A stretch of DNA of 64,000 nucleotides from Winogradskyella psychrotolerans (GTDB taxonomy: Bacteria > Bacteroidota > Bacteroidia > Flavobacteriales > Flavobacteriaceae). Below are positions 1 through 64,000 of the stretch, in pieces; position 1 is the first letter of the stretch, and each line of letters begins with the position of its first letter. The notes under the pieces were generated by a model. It was not told the DNA's origin. It saw nothing but the letters and a program-made list of their open reading frames with translations, and made no database searches. Location: positions 186,001 through 250,000 of the forward strand of contig NZ_JAHKPS010000028.1 of NCBI RefSeq assembly GCF_018860565.1, read 5' to 3'. Both the position numbers and the translations under genes were made by a program.

Positions 1-1866
1 TTTGAAAACTCATTAATCTACATAAAAAACAATTCACCCTCTGAACACACCAAAATTGATTCTCTATTTAAACCGTTTGAACACGATAGTGTAAAAATGA
101 AACGTTTGCTTAGCGTTTCTAAAAACATTTCCGCCCATGAAACCTGTAGCTATGCACTTAATGCTCTAGGGGTTATCCAAAGAAATATTTCTAAATATGA
201 TGAGGCTATTGCCTTACACGAAGAAGCAAAAACTTATGCAGATAAAGCAAAAAGCACCGAATTTAAAATTATTAGCCTAAATATGATTGGCGTTGTATAC
301 AGGCGAATGGACATGGTTAAACTAGCACTTGACCATCATACAGAAGCTTTAAAAACAGCCTATTCAGTCATAAACCCGTCACTAACAGTAACCAAAAGCA
401 TTGCAGTTTCACAAAATAGTATTGGTAATATTTATTTGGCTTTAAAACAATATGATTTAGCCATCAATCAATTTAATAAATCTCTTAAAATTGAAAAAAG
501 CGTAGACAATAAACTAGGCTTAGCTATTAATTATCATAATATAGGCTATGCAGAAGAAGCTAAAGGCAATTTAAGTTCTGCCTTATCCAATTTTCAGAAA
601 TCATTAGGCTATAATAACATGATTGATTCTGAAACCGGACGCCTTATTTGCTATAATAGTATTGGAGAAGTTTATCTTAGACAAGAAAATTACGAAGAAG
701 CAGAACCTATTATTAAAGAGGCTTTAAATAAAGCTCTAAATATTGACGACCAATACTATATTTCGGCTTCATACCTTAATCTTGGTCAATTAGAAATAGA
801 AACCAACCAACTCACTTCTGCAGAAAAGCATTTAAAGAAAGCGCTCAATATTGCAACTTCTTATAATTTAAAATCTACTGTAGCAGAATCTAGCAAACTA
901 CTATCTGAACTTAACCGTACCAAAAAAGATTTTGAAACAGCATTAAAATATTACCAACAAGCTGTTGAAATAGAGAACACCATATTAACTGAGCAAAATT
1001 TACAATATGTAAATGACATTGCAGTTGAATATGAAAATGAAAATAAAAATAATCAAATTAAAGCCTTAGCTTTAGAGAATGAATCTGTTCGTTTACGACT
1101 AGAGCGAAACAAACAGATCTTACTATACACATCCTTACTTATAGGAATAATAGGTGTCTCCCTTTTTATTATCCACAGAACAAAAGCTTTAAAACGAGAC
1201 AAACATATTTTAACCTTAGAACAAGATATGTTGCGAAGTCAGATGAACCCTCATTTTATATTTAACTCGTTAAACTCCATTAAACTTTACATTATTAATA
1301 ATGATAAAACTAATGCAGTTTATTACCTCAACAAGTTTTCAAAACTAATTCGAAAAATCTTAATGGCGTCAAAAGAGAAAGAAACATCCCTAAAAGACGA
1401 GCTCGAAACCATGAAGTTGTATATGAATATTGAAAACATTCGTTTTGATAATGAAATAAATTTTAACATCACTGTAGATCCAGCAATAAATACTGAAGCA
1501 ACCAAAATACCCTCTTTAGTGCTTCAACCTTTTTTAGAAAATTCGTTATGGCATGGTTTATCTTCAAAAGATAGCAACAAAAAAATAGATCTTATTGTAA
1601 GTAAAAAATTACCCAATTTTATAACCGTTGAAATTATAGATAATGGTATTGGCAGAATTGCATCGCACAAAATTAATGAGAAGAAAAAACTAGAACGAAA
1701 TTCTGTAGGTATAGATATCACAAAAGCAAGATTGGCTAATTTTTCAGAATCATTTCAAAATTCATACACTTTAGAAATTGAAGATTTGTACGAAAACGAA
1801 ACCCCTTCAGGTACTAAAATAATCTTACACATACCTATAAAATTAAAGTCTCAATTTATACCCTAG
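1..1866 (+). CDS. TPR sensor histidine kinase, LytS/YehU type (5'-truncated)
   Basis: The frame is open from the first base of the window, and 32 codons precede the first ATG at 97, so the true start almost certainly lies upstream. The visible part has tandem tetratricopeptide repeats (about codons 35-345), one transmembrane helix (about 373-392) and a His_kinase domain of the LytS family: QMNPHFIFNSLNSIK holds the phospho-acceptor His near codon 417. A HATPase domain follows, with the N box near LQPFLENSLWHGL and a G box at IIDNGIGR. Such kinases normally pair with a LytTR response regulator, but none lies downstream, where the next gene is convergent; the partner may be upstream of the window. 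The signal sensed is unknown. Confidence 0.9.
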   Translation, partial: FENSLIYIKNNSPSEHTKIDSLFKPFEHDSVKMKRLLSVSKNISAHETCSYALNALGVIQRNISKYDEAIALHEEAKTYADKAKSTEFKIISLNMIGVVYRRMDMVKLALDHHTEALKTAYSVINPSLTVTKSIAVSQNSIGNIYLALKQYDLAINQFNKSLKIEKSVDNKLGLAINYHNIGYAEEAKGNLSSALSNFQKSLGYNNMIDSETGRLICYNSIGEVYLRQENYEEAEPIIKEALNKALNIDDQYYISASYLNLGQLEIETNQLTSAEKHLKKALNIATSYNLKSTVAESSKLLSELNRTKKDFETALKYYQQAVEIENTILTEQNLQYVNDIAVEYENENKNNQIKALALENESVRLRLERNKQILLYTSLLIGIIGVSLFIIHRTKALKRDKHILTLEQDMLRSQMNPHFIFNSLNSIKLYIINNDKTNAVYYLNKFSKLIRKILMASKEKETSLKDELETMKLYMNIENIRFDNEINFNITVDPAINTEATKIPSLVLQPFLENSLWHGLSSKDSNKKIDLIVSKKLPNFITVEIIDNGIGRIASHKINEKKKLERNSVGIDITKARLANFSESFQNSYTLEIEDLYENETPSGTKIILHIPIKLKSQFIP

Positions 1867-1985
1867 ATCATTTTATATAAGCTCCTGACCTGCTTATGCA
1901 AATAAAGTCATTATAAACTACAACGTATTTTTAATTACAATTAGCAATCAAAAATACGCTGTAACATATCAGTATTTTTAATGTA

Positions 1986-4900
1986 TTAATTAATAATTAG
2001 TTTCTTGCTTAACGTGCCACGTTCAGAACTTACTTTTAAGATATAAGTGCCACCTGACAAATGAGAAACATCAATTTGCTTGCTTTTAGTTTCCAATACT
2101 TTATGACCTAAAATAGAATAAACCTCAACGTTTTCAATTTGTAATTTTGTCTCTATATTAACTATTGAGTTTGAAGGATTAGGATACATTTTAAACTGAG
2201 ACTCTAAATTCTCATCTACAATACCTAAGGTTTCTATGGTTAAGAAACGTACTTCAATGACATTGGTAATAATTGCAGGATTTTGATCAAAATAGATATT
2301 AGCACTATTATTTACGATGGTATCTTCTGCAATGCCTTCTTCGGCCTTAATCTTAAACTTTATATAACCGTCATTGTTGGCATCATCAAAAGGTAAAAAG
2401 ATATCATTAAAGCTAAATTTTAAGACACTTTCGTCTGTCCCATTTTTAAGAATATCTACAGTATAATTATGGCTTGCTTCTATTACTTTTACAGAATTAG
2501 GATCTAAATTAGCATCTAACACATCCGTAACAACCACATCTTTTGCTGAGAAATTCCCTGAGTTTTCAAAACGAATGGTATAAGTTAACCACTTGCGCTC
2601 AATATGTCTATCATTAACCACCCCAGGAACTCCTTCATCTACTAATTTATCATTAGGATCGTATGAACTATAAATTTTAGTTGCGTAAGGACCTGGTCCA
2701 TAAACTTGTTTAGGATCTAAGTATGGTGGATCTATATAAACATCGTTTGGATTTAAATATGGCGTGTCGTCTGCATCAAAACCACTATTATTTTCATCAC
2801 GATCTTCAAGAGGAAATAAAATTATAGGATCTGTAAGCGGGTTACTATTAGTATCTTCAAAATTATCCGAACCCATCTTTGAAACACCATGATTTATAAC
2901 TACACCTGATTCAGAAGGATCAAAAAGGCCAGTTTCAATTTCAATTATATAAGTGTTTAGCGGACTTACAGTAGGTATTGTTACTGTTATATCAGTTTGC
3001 GCTCCAGTTTCTGTGATATTTGGTGTAATGGCTAATTCATTTTGTGTGTAAGTACCTAATGGTAGATCTACGTTCCACTTATTATTTCTTTGATCAATAG
3101 TCACTTTTTCTATAAGCTGAAAGCCTCCATTAGGATCTAACTCATACACTTTTACATCATCTATTGAAGGTAAAACATTTGTACTATTTTCATCCTGATT
3201 TTTAAAGGTATAGGTAACTTCTAAATTGTTAAACGTTTTTGTTGTTGACAAATTACCGATTGCAGTAGTGTAGGTATTTTCAAAATTAGCTCTTATAAAT
3301 CCCCAAGCTCCTAATTTAGAACTACTTTTTACAAGTAAAGAATTTACAAACTTAGGTTTCAATTGAAAATCGTTACCATCGTAATTTTGATTGTTAGCAC
3401 CAACAACGACTTCTAATTGCCTATTTGAAGCCGTAACAAATTGTCCTATAGTTGGTAAAGTGATTTCATATGTTGCATTTTCATCATATATATAAAAGGC
3501 ATAGACACCATTGGTATTAGTAAATGTAGAATACACATTCCCATTCAGTTTTAAAGCCACTAATTGACCTGCATATTCTTCACCTGCATCAAAAGCATCA
3601 TTCTCATTAAGGTCGTTATAAATTAAACCAGAAACATTATAAGTTTCACCTTCAGTTCTGTATTCCTTAGCCATATCTGCATCTGTTAACTTAAATGTGT
3701 TTAGAGAGGCATGTGTCCACATGGCACCTTGACTATCAATAGATAAATCATCCGGTCTATAGTGTCCTAAAGCTGGCAAAATAGAATTGTTACCCTCCAA
3801 AAAAGTGGTACTAAATGATACGTTGGATGTTCCGGCGTTTTCAATTTTTACAATGGCAGCATTATCATTTAATAATACATGTGCAGTATTATTGGTATCT
3901 ACTATTAGAGACACAATATTAAAAAGTTCAGAATAATTAGCTGCCGGATATGTTGTGAACGCACTACCATCATAGTAAATAAGCCCATTAGATCTCACAA
4001 ACCACATCGCACCATTTGGTGCTGCAACAGTTGGTTTTATTAGTCCTAAATTTTCAGTAAATGTATAATCTGTTGTTGTTGCCGTACTGGTTTCAAATTT
4101 TTTAATGATAGAACCATTACTCACATTTTTAGAAAACCAGGCATCACCATTAGAATCTACCTGAAAATCATAAATATTCTCATAGCTATCATCTAAATCG
4201 AACGTCGCAATTACTTGGTTGTATTTTAGAACTTTAATCTGTAAGGTACTTTCGTTATACCACCAAACCTCATCTTTATGACGCACTAACCCATTTGTGT
4301 TTTGATTTGTATCGTTTAATAAACCGTAAAAAAGAGGTGTATCTATTTTAGTAATTTTAGTGCCATTTACGCTTAACGGTATAATAGGCTTATCATCTGT
4401 ATCGATTGCTGCATAACTACCAAGATTAGGCACGTTAGAAAACACAAATTGTTCGTCATTAGCTTTACGATGTACAATGACATCATCATACCAATTAAAC
4501 CACCACATACCACCATCATCATCTGGTAAATTATAATTAAACCGTTGGCTAGACAAGTAAGAAATATTACCTGTCTCAGTATCTGTTATCGAAGACCAAT
4601 TTCCATTATCATTTACCAAGATCTGATCAACACTACTAGAACCCGAAGAAGCTGAAAACGTTGTGAAATAAAACTTACCGTTTTTATAAAAGATATTATC
4701 TGGCACATATGGAGACTCCACACCTAATTGTGGTAAATCTGTTAATGGTATTTGCTCCCATTGTGGCATACCTTGATCAAACTCTAATTTAATCAAACCT
4801 GAAAAATCAAGCGCTGTACACCAAATTGTACCAGCATTATCTAGAGCTATATTACTAAACTTATACGTATAAGCAGGATTAGTAGCTCTTGGTAATTCAT

Positions 4901-5801
4901 ATTGCTCAAAAGTTTCATTTGCAATATTAAATTTAAGAATACTACCATCGTTAGTTTCATTTAAAGCTAACCATAAGTCACCATTATCATCAAATTTAAG
5001 ATCATTTACATAGTCACTTGGAATACTTGGTGTTGAAGTGGTATTGTAACTCGTAGTTGTATAATCTAAAACACTTACTTTAAATAAACCAGATTGAATA
5101 CCAAAATACAGATGATTATCTCGATAGGTGAATGTTGGAGAATTAAGTGCACCACTCGATAACTGCGCAGCACTGATAGAAGAAGATAATGCGCTTACAT
5201 AAACTAGACCAAGTGTCTCATTATAGCTATATAAATAAGTATTGGCACCTTGACGCGCAATAATCCAAGCAACATCACGATCCTCATCATAAGTGAAGGT
5301 AACAGGACTATGAAAATTAGGAAATCCTATGGTTGCTATCGTTTTTTGAGTACGATTGTAGGTATATAAAAAGCTATCACCACCAGAAAAAATAACATTG
5401 TTATTGGGCATAATTAAAGCACTTCTAAAAATATTATCATTCTGCCAATCTCCAGCAGTGGTAAAATCTGGAATAGCAATATTTGGTACATTTTCATAAG
5501 TGCCATCTGTTAGCTTAATAGATAAGCCCTCATTAGTTACAAATGCTTCATCTGCATTGGCTCTATTTTCTACCATAAACCTTATGTTTCTGTTATTAAG
5601 CCCATAACTTTCTTCTACAACTCCTAAATTTCCGTAGCCATCGCAAAAGGTTAATTTACCAGCCGCTTCTGGTATGGTGTTACCGCATTCATTAGCATAA
5701 AACACTAATTTAGTTCCTGGAATATAAGCTTCAGATTTAGTAATTTGAGCACTAATTGCTATTGAAAATAACAAGGTTAAAGTGAGTAATTTTGTTTTCA
5801 T
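1986..5801 (-). CDS. T9SS-secreted propeller/repeat surface protein
   Basis: A 1271-residue exported protein. It starts with a Sec signal peptide (MKTKLLTLTLLFSIAISAQ) and ends with a type A T9SS sorting domain (MYPNPSNSIVNIETK, ending SKKLIIN). The first two thirds resemble a two-component-regulator-type beta propeller, with repeated DNGDLWLAL, NAGTIWCTA and SNGDAWFS blades. Next comes an SdrD B-like domain (LIYNDLNENDAFDAGEEY), then a DUF11/DUF7619-like region (YTIRFENSGNFSAKDVVVTD). Family knowledge predicts cell-surface attachment or release by T9SS; no enzymatic motif is visible. The start is 22 bases after the stop of the DUF4412 gene on the same strand, so the two are probably co-transcribed. 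The substrate or partner cannot be named. Confidence 0.85.
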   Translation of the reverse strand: MKTKLLTLTLLFSIAISAQITKSEAYIPGTKLVFYANECGNTIPEAAGKLTFCDGYGNLGVVEESYGLNNRNIRFMVENRANADEAFVTNEGLSIKLTDGTYENVPNIAIPDFTTAGDWQNDNIFRSALIMPNNNVIFSGGDSFLYTYNRTQKTIATIGFPNFHSPVTFTYDEDRDVAWIIARQGANTYLYSYNETLGLVYVSALSSSISAAQLSSGALNSPTFTYRDNHLYFGIQSGLFKVSVLDYTTTSYNTTSTPSIPSDYVNDLKFDDNGDLWLALNETNDGSILKFNIANETFEQYELPRATNPAYTYKFSNIALDNAGTIWCTALDFSGLIKLEFDQGMPQWEQIPLTDLPQLGVESPYVPDNIFYKNGKFYFTTFSASSGSSSVDQILVNDNGNWSSITDTETGNISYLSSQRFNYNLPDDDGGMWWFNWYDDVIVHRKANDEQFVFSNVPNLGSYAAIDTDDKPIIPLSVNGTKITKIDTPLFYGLLNDTNQNTNGLVRHKDEVWWYNESTLQIKVLKYNQVIATFDLDDSYENIYDFQVDSNGDAWFSKNVSNGSIIKKFETSTATTTDYTFTENLGLIKPTVAAPNGAMWFVRSNGLIYYDGSAFTTYPAANYSELFNIVSLIVDTNNTAHVLLNDNAAIVKIENAGTSNVSFSTTFLEGNNSILPALGHYRPDDLSIDSQGAMWTHASLNTFKLTDADMAKEYRTEGETYNVSGLIYNDLNENDAFDAGEEYAGQLVALKLNGNVYSTFTNTNGVYAFYIYDENATYEITLPTIGQFVTASNRQLEVVVGANNQNYDGNDFQLKPKFVNSLLVKSSSKLGAWGFIRANFENTYTTAIGNLSTTKTFNNLEVTYTFKNQDENSTNVLPSIDDVKVYELDPNGGFQLIEKVTIDQRNNKWNVDLPLGTYTQNELAITPNITETGAQTDITVTIPTVSPLNTYIIEIETGLFDPSESGVVINHGVSKMGSDNFEDTNSNPLTDPIILFPLEDRDENNSGFDADDTPYLNPNDVYIDPPYLDPKQVYGPGPYATKIYSSYDPNDKLVDEGVPGVVNDRHIERKWLTYTIRFENSGNFSAKDVVVTDVLDANLDPNSVKVIEASHNYTVDILKNGTDESVLKFSFNDIFLPFDDANNDGYIKFKIKAEEGIAEDTIVNNSANIYFDQNPAIITNVIEVRFLTIETLGIVDENLESQFKMYPNPSNSIVNIETKLQIENVEVYSILGHKVLETKSKQIDVSHLSGGTYILKVSSERGTLSKKLIIN

Positions 5802-5823
5802 GATTGGTTGTTTACGTCTATAA

Positions 5824-6657
5824 TTAATTTTTGCTACCTAATTCACTTAAAGAACCATACTGACTTACGTCTAAGGTATAATCTACTTTTTTAAGCTCGG
5901 TACATGTGGTTTTAAAATTGTTATTGCTGTTTTTATCACTAGTAAATTCGGCTTCTAACATAAGACCATTTTTTAAATCTTTTAGAAGCGCTTTATTAAA
6001 GCCTTTAGGCATGTTTTGATTTTTACCAAAGGCAGAATACAAACTAATTGGCGCATTATTTGCCATGTAAAAATGCATGGTTCCGTCGTTTATTTGGGTT
6101 TTACACCCTTGACAATTGTACCCTAAAATCTCTTTGGTGTCTGTTTTTTCTAATGTGAAACTATTGGTGTTTTCTTCTAAAGGATCTGCTTCAGGAAGTT
6201 CCATAGCTCTATATATTTTCTGACCATTTACATCCATAAAGGTGATAAATGCACCTCGTTCACTATCCATTATTGTTTTGCTGTTTTTTGAAGTATCAAA
6301 CTCATCTAAAATCACAATTATACCAATGTACGCTGCTTCTTTTTTTAGCATATAATACATGTCAATCTCTTTATCTTGAGTTTGCGTTTTCATGCTATAT
6401 TTCCATTCAAAATGATAGCTATCGGGAAGCTTAACATCTACTTTTTCCGTTTTTAGATCTATATTATCTATGCCATTTTCAGCCTCATCAAATACTTTGT
6501 CTATATTTTTATTGACGCGTCGTTCTGCTCGGTTTTCTGCTTCTCTTTCAATTTTCTTCTCTGCTTTTTTAGCTAATTTCTTCCAAAACTGCGCTTGAAC
6601 AGCATTACTCATTAACAGAAAAACAAGTGTAAAAAATAGTGGTTTTAGTGCTTTCAT
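5824..6657 (-). CDS. Exported DUF4412-like protein
   Basis: 277 residues with a signal peptide (VFLLMSNAVQAQ) followed by a highly charged, probably helical stretch rich in Lys, Glu and Arg (about residues 27-60). The C-terminal two thirds resemble DUF4412 proteins of Bacteroidota: the segment ILGYNCQGCKTQINDGTMHF has the typical Gly-Tyr-x-Cys arrangement, with a second Cys three residues on. It is probably periplasmic or outer-membrane associated; its function is unknown. It is first in a likely two-gene unit with the T9SS propeller protein. Confidence 0.7.
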   Translation of the reverse strand: MKALKPLFFTLVFLLMSNAVQAQFWKKLAKKAEKKIEREAENRAERRVNKNIDKVFDEAENGIDNIDLKTEKVDVKLPDSYHFEWKYSMKTQTQDKEIDMYYMLKKEAAYIGIIVILDEFDTSKNSKTIMDSERGAFITFMDVNGQKIYRAMELPEADPLEENTNSFTLEKTDTKEILGYNCQGCKTQINDGTMHFYMANNAPISLYSAFGKNQNMPKGFNKALLKDLKNGLMLEAEFTSDKNSNNNFKTTCTELKKVDYTLDVSQYGSLSELGSKN

Positions 6658-7031
6658 ATGTATTGCATTAACGTGTTAACAACTCGGCATTTTCTATTTA
6701 GTGTTTGTATAAAAAAAAGGTAAACACAATTCTTTATTTTTTTTATTGTTAATTTGAAATCTTACTTTTTGATACGTTTAAATACTAAAGCAGAAAAAAA
6801 AGCCTTTGACAAGTTTAAAAATTGTGTTTTCATAAAAAAAGTTTTTAATTGGTTGGCATTCCTAACCTGAAGCATCAATAATGTAAACTTCTTTATTTAG
6901 AACACTAACACATAATATTTATAATTCATTTCTCTTTTAGTATTCTTATTATCAAAAAGGTAAATATGTCTTGGTTCTTTTTAATACGTTTAATTTATGT
7001 TGTTTACTTTTGAACACTTAATGACACTAAT
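6658..7031. other. Divergent intergenic region, very AT-rich
   Basis: 374 bases between divergent genes. I see no coding signal. There are several A/T homopolymer runs and, near the right end, a Bacteroidota -7 element for the sigma gene. Nothing else convincing. Confidence 0.5.
7005..7012 (+). promoter_or_regulatory. Probable -7 element of the sigma factor gene
   Basis: TACTTTTG matches the Bacteroidota -7 consensus TAnnTTTG exactly and sits 19 bases upstream of the ATG at 7032, giving a very short leader. No TTTG is visible at the ideal -33 spacing, so the call rests on the -7 match and position alone. Confidence 0.4.
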
Positions 7032-7583
7032 ATGGCAGATAAGGTTCTTGTTGAAGCTTTAAAAAAACGAAATTCAGAGGCACTGAAGTCCGTTTATTTA
7101 GACTACAAGACAGTTTTTATTGGATTTGCAAAAAAATATCCTTTAGATGAAGCAACGGTTATTGATATTTATCAAGATGCTATTATCGCGTTACATGATA
7201 ATGCCGTTAATGGAAAATTAGACCTTTTAAAAAGTGAATTAAAAACCTATTTGTTTAGTATTGGAAAATACATGATTTACAAAAGGTTGAAGCAACAAAA
7301 GAGTATGTATTCCATTGATAAGGATACCACTTTAGACCGCTTAAAAATAAATACTGATTACGCAGTAGATTTAATAGAAGACCTATCAGAAGATCAGCAA
7401 AAATTACAAATCGCCTTTAAAAGTTTAGGTAAAAAATGCAAAACCATATTAACACTGTTCTATTACAGAGGCTTTACTATTGATGAAATTACAAATGAAT
7501 TAAACTATTCGAATAAAAATGTAGCAAAAAGCCAAAAATCGCGTTGCATAAAATCCCTTAAAGACCTGATTTTCAAATACTAA
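7032..7583 (+). CDS. ECF-like sigma-70 family RNA polymerase sigma factor
   Basis: 183 residues. Region 2 is at about residues 15-85 (IDIYQDAIIALHDN, then a helix with LFSIGKYMIYKRLKQQK). Region 4 is at about 128-180, with the helix-turn-helix FTIDEITNELNYSNKNVAKS preceded by CKTILTLFYYRG. Length and two-domain layout are those of extracytoplasmic-function sigma factors. The stop is 2 bases before the ATG of a membrane TPR protein, an arrangement typical of a sigma/anti-sigma pair, and a TPR-CHAT gene converges immediately after. The target promoters are unknown. Confidence 0.88.
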   Translation: MADKVLVEALKKRNSEALKSVYLDYKTVFIGFAKKYPLDEATVIDIYQDAIIALHDNAVNGKLDLLKSELKTYLFSIGKYMIYKRLKQQKSMYSIDKDTTLDRLKINTDYAVDLIEDLSEDQQKLQIAFKSLGKKCKTILTLFYYRGFTIDEITNELNYSNKNVAKSQKSRCIKSLKDLIFKY

Positions 7584-7585
7584 TT

Positions 7586-8302
7586 ATGACTAAAGACCAA
7601 CTCATAGCACACTATTTTTCTAAAACGCTTTCCCCTGAAACGCAAAAGGAATTTGACCATTTATTGGCCACAGACACCAAATTTAAAAAAACGTTTAAAT
7701 TCCAAAAAAACCTTAAAACCGTCATCAAAAAAGAAACGCAAACACAATTAAAGGAAGAACTACAGTCCATTGAAAACTCTACAAAGACATCATCAAAAAC
7801 ATACATAAAATGGCTTGTTGCCGCTTCTATTATTTTATTATTAGCGCTACCCAGTTTTTGGTATTTTGGACCATCAAACTTAGATAACGACGCGCTGTTC
7901 GCAACTAATTTTAAACCCTTTGAAAACGTAGTGCATCCAATTGTACGCGGAGAAGATTCTAACGATTTAAAAACAAAGGCTTTTATTTCTTATGAAGCTA
8001 AAGAGTATGAAGAGGCACTTAATTATTTTAATGCTATTTTAAAGGAAAGTGACAATGCTACAATGTCTTTTTACAAAGCCAATGTTTTATTACAATTGAA
8101 TAAGAATGACGAAGCTATAAAAATATTGGAACAAAATAATGAGTTACCAAAAAAGCTAAAAACCCAACAACAGTGGTACTTAGCACTAGCTTATATTAAA
8201 ATTAACAACACTAAGAAAGCTAAAGCGAGTTTAAATACAGTGATAAACAATGGTACTTATAAGACAAAGGCAGCCGAGCAGTTATTAGAGCAATTGGACT
8301 AG
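7586..8302 (+). CDS. Membrane-anchored TPR protein, putative anti-sigma factor
   Basis: 238 residues. The N-terminal 70 residues are cytoplasmic in the predicted topology and begin LIAHYFSKTLSPETQKEFDH, resembling the N-terminal segment of Bacteroidota anti-sigma factors (x-x-Y-x-x-G/K-x-LSPExxxxFE). There is one transmembrane helix at about 74-95 (WLVAASIILLLALPSFWYF). The C-terminal part, predicted periplasmic, has about three TPR-like helical hairpins (AFISYEAKEYEEALNYFNAI; WYLALAYIKINNTKKAKASL). Two bases separate it from the sigma gene. The anti-sigma role is inferred from context, topology and the N-terminal motif; no zinc anti-sigma (HxxxCxxC) motif is present. Confidence 0.7.
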   Translation: MTKDQLIAHYFSKTLSPETQKEFDHLLATDTKFKKTFKFQKNLKTVIKKETQTQLKEELQSIENSTKTSSKTYIKWLVAASIILLLALPSFWYFGPSNLDNDALFATNFKPFENVVHPIVRGEDSNDLKTKAFISYEAKEYEEALNYFNAILKESDNATMSFYKANVLLQLNKNDEAIKILEQNNELPKKLKTQQQWYLALAYIKINNTKKAKASLNTVINNGTYKTKAAEQLLEQLD

Positions 8303-8305
8303 AAG

Positions 8306-11300
8306 CTATGCCGCTTTCTTCGCCTTTCTTTTGAAGAACCCAAAAACTAATAACACTAAACCAAAGCCTCCTAAAAAATACCAAATATCATCAGAGTCTT
8401 TAGTTGCAATAGATGAAATATCACCAGAAATAACAAAACCAGCCCAATAATAAGGATGCTTTAATAATTCATTTTCCGTACTATTTAGATAGTCTTGTTT
8501 CGCTAATTGTAACGCTTCAGATTTATCAGAACCCTCTTTAAGATGCTTATAAAATGCAATCATAATTTCCTGAGTAGCAGCATCTGGTGCACTCCACAAA
8601 CTTGATAATACGGAAGGCACTCCTGCTGCTGTAAAAGCAGTATTCATAGACACAATACCTTTTCCTGTTTTTAACTCTCCAACACCTGTATTACAAGCAC
8701 TTAAAACTACCATATCTGCATTGAGGTTTAAACCATATAATTCTGAAATATAAAGTTGATGATCCTTATTATTGTCCGAAAACACCAAACTACTTAGTTC
8801 AGAGTCGTCATCGTTTAAAAATGAATGCATTGATAAATGTAGAATGGAATAGTCAGGCGATAACGACTTAAATGTTTCTTTTGAAGCTCTGTCATTTGTA
8901 TAAACATCACTATTTTCAAACAAATTAGAAATTGAGGAAACCTCCCTTAAAGCTCCTTCTAAATGATAAGGCTCACCTCTTACTGCTAATTGTTTATTTG
9001 ACGGAGCAAATAATGTATAAGTAGGTGCAAATAAAGCAATTTTTCGGTTTTCTTGATTATTGTGTATTGGTGAATTTATAAAACTCAAAGCAGCTGCATA
9101 ACTCACCTTTGTTTGATTAAGAACATAAGTATCATTAAAAACTAAAAGTTCAAAAGGTAAATAATGTAGAATGTCGTCTGGTATAATGTGAACGTTAGCT
9201 ATAGTCGAAACGTCTATACCTCCAAGTAAATCATTATAAAGACTTTTAGAATGTTGTTTTATGGTTTTAACAGGAATATTGATATCCTTTAATTCAGAAA
9301 CAAGACCCTCAACCTTAGCACTTAAACTCTTGTAATCTTCTAATTTTGTTACTGCTATTTTATGATCATAATAGCACACTCTAAACAGTTGGTCTTCAAC
9401 AACTTTAAATTTAATAATGTAACTATCTTTAAAGGTTTCAAGATTTTGAAGCGGATTGGCTATATTAACAAGCTTTGAAACATTAAAACCATCTTTTTGC
9501 AACTGTTCGTTAATCGTTTTAAGTTTTATATTTTCCTCAAAAATAAGCTGACTTAAGCTATCTGATTTTGACCCTATATTTTTTTTCTTTAAATATGTTA
9601 TGTTAGAACGTATTTGTTGTTCTTTTTTAACTATTAAATCGGCCTCTGTTTTACCTGATGTTGTTCTATTTGCTAGAAATGTGTTTAGTAAAAATTTAGC
9701 TTCAATAGCTTCAGTGAAATTTAAAAAACGTATTTTATCTTCTTCACTAATTAGACCTTCAGAAGCTTTGTTATAGAAATACAATCCTATTTGATCATAG
9801 CTCTTTTTAAGTTTATCGTTTAAAAATTCTTGGTTAAAATTAGATTCAAATTGTTTTAGAGCTAATAAAAAGAGATTATGCTTAACCGTGTCATCTTTTG
9901 ATAAGGAATCATTGAGAGCATCCACAATTTCTAAGATAAGTTCAGTATCATTTAAATCTAAACTCGGTGTAAACTCATTATAAGTGATAGTTTTAATATC
10001 AAAAGCACTATTGGCATCAGAAAAACCATGAATTAATTTATTAATATAACTGTAAGCTACATCTTTACTATTATTTCTAAAATTCAATGAAACATTAAGG
10101 ATTAGCATATCCTTTTTAATAAATTGAGGTAAACCTTTTACAGTTTCTAGTTTTTTCAGTAATTCTTCTGCTTCAAGAAACCGCTGTTGATCTATATAAA
10201 TATTTATTTTTGCTACAGTAAACTCTTCTTCAAATTTTTCGAAACTTAAGTTTTTATGAATTTTTAAACCTTCATTCAGGAAAGCTAATGCCTTATCATT
10301 ATCTTTTGAGTAATAAAATTTTGAAAGTATAATGTGTGCTGTTGCATAGAAGTCTGTTTCAATATCATCTAAAGCATTTTGAGAATTAATTTTCTTCATT
10401 TCTTCAAAATGATATAAAATAAGAGCTTCCTCACCAGTTTTTCTATAAATTTCCATTAGTGCTGAGTGAAATTGCAATTCTTTTTTTACACCAATTTTAC
10501 CCATTCTATAACGTTGGGTTTCTTCTGCATTATTTTGATAAATTTTTAAACCTTTATTTAAATAACCTGCTGCAGTTTTGTAATTTCCTTGTCGCTTTTC
10601 ATATTCTGAAAGATCATTATAAACACCTAATAAATAATCTAAATTAGGTCGTTCAACACTATTAAATAAGGCTTCTGCTTTTTTTACATATTTTAAACGC
10701 TCAGAAGGTATATTTAAAAAATTATCATGATAAACCATGGCTAAATCTTTATAAACACTAGCCATTACATTGGTGTCTTTTACTGTCATAAAACCATAAA
10801 ATCGCTCAGCTTCTTTAAATACCTCTACAGATTTATTAAGCCTACCAACTTCACGAGATACTACACCAGAACCGTGTAAACTTTTAAGCAAAACTAATGA
10901 GTCTATTGTTTTACATTTATAATGATACGCTATAGATTTACCAACATAGACATCTGTATCTTCCATGTTGCGAATAAAATTATGCGCAATAATATACATA
11001 CGCCTATAGGCTTGGTAAAGTCGTTCTGGTTTTGCGTTGCGTTCTTCAAGTTCTAAAATTTGAGATTGAAGTTCCTTATAAATCGGTTTATTAATTTCAG
11101 GATTGTCTACATTGAGTTCATTTTTACTCATTGCTAACAACAAATTTAAAAACGGAATGGTATCTTTTTGATTTACCGCAGCTAATTCAATTGCTTTCTC
11201 TCGTGGTTCTATAGCATTTTCAAATTGAAATAGTACTTGCAGGGAATCTGCGATTTTTGTGTACTCTTGCCAGGTTGTTTGGGCAGGTAAAGCGCTAAAA

Positions 11301-11338
11301 CAAAAAAGTAAACTTAAAGTAAGATAAATGTGTTTCAT
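8306..11338 (-). CDS. TPR-CHAT caspase-like protein, predicted periplasmic and membrane-anchored
   Basis: 1010 residues. Signal peptide at the N-terminus (SLLFCFSALPAQ), a long TPR array (roughly 30-560), a coiled/charged linker, then a CHAT domain (about 720-985). The CHAT catalytic dyad is visible: His in SILHLSMHSF (near residue 835) and Cys in VVLSACNTGVGE (near 882), followed by the usual GIVSMNTAFTAAGVPSVL block. A C-terminal transmembrane helix (about 985-1003, YFLGGFGLVLLVFGFF) ends in a basic tail (KRKAKKAA). Signal peptide plus basic stop-transfer tail predicts that the protease faces the periplasm. The gene converges on the sigma/TPR pair with only 3 bases between stops. CHAT proteins are caspase-like peptidases; the substrate here is unknown. 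Confidence 0.9.
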   Translation of the reverse strand: MKHIYLTLSLLFCFSALPAQTTWQEYTKIADSLQVLFQFENAIEPREKAIELAAVNQKDTIPFLNLLLAMSKNELNVDNPEINKPIYKELQSQILELEERNAKPERLYQAYRRMYIIAHNFIRNMEDTDVYVGKSIAYHYKCKTIDSLVLLKSLHGSGVVSREVGRLNKSVEVFKEAERFYGFMTVKDTNVMASVYKDLAMVYHDNFLNIPSERLKYVKKAEALFNSVERPNLDYLLGVYNDLSEYEKRQGNYKTAAGYLNKGLKIYQNNAEETQRYRMGKIGVKKELQFHSALMEIYRKTGEEALILYHFEEMKKINSQNALDDIETDFYATAHIILSKFYYSKDNDKALAFLNEGLKIHKNLSFEKFEEEFTVAKINIYIDQQRFLEAEELLKKLETVKGLPQFIKKDMLILNVSLNFRNNSKDVAYSYINKLIHGFSDANSAFDIKTITYNEFTPSLDLNDTELILEIVDALNDSLSKDDTVKHNLFLLALKQFESNFNQEFLNDKLKKSYDQIGLYFYNKASEGLISEEDKIRFLNFTEAIEAKFLLNTFLANRTTSGKTEADLIVKKEQQIRSNITYLKKKNIGSKSDSLSQLIFEENIKLKTINEQLQKDGFNVSKLVNIANPLQNLETFKDSYIIKFKVVEDQLFRVCYYDHKIAVTKLEDYKSLSAKVEGLVSELKDINIPVKTIKQHSKSLYNDLLGGIDVSTIANVHIIPDDILHYLPFELLVFNDTYVLNQTKVSYAAALSFINSPIHNNQENRKIALFAPTYTLFAPSNKQLAVRGEPYHLEGALREVSSISNLFENSDVYTNDRASKETFKSLSPDYSILHLSMHSFLNDDDSELSSLVFSDNNKDHQLYISELYGLNLNADMVVLSACNTGVGELKTGKGIVSMNTAFTAAGVPSVLSSLWSAPDAATQEIMIAFYKHLKEGSDKSEALQLAKQDYLNSTENELLKHPYYWAGFVISGDISSIATKDSDDIWYFLGGFGLVLLVFGFFKRKAKKAA

Positions 11339-11637
11339 AAATAGAGTCAGTTTTCAAATACTTAATTCAAAAACCTATCAAAAATAGACCTATAGGTTCA
11401 GATTATAGCTATAAAAAAGCCTAATATACTATTTATAAGAAACTTACCTATATTTCTCTATCACTTTTATAATTCGATATAACAATTTCACCGATTTCTA
11501 GAATCAGTGCTTCTGTTTTACATTTATAAAAAAGCTTGAGTGCACATGGGGTTTTAATGAGATTCTAATAACAAAACTTAAGTCTTATCCTTCTAGAACT
11601 TCATTATACTTATATATTTGTTTAAGCGACTTAATTG
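11339..11637. other. Intergenic region upstream of the CHAT gene
   Basis: 299 bases without a gene. It holds a possible minus-strand -7 element (TATTTTTG at 11379-11386) for the CHAT gene, overlapped by an inverted repeat with AACCTAT/ATAGGTT arms (13-base spacer). No coding signal. Confidence 0.4.
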
Positions 11638-12207
11638 TTAGCTTTTCATTTTTTCTGCAACCTTCTCCAACTCAGCATACCAATCTTCTCCAAATTTTCT
11701 AATAAGGGCTTCCTTTACAAACTTGTATATTGGCACTTGTAATTCTTTGCCTAAAGCACAGGCATCGTCACAAATTTCCCATTTTTCATAATTAACACCA
11801 GAAAACTCAGTGTATTCCTTCACTCGTATTGGATATAAGTGACAAGACACTGGTTTTTTCCATTGAATTTCTCCCTGATTATAGGCTTCTTCAATGGCGC
11901 AAAGTGCTGTTTTTTTCTCATCAAAAATAACATAAGCACAATCTGCTCCATTAATTAAAGGAGTTTCAAAATCTCCAAAACTAGAGGTAATTGAAGTGCC
12001 TTGCGCTTCAATAGCATCAATTCCTTCTTGGCGAAGAAATGGCTTTACTTTTGGATAGATATCTTCTAAGATTTTTACCTCATCTTTATCTAAAGGCGCA
12101 CCAGCATCTCCATCTATACAACAGGCTCCTTTGCAGGCTGAAAGATTACAAACAAAATCTTTTTCTATAATGTCTTCTGAGACTATGGTTTTTCCGAGTT
12201 GAAACAT
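11638..12207 (-). CDS. DUF3109 family cysteine-rich protein
   Basis: 189 residues, no signal peptide. The conserved pattern of the DUF3109 family is visible: VCNLSACKGACC near residues 20-32, then acidic residues, and a second Cys cluster in CAYVIFDEKKTALCAIEEAY and PVSCHLYPIRV, plus CDDACALG. The Cys spacing suggests binding of a metal or Fe-S cluster, similar to YkgJ-type proteins. Biochemical function is unknown. Divergent from marC. Confidence 0.85.
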   Translation of the reverse strand: MFQLGKTIVSEDIIEKDFVCNLSACKGACCIDGDAGAPLDKDEVKILEDIYPKVKPFLRQEGIDAIEAQGTSITSSFGDFETPLINGADCAYVIFDEKKTALCAIEEAYNQGEIQWKKPVSCHLYPIRVKEYTEFSGVNYEKWEICDDACALGKELQVPIYKFVKEALIRKFGEDWYAELEKVAEKMKS

Positions 12208-12243
12208 CCGGCAAAAATACTTAAACTTAACCGATATTTAATA

Positions 12244-12273
12244 TTGCAAATATGTAATATTATCGCACCTTTG
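12244..12273 (+). promoter_or_regulatory. Probable promoter of marC
   Basis: TTG (12244-12246), 19-base spacer, then CACCTTTG (12266-12273), one mismatch from TAnnTTTG. The spacing equals the Bacteroidota -33/-7 optimum. It would give a leader of about 100 bases before the ATG at 12378. Confidence 0.5.
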
Positions 12274-12377
12274 CAAAAAATTTCAAATCCACAGCGGATG
12301 TTTAGCCAATAAGATCATAAAAACCAAATACTTATAGCTATATTAAGAAACAATATAAAGATTAAAATCACAACGAA

Positions 12378-12959
12378 ATGCAACTTAATTTTAAAGAAAT
12401 ATTTACAGCTTTTATGATCCTTTTTGCCGTAATCGATATTATTGGAAATATTCCAATTGTCATAGATTTACGTAAAAAAGTTGGACATATTCAAAGTGGA
12501 AAAGCCTCTATAATAGCTGGTGTAATCATGATTATTTTTCTCTTTGTTGGAAAAAGCCTGCTAAGTCTTATTGGTATAGATGTTAACTCGTTTGCTGTTG
12601 CAGGTGCTTTTGTCATCTTTTTTATTGCTTTAGAAATGGTTTTAGGTATTACACTTTATAAAGACGATGAACATAGTGCTGTTACAGCTTCTGTTTTCCC
12701 ATTGGCTTTTCCGCTTATGGCAGGACCAGGAACATTAACCACTTTATTATCGCTACGTGCAGAATTTGCCATTGAAAATATAATTGTTGCTGTAATTAGT
12801 AATGTTGTTGTTATTTATATAGTATTAAAAACATCTTCAAAAATAGAACGTATCATAGGTACCAACGGAATTAATATTATAAGAAAAATATTTGGCGTAA
12901 TTTTGTTAGCCATAGCAGTAAAGTTATTTGCCCACAACATTAAAGCTTTACTGGTTTAA
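12378..12959 (+). CDS. MarC family integral membrane protein
   Basis: 193 residues, about six hydrophobic segments, with the MarC/UPF0056 signatures FAVIDIIGNIPI near the N-terminus, FVIFFIALEMVLG in the middle and the loop PLAFPLMAGPGTLTTLL at about 108-124. Length fits the family. The family was once linked to multiple antibiotic resistance, but this is not established and transport activity is unproven. It leads a three-gene run with a small membrane protein and a flavoprotein. Confidence 0.9.
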   Translation: MQLNFKEIFTAFMILFAVIDIIGNIPIVIDLRKKVGHIQSGKASIIAGVIMIIFLFVGKSLLSLIGIDVNSFAVAGAFVIFFIALEMVLGITLYKDDEHSAVTASVFPLAFPLMAGPGTLTTLLSLRAEFAIENIIVAVISNVVVIYIVLKTSSKIERIIGTNGINIIRKIFGVILLAIAVKLFAHNIKALLV

Positions 12960-12969
12960 TTTTTTAAAC

Positions 12970-13170
12970 ATGAAAGTATTTACACTAATTTTATCCGCTA
13001 TTGCATTAGCACTCATTATTTTTAATGCGACAAAGTTAAATTTTGAAGCGCTTTTTGAAGGAGAAAGTCAGACCGCACTAATTACAATTACGGCTGCGTT
13101 TTGTGCAATTATTTTATTACAGATTCTTAGAATTTCTAAGAAGATTGAAAAATTAAGCAAACAACGATAA
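12970..13170 (+). CDS. Small two-helix membrane protein
   Basis: 66 residues from the ATG at 12970. An in-frame upstream start at 12928 would run inside marC and adds only non-hydrophobic sequence, so I prefer the internal ATG 10 bases after the marC stop. Two transmembrane helices (about 3-18 and 37-52) are separated by a short acidic loop; the C-terminus is basic (RISKKIEKLSKQR). It overlaps the following flavoprotein gene by one base (TAATG). Function unknown; probably translationally coupled. Confidence 0.7.
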   Translation: MKVFTLILSAIALALIIFNATKLNFEALFEGESQTALITITAAFCAIILLQILRISKKIEKLSKQR

Positions 13171-13775
13171 TGACTTTTGATGCTCTAATTATTGGCGGTG
13201 GAGCTGCAGGATTATCTTGCGCTTTAGTTTTAGGTTCTGCACAACACAAACCTTTTGCAGAAGGCAAGCACATTGGCATTATAATGCACCAAAAAACATC
13301 GCATTTACAAACCGCTTTGTTTAATAATGTTTTAGGATTACAAGCAGGTACGCTAGGTGCAGACATTCTAGAGGATGGTAAAAACCAATTAACAGATCTT
13401 TACCCGCACATCTCTCAGATTGAAAATGAAAAAGTAAATGCTATCGAAAAAGATCACGGTGATTTTATAGTTACTACAAATCAAAACAGTTACCGATCTA
13501 AAATTGTAGTTGTTGCTGTAGGCTACACTAACTTAATGACCATAAAAGGTCTTAAAAACTACACAGAACCACACCCAAGAGCTGCTATTGAAAAAGATAG
13601 AATTTGGTTAAAAAACACAGATCATCTCATTGAAAAAAACCTTTACGTAGCTGGCACTTTAGCCGGTTGGAGAAGTCAATTTGCCATGGCATGCGGAAGT
13701 GGCGCACACGTAGCGACAGATATTTTAACGCTTTGGAATAATGGGAAACACACCAAAATTCACGATAAAATATAA
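13170..13775 (+). CDS. Small FAD-dependent oxidoreductase-like protein
   Basis: 201 residues. The N-terminus ALIIGGGAAGLSCALVLGSA is a dinucleotide-binding GxGxxG motif of the thioredoxin-reductase superfamily, and the C-terminus NLYVAGTLAGWRSQFAMACG resembles the second FAD-binding block. It is about 100 residues shorter than thioredoxin reductase, lacks the redox CxxC and apparently lacks a separate NADPH domain, so it is not TrxB itself. Electron donor and substrate are unknown. Start codon overlaps the stop of the upstream small membrane protein. Confidence 0.75.
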   Translation: MTFDALIIGGGAAGLSCALVLGSAQHKPFAEGKHIGIIMHQKTSHLQTALFNNVLGLQAGTLGADILEDGKNQLTDLYPHISQIENEKVNAIEKDHGDFIVTTNQNSYRSKIVVVAVGYTNLMTIKGLKNYTEPHPRAAIEKDRIWLKNTDHLIEKNLYVAGTLAGWRSQFAMACGSGAHVATDILTLWNNGKHTKIHDKI

Positions 13776-13779
13776 GCGT

Positions 13780-15390
13780 TTAATTTTGTTTAAAGTTTGG
13801 ATATTCTTTGCTTAATAAAATCACTTCTTGCACCATAATATCCTCTTTATTTATAATTTCTTCAAACGCATTATCATCAAATAACTGACGTGCAAGTGTG
13901 GCTTTAATAAGGCGTCTTATTTCGTCATTATAGGCTACAAACGTAATATTAGTACGTTCTTTTTTATTAACATATTCTTGAAAACGCACAACGATATCAT
14001 CACTAACTTCAAAATTATTAATGAAATCGTATTTTGAAATATCTTGATATATACTGCGATCTTTATCTAATTCTTCAAAGACAAAATAACCAAAATGACC
14101 GCGTCGTCTTAGATAATTTATAGTTTCATTATCAAACAAACGATCAACAGGAACAAATACATCTGGGATGATGCCTCCACCTCCATAAACCACTTTTCCT
14201 TTTGGTGTGGTAAACTTTAATGAATCATCAACTTCTATGCTTTTTTCATCAATCAGTTCTCCTGTCCTTAAACGCTTGTAATAATCTTTGTAATAGTTTT
14301 CACTATCTCCATTAGTATAAGGTCTTTGAATAGAACGCCCTGTAGGAGTATAATATCTAGAAACAGTTAGTCTTACAGCACTTCCATCTCCTAAAGCCAT
14401 TTCTCGCTGTACCAATCCTTTTCCATAAGAACGTCTTCCTACTATTATACCTTTATCATTATCTTGAAGTGCTCCAGCAATAACTTCGCTTGCCGATGCA
14501 GAGTTTTCATTTATTAGAATATATATTTCGCCCTCTTCAAAATCTCCATGTTGTGTTGCATATATGCGTTCTTCTTTTCCTTTTTTGTCTTTAGTAAACA
14601 GAATCAGCTTATCGTCTTCTAAAAATTCATCAGCAATCTGCTCTGCAACACCCAAAAACCCTCCTGGATTATCCCTTAGATCTAAGGCTAGTTTTGTAGC
14701 GCCAAGTTCTTTTAATTCGCCTAGTGCCAACTTAAATTCCTTAAAAGTAGATTCTGCAAAACGATTCATTTTTATATAACCTAAATCGTCCGTTAGCATA
14801 TAAGCTGCATCTACACTTTTAATTGGAATACTTTTGCGTTTTACTTCAAACTCTAAAAGCTCCTCTTCACCTTTTCTAAAAACCGTCAATTTGACCTTGG
14901 TGTTTTTATCACCTCTAAGCTTATTTCCTATAAAATCATTATCAAAATTAACTCCATACAGTGTATCTCCATCTGCTAAAAGAATTCGATCTCCACTCAT
15001 AATTCCAGCACTTTCACTTGGCCCACCCTCTGTTGGTTTTACTACAGCTATAGAATCTCTATAAGGATAAAAATTAATACCAATACCTACAAAATCACCT
15101 TTCATATTTTCAGTGATGCGCTGTAAATCCTCTTTAGGAATATACATCGAATGTGGATCTAAATTGTTTAAAATCCCATTAACAGTAACATCTACAATGC
15201 TATCTGTGTTAACCTCTTCTACGTATTCGTAATCTATATAATCTATTAAACGGTTGAGCTTATTCTTTTTACTATTAGTTGAAAAAAGATTATCTGAAGT
15301 ATCTGCAAAATTTAATTCGCCACCTATAATAACTCCTGCTGCAATTGCAACGCCTATAATTAGTGGTATGTATTTATTTTTAGTTGCCAT
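13780..15390 (-). CDS. S41 family C-terminal processing peptidase (CtpA/Prc-like)
   Basis: 536 residues from the ATG at 15390, chosen because it lies one base after the stop of the deaminase gene and gives the family-typical start MATKNKYIPLIIG; in-frame starts upstream would overlap that gene. An N-terminal transmembrane/signal anchor (about 7-24) is followed by a PDZ domain (about 95-180, GPSESAGIMSGDRIL) and an S41 catalytic core. The nucleophile Ser lies in NENSASASEVIAGAL and the general-base Lys in GRRSYGKGLVQ. It acts as a periplasmic serine protease that trims proteins at their C-termini. The natural substrates are not evident here. Confidence 0.93.
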   Translation of the reverse strand: MATKNKYIPLIIGVAIAAGVIIGGELNFADTSDNLFSTNSKKNKLNRLIDYIDYEYVEEVNTDSIVDVTVNGILNNLDPHSMYIPKEDLQRITENMKGDFVGIGINFYPYRDSIAVVKPTEGGPSESAGIMSGDRILLADGDTLYGVNFDNDFIGNKLRGDKNTKVKLTVFRKGEEELLEFEVKRKSIPIKSVDAAYMLTDDLGYIKMNRFAESTFKEFKLALGELKELGATKLALDLRDNPGGFLGVAEQIADEFLEDDKLILFTKDKKGKEERIYATQHGDFEEGEIYILINENSASASEVIAGALQDNDKGIIVGRRSYGKGLVQREMALGDGSAVRLTVSRYYTPTGRSIQRPYTNGDSENYYKDYYKRLRTGELIDEKSIEVDDSLKFTTPKGKVVYGGGGIIPDVFVPVDRLFDNETINYLRRRGHFGYFVFEELDKDRSIYQDISKYDFINNFEVSDDIVVRFQEYVNKKERTNITFVAYNDEIRRLIKATLARQLFDDNAFEEIINKEDIMVQEVILLSKEYPNFKQN

Positions 15391-15391
15391 A

Positions 15392-15844
15392 CTATTTCCC
15401 ATCAGAATGGGAATCTGCATTTAAGTCTTCTATTAACTCTAGTTCTATACCTGCTTTTCTTAAAAAATCAATTCCCGAACAATCCTTATAACCTTCATGA
15501 TACACCACTCTTACAATACCAGCTTGATGAATTAGTTTACTACATTCCTTACAAGGCGACAACGTAATATAAAGCGTCGCTCCTCTACAAGATTGTGTAG
15601 ATGATGCTACTTTTAATATAGCATTGGCTTCTGCATGTAACACATACCATTTGGTATATCCTTCATCATCTTCGCAATAATTCTCAAAACCTGTTGGAGT
15701 GCCATTATAACCGTCAGAAATTATCATTCTATCTTTTACAATAAGCGCACCAACTTGTTTGCGTTTACAATGCGATAATTTCCCCCATTCTTTAGCTATA
15801 CGTAAATAGGCTTTGTCGTAACGTAATTGTTTTATATCTGACAT
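15392..15844 (-). CDS. dCMP/cytidine deaminase family protein (ComEB-like)
   Basis: 150 residues. The zinc-dependent deaminase motif is complete: HAEANAI supplies the His ligand and catalytic Glu, and LSPCKECSKLI supplies the two Cys ligands. Length and the N-terminal CKRKQVGALIVKDRMIISDG block match dCMP deaminases of Bacteroidota, which convert dCMP to dUMP for thymidylate synthesis. The downstream protease start is one base after this stop, so the pair is likely an operon. Confidence 0.9.
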   Translation of the reverse strand: MSDIKQLRYDKAYLRIAKEWGKLSHCKRKQVGALIVKDRMIISDGYNGTPTGFENYCEDDEGYTKWYVLHAEANAILKVASSTQSCRGATLYITLSPCKECSKLIHQAGIVRVVYHEGYKDCSGIDFLRKAGIELELIEDLNADSHSDGK

Positions 15845-15950
15845 TAATTCTTGTTCTTGTACAAAGTATACTAGTTAGTAACGAAGATATAAGCTTAGTA
15901 TTTTATAACCAATTTACTATCAGTTAAAATTTTACCAAACTTTTAAAATT

Positions 15951-16541
15951 TTACTTTAAAAAATCACTTTGCGTAATCATTGGAATTACCAATCCAATAA
16001 CTATAGCTGAAAGTACCATCATCCAGTCACGACGTGAAAATCTAAATACCGTTTGACATAAAAACCCTATGAATAAAACGACAAATACGATAATGACTTG
16101 CGCAAGTTCAATACCTAAAGCAAATTCTATTAGAAGTTCCAATTTATTTTCTGATTGCCCTGAAAACATTTTAAATTCTCTTGCAAAACCCAAGCCGTGT
16201 ATCAGTCCAAAAAATAAAGTTGTAAAAAATAGTAGGCCAAATTTATTCGTTTTAGATTTTTTACCTGCAGTAAACACGTTGTAAATGGCCATGATTAAAA
16301 TAGTAATTGGTATTAAAAATTCTACTAACTCACCATTAATACTCACCACTCCATAAGCTGCCAAAACCAATGATAATGTATGGCCTAAGGTAAATGTTGT
16401 AACTAAAACCAAGACACGTTTCCAATCATTAAAAACATAAGGTACAGCTAATACCATTAAAAAAAGGATATGGTCATACCCATTAATATCTAAAACGTGG
16501 TTCATGCCGTATTGTACATTAAACCAGAAATTTTCTAACAT
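15951..16541 (-). CDS. HupE/UreJ family membrane protein
   Basis: 196 residues from the ATG at 16541 (MLENFWFNVQYG), which I prefer to the upstream in-frame ATG at 16595 because the family starts with a short amphipathic segment followed by GMNHVLDINGYDHILFL. The His residues in GYDHILF and TLGHTLSL are typical of HupE/UreJ_2 proteins. Five to six membrane helices are visible. The family is linked to nickel or cobalt permeation next to hydrogenase and urease operons. Here there is no such neighbour, so the metal role is only a family suggestion. Confidence 0.82.
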   Translation of the reverse strand: MLENFWFNVQYGMNHVLDINGYDHILFLMVLAVPYVFNDWKRVLVLVTTFTLGHTLSLVLAAYGVVSINGELVEFLIPITILIMAIYNVFTAGKKSKTNKFGLLFFTTLFFGLIHGLGFAREFKMFSGQSENKLELLIEFALGIELAQVIIVFVVLFIGFLCQTVFRFSRRDWMMVLSAIVIGLVIPMITQSDFLK

Positions 16542-16595
16542 AATTATTGTGTTTGGGAAAACCAAAGTTACAATTAAAATGCAATATGTTTCCAT

Positions 16596-16917
16596 TAAAA
16601 TAAAGTGAATAAAATTTGTGTAATCCTATTTTCTTTCGGAATATTGTAACGCACAAAGTTCAAATGACTTACTGAAATGTTATCAAGAAAGGTGGAGGGA
16701 TTAGACCCATTGAAGCCTTAGCAACCCTTAAATTTATTAAGAAGGTGCTAAATTCTACTTAATTAGCGATTCATTTATCGACTAATTTAGATAGATAACC
16801 CAACAAAATTACCGTTTCACGGTAAATAAATTCTTTATAACATTTTTCTATTAACTCCGCTTTAAGCGGTACCATTGAGCATTTGGTTTAATTTATTTTA
16901 ACTCAAAAATTAGAAAA
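16596..16917. other. Leader region holding the SAM riboswitch and downstream hairpins
   Basis: About 320 bases without coding. It holds the SAM-I aptamer (16679-16799), a TTACCG/CGGTAA hairpin (16809-16825) and a CCGCT/AGCGG hairpin (16857-16869) before the ATG at 16918. No obvious intrinsic terminator U-tract follows either hairpin, so whether control is transcriptional or translational cannot be decided by eye. Confidence 0.6.
16679..16799 (+). promoter_or_regulatory. SAM-I (S-box) riboswitch aptamer
   Basis: The conserved S-box core is readable: TATCAAGAAAGGTGGAGGGA, then GACCCATTGAAGCC, GCAACC and AAGGTGCTAAATTC, closing with GATAGATAAC. The P1 helix pairs GTTATC (16679-16684) with GATAAC (16794-16799) perfectly. 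Position directly upstream of a methionine-biosynthesis operon fits: S-adenosylmethionine binding would turn the operon off. Confidence 0.95.
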
Positions 16918-17988
16918 ATGACAACTATTAACATTGCGGTTTTCGGCATCGGAAATGTGGGAGCTACATTGATCAATCAAATTCATGAGCTCAATCAAAA
17001 ATTACGCAAAGAACAGCAACTCAATTTACGCATAAGGTCAATTGCTAATTCTACCTCCGCTCATTTCACGGATGCCATTAGTAAGAATTGGCAAACGGAC
17101 TTTACCACCTCAGCTGTACCTTATAATATTACCGACATTATTGCATATTTTAAAGCAGAAAATTTAGAACATGTTGTAGCCATAGACGCTACCGCTAGCG
17201 CATCATTTGTTGCACAATATAAACAGTTAATTGAAAATGGTTGTCATATCATTTCCGCTAATAAAATAGCAAACACCTTAAATCATCAATTTTATCAAGA
17301 CCTTAGACTCACCCTCAAGAAAAATAAAAAGAAATTTTTATACGAAACAAACGTAGGTGCTGGACTACCAGTTATAGATACCATTAAAAATTTATATCGC
17401 TCTGGCGATAATATTATTAAAATTAGAGGTGTTTTTTCTGGCTCTTTAAGTTACATTTTCAATACCTTTTCTAAAGAGACCTTAGCTTTTAATGAGGTTT
17501 TAAGTAGCGCTACCAAAAAAGGGTTCACAGAACCCGATCCAAGAGAAGATTTATCAGGTAAAGACGTTGCGAGAAAATTACTCATTTTAGCTCGTGAACT
17601 TGGCATTCAAACCGAATTAAATGACGTCGCTATAGAATCTTTAGTACCAGAACATCTCAATGGTAATACAACTTTAGATGAGTTTGAAGCGCGAAGTTCT
17701 GAACTGAATCCCATTTTCGAACAACATAAAAAATCTCAAAATCCAGAATCTGTATTACGTTATATAGGTGAATTAGACACCAAACATAATACCCTAGAAG
17801 TCAAATTAATTTCAACACCTAAATCTTCAGCTTTGGGGCAACTAAAAGGATCTGACACTTTATTTGAAATTTTTACAGAAGAATACAACGAACAGCCCTT
17901 AGTCATTCAAGGTGCTGGTGCTGGAAAAGCAGTTACCGCAAGAGGTGTCTTATCAGATATTTTAAAACTAGCAGTAAATCTAAATTAG
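16918..17988 (+). CDS. hom: Homoserine dehydrogenase (monofunctional, methionine branch)
   Basis: 356 residues without an aspartokinase domain. NAD(P)-binding GIGNVGATLINQI at the N-terminus, ISANKIANTL in the middle, and the homoserine-dehydrogenase signature around IRGVFSGSLSYIFNTF with EPDPREDLSGKDVARK. It ends GAGAGKAVTARGVLSDIL. It is most like the C-terminal half of bifunctional ThrA and has no C-terminal ACT domain, so threonine feedback is not expected. First gene behind the SAM riboswitch and 4 bases before metZ, which suggests a copy devoted to methionine supply. It reduces aspartate semialdehyde to homoserine. Confidence 0.92.
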   Translation: MTTINIAVFGIGNVGATLINQIHELNQKLRKEQQLNLRIRSIANSTSAHFTDAISKNWQTDFTTSAVPYNITDIIAYFKAENLEHVVAIDATASASFVAQYKQLIENGCHIISANKIANTLNHQFYQDLRLTLKKNKKKFLYETNVGAGLPVIDTIKNLYRSGDNIIKIRGVFSGSLSYIFNTFSKETLAFNEVLSSATKKGFTEPDPREDLSGKDVARKLLILARELGIQTELNDVAIESLVPEHLNGNTTLDEFEARSSELNPIFEQHKKSQNPESVLRYIGELDTKHNTLEVKLISTPKSSALGQLKGSDTLFEIFTEEYNEQPLVIQGAGAGKAVTARGVLSDILKLAVNLN

Positions 17989-17992
17989 TTTT

Positions 17993-19162
17993 ATGAAGAA
18001 ATTATATACAGAAACAAAAGCCATACGCACACAAATAGAGCGATCACAATATTTAGAACATTCTAGTCCAATGTATTTAACATCGAGCTACGTGTTTGAA
18101 GATGCTGAAGATATGCGCGCCTCATTTGCAGACGAAAAACAACGAAATATTTACAGTCGCTATTCCAATCCTAATACTTCTGAATTTGTAGAAAAAGTAT
18201 GCCAAATGGAAGGTGCAGAACGCGGTTATGCCTTTGCTTCTGGTATGTCTGCTGTATTTTCAACATTTGCAGCCTTATTAAATTCGGAAGACCACATTGT
18301 ATCTTGTCGTAGTATTTTTGGTTCTACACAAACCCTATTTAATAACATATTGCCAAAATGGAACATTGCAACGAGCTACTTTAAAATGGATGAATTAGAT
18401 ACCATCGAAAATCTAATTCAACCCAATACCAAAGTGATTTATGCTGAGAGTCCAACAAATCCGGCCGTAGATATTTTAGACTTACAACGCTTAGCCGATA
18501 TTGCAAAAAAACAGCATCTCCTATTTATAATAGACAATTGTTTCGCTACGCCATATTTGCAACAACCCATAAAATTTGGTGCAGATTTAGTGATTCATTC
18601 CGCTACAAAATTAATGGATGGACAAGGCCGTGTTTTAGGTGGTGTAACCGTTGGCCGTGCAGAATTAATTCAAACTATCTATTTATTCTCAAGGAATACA
18701 GGCCCTTCACTATCCCCTTTCAATGCTTGGGTTTTATCTAAAAGTTTAGAAACCTTACCAGTTAGAATAGATAGACATTGTGATAATGCTCTAAAAGTTG
18801 CCACTTTTCTTGAGCACCACGAGCATGTAAATTTTGTAAAATACCCCTTTTTAAAATCACATCCACAATACGAATTAGCAAAAAAACAAATGAAATTAGG
18901 AGGAAGCATCGTTGCTTTTGAAATAAAAGGAGGTATTGAAGCGGGAAGACAATTTCTCAATTCAATTAAATTATTATCACTCACAGCAAATTTGGGAGAT
19001 ACCAGAACTATAGTAACGCATCCAGCATCAACAACCCATGCTAAAATACCAGAAGATATTCGTTTAGAAACAGGAATCACCGCTGGTTTAATTAGAATTT
19101 CTGTGGGTTTAGAACATCCTGAAGATATTATTAACGATTTAAAACAAGCCCTAGAAAACTAA
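17993..19162 (+). CDS. metZ: PLP-dependent O-acyl-homoserine sulfhydrylase (MetZ/MetB family)
   Basis: 389 residues, the usual length of the Cys/Met metabolism PLP family. SRYSNPNTSEFVEKV and ERGYAFASGMSAVFS form the cofactor and substrate region; the PLP lysine is in IHSATKLMDGQGR; LIRISVGLEHPEDI is the typical C-terminal signature. Position between hom and metH in a SAM-controlled operon supports direct sulfhydrylation of an acylated homoserine to homocysteine. Whether the substrate is O-succinyl- or O-acetylhomoserine cannot be told from sequence alone, and no acyltransferase gene is present in this window. Confidence 0.88.
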   Translation: MKKLYTETKAIRTQIERSQYLEHSSPMYLTSSYVFEDAEDMRASFADEKQRNIYSRYSNPNTSEFVEKVCQMEGAERGYAFASGMSAVFSTFAALLNSEDHIVSCRSIFGSTQTLFNNILPKWNIATSYFKMDELDTIENLIQPNTKVIYAESPTNPAVDILDLQRLADIAKKQHLLFIIDNCFATPYLQQPIKFGADLVIHSATKLMDGQGRVLGGVTVGRAELIQTIYLFSRNTGPSLSPFNAWVLSKSLETLPVRIDRHCDNALKVATFLEHHEHVNFVKYPFLKSHPQYELAKKQMKLGGSIVAFEIKGGIEAGRQFLNSIKLLSLTANLGDTRTIVTHPASTTHAKIPEDIRLETGITAGLIRISVGLEHPEDIINDLKQALEN

Positions 19163-19212
19163 CGTCAGTTCGAGTGATTTTATAACATCGGAATAAAATT
19201 GTATCGAGAACA
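19163..19212. repeat. Imperfect intergenic palindrome, REP-like
   Basis: Between metZ and metH, CGTCAGTTCGAGTGATTTTA faces TAAAATTGTATCGAGAACAC, forming an imperfect hairpin. The half-sites CAGTTCGAG and TCGAGAAC resemble palindromes dispersed between genes in many flavobacteria (from memory). It ends 10 bases before the metH start. Confidence 0.55.
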
Positions 19213-19222
19213 CATACATATT

Positions 19223-20224
19223 ATGAGCAAAATAAAAGAAGAATTACAAAAACGCATCTTAGTTCTTGATGGCGCCATGGGAACCATGCTTCAACAATAT
19301 AATTTCTCAGAAGAAGATTTTAGAGGCGAACGTTTTAAAAATTATCCATCTCCATTAAAAGGCAATAACGATTTATTATCCATAACGCAACCAAAAGCCA
19401 TAGCAGAAATTCACGCTAAATATTTTGAAGCTGGAGCAGATATTGTTGAAACCAACACATTCTCTGGTACTACAATCGCCATGGCAGATTATGACATGGA
19501 AGATTTAGTCTATGAGTTGAATTATGAATCGGCTAAAATAGCCAAAGAAGTGGCTGATAAATTCACTAAAGCAAATCCTGAAAAACCACGTTTTGTAGCC
19601 GGAAGTATTGGCCCAACAAATAAAACAGCAAGTTTATCACCAGACGTTAACCGACCAGAATACAGAGCCATTACTTTTAACGAATTACGTATTGCCTATA
19701 AACAACAAGTAGAAGCGTTAATTGATGGCGGTACCGATTTACTTTTAGTGGAAACTATTTTTGATACTTTAAATGCAAAAGCCGCTTTATTTGCCATTGA
19801 AGTAGTCAAAGAAGAACGACATATTAATATTCCAATTATGGTTTCTGGAACCATAACGGATGCTTCAGGAAGAACCCTATCCGGGCAAACCGTAGAAGCA
19901 TTTTTAACCTCAATATCACATATTCCCTTATTAAGTGTTGGCTTTAATTGTGCCCTTGGTGCACAACAGTTAAAACCGTATTTACAGCGTTTATCTAATG
20001 AAACGGATTTCTATACCTCAGCACACCCAAATGCAGGATTACCAAATGCTTTTGGAGAATATGACGAAACACCAAAACAAATGCAAGGCTATATTGAAGA
20101 CTACCTTAAAAATAACCTTATCAATATTATTGGCGGCTGTTGTGGCACAAGTCCCGCGCATATTAAAGCCATTGCAGATGTCGCAAAAAATTACAAACCA
20201 AGATTAATACAAGAATTAGCATAA
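19223..20224 (+). CDS. metH: Methionine synthase, homocysteine-binding part (split MetH)
   Basis: 333 residues from the ATG at 19223; an in-frame TTG at 19199 adds eight non-conserved residues and overlaps the intergenic palindrome, so I reject it. [14 protein letters not shown] and ETNTFSGT are N-terminal MetH signatures. The zinc ligands are Cys in [10 protein letters not shown] and the Cys pair in [13 protein letters not shown]. It corresponds to the first domain of E. coli MetH only. The stop overlaps the ATG of the partner gene by one base (TAATG), so the two halves are translationally coupled and presumably assemble. Confidence 0.93.
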
Positions 20225-22956
20225 TGGCAGAATCTGATTGTAAGAAATACTTAACCTTATCTGGATTAGAACCTTTAGTGGTAACACCAGACAGTAACTT
20301 TATTAATATTGGAGAACGAACCAATGTAACTGGTTCTCGAAAATTTCTTCGTCTCATAAAAGAAGAAAAATACGATGAAGCTCTAGAGGTGGCGAGAGAT
20401 CAAGTCGATGGAGGCGCACAAATTCTAGATGTTAATATGGATGAAGGGATGCTCGATGGGGTTTATGCCATGACGACCTTTTTAAACCTCATCGCTTCAG
20501 AGCCCGATATTTCTAGAATCCCCTTAATGATAGATAGTTCTAAATGGGAAATCATTGAAGCGGGCTTACAAGTGGCTCAAGGAAAATGTGTGGTTAATTC
20601 TATTAGTTTAAAAGAAGGTGAAACGCAATTTAAACACCACGCCAAACTCATCAAACGTTACGGAGCCGCAGTTGTGGTAATGGCTTTTGATGAAGACGGC
20701 CAAGCGGACACTTACAACAGACGAATCGAAATCTGTAAACGTTCCTATCATATTTTGGTGAACGAACTTAAATTTCCTGCGCAAGACATCATCTTTGACC
20801 CTAATATTTTTCCAGTAGCCACAGGCATGGAGGAACATCGCAGAAATGCGCTCGACTTTTTTGAAGCGACCAAATGGATTCGTGAAAATTTACCATATGC
20901 TAACGTTTCTGGAGGTGTAAGCAATGTGTCGTTTTCGTTTAGAGGAAACAATATCGTTCGTGAAGCCATGCACTCTGCCTTTTTATATCATGCCATTAAA
21001 AACGGTATGAACATGGGCATTGTAAATCCAACCATGTTAGAAGTTTACGATGAAATAGACAAAGATTTATTAGAGCGTGTTGAAGATGTTTTATTTGACA
21101 GACGCGATGATGCTACAGAACGTTTATTAGATTTTGCAGAATCGGTAAAAGGACAGAAAAAAGAACACGAGGATAAGGTTTTAGAATGGAGAAGTCATCC
21201 GTTGCAAGATCGAATTACACATGCTTTAGTAAAAGGTATTGATGCCTTTATCTTGGAAGATGTTGAAGAAGCACGAATGGCATCCGCCAAACCCATTGAA
21301 GTTATAGAAGGTCATTTAATGATTGGGATGAATGTGGTTGGCGATTTATTTGGAAGCGGTAAAATGTTTCTACCTCAGGTGGTAAAATCGGCTCGTGTAA
21401 TGAAAAAAGCCGTCGCATATTTACAACCGTTTATTGAAGCTGAAAAAGACGGCAAACAAGAGTTCTCCGGTAAAATTTTAATGGCGACAGTAAAAGGTGA
21501 TGTTCATGATATTGGAAAAAATATTGTAAGCGTTGTGTTAGGTTGTAATAATTACGAAATCATTGACCTTGGTGTTATGGTACCACCAGAAAAAATTATT
21601 GAAACCGCCATTAAAGAAAAAGTAGATATTATTGGTTTAAGTGGCTTAATTACGCCTTCGCTAGATGAAATGGTCTATGTTTCTAAAGAACTCGAAAAAC
21701 AGAATGTAAAAATCCCACTTATTATTGGTGGTGCAACAACCTCTAGAGCGCATTCTGCTGTGAAAATTGCACCGCACTATAACAATACAGTGGTGCATAT
21801 TAATGATGCCTCGAGAGCGGTAACGGTAGTTGGAAATTTACTTCAAAACGATAGTCGAATTTATAAAAATCAGATTCGAGAAGAGTATGATGCATTCCGT
21901 GAACAATTCTTAAAGCGTACCAAGAAAAAAGACTATTTAACGCTTTCGGATGCTCGAAAAAACAAGTTAAAAATCGATTGGAACACCTCTAACATCGTAA
22001 AACCTCAGCAATTAGGCATTCAAATTATAGATGATTTTGACATCACTAAATTGGAAGAATTTATAGATTGGTCACCCTTTTTTAGAAGTTGGGATTTACA
22101 TGGCAAATATCCAGATATACTAACAGATACCGTTGTTGGAGAGCAAGCCACAGAGTTGTTTGCAGATGCTAAAATATTATTGAAACGTATTTTTGAAGAA
22201 AAGCTCTTAACAGCTAAAGCCATTTTTGGATTATTTGAAGCTAATACGGTTAATGATGATGATATTGAAGTGACAATCTCTGATGATTATACTGAACTTG
22301 ATTTAGTGTCTCAGAAAGAAGGTCTCGACGGCACTCGACCAGACAAATTAAAATTCTTAACCCTTCGTCAGCAATCCAAAAAAGCCCAAGGTAAACCCAA
22401 TATTGCACTAGCCGATTTTATTGCACCTAAAGCTTCAGGAAAACAAGATTATATGGGATGTTTTTGTGTATCCACGGGATTTGGAACAGCTGCATTAGCT
22501 GCTCAATTTGAAGCGGAACACGACGATTATAATTCCATTATGATTAAAGCCTTAGCTGATCGTTTGGCAGAAGCTTTTGCGGAATACCTACACAAAGAAG
22601 TCAGAACCAAACATTGGAGCTATGCAAAAAACGAAAACTTAACTAATGCCGATTTAATAAAGGAACAGTATAAAGGTATTCGTCCCGCACCTGGTTATCC
22701 TGCTTGCCCAGACCATTTAGAAAAGACCAGCATTTGGAAACTTTTAAATGTAGAAGAAACCATTGGAGTAAAACTCACGGAAAGTTTAGCCATGTGGCCA
22801 GCGGCAAGTGTTAGTGGTTATTATTTTGGAAATCCCGAAGCCAGATATTTTGGATTAGGAAAGATAAAAGAAGACCAAGTGGAAGATTATAGTAAAAGAC
22901 GACACATAAGCATAGATGAGGCTACAAAATGGTTGAGCCCAAATATTGCAGATTAA
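20224..22956 (+). CDS. metH: Methionine synthase, folate/cobalamin/activation part (split MetH)
   Basis: 910 residues. A pterin-binding domain (about 20-290, [27 protein letters not shown]), a cobalamin cap and B12-binding domain with the axial-His motif [16 protein letters not shown] (about 425-440), and a C-terminal AdoMet activation domain with [12 protein letters not shown] (about 820-831). Only the homocysteine domain is missing; it is supplied by the preceding gene. It transfers methyl from 5-methyl-tetrahydrofolate via cobalamin to homocysteine. B12 dependence is clear from the motif. Confidence 0.95.
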
Positions 22957-22972
22957 TAGAGTTACAATTATA

Positions 22973-23063
22973 GACCTAGCAGGTTTTAAAAACCTTGCAA
23001 GTCAAAAAATAATGTCTATAAAAAATTAAGATTAAACATTAAAGAGATACCTGCTTTCGCAGG
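22973..23063. repeat. Two hairpin elements in the metH-metF gap
   Basis: An imperfect palindrome (GACCTAGCAGGTTTT ... AAAACCTTGCAAGTC, 22973-23003) is followed by a perfect CCTGC-TTTC-GCAGG hairpin (23050-23063) that ends 7 bases before the metF ATG. The second resembles the ACCTGCNTTCGCAGG repeat found between genes of many flavobacteria. Neither has a U-tract. Confidence 0.55.
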
Positions 23064-23070
23064 CAATAGT

Positions 23071-24027
23071 ATGAAAGTAACAGACCACATAAAAAACGCG
23101 AACGGAAAAACACAATTCTCTTTTGAGATATTACCTCCATTAAAAGGGCAGCATATTCAGTCTATTTTTGACAATATAGATCCATTAATGGAATTTAAAC
23201 CACCATTTATTGATGTTACTTATCACAGGGAAGAATATGTTTTTAAAGAAGTTGAAAATGGATTACTAAAAAAACAAGTTGTTAAAAAACGACCTGGAAC
23301 AGTTGGGATTTGTGCTGCGATTCAGAATAAATACGGAGTAGATGCTATTCCTCATATTTTGTGTGGAGGCTTTACCAAAGAAGACACAGAAAACTTCTTA
23401 ATTGATTTGGATTTTTTGGGCATTGAAAATGTTATGGCATTACGTGGTGATGCCGTTAAAAGTGAAACCTACTTTAAACCTGAAAAAGAGGGTCATAATT
23501 ATGCCTGTGAACTCGTAGCTCAAATTGATGATATGAATAACGCTAAGTATTTAGATGATGCCTTACAAAACAGCTCTGCTACAAATTTTTGTATTGGCGC
23601 AGCTGCATATCCAGAAAAACACATGGAAGCACCTAGCTTAGATAGTGATATTCATTTCTTAAAAAAGAAAATTAAAAATGGGGCGACCTATATTGTAACT
23701 CAAATGTTTTTTGATAATCAGAAATATTTTGATTTTGTTGCTAAATGCCGAAAAGAAGGCATAACAGTTCCTATTATCCCTGGACTAAAACCTATTGCGA
23801 CTAAAAAACAACTGAATCTAATTCCACACCGTTTTCATGTAGATTTACCAGAAGAATTAATTATTGCAATCGTAAAATGCAAAGACAATAAAGCGGTACG
23901 ACAAGTAGGAATTGAATGGTGTATTCAACAATCCAAAGCGCTTCAAGATGCAGGCATACCTGTGCTGCATTATTATTCTATGGGAAAAAGTGACAATATT
24001 CAGGCTATTGCTTCTGCGTTATTTTAG
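23071..24027 (+). CDS. metF: Methylenetetrahydrofolate reductase
   Basis: 318 residues, normal length for bacterial MetF. FSFEILPPLKGQ has the catalytic Glu, DVTYHREEY and LRGDAVKSETYF are family blocks, and IVTQMFFDNQKYFDFV with IPGLKPI completes the TIM-barrel FAD site. It reduces 5,10-methylene-THF to 5-methyl-THF for MetH, and is the last gene of the SAM-riboswitch operon. A hairpin ends just upstream of its start. Confidence 0.95.
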   Translation: MKVTDHIKNANGKTQFSFEILPPLKGQHIQSIFDNIDPLMEFKPPFIDVTYHREEYVFKEVENGLLKKQVVKKRPGTVGICAAIQNKYGVDAIPHILCGGFTKEDTENFLIDLDFLGIENVMALRGDAVKSETYFKPEKEGHNYACELVAQIDDMNNAKYLDDALQNSSATNFCIGAAAYPEKHMEAPSLDSDIHFLKKKIKNGATYIVTQMFFDNQKYFDFVAKCRKEGITVPIIPGLKPIATKKQLNLIPHRFHVDLPEELIIAIVKCKDNKAVRQVGIEWCIQQSKALQDAGIPVLHYYSMGKSDNIQAIASALF

Positions 24028-24054
24028 ATAAAAAATATATGTGTTTCTCAAAAA

Positions 24055-25428
24055 TTAAGGAACTACAATTGATGAATTAATCCAACATCCTATTTCTATG
24101 GTTTTACCAGACATATCTCTGAGAAATATGTCTTCTTTTGTTGGCGCTTTTGCTTCATAATTTGCCACATATTGATTCACTAATTTTTGTAATGTAGGAT
24201 CTACCCTAGAACCTTTCTTTGCTTCTTTAGCGGCTAACCAATATACAGCTCTTTGATAAAAATTATCCTTACCACAATGCTTTGCACTTTCACCATACAT
24301 TTCGGCAATTAACACATGCGGATTTCCGTTCGCAGGATTTAACTTTAAAGCTTTATTAAAATAGCCTCTTGCTTTACTATATTGTTTCTGTTTCTTAAGA
24401 ATAACACCAATTCTTAGTGCTAATTTTGATTTTTTAAATGTATCTGTTTCTAACTCATAAGCCTCTTCTAAAAATTTAAAAGCTTCTGCTGTTTTATTCT
24501 TTTTAATTAAAATGGTTGCAACGTAAACTTTTGTATCGGCTGATGGTGAAACCTCATCATATTGTTTTACAAGTTTTTCATAGAGTGCCGCTTCTGTGCA
24601 TTCCTTATGATACATTCTACTTACAGCGCGTTTTAACCAAACAGCATCATTTTTATTAATTTCAAACGCTTTAGTATAAAGTGGAATTAAATTATCGCAA
24701 TTGGCTTTTTTACTCAGTATTGCATCAATATTCCCCTGAATAAGTGCATAATTTTTAAGGTAGCTTTCATAGACTTTTTTTCTGTTTTTTTCTTTTGAGG
24801 ACAGTGCTTCTCCGCTTTCCATTTTTAAGACTAATTCATTTAATTTTTCTGAATAATTCTGAATTTCAACTTGAATTTTCTCGCTAACATCGTCATAAGT
24901 ATTAAACAGTTCTGCATCTGTTTTCTTAGCTGCATCATACAAATCTACCATTACCGAGAAATAAGTATAAAGACTCTTAGGGTGTGTGAAGGTTTTTGAA
25001 TCTGCTATAAATGTATTGTTAAAGCAATCATATAATTCATCATTGCTTTTCTTGAAGTTATCTTTATAATCATATTGCAGCTGACAAATTTTAGCATCAT
25101 ACTCTCCTTTAGATGTTCTATTGGTAAAATAGTGTTGTCGCTCTGTCCATAAATTGATTAAGTCTTGAAGAAACTCTAATTTTAAATCGTCTACAGAATT
25201 TTCAATTTTATATTTTAAAATCTTTTCACCATCTATATAAATAGCTATATTTAAATTCGGACATTCAGTCCTTACGTATAGCCAAGGCTCATAGGCAGCA
25301 TCGTACTTTTTTGCCTTTACATTTTCATGAAAAATTGAAAGTTTAGTATTACATACTTCCTTTTGGGCATTAATAGTCCCTAAACTACATATAAAAATAA
25401 TACAAAAGAGGATGGATTTCTTTGTCAT
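24055..25428 (-). CDS. Exported TPR protein of unknown function
   Basis: 457 residues with a signal peptide (LFCIIFICSLGTINAQ). TPR-like helices fill much of the protein; the clearest block is near residues 345-375 (RGYFNKALKLNPANGNPHVL). Conserved-looking Cys residues occur (RTECPNLNIA, YHKECTEAAL, AKHCGKDNFY). Similar exported TPR proteins are frequent in flavobacteria. No partner or pathway can be named. It converges on metF. Confidence 0.75.
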   Translation of the reverse strand: MTKKSILFCIIFICSLGTINAQKEVCNTKLSIFHENVKAKKYDAAYEPWLYVRTECPNLNIAIYIDGEKILKYKIENSVDDLKLEFLQDLINLWTERQHYFTNRTSKGEYDAKICQLQYDYKDNFKKSNDELYDCFNNTFIADSKTFTHPKSLYTYFSVMVDLYDAAKKTDAELFNTYDDVSEKIQVEIQNYSEKLNELVLKMESGEALSSKEKNRKKVYESYLKNYALIQGNIDAILSKKANCDNLIPLYTKAFEINKNDAVWLKRAVSRMYHKECTEAALYEKLVKQYDEVSPSADTKVYVATILIKKNKTAEAFKFLEEAYELETDTFKKSKLALRIGVILKKQKQYSKARGYFNKALKLNPANGNPHVLIAEMYGESAKHCGKDNFYQRAVYWLAAKEAKKGSRVDPTLQKLVNQYVANYEAKAPTKEDIFLRDMSGKTIEIGCWINSSIVVP

Positions 25429-25577
25429 AATGAGGTTGTTTATAGTTAGTTACAAGCTATAAAGCCACAAAAAACATACCAAAGACCTGAAAAACAACAT
25501 TATACGCTCACATACATATAACTTCCACAACACGACACATGCAAACATTTAACAAACAAGCCGTTAAACCAAAAACA

Positions 25578-26408
25578 CTATTTCTTTTTAGTAAAAATAT
25601 TCAAAGTTAGTCCCGAAATAATAAGTAAAATACCTATCAAACTCCAAATGGTATAAATTTCCTTAAACCAGACCAAGCCAATAATAATTGTAAAAATGAC
25701 TTCAAGATATTTAAGAGGTGCTATTTGGTTGGTTTCTCCAGCTTGCATTGCTTTTGTCATATATAACTGAGCAAAATACCCAAAAACACCTAGACTTAAC
25801 AATATAAGCCATTCTTTACCTACTGGATTTACCCAAGCATTAATTGATAAAACCCCACCAATTACAGCCGAAATAATCATAAAATGATTGACCACCACCA
25901 CTGGGTGATCTTCATTTCCTATTTTTCTAATAGTGATATAAACTAATCCTACAAAAACCGCAGAAACTAAGGCGAAGACCATCCCTTTAATTTCTAATTC
26001 GGTATCAAATCCTTTTAAAACTAACACTCCTAAAAAAGCCATTAAAAAAAAGAACCATTGTATAGATTTTATTTTTTCCTTTAGAAATAATAATGCAAAA
26101 AGAGCGGCAAAAATTGGACCTATATATCGTATTGAAACAGCTGTACCCATTGCAATATACTTTATAGATAAAAAGAATAAAGTCATAGATATGAGCCCGA
26201 ATATACTTCGCATTATCAATAGCCCTTTTTTATTTCCCAATAAAGAAATCTTATGTTTTAATAAAAATGGTATTGTAAAAAACAGAGAACCAATGGACCT
26301 AAAAAAGACAATTTGATAAACTCCAAAATTATTTAATGACTTTACAAATACATTTAAAAATGTAAACGCTAGTGCACTAATTATCATGTATTGAATGGCT
26401 TGTTTCAA
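25578..26408 (-). CDS. EamA/DMT family transporter
   Basis: 276 residues with about ten membrane helices arranged as two EamA repeats. The second-repeat motif QIAPLKYLEVIFTIIIGLVW and the first-repeat MGTAVSIRYIGPIFAALFAL are typical. Substrate unknown (the family moves amino acids, nucleosides and other metabolites). It follows the half-size lacI gene on the same strand, 91 bases away, so co-transcription with the kdgK operon is possible. Confidence 0.85.
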   Translation of the reverse strand: MKQAIQYMIISALAFTFLNVFVKSLNNFGVYQIVFFRSIGSLFFTIPFLLKHKISLLGNKKGLLIMRSIFGLISMTLFFLSIKYIAMGTAVSIRYIGPIFAALFALLFLKEKIKSIQWFFFLMAFLGVLVLKGFDTELEIKGMVFALVSAVFVGLVYITIRKIGNEDHPVVVVNHFMIISAVIGGVLSINAWVNPVGKEWLILLSLGVFGYFAQLYMTKAMQAGETNQIAPLKYLEVIFTIIIGLVWFKEIYTIWSLIGILLIISGLTLNIFTKKK

Positions 26409-26499
26409 AATATTGATTATTGTAATTAATGCAAGGTTATAACTATTTTAATGTTTTTCTTTAAATAAAAAACATTATCTAAAATAGCAAAGTAAAACC

Positions 26500-27018
26500 T
26501 TAGTTGCCTTTTAATAAATTTATTAGACTATTATACGAAAGTTGTTTTACCTCTTCAAGCGATTGATTACTGTCAATATTTAGTAATTCTATAGAAAGTG
26601 AATTCCCTTCAAATTGTGATTTTTGTTTACTTTCTGATGAAATAATAATGGCTCCTTCAATAGAACCATCGTTAAGATTTTTAATGTAGTTTAACTCCTT
26701 CTCATAAGAATTAAACGACTGATAAAACAGAATTCTATACCCAAATCTTTCTGCAGATTTCTGTAAATAGCATAGAGAATGGCTATAACATGCTTTGGTT
26801 ACTTCAGGTAATATAACTGCAATAGACTCTGTTTTTTTTATTCTAAGAGAAACAGCATAATTATTAGGTACATAATTATGCTGTTTAGCTATTGTATTAA
26901 TTGTTTTTCGTGTAGCTTCACTAATCTCAAGCTTATTATTTAAAGCTTTAGATACCGTAGATATAGAATATCCAGATAAAGACGAAAGTTCCTTTATAGT
27001 TACAGCAGACGATTTCAA
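26500..27018 (-). CDS. Half-size LacI family regulator
   Basis: 172 residues, about half of a normal LacI protein (330-350). The DNA-binding domain is intact (VTIKELSSLSGYSISTVSKA, residues 6-25, and the hinge NYVPNNYAVSLR), and the start of the periplasmic-binding-protein-like N-subdomain is present (SIAVILPEVTKACYSH). The chain then ends soon after GAIIISSES with a short tail. No continuation is readable in any frame in the 91 bases before the next gene, so a simple frameshift is unlikely. The start lies 6 bases after the KDPG aldolase stop, so it is in the kdgK-eda operon. It could bind DNA without sensing sugar; this is inference. Confidence 0.8.
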   Translation of the reverse strand: MKSSAVTIKELSSLSGYSISTVSKALNNKLEISEATRKTINTIAKQHNYVPNNYAVSLRIKKTESIAVILPEVTKACYSHSLCYLQKSAERFGYRILFYQSFNSYEKELNYIKNLNDGSIEGAIIISSESKQKSQFEGNSLSIELLNIDSNQSLEEVKQLSYNSLINLLKGN

Positions 27019-27024
27019 TACTTT

Positions 27025-27690
27025 TTATTTTAAATCTTTAATTATTGCTAATGCATTTCTCGTATCCGATTCTATTTTAGCCAAATCATAATTACCATCA
27101 GCATTTTTAGCAATAAGTTTAGAGCCCATACCAACACATGTGACACCTGCTTTAAACCAACCTTCTAAATTTTCTTTAGTTGGAGATACTCCACCTGTTG
27201 GCATTATGCTTGTCCAAGGTTGCGGACCACGAATAGCCTTAACAAAATCGGGACCATAAATACCACCTGGAAACAATTTTACAACTTCGCAGCCTAGTTC
27301 TTCTGCCCTACAGATTTCGGTTAAAGAACCACATCCTGGAGACCAAGCCACTTTACGTCTATTACAAACTATTGCAATGTCTTCTCTTAAAACAGGCGTT
27401 ACTATAAAGTTTGCTCCTAAAGCCATAAAACGAGATGCTGATGCTGCATCAGTCACAGATCCCACACCCATAATCATTCCAGGTAATTCTTTAAGTACCC
27501 ATTTATTAAGTTCACCAAAAACTTCGTGAGCAAAATCTCCTCTTGCTGTAAATTCTAATAATCGTGCACCACCATCGTAAGTAGCTTTGATTACTTTTTT
27601 ACTAATTTCTATATCTGCGTTATAAAACAATGGAACCATTCCGGTTTGTTTCATAACATTTGCGACTTCTATTCTTGAAAAATTTGCCAT
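27025..27690 (-). CDS. eda: 2-dehydro-3-deoxy-6-phosphogluconate aldolase
   Basis: 221 residues, class I aldolase fold. The Schiff-base Lys lies in CEVVKLFPGGIYG, the catalytic Glu in RLLEFTARGD, and GVGSVTDAASAS and MPTGGVSPTKENL are the phosphate-binding and barrel signatures of KDPG aldolases. It splits KDPG into pyruvate and glyceraldehyde-3-phosphate, the last step of alginate monomer catabolism. It lies 4 bases after kdgK and 6 before the half-size lacI. Confidence 0.93.
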   Translation of the reverse strand: MANFSRIEVANVMKQTGMVPLFYNADIEISKKVIKATYDGGARLLEFTARGDFAHEVFGELNKWVLKELPGMIMGVGSVTDAASASRFMALGANFIVTPVLREDIAIVCNRRKVAWSPGCGSLTEICRAEELGCEVVKLFPGGIYGPDFVKAIRGPQPWTSIMPTGGVSPTKENLEGWFKAGVTCVGMGSKLIAKNADGNYDLAKIESDTRNALAIIKDLK

Positions 27691-27694
27691 AATT

Positions 27695-28741
27695 TTATCT
27701 TGCTACACGTCCTGAGGCGTCACCACCCATTAATTTTTCTACTTCTGCTACAGTTACTAAATTGGCATCACCTTTAATAGTGTGTTTTAAACATGAAGCT
27801 GCAACTGCAAAATCCAATGCATTTTGGTCATCTTCAGGATATTTTAATAATCCGTAGATTAATCCACCCATAAATGAATCACCTCCACCTACACGATCAA
27901 CGATATCCGTAATTTGATACTGACGTGTTTCATACATTGTTTTACCATCGTATAACACACCTGCCCAAGTATTATGAGATGCTGAAATTGAACCTCTTAA
28001 AGTTGTAATTACTTTTTTAGCTCTTGGGAATTTTTCCATCATTTGTTTACAAACCGATAAGAACGCTTCCGCTTTTACATCGTGTCCATGTTTATGTACA
28101 TCTAAACCTTCAGGATGAATATTAAAATGCTTTTCAGCATCTTCTTCGTTTCCTAACACAACATCACAATACGACGTTAATTCCGTCATTATTTTTTCTC
28201 TGTGTGCTGCATCACAATACGTCCAAAGTTTAGCTCTATAATTTAAATCTGTAGAAATAGTCACTCCCATTTCACTAGCAATTTTAACAGCTTCTAAACA
28301 AGCATCTGCTGCGCCTTGAGAAATTGCAGGAGTTATACCTGTCCAATGAAACCAAGCTACATCTTTAAACACTGCTTTCCAATCTACCATTCCTGGTTCT
28401 ATTTCAGAAATAGCAGAATGTGCTCTATCGTAAACAACTTTAGACCCTCTACTTACGGCTCCAGTTTCTAAGAAATAAATCCCTAAACGGTCTCCTCCAT
28501 AAATAATTTTATCTACACCAACACCTCTTTTACGCATTTCCATCATAGCACATTCACCAATATCATTTTTTGGTAAACGTGTTACAAAATCTACTGGTAC
28601 ACCATAATTAGCTAAAGACACTGCTACGTTAGATTCACCTCCACCATACACCACATCAAAACTTGATGCTTGTGAAAATCTTAAAAATTGTTGAGGAGCT
28701 AATCGTAACATGATTTCTCCGAAAGTAACTACTTTTTTCAT
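27695..28741 (-). CDS. kdgK: 2-keto-3-deoxygluconate kinase (PfkB family)
   Basis: 348 residues. The PfkB signatures are GGGESNVAVSLANYGVP at the N-terminus and DRVGGGDSFMGGLIYGLL at about 285-302, where Asp is the catalytic base. FHWTGITPAISQ is shared with the paralogue at 29900-30904. It is followed by KDPG aldolase and its promoter carries a 22-bp palindrome, so phosphorylation of KDG from alginate is the best assignment. It is a long PfkB member; close neighbours of this type are seen in other Bacteroidota alginate loci. Confidence 0.88.
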   Translation of the reverse strand: MKKVVTFGEIMLRLAPQQFLRFSQASSFDVVYGGGESNVAVSLANYGVPVDFVTRLPKNDIGECAMMEMRKRGVGVDKIIYGGDRLGIYFLETGAVSRGSKVVYDRAHSAISEIEPGMVDWKAVFKDVAWFHWTGITPAISQGAADACLEAVKIASEMGVTISTDLNYRAKLWTYCDAAHREKIMTELTSYCDVVLGNEEDAEKHFNIHPEGLDVHKHGHDVKAEAFLSVCKQMMEKFPRAKKVITTLRGSISASHNTWAGVLYDGKTMYETRQYQITDIVDRVGGGDSFMGGLIYGLLKYPEDDQNALDFAVAASCLKHTIKGDANLVTVAEVEKLMGGDASGRVAR

Positions 28742-28764
28742 CCTATATTTTAATTAAATATTGT

Positions 28765-28786
28765 TTTGCTTAAACGTTTAAGCAAA
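28765..28786. promoter_or_regulatory. Perfect 22-bp palindrome, LacI operator candidate (kdgK side)
   Basis: The core GCTTAAACGTTTAAGC extends to a perfect 22-bp palindrome centred between 28775 and 28776. An identical copy lies 79 bp away on the lacI side. It lies 23 bases upstream of the kdgK start and overlaps a -7-like element (AAAGTTTG, minus strand). The central CG with symmetric arms is typical of LacI-family sites. Confidence 0.85.
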
Positions 28787-28800
28787 CTTTTTAAAAATAA

Positions 28801-28822
28801 ATCAAAACAATGTTGTTTTGAT
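28801..28822. promoter_or_regulatory. Second inverted repeat midway between the two operators
   Basis: ATCAAAACAA and TTGTTTTGAT are perfect 10-base arms separated by TG. The centre (28811.5) is within 4 bases of the midpoint of the two 22-bp palindromes. It contains the -33 TTTG of the lacI promoter and could bind an activator or the short LacI. Confidence 0.6.
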
Positions 28823-28847
28823 TTTTAAAGTTAAAACGATACTTTTG
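28817..28847 (+). promoter_or_regulatory. lacI promoter
   Basis: TTTG (28817-28820), exactly 19 bases, then TACTTTTG (28840-28847): a perfect Bacteroidota -33/-7 match. The right-hand 22-bp palindrome begins inside the -7 element (at 28844), so binding there would block initiation of lacI itself. Confidence 0.75.
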
Positions 28848-28865
28848 CTTAAACGTTTAAGCAAA
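28844..28865. promoter_or_regulatory. Perfect 22-bp palindrome, LacI operator candidate (lacI side)
   Basis: Identical to the palindrome at 28765-28786. It overlaps the last four bases of the lacI -7 element and ends 11 bases before the TTG start. This predicts autoregulation and, with the second copy, possible looping across 79 bp (about 7.5 helical turns). Confidence 0.85.
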
Positions 28866-28876
28866 TATATATAAAC

Positions 28877-29920
28877 TTGGGTGAAAAAAAAAGAATAACT
28901 ATAAAAGACATTGCAAATGTGTTAAAAATTTCACCTGCAGCGGTTTCTAAAGCTCTACATGATGATTCTAGAATTAGTGCTAAAACTAAAGCTGCTGTAA
29001 AACGTGTTGCAAAAGAGCTTAACTACCAACCTAATCACTTGGCTAGTGCTTTAAGAAAAGGAAAAAGTAATCTAGTTGGAGTTATTGTACCAAAAACAAA
29101 TAGCAATTTCTTTTCTTCGGTTGTAGAAAACATGGAAAGTGTTTTAAATAAAGCCGGTTATAATATTATTATTACGCAGTCTAACGAGTCATTTGAAAAA
29201 GAATGCCGAAATATAGACACGCTATTATATACACAAGTGGATGGCATTATTGCATCTATGGCTAATGAAACTGTAGATTTATCTCATTACGAAAAAATTA
29301 AATCTAAGGGAATTCCATTAATTTTATTTGATAGAGGGGAAAACGATTTAAATGTAGATTATATTGGCATAGACGATTACCAAAGCAGCCATATGATAGT
29401 AGAGCATTTAATCTCTAAAGGTTGCAAACGTATTGCACATATTGGAGGTTTTAGACGCACTAGAATTTATAATAATAGAATTCGAGGTTATATTGATGCG
29501 ATACATGAACACCATTTACCTCAAGACGATGTTTTATTAATAGAAAGCAATCTAGATCTTGAAGATGGCAGAATAAAAATGAAAGAATTACTTGCATTAG
29601 ATCATCCGCCAGATGCCGTTTATGTTGCTAGTGATTACGCAGCCTTAGGAGCGCTTCAAGTTTTAAACGAACAACATATAAAAGTTCCTGAAGACATATG
29701 TTTAGTTGGATTTGGTAATGAACCTTTTACGTCGTTAGTTAGCCCAACTATTACTACTGTTAGCCAACATAGTAAGCAAATAGGTAAAATTGCAGCAGAA
29801 ACGTTTTTGAAACGAATTAACACCAAAAATTGGAAGCCTAAATTGGACAAAAATATTTTAAAATCTGAATTGATAGTAAGAGACTCTTCTAATAGAGACT
29901 TATCTATTAAATCGTCCTGA
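28877..29920 (+). CDS. LacI family transcriptional regulator (full length)
   Basis: 347 residues. LacI helix-turn-helix ITIKDIANVLKISPAAVSKA at about 6-25, hinge NYQPNHLASALRKGKSN, then a complete Peripla_BP-type effector domain (GVIVPKTNSNFFSS; YIGIDDYQSSHMIVEHLI; DAVYVASDYAALGALQVL). The only start that preserves the HTH is TTG at 28877: no in-frame ATG lies nearby, and the GTG at 28881 is out of frame and soon stops. Two identical 22-bp palindromes flank its promoter. The effector is probably KDG, KDPG or a related uronate, by context. Its 3' end overlaps that of the convergent second kinase by 21 bases. Confidence 0.93.
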   Translation: MGEKKRITIKDIANVLKISPAAVSKALHDDSRISAKTKAAVKRVAKELNYQPNHLASALRKGKSNLVGVIVPKTNSNFFSSVVENMESVLNKAGYNIIITQSNESFEKECRNIDTLLYTQVDGIIASMANETVDLSHYEKIKSKGIPLILFDRGENDLNVDYIGIDDYQSSHMIVEHLISKGCKRIAHIGGFRRTRIYNNRIRGYIDAIHEHHLPQDDVLLIESNLDLEDGRIKMKELLALDHPPDAVYVASDYAALGALQVLNEQHIKVPEDICLVGFGNEPFTSLVSPTITTVSQHSKQIGKIAAETFLKRINTKNWKPKLDKNILKSELIVRDSSNRDLSIKSS

Positions 29921-30904
29921 TGTATTGCCTTCTAAAACATTCATGACCTCATCTACATTTGAAAAATTCACATCACCTTCATAAGTATGCTTTAAGGCAC
30001 TTGCTGCTGCAGCAAACTCCATAGCTTTATAATCATCAAAATGCTGCAAGCCATATATTAGTCCACCAGCAAAAGCATCACCTGTACCAATTCTATCTAC
30101 AATATGTGTAATGTCTAAATCTTTAGTTTCTCTAAATTCATTACCATTCCACATTCTAGATCGTATTTTATGCCAAGAGGCATTAATTGGTGTTCTAATT
30201 TTATCGAATGTTTTTTTTATGCTCGGGAATTCTTTTAGTAATTGTTTACTTGCCGCAATAAAATCTTCGTTTGAATAATTGTAATTAGCACCTAAAACTT
30301 CATTCATTTCATTAATACCACCTATAAAAATCGTACAGTAGTTTAATAAGTCTGATAGTGTTTCTTTTGGATTGGCACCATATGTCCACAAACCACTTCT
30401 ATATGTAGGATCAACAGAAATTTCGACCCCTTTTTCTCTAGCTAATTTTAATCCTTCTTTTAAAGTAAGATAACCACCTTCGCAAAGTGCTGGTGTAATC
30501 CCTGTCCAGTGAAACCATGTACAACCTTTAAGAGCTTTTTTCCAATTTACCATATTGGGAGTTATCTCAGAAAACGCAGAATGTGAGCGATTATAAGAAA
30601 TTGAACTCGGCCGCATTACTGCTCCTACTTCGAGAAAATAGACGCCTAAAGGTCTATTAGAACGTACTAATGCTGATGTGCTAACACCATATTTTCTTAA
30701 ATAAGATTTTGCTGTATCTCCTATAAAATCATTTGATATGGACGAAATATGTCTTACTCTGCCACCAAAATTTGCTATTGAAATAGCCACATTAACTTCT
30801 GTTCCACCAAAATAAAACTCTAAACGATTAGACTGCATAAATTTTTTATTCCCTAGAGGGGAAAGGCGCATTAAGACCTCTCCAAATGTTACCGTTTGAT
30901 TCAT
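29900..30904 (-). CDS. Second PfkB sugar kinase, KDG-kinase-like
   Basis: 334 residues, clearly homologous to kdgK across the divergent lacI: FGGTEVNVAISIANFGGRV near the N-terminus, FHWTGITPALCEGG shared, and DRIGTGDAFAGGLIYGLQ with the catalytic Asp. In kdgK the corresponding block reads GGGDSF. The stretch before it (TPINASWHKIRSRMWNGNEF) diverges, so substrate preference may differ. A hairpin terminator stands between the SDR gene and this gene, yet the order suggests read-through from the gntR-MFS-SDR unit. KDG kinase by context; a different 2-keto-3-deoxy sugar is possible. Confidence 0.82.
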   Translation of the reverse strand: MNQTVTFGEVLMRLSPLGNKKFMQSNRLEFYFGGTEVNVAISIANFGGRVRHISSISNDFIGDTAKSYLRKYGVSTSALVRSNRPLGVYFLEVGAVMRPSSISYNRSHSAFSEITPNMVNWKKALKGCTWFHWTGITPALCEGGYLTLKEGLKLAREKGVEISVDPTYRSGLWTYGANPKETLSDLLNYCTIFIGGINEMNEVLGANYNYSNEDFIAASKQLLKEFPSIKKTFDKIRTPINASWHKIRSRMWNGNEFRETKDLDITHIVDRIGTGDAFAGGLIYGLQHFDDYKAMEFAAAASALKHTYEGDVNFSNVDEVMNVLEGNTSGRFNR

Positions 30905-30929
30905 AATTCGTTTTGTTTTCTATTAAATT

Positions 30930-30966
30930 TACAAAAAAATAGCCTTTCCGTGATTGAAAGGCTATT
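30930..30966 (-). terminator. Intrinsic terminator after the SDR gene
   Basis: On the minus strand the stem AATAGCCTTTC/GAAAGGCTATT (11 bp, 7-base loop) is followed by a run of seven T, 27 bases past the SDR stop. It would separate gntR-MFS-SDR from the second kinase unless attenuated. Confidence 0.75.
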
Positions 30967-30992
30967 CTAAGTATTTATAAAAAATTTGCTTG

Positions 30993-31754
30993 TTATATCC
31001 CTAAAGCTTGTCCACCACCAATTTGAATAGTTTCTGCGGTAATAAACGATGCATCTTTACTTGCTAAGAACGAAACAACTCCTGCCACATCTTCTGGCTG
31101 ACCTAATCTCCCTAACATAATATTATTTGCCCATGAAGCAAAAACTTCAGGTTTAGTTGCCTTAATTTGTGCATGGAAAGGAGTATCAATGGTACCTGGT
31201 GATACTGCATTTGCTCTAATTCCATATTCAGCTAAATCTTTTGCTAATGCTCTTGTAATAGCATGAACTCCTGCTTTAGACGTACCGTAGATACCTGCTC
31301 CAGGTCCACCAGCAGTCCATCCTGCATTTGATGTATAGTTAATTATAGAAGGGTGTTCTCCTTTTTTCAAGAAAGGAATTGCTGCTCTTGATGCAAAAAA
31401 CACAGAGTCTAAGTTTAATGCCATTACATTTCTGTAAAACTCAGTTGTCATTTCTTCAAAACGAGATCTACCACCTAAACCACCTGCATTGTTTACAAGT
31501 ACATCTATTCTACCATATTTCTCACCAATCTTAGTGATATTTGAAGTGACTTGTTCTTCATTTGTAACATCAAAACCAAGATATTCAGCTGTAATTCCAG
31601 CATCTGTAAGCTGTTTTACTTTTTCTGCTCCTGCATCGTCATCAATACCATTTAAAACTACAGTATATCCATCTGTACCTAATCTTTTTGCTACTTCAAA
31701 ACCTATTCCTCCTGTTGCTCCTGTTACTATAGCTACTTTTCCTTTATTACTCAT
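30993..31754 (-). CDS. SDR oxidoreductase, probable DEH reductase
   Basis: 253 residues, classical short-chain dehydrogenase. The cofactor motif TGATGGIGFEVAKR is at the N-terminus, NNAGG at about 90, and the catalytic Ser, Tyr and Lys are in YTSNAGWT and IYGTSKAGVHAIT. SDRs in alginate loci reduce 4-deoxy-L-erythro-5-hexoseulose uronate (DEH) to KDG with NAD(P)H. The position between the uronate-type MFS permease and KDG kinases supports this; specificity itself is not visible in the motifs. Confidence 0.85.
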   Translation of the reverse strand: MSNKGKVAIVTGATGGIGFEVAKRLGTDGYTVVLNGIDDDAGAEKVKQLTDAGITAEYLGFDVTNEEQVTSNITKIGEKYGRIDVLVNNAGGLGGRSRFEEMTTEFYRNVMALNLDSVFFASRAAIPFLKKGEHPSIINYTSNAGWTAGGPGAGIYGTSKAGVHAITRALAKDLAEYGIRANAVSPGTIDTPFHAQIKATKPEVFASWANNIMLGRLGQPEDVAGVVSFLASKDASFITAETIQIGGGQALGI

Positions 31755-31780
31755 TTTTATTAATTTAATATATAATTATG

Positions 31781-33175
31781 TTATACTTTTTTTGTCACTG
31801 GTTTCACTTTTGGAATAAATATCCAAACACTTGCAACTGTTAATAATGCTAAAGTTGCTCCTATTATAAAAGCTGGTGTATAATTTCCACCGCTTGTTAA
31901 CCATGGCACTAAATAAGTTAATCCCGCAGCTGTAAGTTTAGCTGCCATACCAGAAAAACCTGCTAAAGAACCTACTGTTTTCCCACTAAAAAGATCACTA
32001 GGTAGCGTCTGAACATTTCCTATTGCTGTTTGAAAACCAAATAAAATAACCGCCATTAATATTACGGCCGTTGTAGCACCTGGATTTTGCATATCTGTAA
32101 CAGTCATATTTGTAGCACCAAGACCATTTAAAAAGTCAATGACAGCTGTTTCAATACCTAGTGGATTTGACATTGCTAATAATGCTGGTAACATAACAAA
32201 ACAACCAAGGGTAATTACCATTTTACGTGTTTTATCAACATTCCATCCTTTTTTAAGTTTATTACGTGCTAAAATACCACCATAATAAGCGCCTACCATA
32301 GCACCTGCATAAGGCACCCAGCCATATAATGCCATTGACTTAACGTCCATAGCAAAAACTTCATTTAAATAAATTGGAATCCAGAAAACAAATAACCACC
32401 ATATAGGATCGATTGCCGCTGACGCTAGTATGACACCCCAACTTTGTTTATGTCCAAGTAACTCACCTGTATTAGGGTTATACTCCTGGTCTTCTACTCC
32501 ATCACCATCAAAGTCTTCATTTTTTTGCCCTGTTAAAATATATTCACGTTCTTCTTCTGTAATCCAAGGGTGATCTTTAGGTGCTGCTTTTACTAATATC
32601 CACCAAGGTATCAACCAAAGTAAACCTGCTAAACCAATAAGAATAAATATAGCTTTCCAGCTAAAATATATTGATAAGGTTGCAATTAATGGAATGGATA
32701 TAATTCCGCCAATAGCTGCTCCAGAATTAAAAATTCCTTGTGCAAGCGCACGCTCTTTAGTAGGGAACCATTCTGCGTTTCCTTTAGTTGCACCAGGCCA
32801 GTTTCCTGCTTCTGAAACTCCTAATATGGCACGGAATATCCCAAAACTTAAAATACCACTAGCAAAAGCATGTAACGCTGTAGCAATAGACCAAACACCT
32901 ATTGAGAGTACAAATCCCATTCGTGTACCAACCCAATCGAAAATCTTACCAAATATGGCTTGTCCAAAAGCATAGGAAAAAACGAAAATAATAGAAATTA
33001 GTGCATATATGGCTTTTGTTTCATCTGCTGTGTGTCCTGGATACAAGTCACTAGCAATTTCTGGCCAAAGAACACTGAGTGAAGTACGATCAATATAATT
33101 AATAATCGTAGCGATAGCAATTAAAGTAACTACCCACCATCTTAAACCTTTTATTTTATTTCCTGCTTTTTTCAT
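31781..33175 (-). CDS. MFS transporter, hexuronate/DEH permease-like
   Basis: 464 residues, about 12 helices. NYIDRTSLSVLWPEIASDL near the N-terminus and FDWVGTRMGF are signatures of the ExuT/anion:cation symporter family. It probably imports the unsaturated uronate or DEH released by PL17. The central cytoplasmic loop carries an unusual acidic insert, NEDFDGDGVEDQEYNPNTGE (about residues 216-235), that resembles a calcium-binding EF-hand loop. It lies 9 bases after gntR and 26 before the SDR gene. Confidence 0.9.
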   Translation of the reverse strand: MKKAGNKIKGLRWWVVTLIAIATIINYIDRTSLSVLWPEIASDLYPGHTADETKAIYALISIIFVFSYAFGQAIFGKIFDWVGTRMGFVLSIGVWSIATALHAFASGILSFGIFRAILGVSEAGNWPGATKGNAEWFPTKERALAQGIFNSGAAIGGIISIPLIATLSIYFSWKAIFILIGLAGLLWLIPWWILVKAAPKDHPWITEEEREYILTGQKNEDFDGDGVEDQEYNPNTGELLGHKQSWGVILASAAIDPIWWLFVFWIPIYLNEVFAMDVKSMALYGWVPYAGAMVGAYYGGILARNKLKKGWNVDKTRKMVITLGCFVMLPALLAMSNPLGIETAVIDFLNGLGATNMTVTDMQNPGATTAVILMAVILFGFQTAIGNVQTLPSDLFSGKTVGSLAGFSGMAAKLTAAGLTYLVPWLTSGGNYTPAFIIGATLALLTVASVWIFIPKVKPVTKKV

Positions 33176-33184
33176 TTATTAGAA

Positions 33185-33898
33185 TTACGATGATTTTTTA
33201 ATGTTATAGCAATATTGGTATAACACATTAAAGTGATCTTTCATTTTTTGTTTTGCTAATTTAGGATCCTGACTCTTAATTGCCTCGTATATAGCGATGT
33301 GCTCTTCTATACCTTGATTAGCTAAATTTTTATCACACACATGATATTTTTCGAAATTTGTTATAATTTTTGGTGTTATTAACAACATAAAATTATTCAT
33401 AGTACTATTTCTACTCGCTTTAGCTATAGCTAAGTGAAATAATAAATCCTCTTGTACTGCATCTTCACCTGCAATAACTTTTTGGTTATAAGCCTCTAAA
33501 GCTTCTTTCATTGTTTTAAGATCTTCATCAGTTCTTCTCAATGCTGCTAAGCGAACTGTTTTTAGTTCTAATAAAATCCTAGTCTCAACTAAAGATTTAA
33601 AACCTGGTTCTTCTAATCTTAAAATATCATCTATCATTCCATTCATCGCAATGACACCAATATTAGCAACAAAAGTTCCACTTTGAGGTTTAGACTCTAA
33701 AAGTCCGTAGAACTCTAGTTTTTGAATAGCATCTCTAACATTACTCCTTGTCACTCCAAATTTTTCTGACAACATCCTTTCTGAGGGCAATTTGTCGCCA
33801 GGTTCAAGATTTTTAAGATTTATATGATCTCTAATTTTGGAAATGATTGTTTTTTGTAAATTTCTACCATCTGTTTTTGCTAATATTTCTAATTTCAT
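33185..33898 (-). CDS. GntR family regulator, FadR subfamily
   Basis: 237 residues. Winged HTH at about 15-75 (LEPGDKLPSERMLSEKFGVT, then RDAIQKLEFYGLLE), then an all-helical FCD domain with the metal-binding His/Asp pattern (DLLFHLAIAKASRNS and EEHIAIYEAIKSQD, MKDHFNVL). FadR-subfamily proteins of uronate pathways (ExuR, UxuR) bind palindromes of the type TGGTnnACCA. Exactly such sites occur at three promoters of this locus, making this the best candidate to bind them. It probably derepresses on binding a uronate intermediate. First gene of the gntR-MFS-SDR unit. Confidence 0.9.
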   Translation of the reverse strand: MKLEILAKTDGRNLQKTIISKIRDHINLKNLEPGDKLPSERMLSEKFGVTRSNVRDAIQKLEFYGLLESKPQSGTFVANIGVIAMNGMIDDILRLEEPGFKSLVETRILLELKTVRLAALRRTDEDLKTMKEALEAYNQKVIAGEDAVQEDLLFHLAIAKASRNSTMNNFMLLITPKIITNFEKYHVCDKNLANQGIEEHIAIYEAIKSQDPKLAKQKMKDHFNVLYQYCYNIKKSS

Positions 33899-33913
33899 AT
33901 CTTACCTTTTAAA

Positions 33914-33925
33914 TTGGTTAGCCAG
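33914..33925. promoter_or_regulatory. Degenerate TGGTTAGCCA site at the gntR promoter
   Basis: TTGGTTAGCCAG lies 16-27 bases upstream of the gntR start; GGCTAA at 33934-33939 mirrors its TTAGCC. It is one base away from the TGGnnnACCA consensus seen upstream of susC, PL17 and the T9SS gene, and is single rather than tandem. Possible autoregulatory site. Confidence 0.4.
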
Positions 33926-34061
33926 TTTTAACAGGCTAAATTTATGCAAATAATATGCAAATACAACATCTTAGAGGCTATTTAATAGTCCTTAAAGAAT
34001 TCCACTTACATGACATTAAAAAGTAGAATTCAATAAGACACTAACTCAACTATTTTTTTTT

Positions 34062-34985
34062 CTAATGACTAACTTCTAATTCGTAAAATTTTACTTTAGC
34101 AAAGGCTCCTTCATCTCTAGATTGAAAGTAATTACCTGCTTTAAAATAATTTTCAAATACTCCCCATTTTTTTATGTGAATACTTTCATAAGATTTATAC
34201 TCTGTATTGTTTAAAACAATAAGCATTTTACCATCTAAAACCCGAACCTCTAAAGTAAATTTCTTAAACCCAACTTCTTGTTTAAAATTAAAACCTTCAT
34301 CATCATCCCATGCGTCTTCATGTAATATTTCGGTATCTGAAGCATTTAAGTTTTTTAAGATTTTAGTTTTTACTCGTATTTTTCCTTTATCCCAATATAT
34401 TTTCAATATCGGAGGTGCATTATTATCATCTTCACCAATTAAATCGCGTTGTTCATTGGTTAACCTTCCATGAATTTGCATTATGATAACGCGATGGTAT
34501 TTACCATCTGAATCTCTAGTGACTTCTTCCATGGCAAGTTTACCTTTCATAGTTCCGCCTTGCTTAAACGTCCAATTGGTATTATTATCACCAGGCACCA
34601 TTTGCTCTCTTAATTCTGACCTCGTGTACTTTGTATTTCTGGTCTTAGAATCTGTTGGCATAGCATGAAATACAATTGCTCCTTTTGTAGAATCTATATA
34701 CATATAAGGTTTTGCAATATCCATTTTGGCAAAATTCAAAATCTCTGGCGGCTCTATTTCGTATGGCCTACCTTTTTCATTTGCCACTGGCAATGTTACT
34801 TTCCAATGACTAAGGTCTATTTTTGGTAGCTTTGCTTTTTTCTTTCTCCCTTTCTTCTTTTTCTTTTTCTTTTCAATTTTTTTATCCGATTCTGTAACGT
34901 TACTTTCCGTGTTTTGGGAAGTGACATTAGCAGATACAAATGCTATCAGTAAAAAAACTAATATTTTTTTTCGGAAATTTTTCAT
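34062..34985 (-). CDS. Polysaccharide lyase family 7 alginate lyase with a poly-Lys segment
   Basis: 307 residues. Signal peptide (VFLLIAFVSANVTSQ) without a lipobox. Residues 35-55 are an extreme Lys/Arg tract (seven Lys in a row at 39-45, then GRKKKAK). The PL7 catalytic motifs are present: YTRSELREQM (Arg), IIMQIHG (Gln and His), and YFKAGNYFQS (Tyr, Lys). It should cleave alginate by beta-elimination. Last gene of the susC-susD-PKD-PL7 unit, 13 bases after the PKD lipoprotein. Localisation is probably periplasmic or secreted. The basic tract may contact the polyanionic substrate (inference). Confidence 0.9.
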   Translation of the reverse strand: MKNFRKKILVFLLIAFVSANVTSQNTESNVTESDKKIEKKKKKKKGRKKKAKLPKIDLSHWKVTLPVANEKGRPYEIEPPEILNFAKMDIAKPYMYIDSTKGAIVFHAMPTDSKTRNTKYTRSELREQMVPGDNNTNWTFKQGGTMKGKLAMEEVTRDSDGKYHRVIIMQIHGRLTNEQRDLIGEDDNNAPPILKIYWDKGKIRVKTKILKNLNASDTEILHEDAWDDDEGFNFKQEVGFKKFTLEVRVLDGKMLIVLNNTEYKSYESIHIKKWGVFENYFKAGNYFQSRDEGAFAKVKFYELEVSH

Positions 34986-34998
34986 ATTACAATAATGA

Positions 34999-35931
34999 TT
35001 AGTCTGCTGGATATACTTTCACATTGTCAACATAAGCATCAACATCTGTAACACCATAAATAAGTATTGCAACTTCACCTGTTGCATTTGAAGTAAAAGG
35101 AATTTGAACTGTTGTAAAAACCGTTTTTCCTAAATCTTCATCTCCAACAAACATAGCTAAAGGAGCAGCATCAAAACTAGCAATGGCATCTGCACCATCA
35201 TTAAAATGACCATCTATAATTCCTCCAATGATTCTATTATCGCCTGGAGCCTGTGTACCATCATTTTTTATAGCATATTCATATTCTAGAATATAGTCTA
35301 CATTAGGTGAAACGACTATTGCTTGGTATGCGTATCTGGTATTAGGGCTTAGATAAGCACCTGCAGAAGTACTCATTGTCCATTTAGCACCTTTGGTTTT
35401 AGATCCATTATCTGAACCATCATAATTTAACCACGATCCATCAGAACTAGCATTAAAAGGATTTGTTGTACCTCCCGAGAATGTATCAAATTTCCAATCG
35501 CTAGTACCATCTGTAAAATCTCCATTTATAATTTCAGGAGTAATAGGTACAAACACATCTAAAAGTTCAACATCTATAGTTACCGTATCCGATGCTCCAT
35601 TAGCATCACTGGCTGTTAATGTCACAGGATATATACCTTCTACTGCTGGGAATGTATAAACTGGATCTTGTTCTGTTGAAGTATCTCCTCCACCAAAATC
35701 CCACAAGTATGTTGTAGATTGAAAAGAAAGATCTGTAAACTGAATAATATTAAAATTAACAGGGTCTGGAGTGTATGAAAAGTCTGCTGTTGGTAAAACA
35801 GTATCAACTTGAGAACCAGCTTCTGGTAATTCAAATTCGTATGCGCTTTCACAGCTGTTATAAGTCACAGCTGTTATTAAACACAGGAACAGTACTGTTA
35901 CTCTGTGGAAAATATTTGTTTTATTTTTCAT
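34999..35931 (-). CDS. PKD-domain surface lipoprotein (SusE/F position, glycan binding)
   Basis: 310 residues. A lipoprotein signal with Cys27 (AVTYNSCESA), a PKD domain at about 45-125 (FTDLSFQSTTYLWDFGGGDT; PVTLTASDANGASD), and a C-terminal beta-sandwich, carbohydrate-binding-like domain (INGDFTDGTSDWKFDT to VDNVKVYPAD). It follows susD, where SusE/F-like glycan-binding lipoproteins are usual. Probable alginate-binding protein at the cell surface; no catalytic motif. Confidence 0.8.
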   Translation of the reverse strand: MKNKTNIFHRVTVLFLCLITAVTYNSCESAYEFELPEAGSQVDTVLPTADFSYTPDPVNFNIIQFTDLSFQSTTYLWDFGGGDTSTEQDPVYTFPAVEGIYPVTLTASDANGASDTVTIDVELLDVFVPITPEIINGDFTDGTSDWKFDTFSGGTTNPFNASSDGSWLNYDGSDNGSKTKGAKWTMSTSAGAYLSPNTRYAYQAIVVSPNVDYILEYEYAIKNDGTQAPGDNRIIGGIIDGHFNDGADAIASFDAAPLAMFVGDEDLGKTVFTTVQIPFTSNATGEVAILIYGVTDVDAYVDNVKVYPAD

Positions 35932-35955
35932 GTCTTTAACAATTTAGTTTTTTAA

Positions 35956-37404
35956 TTAATATCCAGGGTTTTGGCTTAAAAGACCACCACTTAAATTTAT
36001 TTCTCTTGATGGAATTGGTAATAATAACTGTCTAACATTATAGTCTGGATAGTCCATTTCAGAAGCATGAGCACTTAAAACAGCATCAGCTACGCCAAAC
36101 CTAACCAAATCAAAGAAACGTTGATTTTCGAAAGCCAACTCTACACGTCTTTCTGCAAGTAAAGCCGTTTTAGTAAGTACTGAAGGACGATCTGCTTCTG
36201 CATCAAAACCTGCTCTTACTCTAACTTCCATATAAGAGTCTATTGCAGCAGCATCTGTTGTTTCAGAACCACCAGCTAAAATAGCTTCTGCATGCATTAA
36301 TAATACATCTGCATAACGTAAAATAATCCAATCGTTACCTGCTTGTTGAGGACTTCCTCCGTAAGTAGGTGGATTAGCTGTAATATCTGAGCCTTCAGGT
36401 AAAAACTTGATGACCTCACTGTATTGAACAAATGTTTTAAAAGAAGCTTCTGTTCTATTACCACCGTATAAAGCAAAATCTGCAATAAGATTATCGTTAA
36501 CTACATTTAAGCCATCTTCTCTTCCTTGGCTATTTGTCGTTGTAAATTCTGCAGAAAAAGCTTGACTTTCATTGGCATCTCCAGTCATATATTGAATAGC
36601 AAAAATAATTTCATCATTTAATTCGTCATAAAACACATCACTAAAATTATTCTCTAAAGCAAAACCACTACCCATAATATCTAAACACAATTGCGCAGCT
36701 TCTCCATAATTAATTCCTTGAGTTAAGTACACTTTAGCTAAAAGGCCTTGTGCTGCCGCTTTTGATGCTCTAGATTTATAAGTATTATCTAAAACGTCTT
36801 TTGCTTCTACTAAATCTAAAACTATTTGCTCATAAACCTGAGCTTTAGCTACTCTAGTAAACAATATTTGATCTTCTTCTGGTCCTACTACAGAAGTTAC
36901 TAAAGGCACATCACCAAACAGCCTTACTAAATTGAAATAAGCATAAGCTCTTAAAAATTTAGCTTCAGCAGCATATTTAGCTCTGTTAGCTTCGTCTGCA
37001 ACGTTAATATGAGTCAATACATCATTTGCTCTAAAAATAATTTGATACATGGATTGGTAATAATCTTCTGACTGTGCATTTGTAGCATCGATTAAATATC
37101 TATGAAAATCTGCTTTAGAACCTTCAAATGTTTTACCTCTAGTGTTATCTGTACGATGTTCCGTTAAAAGGTATTCTACTTGAACACCTCTGTTTGATCT
37201 CTCATAACTCGTATCTGTATTTTCATTAACACCTTGTATAGCGTCGTAAATCCCAATAATACCAGTTAATACATCTTGATCTGAACTGTAATATGCTTCT
37301 ACAACAATTGCAGTATCTGGTAATGGATTTAAAAATTCTTCAGTATCACAGGAAATGAAAACAAATCCTGTTACAGCAAAAATTAAATATTTTATATGTT
37401 TCAT
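35956..37404 (-). CDS. susD: SusD/RagB family surface glycan-binding lipoprotein
   Basis: 482 residues. Lipobox Cys in GFVFISCDTEEFLNPLPDT. SusD landmarks: AKFLRAYAYFNLVRLFGDVP (TPR-type helix), ILRYADVLLMHAEAIL, and the C-terminal RVELAFENQRFFDLVRFG with RQLLLPIPSREINLS. It caps the SusC channel and captures alginate oligosaccharides on the outer membrane. 23 bases after susC. Confidence 0.95.
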   Translation of the reverse strand: MKHIKYLIFAVTGFVFISCDTEEFLNPLPDTAIVVEAYYSSDQDVLTGIIGIYDAIQGVNENTDTSYERSNRGVQVEYLLTEHRTDNTRGKTFEGSKADFHRYLIDATNAQSEDYYQSMYQIIFRANDVLTHINVADEANRAKYAAEAKFLRAYAYFNLVRLFGDVPLVTSVVGPEEDQILFTRVAKAQVYEQIVLDLVEAKDVLDNTYKSRASKAAAQGLLAKVYLTQGINYGEAAQLCLDIMGSGFALENNFSDVFYDELNDEIIFAIQYMTGDANESQAFSAEFTTTNSQGREDGLNVVNDNLIADFALYGGNRTEASFKTFVQYSEVIKFLPEGSDITANPPTYGGSPQQAGNDWIILRYADVLLMHAEAILAGGSETTDAAAIDSYMEVRVRAGFDAEADRPSVLTKTALLAERRVELAFENQRFFDLVRFGVADAVLSAHASEMDYPDYNVRQLLLPIPSREINLSGGLLSQNPGY

Positions 37405-37427
37405 AATTTGGTGTGTTTTACTTTTAA

Positions 37428-40400
37428 TTAAAAATTAACGTTCAAACCAAGTGACATGGTTTTAAATATTGGCGTACCTCCTCTTTGAGCTCCATAAGCC
37501 CTAGGGTTATCATCATCTACAAACTCTGGGTTGAAACCTTTATAGTCATCAGAAGTAATATAAAGTAAATTCTGAGCAGTAGCATATACTCTTAATTTTT
37601 CTATACCTAATCTAGATGTTACAGTCTCTGGTAACGTATAGCCAATATTTATATTTCTCAAAGAAAAATAGCCTGCACTTGAAATGACATCGTCTGTATG
37701 AACCCTTTGCTGTAAGAAAGAAGTGTGAGGTATGATACCTGCGTCAACAACTGCTTGTGGACTTGTAGTAGCACCTTGCCAAAATGTCCCAAAGTATTGA
37801 TCACCTATGTTTTTTACTTCAGCACCTTGACTTCCTTGAATCATAAAAGAAAAATCAAAATCAAATATTCTAAATTCATTAGATACACTCCATACAATCT
37901 CTGGATATGGATCTCCTAATATTGTCTTATCTTCATCTGTAATTAAACCATCACCATTTAAATCCTTAACAATAACATCTTCTGATGCACCATTAATAGG
38001 AATCCAAGGAGAATCATAATACTCATAAGCTAATTCTTCATCTACAACATAACCATAAAATGAAGATATTGGGTTTCCTACAGAATTGATCCATTGTGAA
38101 TTTCTACTAAAAGTATCTTCTAATAATGCCCCATCTGAATCCCCCAAACTTAGTAATTCGTTTTTGTTAGTAGATGCTATGATAGTAGTACCCCAAGAAA
38201 AATTCTCTTTAGAGATGTTTTTAGTTCTTAATTCAAACTCCCAACCACTATTTTGTACTTCACCTAAGTTTACAATTCCAGAATTAAATCCTGTTGCATA
38301 AGAAACAGGGTTTTCTAATAATAATTTATCACTTGTTCTTTTGTAATAATCTACTGATCCAGATATTCTATTATTTAAAAAGGCAAAATCTACTCCTGGA
38401 TTAAGTTCTTCTGAAGCTTCCCATTGTAATAAAGCATTTGCTATATTTAGCGCAGATACACCTGCAGTAACTCCACCTTCTGTAATAGCATTATTATTAT
38501 CTAACAATGCCAAGTAAGGCCATACATCTGTAATGTCATTACCTGTATCAAAGTTTTCACTTCCGGTAAGACCGTAACTAAATCTAAGTTTTAAGTTGCT
38601 TAAAAAATCACTATCTCTTAAGAAATTCTCTTTAGATATATTCCAACCAACAGATACTGCTGGGAAATTTCCCCATTTTGAATCTACTCCAAAAACAGAA
38701 CTTCCATCTCGTCTAAACGAAGCTGATAGTAAATATTTATCAGCGAAAGCATAGTTAACTCTTGCGAAATAACCGATCTTTCTTCTTACAAGGCTTATTT
38801 CTTCAATTTCAGAATATAAAGTTGCTCCTTCTAAGTTTTTAAGTAAATCATTAGAATACCCACTACCTTCTATTTGACTTAGGTCTGTTGTTCTAGATTG
38901 AATAGAAAAACCTGCCAAAACATCGAATTCATGATTTCCTATTGCTTTGCGGTAATTTAATGTATTGTCTGAAATAACTCTAGTTCTATCTCTATTTTGT
39001 AAACTATAACCAGCTCTACTTGCGCCATCTCCGTGGTGTTTTGTACCATCCCATCTTGTTCTTTTACGAAAATCTAATGTAACACCTAATGATGTCTTTG
39101 CCTTAAGACCATCTAAAATTTCATATTGTAAATATGTAGAACCTAACAATTTGGTATTGTACTCGTAATGCTCTCTTTCTACATATTGAGCGTATGCATT
39201 TGCATCTCCTGTAGTACGTGGTCTAGAACGACTACCGTCTCCATTGACATCAAGATTTCTTAAGTGATCTTCCTCAAAATAATCTCCTACTTTAACATCT
39301 GGGAAGTAATAGTTATCATTTGGATCGTCTTGATTTACAAACTGAAGTGACTCTTCTGTATGATATATTGGCAACCAAGGAGATTGTCTTAAAGGGTTGT
39401 GAATAGAAGTTGGTAAAGCTCTTCGTTTTGAATACGAAGGTGTGGCATTAATTCCAAATTTAAGATTTTTGGTCAATTTGGTATCCATTTTTAACCTTCC
39501 TGTAAATAACTTATAGTTATCTGTTATAACAACACCTTCGTCTTCAAGAAAACTAAGAGATGCACTAAATTTTGTATCCTTAGTACCTCCTCTTGCAGAA
39601 AAAGCATGACTTGTAATAACACCTCCATCAAAAAATACTTCTTGCCAATCTCTATCAACACCAAGTGTTGACACTAATAATTGTGCATATTGTGTGGTAT
39701 TAGAAAGTTCTCCTGTTGCAGCCAATTCTTGAGCTGCCCAACCTGAAACACTCTTCTTATAATCGTCACTTTCAAATGCTTCTTTCCATCCTGTGTAGGT
39801 ATCGTAACTAAATTTTGTTTTTCCTTCCTTACCACTCTTTGTAGTAATTAAAATTACACCGTTAGCTCCTTCACTACCATATATAGCTGCAGATGCTGCA
39901 TCTTTTAATACTTCAAAAGATTCTACATCATTCATATTTAAAGACCCAAGAAAATCAGAACTCACAACGATTCCATCTACTACTACAGCAGGTCCTGAAT
40001 CAGCAGCAATAGATCCAAAACCTCTAATCGTGATTGTTGGTGCCGCACCAGCTTCTGCTGAAGTCGCTTGAATATTAACACCAGACACTTGGCCTATTAA
40101 AGCATCATCAACTCTAGCTACTGCTATTTGATCTAAATTTTCGTTCTTTACTTTTGATACAGAACCTGTTAAATGACTTTTCTTTTGTGTACCATATCCA
40201 ACAACAACAACCTCATCTAACGTATTTGTGTCTTCTGCTAATTTTACATTAAGTGTTTTTTGGGCATCAATAATTACGGTTTGAGTTACATATCCTATGT
40301 ATGAAAATTGTATAACATCTCCACTTTTAACTTCTAATTGATAATTCCCATCAAAATCGGTCGATGCTCCTTTCGTAGTACCGACAACAATAATATTAGC

Positions 40401-40526
40401 TCCAGGAATAGGCATATTATCTGCCCCAGATGTCACTGTACCCTTGAGGATATAGCTATCCTGAGCAAAAATCATTACACTAAAAAACAGTGCAACAATT
40501 GTAATGAGTTTAACTTTTAAATTCAT
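37428..40526 (-). CDS. susC: SusC/RagA TonB-dependent outer membrane transporter
   Basis: 1032 residues. Signal peptide (TIVALFFSVMIFAQ), a CarboxypepD_reg-like N-terminal extension (LKGTVTSGADNMPIPGANII), plug domain with LDEVVVVGYGTQKKSHLTGS and the SusC hallmark FEVLKDAASAAIYGSEGANG, then a beta-barrel ending in GLNVNF. It imports alginate oligosaccharides with TonB energy. The promoter 130-165 bases upstream has three tandem TGGnnnACCA sites. Confidence 0.95.
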   Translation of the reverse strand: MNLKVKLITIVALFFSVMIFAQDSYILKGTVTSGADNMPIPGANIIVVGTTKGASTDFDGNYQLEVKSGDVIQFSYIGYVTQTVIIDAQKTLNVKLAEDTNTLDEVVVVGYGTQKKSHLTGSVSKVKNENLDQIAVARVDDALIGQVSGVNIQATSAEAGAAPTITIRGFGSIAADSGPAVVVDGIVVSSDFLGSLNMNDVESFEVLKDAASAAIYGSEGANGVILITTKSGKEGKTKFSYDTYTGWKEAFESDDYKKSVSGWAAQELAATGELSNTTQYAQLLVSTLGVDRDWQEVFFDGGVITSHAFSARGGTKDTKFSASLSFLEDEGVVITDNYKLFTGRLKMDTKLTKNLKFGINATPSYSKRRALPTSIHNPLRQSPWLPIYHTEESLQFVNQDDPNDNYYFPDVKVGDYFEEDHLRNLDVNGDGSRSRPRTTGDANAYAQYVEREHYEYNTKLLGSTYLQYEILDGLKAKTSLGVTLDFRKRTRWDGTKHHGDGASRAGYSLQNRDRTRVISDNTLNYRKAIGNHEFDVLAGFSIQSRTTDLSQIEGSGYSNDLLKNLEGATLYSEIEEISLVRRKIGYFARVNYAFADKYLLSASFRRDGSSVFGVDSKWGNFPAVSVGWNISKENFLRDSDFLSNLKLRFSYGLTGSENFDTGNDITDVWPYLALLDNNNAITEGGVTAGVSALNIANALLQWEASEELNPGVDFAFLNNRISGSVDYYKRTSDKLLLENPVSYATGFNSGIVNLGEVQNSGWEFELRTKNISKENFSWGTTIIASTNKNELLSLGDSDGALLEDTFSRNSQWINSVGNPISSFYGYVVDEELAYEYYDSPWIPINGASEDVIVKDLNGDGLITDEDKTILGDPYPEIVWSVSNEFRIFDFDFSFMIQGSQGAEVKNIGDQYFGTFWQGATTSPQAVVDAGIIPHTSFLQQRVHTDDVISSAGYFSLRNINIGYTLPETVTSRLGIEKLRVYATAQNLLYITSDDYKGFNPEFVDDDNPRAYGAQRGGTPIFKTMSLGLNVNF

Positions 40527-40628
40527 AATTCATTGTTTAAAATTAGATTGTTTATTTATTAGCTTGTTTTATAACTTCAGTTACTTGCTTAACACATTAA
40601 AAATGGCAACAAATTCTATGTTATTTAC

Positions 40629-40664
40629 TGGAAAACCAAATTGGTTAACCAGATTGGAAAACCA
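40629..40664. promoter_or_regulatory. Three tandem TGGnnnACCA operators, 13-bp period (susC promoter)
   Basis: TGGAAAACCA (40629-40638), TGGTTAACCA (40642-40651) and TGGAAAACCA (40655-40664) start exactly 13 bp apart. The last overlaps two bases of the susC -7 element. Each is of the FadR-subfamily form T-n-G-T-nn-A-C-n-A or one base off. They would cover the transcription start. Confidence 0.8.
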
Positions 40665-40693
40665 AATATATACAAAATTTTGTTAAATACAAC
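40663..40693 (-). promoter_or_regulatory. susC promoter
   Basis: On the minus strand GTTG (40690-40693), a 19-base spacer and TATATTTG (40663-40670), a perfect -7. Leader of about 130 bases. The tandem operators begin inside the -7 element and continue downstream. Confidence 0.65.
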
Positions 40694-40820
40694 GTTTTCG
40701 TGAAATTTATATGTTAATTAAGCAAATGTTTAGGTTAAAATAGTGAACATTCAATTTAAAAGCTATAACCCATTACCACTCTATAAAGCTCATAGAACAC
40801 GTCTGGCCGTTTTATTGTAG

Positions 40821-41192
40821 TTATTTGTCGCCAAAATAAGACACCTCACCACCGCTTAAAAAATCTTCTCTTACTGGACTAAAAGTATCAATTAGTTCTC
40901 CTTCTTCTAGGCAAACTGCGCTATGTAGTAAGTTAGGCTCAATATATACACCATCTCCTGCTTCTACAATTTGTTTTTCACCATCAATTTCAAATTCAAA
41001 TTTACCAGAAACACAGTATGTTGCTTGCGTATGAAAATGTTGGTGTGGCGCACCTAATGCTCCTTTGTCAAATTTTACTCTTACCATCATAATTTGGTTA
41101 TCATATCCTAAGAACTTTCTAGATACTCCTCCTCCAAGTTTTTCCCATTCCATGTCTTTTGTAACAATGTACTTTTCGCTAAATCTTTTCAT
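40821..41192 (-). CDS. kdgF: KdgF cupin, unsaturated uronate to DEH conversion
   Basis: 123 residues from the ATG at 41192 (MKRFSEKYIV). The in-frame start 18 codons upstream would overlap the PL17 gene and adds an unlikely sequence. Single cupin with metal ligands in APHQHFHTQATYCVSG (His, His, Gln) and NLLHSAVCL (His), and the KdgF-typical end LIDTFSPVREDFL. It linearises 4,5-unsaturated monouronate to DEH. No signal peptide, so it is cytoplasmic. 22 bases after the PL17 gene, so co-transcribed. Confidence 0.93.
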   Translation of the reverse strand: MKRFSEKYIVTKDMEWEKLGGGVSRKFLGYDNQIMMVRVKFDKGALGAPHQHFHTQATYCVSGKFEFEIDGEKQIVEAGDGVYIEPNLLHSAVCLEEGELIDTFSPVREDFLSGGEVSYFGDK

Positions 41193-41214
41193 AATTTTTA
41201 TTGTTTTGTATGTT

Positions 41215-43500
41215 TTATTTAAAATAATAAGAACCTGACCACTCATAGTTCTTACCGTTAATTTTTAATGTGTGTTTGGCATCTTTAGCGGCATTATCAT
41301 TTGATAGTATAAAAACTCTAGAAACGCCTGATTTAAATTCCAACTCTAAAGCCGTATACGCTTTATTATCTACTACAACTTTTATAGCTTTAAATTGACT
41401 ATATGCCATGTTGGCTTTTTCGGCTACAGGATCGTAATCGCCATGCGATTCTATAATGGAAGCAAACACCGTAGATTTCGTATTTTTCTTGCTAATGATT
41501 ATTGCGGGATCTCTTCGTAAATTAAACTTAGCGTCGTTAGCACCAATTCTGGCTAAAATAATGTCATCATTATTTGAAGTTGCAGATGTTATACTGTAAA
41601 AGGTTCTATTATTTAGCCATGTAAACTGAATATGACCTGCTTCGGCTTTCCCTTGAGCTTCTTTCCATAAGTGCTGATAGCCATTTTTATCACTTAATTG
41701 CTCCAAGTTTTTTTTAGCCTTATAGTCAAAACTTGTTGAAATTATTTGCCCAAAATAATAATACGGAAAGTCATATTGGTTTTCTTTTTCTGAACTTACT
41801 TTAAAAAGATCTAGGACATATGGTTTTTTGTGTCCTGCATCTTTAATTAACAACATCGTACGATGAAAATTAGTACCTGGATAAGCATTGGTTTCTTTAG
41901 CACTCATAATTTGAACATTCGGATTTGAAGCATCGAATAAATATTTTTCAGAATGATTATTACTTCCTACTGCAAAATCATAATTAAAGTGTGAGGTTTC
42001 ATTTTGAGTGACAGTATTATGAGCAATAGTGTGCTTTGCAAAGGTTTTATTTTCCTTTAAATATCCACCACCGTTTTTTTGCTCTATGTTCACAAAACGA
42101 GACAAACCGTAATCTTGTATAACTTCCTCTCCGTCCTCATATAGTGAAAACGATAATTTATCGTAATGTCCATGACTTAAGCCTTGCCCTGTATATTTCA
42201 TTACTAATCCTACGGTATTATTATCATCGTTATACCTTAATATTCCTACAGCTCCTTCATCTCCTTTGGCTCCATCTTTTAATTCCATAGATTTTTTAAT
42301 GAATGGTTTTTCCTTACCATCCCGTAAACCTATAGCAACATCTAAGCCAGCCGCATTTAACTGCACTGCATTTTGAGCTTTTGCTACAGAGAGTAATTCT
42401 GGTTTTTGATTTCCGTAGTGATAGGCAATATCTACAACTGACACCAACGAAGAGGTGAAGTAAGACATTCCTTTTTGACCATCATTTAAAGGGAAAAATT
42501 CACCATTTGCATCTGTTAAATTTAGAAGGGCATCAACAGCTTTTAAAAGCACACCATCTTTATATTCAAAAATCTTTAATTCTGGCTTTTTATTTTGGAG
42601 TGCTTCGGCAAATATCATAAATGGATACATAGCATAACGTTGATAATAAGGACCTTCTGTATAAAACCCATCAGGAGAAAAAGGGCCATCTAAGTTTGAT
42701 AAAAAACCTGCTTTTCCGTCTTTATCATAAATATAACCACCATCATTATCTAAAGCATTATTGTCTATATCTATGTTTTTAAGTCCATATAATGCACGAT
42801 TTAATAATTCGTCATCATCCATAACTAAACCAATCATACCAACTGAAACATTTCCCCAAGTACTATGGTTGTGAATACGGTTAAAGTATTTTGGCGTTTC
42901 TATAGATAAGAAATCTGCATATGGTCTAAAAAAGCTTTTATTTAAATAGTCGCTCTGTTCTTTTGGCAACCAATCGTAAATACAATCGTAGGCTTGACTT
43001 GTATATGTTAACCAATTTGAATCGTTGAGACATTGCCAGAAAAATTTGCCTCTCGCATAAGAACGTTCTTGAGGGTGCCGATTTAAAGTTGGATATAATT
43101 TTGCATATTCTAACAACATATCTCTTACATAAATAGCATATTTTTCATCTTCTAAAAGCTGAAATAAAACACCAGCTTTTTGCATATTTTTATAGTTTAA
43201 AGTATGCTGAGTATGCGTATAACCTCCTGCCATATCTTTAGGAATTGGCACATCTATACCTGCTTTTATAGCCAAATCCACGTCTTGTTTTACAGCAGCT
43301 AAAGTAGCGTCAAAAACAGGAACATTTCGTAATTGCGATTTTATGTTAGAAACACTATTTTGGGTAAGTATTAAGTTTGGGTGACTTCCGTTTTGGTTAG
43401 CGGTATTGCTTTCAGAAACAGAACTACGTTCTTCTTTACAAGAGAAATTAGAAAACAAAAAAACGATTGCAAGAAAAGAGAAAATAAGTTGATTTTTCAT
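41215..43500 (-). CDS. Polysaccharide lyase family 17 oligoalginate lyase
   Basis: 761 residues from the ATG at 43500. Lipoprotein signal with Cys after FLFSNFS. N-terminal alpha-toroid with HTQHTLNYKNM, NRIHNHSTWGNVSVGMIGLV (catalytic Asn/His region) and YTEGPYYQRYAMYPF (catalytic Tyr); C-terminal heparinase II/III-like beta-sandwich with QGLSHGHYDKLSFSLYEDG and KHTIAHNTVTQNE. Family enzymes act exolytically on oligoalginate to release monouronate, probably here in the periplasm. It has its own promoter with two tandem operators close to the start codon. Confidence 0.94.
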   Translation of the reverse strand: MKNQLIFSFLAIVFLFSNFSCKEERSSVSESNTANQNGSHPNLILTQNSVSNIKSQLRNVPVFDATLAAVKQDVDLAIKAGIDVPIPKDMAGGYTHTQHTLNYKNMQKAGVLFQLLEDEKYAIYVRDMLLEYAKLYPTLNRHPQERSYARGKFFWQCLNDSNWLTYTSQAYDCIYDWLPKEQSDYLNKSFFRPYADFLSIETPKYFNRIHNHSTWGNVSVGMIGLVMDDDELLNRALYGLKNIDIDNNALDNDGGYIYDKDGKAGFLSNLDGPFSPDGFYTEGPYYQRYAMYPFMIFAEALQNKKPELKIFEYKDGVLLKAVDALLNLTDANGEFFPLNDGQKGMSYFTSSLVSVVDIAYHYGNQKPELLSVAKAQNAVQLNAAGLDVAIGLRDGKEKPFIKKSMELKDGAKGDEGAVGILRYNDDNNTVGLVMKYTGQGLSHGHYDKLSFSLYEDGEEVIQDYGLSRFVNIEQKNGGGYLKENKTFAKHTIAHNTVTQNETSHFNYDFAVGSNNHSEKYLFDASNPNVQIMSAKETNAYPGTNFHRTMLLIKDAGHKKPYVLDLFKVSSEKENQYDFPYYYFGQIISTSFDYKAKKNLEQLSDKNGYQHLWKEAQGKAEAGHIQFTWLNNRTFYSITSATSNNDDIILARIGANDAKFNLRRDPAIIISKKNTKSTVFASIIESHGDYDPVAEKANMAYSQFKAIKVVVDNKAYTALELEFKSGVSRVFILSNDNAAKDAKHTLKINGKNYEWSGSYYFK

Positions 43501-43507
43501 ACAAAAT

Positions 43508-43530
43508 TGGTTTACCAAATTGGTTTACCA
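43508..43530. promoter_or_regulatory. Two tandem TGGTTTACCA operators, 13-bp period (PL17 promoter)
   Basis: TGGTTTACCA at 43508-43517 and 43521-43530, identical and 13 bp apart. A degenerate third copy (AAGTTAACCA, 43547-43556) lies on the same 13-bp lattice over the -33 element. The pair covers the -7 end, the transcription start and the region up to 8 bases from the start codon. Confidence 0.8.
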
Positions 43531-43558
43531 ATATACGTGTTTTTTGAAGTTAACCAAA
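43528..43558 (-). promoter_or_regulatory. PL17-kdgF promoter
   Basis: On the minus strand TTTG (43555-43558), 19-base spacer, TATATTGG (43528-43535; one mismatch to TAnnTTTG). The leader would be about 20 bases. An alternative perfect -7 (TAGTTTTG, 43580-43587) lacks a -33 and is less placed with the operators. Confidence 0.55.
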
Positions 43559-43701
43559 AAAATGTATTAACAATTAACACAAAACTATATTAATTTGCTC
43601 TCTTATTCTTAATTTGATTTTAGAACATGTAATTAGAAAGGCTCAAAAAACCTATAATTACACCAAATAAAAACGACAATCTTAGTGCTTAAAGTCAACG
43701 A

Positions 43702-44748
43702 CTATTTATTAGGCGAAGTTCCTTCTCCTACTGTTGCTTCTTTAAACCAAACTTCAGCATAGCATCCATTTTCGTATTGCTTTGCTATATCTCCATTATA
43801 AATTTGGGCTCCTGTACTCCAAACCATATTATCCTCAGGCTTTTTACCGTTGGTTTGATTATATGCTCCTTGTTTAAAATAATTTATTTCTCCTGCATAA
43901 GCATTTTCACGTTCTACTCCATCACGACCTATAGAGGCATATAAAGTCCAAATTTGTTGAGGAATAGCTTCTTTTGTTGTAAAATCTGATTTTAATAAAT
44001 TTTTAGTAAACGTTTTGGTGTCGTGGTTTTCACTTGTAAAGGTTAAATACATTATACCTTTATAAACATTTACTTCATAACTAAATTCTTCACCTAAGGC
44101 AATCCCATCTATTGGTTCTACAGGATAGGTCTCTGGACTTGTACCAACAACCGACATATCATAACCCCAAACCGCTGTAGAATAATCCCATCTTTTAGAA
44201 TTATCACCTGCCGTATTGATTTCATAATTCCAAAAAACAGAACCTTTTGTGTGTCCCGGAAATTTTTTATAATAGATTTTTAAAGGTTCATTTTCATGAC
44301 CTTCATCACTATGTATTTGACCAACAACTACAGAATATGATGCTCCAACTCTAGCATCTCCTGAAACCGAAACATGTTGCACTTTTAATGTTCCTGTTAA
44401 TTTACCTCCGGTTTCGGGCACCCAATGTTTTTTTTGCCCTAATTCTGTTCTGGTGTTACTTGAAGTACGAGAAGTAATACCTGAATTAGGTGTTTTATAC
44501 ACTACCCAATCCCTATTGTTTTCGTTTTCTACATAGAAAAAATCCTTTTTATCATAGCCAACTAAATCTTTAACACTAGTACCATCACCTAAAAGAATCT
44601 TCCATTGATCCATAAACGGAATAACATCACTTGGGTATTTTTTTACTATTTCAGTTGTTTCTTCAGCTTTTATTTCTGATGATGCTGTTTCGTTCTTACA
44701 CGATACAATTGTTAAAAGTATAGCGAAGGTGAATAGTGTTTTTTTCAT
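43702..44748 (-). CDS. Polysaccharide lyase family 7 alginate lyase, lipoprotein
   Basis: 348 residues. Lipobox Cys in LLTIVSCKNETASSE. PL7 motifs: SNTRTELGQKKHW (Arg), YSVVVGQIHSDEG (Gln, His) and INYFKQGAYNQTNG (Tyr, Lys). Probably surface- or periplasm-anchored endo-acting alginate lyase. Motif variants differ from the other PL7 protein of this locus (SELREQ and YFKAGNYFQ there), so the two belong to different subfamilies. 24 bases after PL6. Confidence 0.93.
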   Translation of the reverse strand: MKKTLFTFAILLTIVSCKNETASSEIKAEETTEIVKKYPSDVIPFMDQWKILLGDGTSVKDLVGYDKKDFFYVENENNRDWVVYKTPNSGITSRTSSNTRTELGQKKHWVPETGGKLTGTLKVQHVSVSGDARVGASYSVVVGQIHSDEGHENEPLKIYYKKFPGHTKGSVFWNYEINTAGDNSKRWDYSTAVWGYDMSVVGTSPETYPVEPIDGIALGEEFSYEVNVYKGIMYLTFTSENHDTKTFTKNLLKSDFTTKEAIPQQIWTLYASIGRDGVERENAYAGEINYFKQGAYNQTNGKKPEDNMVWSTGAQIYNGDIAKQYENGCYAEVWFKEATVGEGTSPNK

Positions 44749-44772
44749 GTATAGAATAATTTAGCAGTTAGA

Positions 44773-47079
44773 TTAATACATCAGCGTCATAACTAAGTTT
44801 TCTTCTGTCTTAATTTGCCCTGAATTGATAAGGGTGTTGTTTGACTCAACATTGTTTTTTGCTCCCCAAAGAATGGAAACAAATTTCACCTTATTGTTTT
44901 TAAAGGTATTATTATTAATATTCACATTTACAATTCCGTTATGGTTTAACAATCTTTGGTTTTTCTCTTCTGATCCACTATTTGTAAAGGTACTGTTAGT
45001 AATTAAAAGATTTCCTCCAATAGTAGACTCGTCGTAACCACCTCTATAATAATCAACAACATTTTGTTTTACATTATTAAAAGTACAGTTATCAATGGTT
45101 AGATACTCTGTGTTATAATCTCCTCTGTCGTTTGTTTCTTCAGATAATTCGATACCATTTTCACAATCAGCAATTGTAGTGTTTTTGAAAGTGATCTCTT
45201 CTGAAAACGCTTGTTTGTATACTCTTAACGCGTAATTAAAATTGCTGATTTCAGAATCTATAACTTCTAAACCAAAATGATTAGACATATTTTCTTTTAA
45301 ACTGGCAAATGCATAATTTGAAGTGTTACCTATTAGCTTAATGTTCTTAACTGTTAATTTCCCATAAGGGGTTAAAGAAAAAGCAGGTGTATTTGCAGCT
45401 CCCTCGTGTACTATTTCGGTATTACCTTTAGATTGAATAGTGATGGTTTTATCAATAATTAAAGATTCTGAAATCTTAAAAACTTCAGCATTTAATTCTA
45501 AAATATCTCCATTTCCTGCGTCTTTAAGTTTAGCCACTAATTCTGAAGCATTTGATACACTATGCGTTTTAGGGTCTCTAACTTCTACTTCATTTGAATA
45601 CCAATCTGCACCGTAATTGGCTTTATTCAAAATATCTAACTTGATATTTTCTACATCTAAAATCGCCCCCACCTGATTTGACTTACCTCTTGAATTTCCT
45701 AATACATCTTCAGTGATTGTTTCAAAATCAAAACCGTTATAAACCTCAACATCACTAAAACCAGAAACTGGAGCAGAAATACCTGAACCTATAGGCGTTA
45801 GTGTTAATTTTTTTGAAGTTAATCCGTCTCTTTTAGAAAAATCTACTCCATTATTATCTATAATATTGCTTGCAAAAGTTACACCATCAGCTTTATCGTG
45901 CTCAATAATTGGATTAGCATCACCAACAGAATTATAGATAACATTATTTACAACTTCTGTTCTTAATGGTCTAGCGGAACGAATTTCTGATTTAGGTAAT
46001 ACATCAGCTTGCGAAATATTAGTACCAACCCCAAACTGCCAAGGCGAATCTGAATCTATAAACGTATTATAAGCAACAACCACATCTGTTACCTGATTAT
46101 ACCTATTTAATGGCGATTTTGGTATTCCGTTCATAATTGCTATTGGACTTCTAAAATTCTTTCCTTTTATTTTATAAAAAAGGTTATTTGTAATCCAATG
46201 CCCTGTATTAATAATTCTTATTCCACCATATTGGTCGTTTACACCATCACCAATAAAATAATTACCATCAACAGTAACATAGTTTCCATGACGTGTTACT
46301 ACAGAGCCTTCACTTTTATAAAATACATTATTTTTAATGATGTTGAAGTTAGTTTTGCTTGATATAATTTCAACTTCACCATTGCATTCTTCAAATAAAT
46401 TATTGGCAATTGTTGTATTACTTGGACTCATAGATGTAAAACTGCTTCCTAATTGAATGGTTTCACCTCTTGCACCACCTTTTCTAGGTCTTGGCCCAAA
46501 ATGATTGTTTATAATGTTATGATAGTTTCTTATACTTTGATTCCCTTTAAGATCTACCCTAACTGTTGGTCCGCCATTAGTTTTACCAGCAATATAACAG
46601 TTACTTAATTCATTTTGCTTTCCGTAAAACTGCACCCAAATATTATCTTGGTCTCGTTCTAAATTATTAAAATCCAGAATAACACAATTTGTAACTTTAG
46701 AATGATTTGCAACCTCTTTTGCACTAGTTCTGAATGCAATTACGTTAGTTTTAGGAGAATGACCGTTTCTAAAAAACAATCCACTAACCTCTAAGTGATT
46801 TCCGCTTAGTTCTAAACTGGAAACACCTTCAATAAAAACCTCTCCTGCTGTTTCTGCTTTTAAGATAATTGGGTTTTCTTCTGTACCATTTCCTAAAAAT
46901 TTAATTTCAACATCTTTCCAAACTCCATTAGCTAAAACAATTTCATCTCCAGCTTTGCAGTCTTTAATAGCAGCGTTTAATTCTTCTAGATTAGACACCT
47001 TAATTAGCTTAGAGATTTTAGGCTTACTACAAGCTGTAAGTAATACTAATAGACAAATAATGGTTGTTATTTTTTTCAT
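44773..47079 (-). CDS. Polysaccharide lyase family 6 alginate lyase, two-domain
   Basis: 768 residues from the ATG at 47079 (MKKITTIICLLVLLTACSKP). Lipobox Cys at the end of the signal. Right-handed beta-helix of the PL6/chondroitinase B type: KGGARGETIQLGSSF, ECNGEVEIISSKTNFN with the catalytic Lys, and SVVTRHGNYVTVDGNYF with the catalytic Arg. A second beta-helix domain begins near residue 505 (VSNASELVAKLKDAGNGD). Length fits the two-domain PL6 group. It cleaves alginate, often polyMG or polyG, outside or in the periplasm. Confidence 0.92.
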   Translation of the reverse strand: MKKITTIICLLVLLTACSKPKISKLIKVSNLEELNAAIKDCKAGDEIVLANGVWKDVEIKFLGNGTEENPIILKAETAGEVFIEGVSSLELSGNHLEVSGLFFRNGHSPKTNVIAFRTSAKEVANHSKVTNCVILDFNNLERDQDNIWVQFYGKQNELSNCYIAGKTNGGPTVRVDLKGNQSIRNYHNIINNHFGPRPRKGGARGETIQLGSSFTSMSPSNTTIANNLFEECNGEVEIISSKTNFNIIKNNVFYKSEGSVVTRHGNYVTVDGNYFIGDGVNDQYGGIRIINTGHWITNNLFYKIKGKNFRSPIAIMNGIPKSPLNRYNQVTDVVVAYNTFIDSDSPWQFGVGTNISQADVLPKSEIRSARPLRTEVVNNVIYNSVGDANPIIEHDKADGVTFASNIIDNNGVDFSKRDGLTSKKLTLTPIGSGISAPVSGFSDVEVYNGFDFETITEDVLGNSRGKSNQVGAILDVENIKLDILNKANYGADWYSNEVEVRDPKTHSVSNASELVAKLKDAGNGDILELNAEVFKISESLIIDKTITIQSKGNTEIVHEGAANTPAFSLTPYGKLTVKNIKLIGNTSNYAFASLKENMSNHFGLEVIDSEISNFNYALRVYKQAFSEEITFKNTTIADCENGIELSEETNDRGDYNTEYLTIDNCTFNNVKQNVVDYYRGGYDESTIGGNLLITNSTFTNSGSEEKNQRLLNHNGIVNVNINNNTFKNNKVKFVSILWGAKNNVESNNTLINSGQIKTEENLVMTLMY

Positions 47080-47112
47080 AAATGGCACTATTTTATTTCA
47101 TATATTGTTAAA

Positions 47113-47145
47113 AAGACAAAAGCCTTTTGTTTTTAAAAGGCTTTT
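47113..47145 (-). terminator. Hairpin between the T9SS gene and PL6
   Basis: AAAAGCCTTTT (47118-47128) and AAAAGGCTTTT (47135-47145) form an 11-bp stem with a 6-base loop, 23 bases after the stop of the upstream gene. On the minus strand the T run is interrupted (GTCTTTTT), so it may be a partial terminator; PL6 has no TGGnnnACCA sites of its own. Confidence 0.6.
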
Positions 47146-47167
47146 TTAATAGTTATTAAAGCTTAGA

Positions 47168-48118
47168 CTACTCAATAATTATCTTTTTAATTGTCGTATT
47201 TCCGTTAGCATTAATTTGTAAAAAATAAACACCGTTATTTAACATAGAAACATCTAAACGGTTATTGTTTAATCCTTTTTGAGAAAGTACGTTCTTTCCT
47301 AAAATATCATAAACCGCTACAGAAGCCACTTCTAATGTATTTGAATCTATATTAATATAATCTTTTGCTGGATTAGGATACACTTTAACCCCTTGAGCAG
47401 AGAATTCTCCTACTGATAGTGACTCATTAGTTAAAGCTACATAATCTATTCTCGTTTCTTGATCACCTGCAGACCAAGTATAACATCTTGTAATATCTTC
47501 TGGAGCATCATCACAATCATTATCATCATTAGGAGTATTTGGTCTACCTATACCTCTCGCCAAAATTGCTATACTTGTTTCATCTCCTGTATTAAACGTA
47601 AATTCAGCAAGCGTATAATCATCATTACCTGGATAAGGTTCTACAATAGTAGCTATATTATTTGCTACATTTTCTACCACAGTAATATCAGAATACCCAA
47701 ACCCATCAGATGGCACTTCTACAGGTGCAGCATAATAGGTAGGCACATAACCGTCTGTATAACCTGTTCCTTTTAAAACACGTATTTCTAATTCACTTGT
47801 TCCATCTTCACCACCACTAACTCTATAACGATACGTTAATTTATAATCTGTATTTGCTAAAACTGCAATTTCTTGATACATTAAATCGGCTTCAAAATTA
47901 TCAAATTTAATGGCATCATTACCTGGTGTTTCATCAATATTTTCAGAAGATTCCGCTTGATCTCCTAATGATTTATTCATCCATCCCGAACAAGAACAAT
48001 CACTACCAGAAATTTTAGGTATTTTATCAAAATCGGAATTCAAAACCACAGGGTCTTGAGCAAACATTGTACTACTAGCCAAAGCTAGAATAAAACTAAA
48101 AAGTAAATTTGTTTTCAT
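47168..48118 (-). CDS. T9SS-secreted protein in the alginate locus, possible glycan binding
   Basis: 316 residues. Signal peptide (LALASSTMFAQ), a Cys-containing N-terminal region (SGSDCSCSGWMNKSLGDQ), a beta-sandwich resembling carbohydrate-binding modules (YKLTYRYRVSGGEDGTSELE), and a T9SS type A domain (VKVYPNPAKDYINIDSN, ending IKKIIIE). No lyase motif. First gene of the unit ahead of PL6 and PL7, with tandem operators at its promoter, so it is co-regulated with alginate use. It may bind alginate at the surface; the exact role is unknown. Confidence 0.82.
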   Translation of the reverse strand: MKTNLLFSFILALASSTMFAQDPVVLNSDFDKIPKISGSDCSCSGWMNKSLGDQAESSENIDETPGNDAIKFDNFEADLMYQEIAVLANTDYKLTYRYRVSGGEDGTSELEIRVLKGTGYTDGYVPTYYAAPVEVPSDGFGYSDITVVENVANNIATIVEPYPGNDDYTLAEFTFNTGDETSIAILARGIGRPNTPNDDNDCDDAPEDITRCYTWSAGDQETRIDYVALTNESLSVGEFSAQGVKVYPNPAKDYINIDSNTLEVASVAVYDILGKNVLSQKGLNNNRLDVSMLNNGVYFLQINANGNTTIKKIIIE

Positions 48119-48352
48119 AATAATGTAATTTAATTGTGGTTAATATTTAATGTGTAACTTATTAAGTTTCTTTTGTTGTATTCACCTACAGGTTAAGTTT
48201 AATTTCCTATTAGAAAAATTAATATCTAATTATTAACGCCCCATTATTCATCATCTACCACAACTACATTCTTATCTAAATACAAAAAAAAAGCACTTTA
48301 GAAACAACCTATATCGAAGCTAAGTTCCACCTCATTTAATACTTTTATATTT

Positions 48353-48375
48353 TGGTAAACCAATCTGGTAAACCA
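48353..48375. promoter_or_regulatory. Two tandem TGGTAAACCA operators, 13-bp period (T9SS-PL6-PL7 unit)
   Basis: TGGTAAACCA at 48353-48362 and 48366-48375, 13 bp apart. The upstream copy overlaps two bases of the -7 element, the same register as at susC. Confidence 0.8.
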
Positions 48376-48381
48376 AAAGTA
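48374..48381 (-). promoter_or_regulatory. -7 element of the T9SS-PL6-PL7 unit
   Basis: Minus-strand TACTTTTG matches TAnnTTTG perfectly; TTTT occurs at the ideal -33 distance (48401-48404). Leader of about 250 bases to the start at 48118. Confidence 0.6.
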
Positions 48382-48570
48382 GAGATAATTTTTCACACTA
48401 AAAAAGGAATTGGGTTAATTTTGCATATAAAACGGATAATTTTCTTAAGAAAACTGATTAATCACGTTAAAAAAGCCTTTATTAAAACGTCATTAAATCT
48501 TATAATAGAAGTACAATTAGGCAGCATATTAAGAATTAAACTAACTAATTCTCAAAAAAAACAAAGTTTA

Positions 48571-48612
48571 CAAACAAAAAAAGCCTCCAACCTGTAAAAG
48601 GTTGGAGGCTTT
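48571..48612 (-). terminator. Intrinsic terminator of tRNA-Leu
   Basis: AAGCCTCCAACC (48581-48592) pairs with GGTTGGAGGCTT (48600-48611): a perfect 12-bp stem with a 7-base loop. On the minus strand it is followed by a T-rich tract, a few bases past the tRNA 3' end. Confidence 0.9.
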
Positions 48613-48616
48613 AGCG

Positions 48617-48698
48617 TACTCAAGGCGGGAATCGAACCCGCACGTCTCGCGACATTGGATTTTGAATCCAACGTGTCTACCAATTCCACCACTTGAGC
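48617..48698 (-). tRNA. tRNA-Leu (anticodon CAA)
   Basis: 82 bases. Acceptor GCTCAAG/CTTGAGT (G-U first pair), D-arm GTGGAATTGGTAGACAC typical of Leu, anticodon stem TTGGATT-CAA-AATCCAA, a class II variable arm (TGTCGCGAGACG) and the T-arm GCGGGTTCGATTCCCGC. Discriminator A; CCA is not encoded. Confidence 0.95.
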
Positions 48699-48802
48699 AA
48701 TTAAAAATAATTGGTAACTTCTAAACTGCTAATGCAATTTTGGACTGCAAAAATAGAAAATTATTTCTGTCAACCTATCAAAATTAGTAGGTTTTATCCT
48801 TT

Positions 48803-48830
48803 TTGTAGTAAAATAATTTTCTAAATTTGA
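48803..48830 (+). promoter_or_regulatory. prs promoter
   Basis: TTTG (48803-48806) and TAAATTTG (48823-48830, perfect -7) separated by 16 bases, slightly short of 19. Leader of about 40 bases. Confidence 0.55.
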
Positions 48831-48877
48831 AGCAAATAAAAAACACAACACAACACCAACCAAATAACTGATATCAA

Positions 48878-49819
48878 ATGTCATACGAAACCAAAGAAGC
48901 CAAATTTTTTGCTTGTACACAAAGCACAGACCTTGCAGAACAAATTGCAAAATCCTACGGTGTTAAACTAGGAAATGTAATTACATCTACTTATAGTGAT
49001 GGCGAATTTCAACCATCTTACGAGGAATCTATTAGAGGTACACGTGTTTTTATTATTGGATCTACGCATCCAGGACCAAAGAATTTAATGGAAATGCTTT
49101 TAATGATAGATGCAGCTAAGCGTGCTTCGGCAAGACACGTCACTGCTGTTATGCCATATTTTGGTTGGGCAAGACAAGATAGAAAAGACAAACCTAGAGT
49201 TCCTATTGCTGCAAAATTAGTAGCTAAAATGTTAGAAGCAGCTGGTGCAACACGAATTATCACTATGGATTTACATGCTGATCAAATTCAAGGATTCTTT
49301 GAAAAACCTGTAGATCATTTATTCGCTTCAACCATATTTTTACCATATTTAAAAAGCTTAAACTTAGACAACCTAACCATAGCTTCACCAGATATGGGAG
49401 GTTCAAAACGTGCCTATGCCTATTCTAAAGCATTAAAAAGCGATGTTGTTATCTGCTACAAACAACGTGCAAAAGCAAATGTTATTTCTCATATGGAACT
49501 CATTGGAGATGTTACTGGTAAAAATGTCGTTTTAGTAGATGATATGGTAGATACAGCTGGGACATTAACCAAAGCCGCAGATTTAATGATGGAACGTGGT
49601 GCTTTAAGTGTAAGAGCGATTTGTACACACCCTATTTTATCTGGTTCTGCTTATGAAAGACTTGAAGCTTCTAAACTTGAAGAATTAATTGTTACCAATT
49701 CTATTCCTTTAAAACAAGAAAGCAAAAAATTAAAAGTCTTGAGTTGTGCCGATTTATTTGCCGAAGTTATGCACCATGTACACCATAACGAATCTATTAG
49801 TAACAAATTTATAATGTAA
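48878..49819 (+). CDS. prs: Ribose-phosphate pyrophosphokinase
   Basis: 313 residues, standard length. YFGWARQDRKDKPRVPIAAK spans the flexible-loop and ATP region, MDLHADQIQGFF holds the catalytic His, and VVLVDDMVDTAGTLTKAAD is the PRPP-binding motif. It makes PRPP from ribose-5-phosphate and ATP for nucleotide, His and Trp synthesis. Followed by rplY and pth, the usual order in flavobacteria. Confidence 0.97.
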   Translation: MSYETKEAKFFACTQSTDLAEQIAKSYGVKLGNVITSTYSDGEFQPSYEESIRGTRVFIIGSTHPGPKNLMEMLLMIDAAKRASARHVTAVMPYFGWARQDRKDKPRVPIAAKLVAKMLEAAGATRIITMDLHADQIQGFFEKPVDHLFASTIFLPYLKSLNLDNLTIASPDMGGSKRAYAYSKALKSDVVICYKQRAKANVISHMELIGDVTGKNVVLVDDMVDTAGTLTKAADLMMERGALSVRAICTHPILSGSAYERLEASKLEELIVTNSIPLKQESKKLKVLSCADLFAEVMHHVHHNESISNKFIM

Positions 49820-49940
49820 ATCTAGATTTTAAGCCCTTTTCAGACGAAACTTAAGGCTGAAAAAATGCTTATTTAATTTCAAAAAAAAGTGACCTTATAA
49901 AAAATAGTCCACTAACACTAGTATTTTCATATAATATACC

Positions 49941-49948
49941 TAAATTTG
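49941..49948 (+). promoter_or_regulatory. Probable -7 element of rplY, with a start-site hairpin
   Basis: TAAATTTG is a perfect -7; no TTTG at ideal -33. A small hairpin (CCCTCA-AAA-TGAGGG, 49952-49966) follows at the likely transcript 5' end. Confidence 0.45.
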
Positions 49949-49998
49949 CAGCCCTCAAAATGAGGGAATTAAATTTTATATAAACAAACATTTTAAAA

Positions 49999-50631
49999 AT
50001 GAAATCAATTACAATTAACGGATCTCAAAGAGAAAGCGTAGGCAAAAAGGCAACGAAGGCCTTACGTAATGCTGGTCAGGTTCCTTGCGTTATATACGGA
50101 GGAGACAAAGCTTTGCATTTCTCAGCACCAGAATTAGCTTTCTCAAAACTTGTATACACACCTAACGCACACACAGTTGTGATTGCTTTAGATAACGGTG
50201 AAGAATACAATGCAGTAATGCAAGATATTCAATTTCACCCTGTAACAGACAGAATTACACACGTAGATTTCTATCAAATTTTCGAAAACAAAGCGATTAC
50301 AATGGAAATCCCTGTGAAAACAATAGGATCTTCTAAAGGTGTAATGAATGGTGGTAACTTAAGAATGCCTTACCGTAAACTTAGAGTAAAAGCTATCCCT
50401 TCTAAATTACCAGATTTTATTGAAATCGATATTACTCCATTAAAAATTGGAAGTAAATTTTATATCACTGAATTAGAAAACGAAGATTACAAATTCTTAC
50501 ACCCAGACAACACTGTTGTTTGTCAAGTAAGACGAAGCAGATTAGCTGTTGTTGATGCTGATGATGACGAAGATGAAGCAGGAGATGTACCAGCTACTGA
50601 AACTGACGATGTTGCTGCAGTAAAAGAATAG
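49999..50631 (+). CDS. rplY: 50S ribosomal protein L25, CTC type
   Basis: 210 residues with an N-terminal L25 domain ([27 protein letters not shown], a 5S rRNA-binding fold) and a C-terminal TL5/CTC beta domain ([20 protein letters not shown]). The acidic tail ([10 protein letters not shown]) is common in Bacteroidota. Binds 5S rRNA in the large subunit. Terminator follows. Confidence 0.95.
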
Positions 50632-50653
50632 ATATTACAATTTTCAAATATTT

Positions 50654-50690
50654 AAAAAGCATTCTATTTATAGGATGCTTTTTTTATTTT
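50654..50690 (+). terminator. Terminator after rplY
   Basis: AAAAAGCATTCTA pairs with TAGGATGCTTTTT with one G-U pair, followed by a T run, about 22 bases after the rplY stop. It lies just before pth, which therefore needs read-through or its own promoter. Confidence 0.8.
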
Positions 50691-50699
50691 TACACAAAG

Positions 50700-51344
50700 A
50701 TGAAATACTCTATGTATAAACTTTTAAAAAAATGGTTTGGTTTTAGCGATAAGGCTAAACTTACAGAAGACGATATAATGAAAAAATTCTTAATTGTTGG
50801 CTTAGGAAACATTGGAGAAAAATACACCCATACCAGACACAACATTGGCTTTAAAATTCTTGATCATTTAGCTGAAACTAATGCAGTGTCCTTTGAAACT
50901 GTAAAACTAGGTGATGTTGCGACTTTAAAAATTAAAGGAAGAACCTTAATTCTTTTAAAGCCTAGCACATTTATGAATCTCAGCGGAAAAGCCATAAAAT
51001 ATTGGTTAGAAAAAGAAAAAATACCTTTAGAAAATCTACTCGTTGTAACAGATGATTTGAACCTGCCTTTTGGATCACTACGCCTTAAAACAAAAGGTAG
51101 CGACGGAGGGCACAACGGTTTAAAAGACACACAAGACAAATTACAAACCGTAAAGTATAACCGTTTTAGATTTGGTATTAGTGACGAATTTAGCAAAGGA
51201 AGGCAGGTAGATTACGTTTTAGGCGAATGGAATGAAGAGGAAAATTCTAAACTCGATGAGCGCTTAAAAATTTCCGCAGAACTTATTAAATCTTTCGCCT
51301 TAGCTGGTGTAAATACAACAATGAATCAATTTAATGGAAAATAA
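50700..51344 (+). CDS. pth: Peptidyl-tRNA hydrolase
   Basis: 214 residues from the ATG at 50700. The conserved enzyme begins at the ATG at 50778 ([16 protein letters not shown]); the 26-residue extension [20 protein letters not shown] resembles extensions seen in other flavobacterial Pth, so I keep the longer start with doubt. Catalytic His in [12 protein letters not shown], Asn in [10 protein letters not shown], and [14 protein letters not shown] then [10 protein letters not shown] are family motifs. It releases tRNA from stalled peptidyl-tRNA. Confidence 0.93.
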
Positions 51345-51346
51345 AA

Positions 51347-51380
51347 AAGCTGTCTGAAAAATTATATTTTCAGACAGCTT
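51347..51380. terminator. Bidirectional terminator between pth and the metalloprotease
   Basis: AAGCTGTCTGAAAA (51347-51360) and TTTTCAGACAGCTT (51367-51380) are perfect 14-bp arms with a 6-base loop, between convergent genes. The T-rich tail is better on the minus strand. Confidence 0.88.
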
Positions 51381-51402
51381 ATACTAATTTCTACTCTGTA
51401 AG

Positions 51403-54400
51403 TTAGTTCACTACAATTTTCTTAATAATTTGATGATTTCCATCTTTAACTTTTACCAAATATATACCAGACTGTATCTGACTTAAATTTATTTGTTCAT
51501 CAACTATTTGAGTAGAGTTAAAACGTTTTTCAAAAATTCTTCTACCATTAATATCATAAACCTCAATATCAACTTTATTAGATATAGGATTACGCATTGT
51601 AATATTAAATGTTCCGTTATTAGGATTTGGATAGATATTTAAATCCGAATTAAATGTAACTTCATTTACAGATAACAAAGGAAGCACACACAATTCTAGT
51701 GTAAACTCTTCTATTGATCCTCCATCTCCATTAGCATCATCAACTACGGTTAACGTCCAATCTCCCGCTGCAGATTCTCCATATATGGCTGACAAATCAC
51801 CTTCTGGTAAAAAGCTTCCCGTAAATGGAGCTGAAGCACTAGAGATTGATGCAGAAGCCTCTCCATCAAATAAAGTATCTGTATAATTATCACCACTACC
51901 ACCATTATCTGTAGACAATTCTACAACTGTTCCACTCGGACTAGTTATTGATATATCTAAATCTGAAGCGTAAGAATGTGAAACATTTAGTAAGACATTA
52001 ACATCAGACACCAAACCAGTATTAGCAATAGAAATTGTAGAGGTATATACAACATTACCTACATTAGATATAGTAATTGGAGTATCTGTTGCTGAAGTTA
52101 TACTACATTCAAAATCACATACGTCACCTATTCCATTTTCATTTGTATCAGCTTGATCTGTATTAGCATATAAAGGACAGTTATCACTATCATTTAAAAT
52201 TGTATCACCATCAATATCGTCATCACAAACATCTCCTATACCGTCTCCATCTAAATCTGCTTGATCTGAATTTGCTGTCATTGGACAATTGTCTGAATCA
52301 TTAGGTATACCATCATTATCATCATCTGCTTGAATCACACCACATATTTCAATAGACCAACTTTCTAAATTACCTCCAATAAAAAATCCTGTATCAGACG
52401 CATTTAAAATCCAATCACCACCTGAAAGACTTCCATTTAATGCTGATAAATCTCCTTCTGGCTGAAAAGCACCTGTAAAAGGTGCCACTCCTGCAGTTAT
52501 TAATGCACCTGCCTCATTGTCAAACACAGTTCCAACATAGTCACTACCATTACCTCCATTACTTGTTGACAATGGAATTTCTGTTCCGTTTGGAGCTATT
52601 AGCTTTAAAGTAACATCTCCTACCCAATCATGAGTTACATTTACAGTTACATTTATGTCACTGATTATTGATGGTGTTGGTACATTTATAATTGAACTAA
52701 CACCTGAAGTATTAAAATCTGGAATACTTAACGGTGTATCTGCAGAATCATATAATGCACATGAAATATTTGCCGTCGTAAAGCTTGATTGCGAGTAATT
52801 CCCCAATCCACAATCATTACTACTTCTCACTCTCCAAAAATAAGAAGTAAGAACATTTAAAGTCGTAACTGTATATGTTGGGTTATCAACTGTTGATGTT
52901 GCAACAATATTAGTAAATCCTGCATCTGTAGCTACATCAATGTCATACATTGTAGCATTTGAATCTGCATCCCATGTAAAAACAGCAGCATCTGCAGGTA
53001 CATCAGTAGCCCCATTAGAAGGAGTTAATAAATTTAAAGTAGATAAATTAGAGTCATATACATTAAATTCTACTTCAGAAGTTTTAGTTATTGCACCAGA
53101 GGTACCAACCAAATTAAATGGATAATTCCCTGATGATAAAGCTCCAATACCATTAATAGTAACTGTAACCTCTGTACCATCTGCAGTTGCTGAAAATGGA
53201 GAAAAAGAGGCAGTTACACCTCCAGGTAAATCCGAAGCACTAAAAGTAGTGGTGTCAGAAAACCCTAAAAACGTATTATAAGTAAAGGTAAACACAGCAT
53301 TATCTGGCGTACAAACATCTACAGAACTTTCAGCAACATTAAGAACAAATTCTGATTCTTGAATGGTGAAGTTTGTAGGATTTATAGCGTAGAAAATATT
53401 GTTATTTCCTTCTACTTTAACTCTAACAGTTGTTGAGTCACCACCTGTAATTGGTATAGTAACATCGTGTGATCCATCATTTGGCACAGCAGTAGCCATT
53501 ACAAATGGAAATGTATAACCACCATCTGTAGACAATAAGATATTTACCGTAGGTGTATTAACAGAGCCACTGTCTGTATTAGCCACATCCCAAGTTACAG
53601 TTTGACTAGATCCTGCATCCCAAATTTCATTAGTAGTTTGAGACGTTACCACAAAAGGCCCTGAAGCATCATCAACTGTAACAGTCATCGTATCAAAATC
53701 ACTTTGAGGCGTTTGCCCAACTCCATCAGCCTCACTTCTATCCCTTATAGTGAGTGCAAAATTTAAAGTTCTCCCAACATTAGATACCGTTTCCCAAGAG
53801 GAATTATTTGCCGTTACTACTGGATTTGTTTCTGTTAATTGTCCAGAAATTACACGTTCAATAATTGGCATATAACGATCTGGTGATGTACTTGGAGGTC
53901 GCGATCTCCAAACTGCACCAGAGGTTTTATTTGGTCCAAAATTCCCAAAATTTGTTGTCCCATCGTCAATTTGCTCCCATGTATATGTTAAAACATCACT
54001 TCCATCAGCATCTGTAGCGGCTCCTTTTAAAACAAAAGCAGTTCCAACAGGTATGGTATAATCTAATCCTGCATTTGATACTGGAGGATTATTAGTAATA
54101 GGAGTACTTGTCCAACACGTTCTTACATTAAGATTATCTAATATTTGCGTAATAGAGGCATAATGAAAATATGGATCTGAATGATCTTGCACATCATTAT
54201 TACCTGTAATACCTGCATAACCCATAATTGTTGTACCACTACCTGGCTCTACATTTACACCTGTGTTTTCAGAAAAATTTGAATACGTATGGTTTGCCCC
54301 TAGTTGGTGCCCCATTTCATGTGGTACGTAATCAATATCAAAGAAATCTGACATATATGGTCCTCCATCATTGTCTGTAAATTCATGAGCAGAGAAACCG

Positions 54401-55368
54401 CTTCCTTTTTCTCCATCTACACAAACACAACCTATACAACCTGCATTTCCGTTGTTATCATCATAAGTAAATAAATGACCTATATCGTAATTTGCTTCAC
54501 CTATATTATTGGTCAATGTGGTTTGTAATTGCGAATTTAAACTACCTGTGTAAGGGTCTGAACCAGCATTTGCATATATAATTTCTTTTCCTGTAACTAA
54601 AACAAATGTTACAGCCATATCAACTTCATAGATTTCATTAACTCTATTTAAAGTTGAAACAACCTGAGCCAAAGCATCGTCTTGAGCATCACCATTACCA
54701 GCATTGCCATCGTCCCAAAAGTTAGTGTATTCACCCGTTGTTGAAATTGCAATTCTAAGAGTTCTCAATATTTGATCATTAGCATCTCTACCTGCATACT
54801 CAATAGTATCGTTTTCTATAAATACATCTTCTGTTAAACATTCAAATTCTTTTAAATTTTCAGTTCGCGCAGCTCTATTGTATAGAATATACGAAGTAGC
54901 ATCTGTTTTACTCAATGGTACTAAAAAATGCATTGGCGCATCAGGATAGGTTACCATACTTTGTAAACCTTGAGGAGTAATACTAAAACGCGCTCTTGCA
55001 CCTGGCACTCTAGTACTAAATCCTAAATATGTTTTAATATTAGGATGCTCTAGAGATAATTCTTCGGATAAAACAGGAGTTTCAACAACCATAAATTGTT
55101 CTAATTCACCTTCTAAATTAGGAAGGTAAACCTTAGTATTAGATGTCGTTGTTGTAACAGAACGCAATGGAGCATTAATTAATTGCGCTTTAAAGGTCTC
55201 TATATCTAATTGATATGTCTGATAAAATTTTTGATTAAGAGTTGAATTGCTTCCATTGGCATTCAGCTCATTTTTATTCATTTTTTTCCAATAATTCTGC
55301 TGAGCTGTTACTGAAAATATAGATAAAAATAAGGATAATGCCAAAACAAAATGTAGCTTTGTTTTCAT
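51403..55368 (-). CDS. T9SS-secreted reprolysin-like metalloprotease with two P domains
   Basis: 1321 residues. Signal peptide ([11 protein letters not shown]), propeptide-like region, then an M12-type zinc protease with [11 protein letters not shown] near residue 350 (HExxHxxGxxH) followed by the Met-turn GTTIMGYAG. Next come Ig/fibronectin-like domains, a P domain (about 870-1012, [19 protein letters not shown]), thrombospondin type 3 calcium repeats ([15 protein letters not shown]), a second P domain (about 1086-1226) and a T9SS type A sorting domain ([15 protein letters not shown], ending IKKIVVN). A secreted extracellular protease for protein degradation; substrate unknown. Divergent from ribF. 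Confidence 0.92.
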
Positions 55369-55433
55369 AAATGTTTGTATAAAAATTAAGATTCTTCGAA
55401 ATTAAGGTTTTTTTTTACAAATATTTGTTAAAA

Positions 55434-56366
55434 ATGAACACTTATAAAAGACAACGCTTGACTTCAATTTTAGCAAAAGTAACAACCATTGGCACCTTTG
55501 ACGGTGTACACATTGGACATCAAAAAATACTAAAACAAGTTGTAAAACTTGCTCAAGATAGTGGTCATATTCCTGTGGTATTAACCTTATTTCCACACCC
55601 TAGAATGGTGCTTCAAAAAGATGTTTCCATAAAATTACTAAACACTATTGATGAACGAATAGATTTATTAAAAGCACATGGAATAAAAGAGGTTATTGTC
55701 AAAAAATTCACTAAAGAATTTGCTAACCTTTCTGCTAAAAACTATGTAAAACAGATTTTGGTAGACGAACTCAACACCAAACAAATTGTTATTGGTTATG
55801 ACCATCACTTTGGAAAAAACCGAAATGCAAATATTAAAGACTTAAAAGAATTTGCCCAACTCTACAGTTTTAAAGTCGAAGAAATTTCTGCACAAGATAT
55901 CAAAGATGTAACCGTAAGTTCTACTAAAATTAGAAAAGCATTAAACAACGGAGAAGTTGCATTAGCAAATTCTTTTTTGGGTTACAATTATTTTATTACC
56001 GGAACTGTAATTAAAGGAAAAGGCTTAGGAAGAACTATTAATTTTCCTACTGCGAATATTCATATTAAAGAGGCTTACAAATTAATTCCTCGAGATGGTG
56101 TTTATATCGTACAATCTAAATTTGAAGGTAACACTATTTTTGGAATGATGAATATTGGCTCTAATCCAACAGTTGAAGGCAAAACACGCTCTATTGAGGT
56201 TCATTTTTTCAACTTTAAAGAGAACATCTACAATGCTAAGCTAAAAATTGAATTCCTAAAACGTCTAAGAAGTGAAGAAAAGTTTGAAAATCTTGAGGCT
56301 TTAAAAATTCAACTTAAAAAAGATATGATAGACGCTTCCGATTATATAAAAACATTAAATGAATAA
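55434..56366 (+). CDS. ribF: Bifunctional riboflavin kinase/FAD synthetase
   Basis: 310 residues from the ATG at 55434; the in-frame TTG at 55425 adds only three residues. FAD synthetase nucleotidyltransferase motif TIGTFDGVHIGHQKIL and YDHHFGKNRN; riboflavin kinase motif GKGLGRTINFPTANI with DGVYIV. It makes FMN and FAD. It ends overlapping the next ATG by 8 bases. Confidence 0.96.
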   Translation: MNTYKRQRLTSILAKVTTIGTFDGVHIGHQKILKQVVKLAQDSGHIPVVLTLFPHPRMVLQKDVSIKLLNTIDERIDLLKAHGIKEVIVKKFTKEFANLSAKNYVKQILVDELNTKQIVIGYDHHFGKNRNANIKDLKEFAQLYSFKVEEISAQDIKDVTVSSTKIRKALNNGEVALANSFLGYNYFITGTVIKGKGLGRTINFPTANIHIKEAYKLIPRDGVYIVQSKFEGNTIFGMMNIGSNPTVEGKTRSIEVHFFNFKENIYNAKLKIEFLKRLRSEEKFENLEALKIQLKKDMIDASDYIKTLNE

Positions 56367-57666
56367 GTTTTTATTTAAACATATTGATAATTCAGGACTC
56401 ATTATTTTTAGAGTCATTTTTGGATTACTATGTTTTTTAGAAGCAGTTGGAGCTATTTTTACAGGTTGGATACAACGCACCTTAATAGAACCTGAATTTA
56501 CATTTTCATTTATTGGTTTTGAGTGGTTACAACCATTACCTGGCAATTGGATGTACATTTATTACCTCGTCATGGGTGTTTTTGGGCTCTTTATAATGCT
56601 AGGCTTCAAATACCGATTTAGCATGGTAATGTTTGCTTTAATGTGGACAGCCACTTACCTCATGCAAAAATCATCATACAATAATCATTATTACCTACTT
56701 GTTTTATTGAGTTTTTTAATGGTGTTTTTACCCGCAAATCGTTATGCTTCATTAGATGTAAAATTAAAACCATCGCTCAAAAGTATTTCAATGCCTAGTT
56801 GGTGTAAATGGATTTTTGTCCTGCAACTATTTATCCTTTATTCTTATGCTTCTGCAGCAAAACTCTATCCAGATTGGCTAGATGCTTCTGTTATTGAAAT
56901 CCTAATGAGAAATAAAGCCAATTACCCTATTATTGGTGAACTTTTACAGCAAAACACCGTACATTATATTCTGGCCTATGGAGGCATTCTATTTGATGGT
57001 TTAATTATTCCTCTGCTACTCTTTAAGCCTACTCGAAAATATGCATTTTTTGCATCTATTTTCTTTCATTTATTTAACTCTATTGTCTTTCAGATTGGTA
57101 TTTTCCCATACATGTCGTTAGCCTTTAGCTTGTTCTTTTTTGATCCAAAAACCATAAAAAATATCTTCCTAAAGAAAAAGCCCTTTTATGACGCTAATGC
57201 TATCATTGTTCCAAAATATAAACCCATATTAGTTTCGTTTTTCTCAATTTACTTTATGGTTCAAATGGCTTTACCTCTTAGACATCATTTCTTTAAAGAC
57301 GATGTGTTATGGACCGAAGAAGGTCATCGCCTCTCTTGGAGAATGATGCTCAGAGCAAAAAGTGGTAGAACAACCTATTCTGTAATTAACGCCAATACGA
57401 ATAAAGCTATTCCTATAAAGCTAGATGATTATCTGACCAAAAAGCAGCAACGAGGTGCAAGTAGTAAACCCGATGTTATTTGGCAATTTGCACAGCACCT
57501 TAAACAAGATTTTGCTAAACAAGGAATCCCTGTTAAAGTGTTTGTAACATCTTATGTAAGCGTAAACGGTAAACCCTCAAAACAACTCATAGACCCTAAA
57601 GTTGATATTGCAAACGAAGAATGGCACCATTTTAAGCATCACGATTGGATATTACCTTCAGAATAG
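56359..57666 (+). CDS. HTTM-domain (vitamin K-dependent gamma-carboxylase-like) membrane protein
   Basis: 435 residues. About eight to ten membrane helices in the first 300 residues (FRVIFGLLCFLEAVGAIFTG; LVLLSFLMVFLPANRYASLD; FFASIFFHLFNSIVFQIGIF), as in the HTTM family. A C-terminal soluble part of about 120 residues (RHHFFKDDVLWTEEGHRLSW) continues it. Bacterial HTTM proteins are related to gamma-glutamyl carboxylase, but the bacterial function is unknown. ATGAATAA overlap with ribF indicates coupling. Confidence 0.82.
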   Translation: MNKFLFKHIDNSGLIIFRVIFGLLCFLEAVGAIFTGWIQRTLIEPEFTFSFIGFEWLQPLPGNWMYIYYLVMGVFGLFIMLGFKYRFSMVMFALMWTATYLMQKSSYNNHYYLLVLLSFLMVFLPANRYASLDVKLKPSLKSISMPSWCKWIFVLQLFILYSYASAAKLYPDWLDASVIEILMRNKANYPIIGELLQQNTVHYILAYGGILFDGLIIPLLLFKPTRKYAFFASIFFHLFNSIVFQIGIFPYMSLAFSLFFFDPKTIKNIFLKKKPFYDANAIIVPKYKPILVSFFSIYFMVQMALPLRHHFFKDDVLWTEEGHRLSWRMMLRAKSGRTTYSVINANTNKAIPIKLDDYLTKKQQRGASSKPDVIWQFAQHLKQDFAKQGIPVKVFVTSYVSVNGKPSKQLIDPKVDIANEEWHHFKHHDWILPSE

Positions 57667-57679
57667 GATTTAGTTGAGA

Positions 57680-57820
57680 ATGAAAAGGTTGAAATTCGTG
57701 TCTAAAAAACAGAAACTCGACCAAGACCCAAATCCTCAGTCAAAATTGACCACTTTATATTTTTTTCTGCTTATTTTATTTTTACTTTTGTTTCCTGTTT
57801 TTACTGAGCTCAATTGGTAA
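57680..57820 (+). CDS. Small membrane protein, 46 codons (hypothetical)
   Basis: ATG at 57680, stop TAA at 57818-57820. The N-terminal half is basic and polar (MKRLKFVSKKQKLDQDPNPQ) and the C-terminal half is a single hydrophobic helix (TLYFFLLILFLLLFPVF). It lies 13 bases after the HTTM gene and 18 before serS on the same strand. Signal-anchor-type topology is plausible. No homologue is recognised. Confidence 0.5.
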   Translation: MKRLKFVSKKQKLDQDPNPQSKLTTLYFFLLILFLLLFPVFTELNW

Positions 57821-57838
57821 AAACCTAAATTAAAAGAT

Positions 57839-59110
57839 ATGTTACAAGTTGCTTTTATTAAAGAGAATAAAGAAGACATCATAGCACGTTTAGCAAAACG
57901 AAATATTGATGCTACCGAAATGATTAATGAAGCTATTGCTTTAGATGAAGACCGTAAAGCACTTCAGACCTCATTAGATAATACAAAAGCAGAATCAAAC
58001 GCATTATCTAAAGAAATTGGTAATTTGTTCAAATCTGGAGAAACTCAAAAAGCAAATCTTTTAAAAGAGAAGACCACGCAATTAAAAGAATCTACTAAAA
58101 ACTTTGAACAAGAGCTAAACGACAAAGCTAATGCCCTTGCAGAGTTATTGTATAAGATTCCTAATGTCCCAAATCCTATTGTTCCTGCTGGAAATACAGA
58201 CGAAGACAATGAAGAAACATTTAGAGAAGGTGATATTCCAAAATTACATGACGGCGCTTTACCACATTGGGAATTAGCAAAAAAATACAACATCATTGAT
58301 TTTGAATTAGGAAACAAAATCACAGGTGCTGGTTTTCCTGTTTACATTGGTAAAGGTGCTAGATTACAACGTGCACTTATTGCATATTTCTTAGACAAAA
58401 ACACTGAGGCTGGTTATACAGAATACCAAGTACCACATTTAGTCAATGAAGCGTCTGGCTTTGGAACTGGACAATTACCAGATAAAGAAGGACAGATGTA
58501 TCATGTTACTTTAGATAATTTATATTTAATTCCAACTGCAGAAGTACCTGCAACAAATATTTTTAGAGACACACTTTTAAACGAAAGTGATTTACCTATT
58601 AGTATTACAGGTTACACACCTTGTTTTAGACGTGAAGCAGGAAGTTATGGTGCTCATGTTAGAGGACTAAATCGCTTACACCAATTTGATAAAGTTGAAA
58701 TTCTAAGAGTTGAACATCCTGATAATTCTTACAAAGCTTTAGATAGCATGGTAAATCATGTAAAAGGAATTTTACAAGACTTAAAATTACCATACAGAAT
58801 ACTAAGATTATGCGGTGGAGATTTAGGATTTACCTCTGCTCTAACTTATGATTTTGAAGTATTTTCAACAGCACAAGACCGTTGGTTAGAAGTGTCTTCT
58901 GTTTCTAATTTTGAAACGTTTCAAGCCAATCGTTTAAAATTACGTTTTAAAAATAGCGATGGTAAAAATGAATTATGCCACACACTTAACGGAAGCTCTT
59001 TAGCATTACCTAGAATTTTGGCTGGTATTTTAGAAAACTGCCAAACCGAAAATGGTATTAAAATCCCAGAAGTTTTAGTGCCTTACACTGGATTTGACAT
59101 AATATCTTAA
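57839..59110 (+). CDS. serS: Seryl-tRNA synthetase
   Basis: 423 residues, standard length. N-terminal coiled-coil (about 30-100, ALQTSLDNTKAESNALSKEI), then a class II core: motif 1 ATNIFRDTLLNESDLPISI region, motif 2 TPCFRREAGSYGAHVRGLNR, and motif 3 LNGSSLALPRILAGILENCQ. TAEVPATN marks the serine-site region. It charges tRNA-Ser. Confidence 0.97.
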   Translation: MLQVAFIKENKEDIIARLAKRNIDATEMINEAIALDEDRKALQTSLDNTKAESNALSKEIGNLFKSGETQKANLLKEKTTQLKESTKNFEQELNDKANALAELLYKIPNVPNPIVPAGNTDEDNEETFREGDIPKLHDGALPHWELAKKYNIIDFELGNKITGAGFPVYIGKGARLQRALIAYFLDKNTEAGYTEYQVPHLVNEASGFGTGQLPDKEGQMYHVTLDNLYLIPTAEVPATNIFRDTLLNESDLPISITGYTPCFRREAGSYGAHVRGLNRLHQFDKVEILRVEHPDNSYKALDSMVNHVKGILQDLKLPYRILRLCGGDLGFTSALTYDFEVFSTAQDRWLEVSSVSNFETFQANRLKLRFKNSDGKNELCHTLNGSSLALPRILAGILENCQTENGIKIPEVLVPYTGFDIIS

Positions 59111-59240
59111 CGCCATAAATTAATTCATATTTTATGTGAATTGTTAAACAAATATGTATTTCATCGATTATTAAGGCATTTCTTCGTTTTATTTGAATAT
59201 TTTTCAGAAGTTAGTGCTTCCAAATCAGAATAACCTAATT

Positions 59241-59309
59241 ATGAAAAACTTAAAACGAATTGTATTACTTGTTTCATTAATTGTTATGGTAAGCAAAGTT
59301 TTGTTTTAA
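59241..59309 (+). CDS. Tiny hydrophobic ORF, 22 codons (hypothetical)
   Basis: ATG at 59241: MKNLKRIVLLVSLIVMVSKV then LF, stop TAA at 59307-59309. A short basic start followed by a hydrophobic helix. It is a plausible single-pass micropeptide followed by a terminator. Real expression cannot be judged from sequence. Confidence 0.35.
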   Translation: MKNLKRIVLLVSLIVMVSKVLF

Positions 59310-59404
59310 CTATTTTCATTTAGAAATAATAAAACAGAACCAAGACAGAATAATTGAATCATATTTACAAAAATAATGGTTAATAGCACATTTATTTTGC
59401 TGGT

Positions 59405-59437
59405 AAATGCCTAAACTAAAGTTTAGGCATTTTTTTT
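59405..59437 (+). terminator. Strong intrinsic terminator
   Basis: AAATGCCTAAAC (59405-59416) and GTTTAGGCATTT (59421-59432), perfect 12-bp stem, 4-base loop, followed by further T residues. It ends a plus-strand transcript 295 bases beyond serS. Confidence 0.9.
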
Positions 59438-59518
59438 GTGAAATGTTTTTAACTAACTTTTACAATATCTAGGTTTAGCATTTGTTATATTTGGAGTTAT
59501 CTTAACAAAAACAGTTAC

Positions 59519-61303
59519 ATGCTACAGCGATTTTTCATTTTACTTTTTATTTTAGGATGGCATTCTGGCTTTGCTCAAAACAACGAAGCTCAAGCAGAAA
59601 GTTATTACAAGAAAGGAGAGTTTAAAAAAGCACTTATCATTTACGAGAACCTAGCTAAAGAAAAGCCATATAACTCTAACTACATTTATAAACTAATTGA
59701 TATTCATCAGCAATTAGAGCAATATAAAGACGCTGAAAACATTATAGTACAACGGCTAGCAAAAAGACAAAATCCCGCTATGCTTGTTGCTTTAGGTTAC
59801 AATTTTCAACTTATAGACAGTTTAAATAGAGCAAATAAACTATATGATGAAGCTATTGCTTTTGTAGATGAAAAACCCAACTACATTTATAGTATCGCAC
59901 AAAAATTTGAAGATTATTCACTCTTAGACCAAGCGATTAAAGTTTACGAGAAAGGAAAAATTTTAACACCAGATAGAAATTACACAATTCAATTGGCTCG
60001 TATTTATGGTGATCAAGGCAACATAGAACAAATGTTTGCTAATTATATAGATTACGTAAATTTTAAACCTAACAACCTCAACAATATAAAACGTGCCATC
60101 ACTGATTTTATTTCAGAAAATAAAGACAATGAGAACAATGTTTTTTTAAGACGACTACTTTTAAAAAAAATACAACAAGAACCAAAACCTTATTGGTATG
60201 ATATGTTGAGTTGGTTATATATTCAAGAAAAAGCCTATAACAAATCCTTTATTCAAGAAAAAGCACTTTACAAACGTAATCCAGAAAGTTTAGACCGTAT
60301 AATTGAATTGGCAGAAACCGCTAGAAAAGATAATGATGATGACACTGCAAAATCAATTTTTAATTACATATTAGAAACCACACAAGACAGAGCTACTGCT
60401 TTAATTGCTCATCAATATATTTTAGAAATAGATACTAAAACTGCAGACGAAAAAACCTTAAAACTTATTGATGAAACTTATAAGAATCTGTTTCTTGAGT
60501 TTGGCAAGTCTCAGTTAACTATTCCGCTACAGTTAGCCTATGGAAAATTCTTAGCCTTTAACCTTAAAGACACAAAAACTGCTACTAATTTCTTAAAAGA
60601 AAGCTTAGAACTAAACATTTCTTATTATAGAAAAGCTAAAATTAAATTGTTATTGGCCGATATTTTAGTGCTCCAAGAAAAGTTTAATGAAGCCTTAATT
60701 TTTTATTCTCAGATTCAGACCGAATTAAAAAACAGCACTATTGCGCAAGAGGCACGCTTCAAGGTGGCCAAAACAAGTTATTACAAAGGAGATTTTGATT
60801 GGGCAGAATCACAGCTCAAAATCTTAAAATCGTCAACATCTCAATTAATTGCAAATGATGCTCTAGATTTAAAACTCTTAATTTCAGATAACAAATTTGA
60901 AGACAGTTTACAAACTTCATTAAAATTATATGCTAAAGCAGACTTGTATGCTTTTCAGAATAAAACAGACGAGGCGATATCGCTTTTAGATAAAATTTTA
61001 GAAGAACACAAAGGTGAAAGTATTATTGATCAAACACTTTACCAACAAGCAAAACTCTTCGAAAAGAAAAAACAATACAGTAAAGCCGAAGCTAATTACT
61101 TAGAAATAATAAAGGATTATAGAGACGGTATTTTGGCTGATGATGCACATTACCATTTAGCAGAACTCTATAATACACCATTAGCAAACCCAGAAGAAGC
61201 CAAACAACTGTACGAAAAAATAATATTTGAATACCAAGACAGTATTTACTTTATAGAAGCACGACGCAAGTTTAGAATGTTACGTGGCGATAGTATTAAT
61301 TAA
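59519..61303 (+). CDS. Exported TPR protein
   Basis: 594 residues. Signal peptide (FILLFILGWHSGFAQ) then TPR repeats along the chain (ESYYKKGEFKKALIIYENLA; ANKLYDEAIAFVDEKPNY; KLFEKKKQYSKAEANYLEII; DDAHYHLAELYNTPLANPEE). Predicted periplasmic or outer-membrane linked. Similar proteins are broadly present in flavobacteria. No catalytic motif; function unknown. Confidence 0.8.
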   Translation: MLQRFFILLFILGWHSGFAQNNEAQAESYYKKGEFKKALIIYENLAKEKPYNSNYIYKLIDIHQQLEQYKDAENIIVQRLAKRQNPAMLVALGYNFQLIDSLNRANKLYDEAIAFVDEKPNYIYSIAQKFEDYSLLDQAIKVYEKGKILTPDRNYTIQLARIYGDQGNIEQMFANYIDYVNFKPNNLNNIKRAITDFISENKDNENNVFLRRLLLKKIQQEPKPYWYDMLSWLYIQEKAYNKSFIQEKALYKRNPESLDRIIELAETARKDNDDDTAKSIFNYILETTQDRATALIAHQYILEIDTKTADEKTLKLIDETYKNLFLEFGKSQLTIPLQLAYGKFLAFNLKDTKTATNFLKESLELNISYYRKAKIKLLLADILVLQEKFNEALIFYSQIQTELKNSTIAQEARFKVAKTSYYKGDFDWAESQLKILKSSTSQLIANDALDLKLLISDNKFEDSLQTSLKLYAKADLYAFQNKTDEAISLLDKILEEHKGESIIDQTLYQQAKLFEKKKQYSKAEANYLEIIKDYRDGILADDAHYHLAELYNTPLANPEEAKQLYEKIIFEYQDSIYFIEARRKFRMLRGDSIN

Positions 61304-61459
61304 TCGTTCAGACTTTAGTTTGCATATTACCAATTATATCCAATAGCCTCAAGTTGACCTCTTTTCTTTTTATAGATATTTATGCTAAAGTTATAACACA
61401 TTTACATTAGCACCTTTTTCAACTTTGTAAAACCGCAAAACCGTTTACTTCAAAATTCA

Positions 61460-61467
61460 TACTTTTG
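61460..61467 (+). promoter_or_regulatory. -7 element of the DUF4286 gene
   Basis: TACTTTTG, a perfect TAnnTTTG, 23 bases before the ATG at 61491. No good -33 at the ideal spacing. Confidence 0.45.
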
Positions 61468-61490
61468 CATCAAATTCTTATGACCCAAAT

Positions 61491-61811
61491 ATGATTATTT
61501 ATAACGTTACCCTTAACATAGATAAAAGCATCCATCAAGAATGGCTTGAGTGGATAAAAGAACACATTCCACAAGTACTGGCTACAGGACTATTTAAAGA
61601 AGCCAAACTCACTAAAGTTTTAGTAGAAGATACCGAAACAGATACCTACTCGGTACAATACAGAGCGCATTCTAGAGAAGCGTTAAATTCTTATTATGCC
61701 GAACATGCAGAACGCTTAAAACAAGATGGATTACAACGTTTTGGTGAAAAAGTTCTATCTTTTAGAACAGAATTAGAAGTTGTAGATGAATATTCGGTAA
61801 CTATAAATTAA
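61491..61811 (+). CDS. DUF4286 family protein
   Basis: 106 residues, alpha-beta ferredoxin-like pattern: MIIYNVTLNIDKSIHQEWLE begins the family, and YSVQYRAHSREALNSYYAE is the second conserved block. No signal peptide. Found next to rsmA in many flavobacteria. Function unknown. Confidence 0.88.
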   Translation: MIIYNVTLNIDKSIHQEWLEWIKEHIPQVLATGLFKEAKLTKVLVEDTETDTYSVQYRAHSREALNSYYAEHAERLKQDGLQRFGEKVLSFRTELEVVDEYSVTIN

Positions 61812-61892
61812 GGTTTCTAAAGTAATTCTGCTTATCTCTATCTAGCTCTATGTATCTTTGCGTAACGACTAATTAAAAACATCCGTGTATTT

Positions 61893-62681
61893 GTGGCAAA
61901 TCAACACCAAGTAAAAGCAAAAAAACATCTAGGGCAACACTTCTTAGAAGATGAATCTATAGCACAAGACATTGCAAATAGTTTATCTCTTGAAGGTTAT
62001 AAAGATGTCTTAGAAATTGGTCCAGGAATGGGTGTATTAACGAAGTACCTTTTAAAAAAAGATACCACTACACATGTTATTGAAATTGACACAGAGTCTG
62101 TAGACTACCTAAAAAACAATTACTTAAACCTTGCCGATAGAATTATTGAAAAAGATTTTTTAAAATACGATTTAAACCTTGTTTTTAAAGACAAACCTTT
62201 TGCTATTATTGGTAACTTCCCATACAACATATCCTCTCAAATACTCTTTAAGACCTTAGAATTAAGACATCAAATCCCTGAGTTTTCAGGTATGTTTCAA
62301 AAAGAAGTTGCACTACGTATTTGCTCTAAAGAAGGTTCAAAAGTTTATGGTATTTTATCAGTGTTAACCCAAGCGTTTTACAATGCAGACTATTTATTTA
62401 CAGTTCCTCCAACCGTTTTTAATCCTCCACCAAAGGTAGATTCTGGAGTATTATTATTAAAACGAAAAGAAAATTACACGTTACCTTGTGACGAAAAACT
62501 ATTTTTTAGAGTTGTAAAAACAGGTTTTCAACAACGCAGAAAAACATTACGCAACAGTTTAAAAACATTCAATCTGTCGGATAATTTAAAAGCAAATACT
62601 ATATTTGGGCAGCGACCAGAGCAATTAAGTGTTTCTCAGTTTATTGAACTGACTTCACTTATTGAAAATGATATAAATTAA
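61893..62681 (+). CDS. rsmA: 16S rRNA adenine dimethyltransferase
   Basis: 262 residues starting at GTG 61893; no in-frame ATG precedes the conserved [20 protein letters not shown]-binding [16 protein letters not shown] and the catalytic NLPY-type motif [16 protein letters not shown]. It dimethylates the two adjacent adenines near the 3' end of 16S rRNA. Followed by a REP-like palindrome and mgtE. Confidence 0.96.
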
Positions 62682-62685
62682 TTGT

Positions 62686-62757
62686 AATTGCGAGTATTGC
62701 GAAGCAATCTATCTCTCTATTAAAAAAAGATTGTTACGCCTTTTATCCTCGCAATCA
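62686..62757. repeat. Imperfect palindrome of the ATTGCGAG/GAAGCAATCT class
   Basis: ATTGCGAG then GAAGCAATCT on the left faces AGATTG and CTCGCAAT on the right across a 72-base element between rsmA and mgtE. This matches, from memory, a palindrome dispersed in flavobacterial intergenic regions. Confidence 0.65.
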
Positions 62758-62770
62758 AGGAAAGCATTAA

Positions 62771-64000
62771 GTGGAAGACATCCAAGAAAACATACAATTT
62801 CAGCTTACAGATGAACTTATTGAAAAGGTAGAAATCCTTGTCGAAGATCAAAATGACAAAGATTTAAAAGCTTTATTAAATGAGTATCACCATGCAGATA
62901 TTGCCGAAATTCTAGATGAATTAGATTTAGAAGACGCGGTTTATGTCATAAAACTTCTAGATTCTGAAACCACTTCAGAAATCCTAATGGAACTCGATGA
63001 GGACATTAGAGAAAAAGTACTTAAAAATCTTTCTACCAAAGAAATTGCTGAAGAGGTTGAAGAACTAGATACCGATGATGCGGCAGATATGATTGCCGAG
63101 CTTCCTGAAGAAAGGCAAGCAGAAGTTATCTCCCAAATAGAAGATGACGAACACAGAGAGGAAATCCAAGAACTTTTGGCCTACGATGAAGACACTGCAG
63201 GTGGACTCATGGCGAAAGAATTAGTAAAAGTTTACGAAACTTGGACTGTTGCAGGTTGCCTACGTCGTATTAGAGGACAAGCCAAAGACGTTACAAGAGT
63301 ACACTCAGTTTACGTAGTAGATAAGCAAGACAAACTTATTGGCAGATTATCTTTAAAAGATTTAATCATTTCTAAAAGCGACCAAAAAATAGCAGATATA
63401 GCTAAAGATAATGTGGACTGGGTTCATGTTAATGACGATGTAGAAGATGTTGCCAAAGTAATGGCAAAATATGATTTAGAAGCCATTCCTGTTGTTAATG
63501 ACAATCAAACTTTAGTAGGTAGAATTACTATTGATGATATTATTGATGTTATAAGAGAAGAAGCAGATAAAGATTACCAATTAGCGGCTGGTATTTCGCA
63601 AGATGTTGAAGCAGATGACAGCATTTTTAAATTAACAAAAGCACGACTACCTTGGTTGTTTATTGGTATGTTTGGCGGACTTGGAGCTGCTAGTATTATT
63701 GAACAGTTTAATGACAATATGGGCAATTTTATTGTATTGCTTAGTTTTGTGCCGTTAATTCAAGCTACTGCGGGTAATGTTGGTGTGCAATCTTCGGCTA
63801 TTGTAGTTCAAGGTATAGCCAATGGTACTATAGATGGTAAAATCTTAAAACGATTATTTAAAGAATTTTTACTAGGTTTGGTCAATGGTGTCGCAATTTC
63901 ACTTGTTGCCATTCTTATCACACATTTTATATTTGGAACTCCATATATAGTATCTATAACCATAAGTATTGCGTTAATTGCTGTAATTATTATGGCTGCT
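62771..64000 (+). CDS. mgtE: MgtE family magnesium transporter (3'-truncated by window end)
   Basis: 410 codons are visible from a GTG at 62771; the frame runs off the window. N domain rich in acidic helical repeats (EYHHADIAEILDELDLEDAV; LDTDDAADMIAELPEE), then two CBS domains (AYDEDTAGGLMAKELVKVYE; DVEDVAKVMAKYDLEAIPVV), the plug helix, and the first transmembrane helices (LPWLFIGMFGGLGAASI; FVPLIQATAGNVGVQSSAIV). The N and CBS domains sense cytoplasmic magnesium and gate the channel. No ATG lies in frame ahead of the conserved start. Confidence 0.94.
   Translation, partial: MEDIQENIQFQLTDELIEKVEILVEDQNDKDLKALLNEYHHADIAEILDELDLEDAVYVIKLLDSETTSEILMELDEDIREKVLKNLSTKEIAEEVEELDTDDAADMIAELPEERQAEVISQIEDDEHREEIQELLAYDEDTAGGLMAKELVKVYETWTVAGCLRRIRGQAKDVTRVHSVYVVDKQDKLIGRLSLKDLIISKSDQKIADIAKDNVDWVHVNDDVEDVAKVMAKYDLEAIPVVNDNQTLVGRITIDDIIDVIREEADKDYQLAAGISQDVEADDSIFKLTKARLPWLFIGMFGGLGAASIIEQFNDNMGNFIVLLSFVPLIQATAGNVGVQSSAIVVQGIANGTIDGKILKRLFKEFLLGLVNGVAISLVAILITHFIFGTPYIVSITISIALIAVIIMAA

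Follow-up and report, generated by a model that had tools for sequence, protein, structure and literature searches.

Alginate promoters of Winogradskyella and its relatives carry tandem operators on a 13-bp lattice, probably bound by an AusR-type GntR repressor

Three promoters in the alginate locus of Winogradskyella psychrotolerans were found to carry TGGnnnACCA sites repeated every 13 bp, and judging from the sequence these arrays are probably the operators of an AusR-type GntR/FCD repressor encoded at 33185-33898, whose dimers would line up next to one another across the -7 element and the start. The analysis was built on a 64,000-nucleotide stretch of contig NZ_JAHKPS010000028.1 (positions 186,001 to 250,000), referred to here as the window (Table 1). 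We re-read all seven sites proposed by a first-pass annotation and confirmed their positions and the exact 13-bp intervals at the three promoters; the first and third susC sites, TGGAAAACCA, are imperfect palindromes. On both strands of the window, TGGNNNACCA gave 19 matches at 13 distinct places, each full palindrome being scored twice, where 3.8 +/- 2.2 matches were expected, and none of 100 shuffled windows reached 19. The operator sites are genuine and occur far more often than chance would allow. The other exact TGGNNNACCA matches in the window (17361, 28595, 46567, 54305, 54358) fell within listed open reading frames and were taken as chance occurrences.

We then searched the whole genome (3.9 Mb, 33 contigs) for TGGNNNACCA-N3-TGGNNNACCA. 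This tandem occurred at only four promoters, namely the three arrays of the window and C28:221259, and the reversed-pattern control gave 0 matches genome-wide. The fourth tandem lies 32 nt upstream of a gene of 877 aa in which Pfam recognized Chondroitinase-B (PL6-like) and T9SS sorting domains; its family suggests alginate as the substrate. As far as the families tell, all four exact tandems stand before alginate-type lyase or uptake genes, and random scatter of tandem sites through the genome was rejected. Relaxing the search to single copies of TTGGTNNACCAA with at most one mismatch was of no use genome-wide (265 matches against 261 for the reversed control). Among the matches listed in a literature search on the operator motif, we found no paper on it.

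Table 1 Coordinates of the operators, promoter elements and genes discussed in the text.
Feature	Coordinates	Strand	Remarks
Triple operator array, susC promoter	40629..40664	-	Sites at 40629, 40642, 40655
Double operator array, PL17-cupin	43508..43530	-	7 bp upstream of ATG at 43500
Double operator array, T9SS-PL6-PL7 unit	48353..48375	-	
Lone operator TGGCTAACCA	33915..33924	-	16 nt upstream of GntR gene ATG
-7 element TATATTTG of susC	40663..40670	-	Two bases in common with the array
CGAAAACGTT box, putative site of a LacI-type regulator of central carbon	40691..40700	-	susC promoter, near -33; gap to the -7 element exactly 20 nt
GntR repressor gene, FadR/FCD subfamily, AusR-type	33185..33898	-	Pfam GntR 3.6e-19, FCD 1e-25
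susC-type TonB-dependent receptor	37428..40526	-	First gene of the susC-susD-PKD-PL7 run; Pfam
susD, PKD protein, PL7-type alginate lyase	34062..37404	-	susD 35956-37404; PKD protein 34999-35931; PL7-type 34062-34985; Pfam
PL17-type lyase (Alginate_lyase + Hepar_II_III_C) and cupin	40821..43500	-	Pfam
T9SS-tailed protein, PL6-type and PL7-type genes	43702..48118	-	T9SS-tailed 47168-48118; Chondroitinase-B/PL6-type 44773-47088; Alginate_lyase2/PL7-type 43702-44748; Pfam
MFS transporter, SDR reductase, PfkB kinase	29900..33175	-	Downstream of GntR gene; Pfam
Fourth tandem-operator gene: PL6-like lyase (BACON, T9SS domains)	L006 7594-10227, contig 28	-	Own double operator; far from the PUL
Quadruple arrays on the 13-bp lattice	L107 573-621; L109 4940-4988; L064 13292-13340		

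The PL17 gene probably starts at the ATG at 43500, 7 bp from its array, rather than at the mechanically called TTG start at 43518, and the label 'KdgF-like' for the cupin that follows is taken from the first-pass annotation. The MFS, SDR and PfkB genes probably share one unit with the GntR gene, as their close spacing suggests an operon. The window also contains a full-length LacI gene (28877-29920, plus strand) flanked by two PfkB kinase genes, and a short LacI protein (26500-27018, minus strand) directly downstream of KDPG aldolase, consisting of a LacI helix-turn-helix and a stub of the sugar-binding domain. This short protein has 171-172 aa, and because its length is nearly equal in the one relative examined (L052 15848-16363), it is perhaps a real mini-LacI rather than a broken gene.

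To characterize the spacing, we analyzed 80 named loci that encode a protein closely related to the window's GntR regulator (the best 80 of 425; 1.59 Mb). Exact TGGTNNACCA pairs no more than 60 bp apart were separated by 13 bp (82 pairs), 26 bp (16) or 39 bp (1), and by nothing else. With one mismatch allowed, the same three distances accounted for 143, 44 and 6 pairs, and 14 other distances had 1-3 pairs each; pairs at 12 or 14 bp were absent from these loci even then. In the 80 loci, none of five permuted control palindromes gave more than one pair at 13 bp. Arrays, defined as lattice chains of at least two sites with at most one mismatch each, were found in 75 of the 80 loci and numbered 99 in total (58 double, 38 triple, 3 quadruple). 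The loci without an array were L089, L094, L110, L127 and L130, of which L089, L110 and L130 are short stretches. One array (L126 16462) consists of two imperfect sites with no assigned gene and may be a chance occurrence. The 13-bp step was common to unrelated promoters (susC, PL17, T9SS, PL7 and GntR), and the 134 linkers between sites varied, among them ATC (43), ATT (33), AAT (17), GTT (15) and GAT (10). A wider scan with a free gap of 0-30 matched 80 of 299 genomes of the family. Among the matches listed, 75 were forward rows, of which, counted by eye, 64 had a spacing of 13 bp, 3 of 26 bp and 8 another spacing (12, 21, 24, 28, 36 or 37), so other pairs do exist; two of the pairs listed were at 12 bp (G193, G029).

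The arrays were also found to be joined to the promoter in a fixed manner. Read on the gene strand, the promoters are TATATTTGG (susC), TACTTTTGG (T9SS-PL6-PL7) and TATATTGG (PL17, with one T fewer), and these sequences bear out the overlap of the upstream-most site with the -7 element that had been noticed at first pass. We take TAnnTTTG to be the consensus -7 element of Bacteroidetes. Of 92 oriented promoters of the relatives, many of which are orthologous and hence not independent cases, 87 had TAnnTT ahead of the first TGG (74 of 74 for susC), against a background of 559 of 45,719 TGGs (1.2%). The five promoters without TAnnTT are all PL17 promoters with one T fewer, like that of the window. 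None of the 78 exact sites outside arrays showed the fusion, so it is a property of arrays only. The sequence TATATTTGG followed by 13-bp repeats could serve as a ready signature for alginate regulons in marine bacteria.

The GntR protein at 33185, which the first-pass annotation had named as the probable binder, likely binds the arrays, supported by its FCD-GntR domains, its co-occurrence with the tandem and a site at its own promoter in many relatives. With no more than one mismatch, 45 of the 80 loci had such a site in the 80 nt upstream of the regulator gene, five of them as a double array; in a control stretch it was found in 0 of 80. Of 40 genomes chosen for having the tandem, 37 encode an AusR-type protein (E <= 1e-60); of 40 lacking it, one does. 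The tandem genomes without a close regulator were G040, G083 and G154, of which G040 and G083 fall outside the rows whose spacing was listed; in G094, one of the 37, the regulator is only 52% identical, and G019 has a regulator at 79% identity, yet no exact tandem. The window protein is 75-85% identical to 22 aligned relatives. Its GntR domain begins at residue 14, and His154, His199 and His221, invariant in all 23 sequences, presumably fit the FCD metal site. The nearest solved relatives by sequence were 9jpj (annotated as 'pyruvate dehydrogenase complex repressor', and as DhdR in the fold search), 6az6 (a Streptococcus GntR) and NanR. An AlphaFold model of moderate quality (pLDDT 79, pTM 0.61) retrieved FCD-GntR proteins in a fold search, the first PDB matches being NanR, McbR and DhdR bound to DNA (at low whole-chain TM-scores of about 0.45).

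Other readings of the arrays were weighed against these data. Near-identical copies are frequent within arrays, and duplication of a 13-bp unit alone would give equal spacing at each promoter without cooperativity; the dimers could then bind independently, with extra copies merely raising local occupancy and the spacing a relic of duplication. We consider this unlikely, though it is the most credible of the alternatives, since the same spacing at non-homologous promoters with diverged linkers argues for selection on spacing. The lack of 12- or 14-bp pairs in the 80 loci also speaks against it, but the wider scan did list the two at 12 bp.

A quite different division of the arrays would place the operator unit across neighboring copies, as ACCAnnnTGGT (ACCANNNTGGT), so that the apparent arrays would be shifted sites. 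Most arrays do contain this palindrome, with 112 of its 152 exact copies lying within arrays, but the 40 copies outside are at background (controls 32-51), and we rejected it as the operator unit, a reading we hold very improbable. The operator unit is TGGTnnACCA and not ACCAnnnTGGT, because of the two it is TGGTnnACCA alone that occurs as a solitary copy at promoters of the regulator. Nor is it at all likely that a different regulator, such as one of the LacI proteins at 28877-29920 or 26500-27018, binds the arrays. LacI proteins bind palindromes, and these two are encoded near the arrays, but it is the GntR protein that co-occurs with the tandem and often has a site at its own promoter. In addition, TKGT/ACMA boxes mark sites of the FadR subfamily in the available part of a survey (PMC4494728).

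Repression by the GntR protein could proceed as follows. One dimer would bind each TGGTnnACCA palindrome. A dimer on site 1, the site fused to the -7 element, would hide this element from RNA polymerase, while sites 2 and 3, which would span the start point and transcribed region, would take further dimers. Successive centers on the 13-bp step are about 44 A and about 86 degrees apart, so that neighboring dimers would lie on rotating faces yet close together, as tightly packed as 12-bp sites can be with a single base between them. We infer that neighbors make contact and bind with cooperativity, which would shut the promoters off tightly and make induction sharp; the contact is suggested because the exact spacing is kept at unrelated promoters. 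An alginate breakdown product would act as effector and loosen the repressor, and the lone site TGGCTAACCA at the regulator's own promoter would provide weaker autoregulation. The binding, the transcription start points and the adjacency of the dimers belong to the same inferred scheme.

The susC promoter may also receive a second input. An exact CGAAAACGTT box was found in 23 of the 92 promoters of the relatives, 21 times at the same place as in the window and twice one nucleotide nearer; by promoter class it occurred in 19 of 74 susC, 4 of 5 T9SS and 0 of 13 other promoters. In the W. psychrotolerans genome there were 16 matches at 15 places (one place is palindromic), with no overall excess (50 matches for the reversed control). 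A search of 60 genomes for CGAAAACGTT with a -7 element 15-40 nt downstream likewise returned 30 matches (control 24), 16 of which shared the 20-nt gap. The case for the box was therefore made from place and gene content, not number. Nine of the 15 places precede fba, pdhA, pyc, gap, icd, pfkA, fbp, a lacI/susC pair and the alginate susC, the pyc and icd calls being cut at the locus end with scores below the curated cut-off; for the remaining six, no central-carbon, lacI/susC or alginate susC gene was assigned. One motif thus stands before both glycolytic and gluconeogenic genes in this genome. Two genomes of the same genus, judged by protein starts, repeat the box at pfkA, fbp, gap and lacI/susC, and both have further boxes at other genes, for example acyl-CoA dehydrogenase; G301 additionally has it at icd and alpha-amylase. 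The full palindrome was found at the lacI/susC pair (CACGAAAACGTTTTCGTG) and at the amylase gene of G301, the remaining sites keeping only CGAAAACGTT.

We extended the search to fbp and gap in the family (41 genomes each, best 30 loci each). A box with at most one mismatch lay within 250 nt upstream of fbp in 13 of these 30 loci, 12 times at the usual place, and of gap in 12 of 30, 11 times at the usual place; no box was found inside either gene (0 of 30 each). The gap from box to -7 element is 19 nt at fbp and 20 nt at the alginate susC, and at gap the box lies 9-10 nt before the -7 element, between -33 and -7. We hypothesize that the box mediates activation at fbp and the alginate susC but represses gap, in the manner of E. 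coli Cra as presented in the part of a LacI regulon review available (PMC4052901), and the shared CGAAAACGTT suggests a Cra-like second input at the alginate susC. The one pointer to a LacI protein that might bind the box is the palindrome at the lacI gene. A text search of PMC4052901 gave no occurrence of Bacteroidetes or Flavobacteri-, a literature search for a LacI regulon of pfkA, fbp or gluconeogenesis in Bacteroidetes or Flavobacteri- found no paper, and one for the box itself returned only unrelated papers among the matches listed. From the box one may suspect a global regulator of carbon metabolism in Flavobacteriaceae; such a regulator would be of greater importance than the operators themselves.

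Taken further, and much more tentatively than the assignment of the operators, the alginate promoters could be two-input switches of fixed geometry. Repressor dimers would polymerize on the 13-bp lattice from the -7 element by a contact other than that of NanR, while a Cra-like LacI protein, not previously described, at CGAAAACGTT near -33 would couple alginate uptake to whichever way central carbon is flowing and would switch on uptake and fbp jointly. We regard this combined scheme as possible but doubtful.

Among known regulators, the available part of the FadR-subfamily survey (PMC4494728) lists UxuR, PrpR and others with a 2-nt spacer and ExuR with a 3-nt spacer. The GT-2-AC half-site spacing of the window operators resembles that of UxuR and PrpR, and the first-pass statement that ExuR and UxuR both use TGGTnnACCA-type palindromes holds for UxuR and not for ExuR. 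The survey includes no FadR-subfamily regulators from Bacteroidetes, and the word 'tandem' is absent from its text.

E. coli NanR offers a solved precedent. In the passages of PMC8012715 available, three NanR dimers bind cooperatively to the three repeats of (GGTATA)3, binding is weakened by longer spacers, and cooperativity requires a 32-residue N-terminal extension. Given this precedent, a 13-bp step is less odd for dimers than the first-pass annotation had claimed. Like the window protein, NanR, first in the fold search, is an FCD-GntR repressor, and its sugar acid effector, as given in those passages, was counted as a further likeness. There, NanR dimers sit about half a turn apart, unlike the 13-bp lattice here. 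The window protein, unlike NanR, has no long N-terminal extension before its DNA-binding domain, and because its GntR domain starts at residue 14, any contact between dimers would be made differently. The strict 13-bp rule of the family could provide a clean system for studying cooperation of GntR dimers without NanR's extension.

AusR of Zobellia galactanivorans, whose original study is reportedly that of Dudek et al. 2020 in NAR, is presumably itself of the FCD type. In the passages available from citing papers, AusR is a GntR repressor of the Zobellia alginate PUL and is reported to bind operators present once, twice or three times (PMC7874173), with consistent accounts of its role in alginate regulation in PMC8286568 and PMC8073546, and the Zobellia system comprises a TonB receptor, SusD, a PKD protein, PL7 and PL17 (PMC8073546). 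The AusR passages of these three papers contain neither the family-wide lattice nor the CGAAAACGTT box. The window protein combines a GntR winged helix with an FCD domain; as in the accounts of AusR, its gene lies within an alginate PUL with SusC, SusD, PKD, PL7 and PL17, and the window operators are single (33915), double (43508, 48353) and triple (40629). The kind of system thus appears to be already known from those accounts of AusR, and the window would be a further case, likened to it by domains, gene surroundings and operator copy number.
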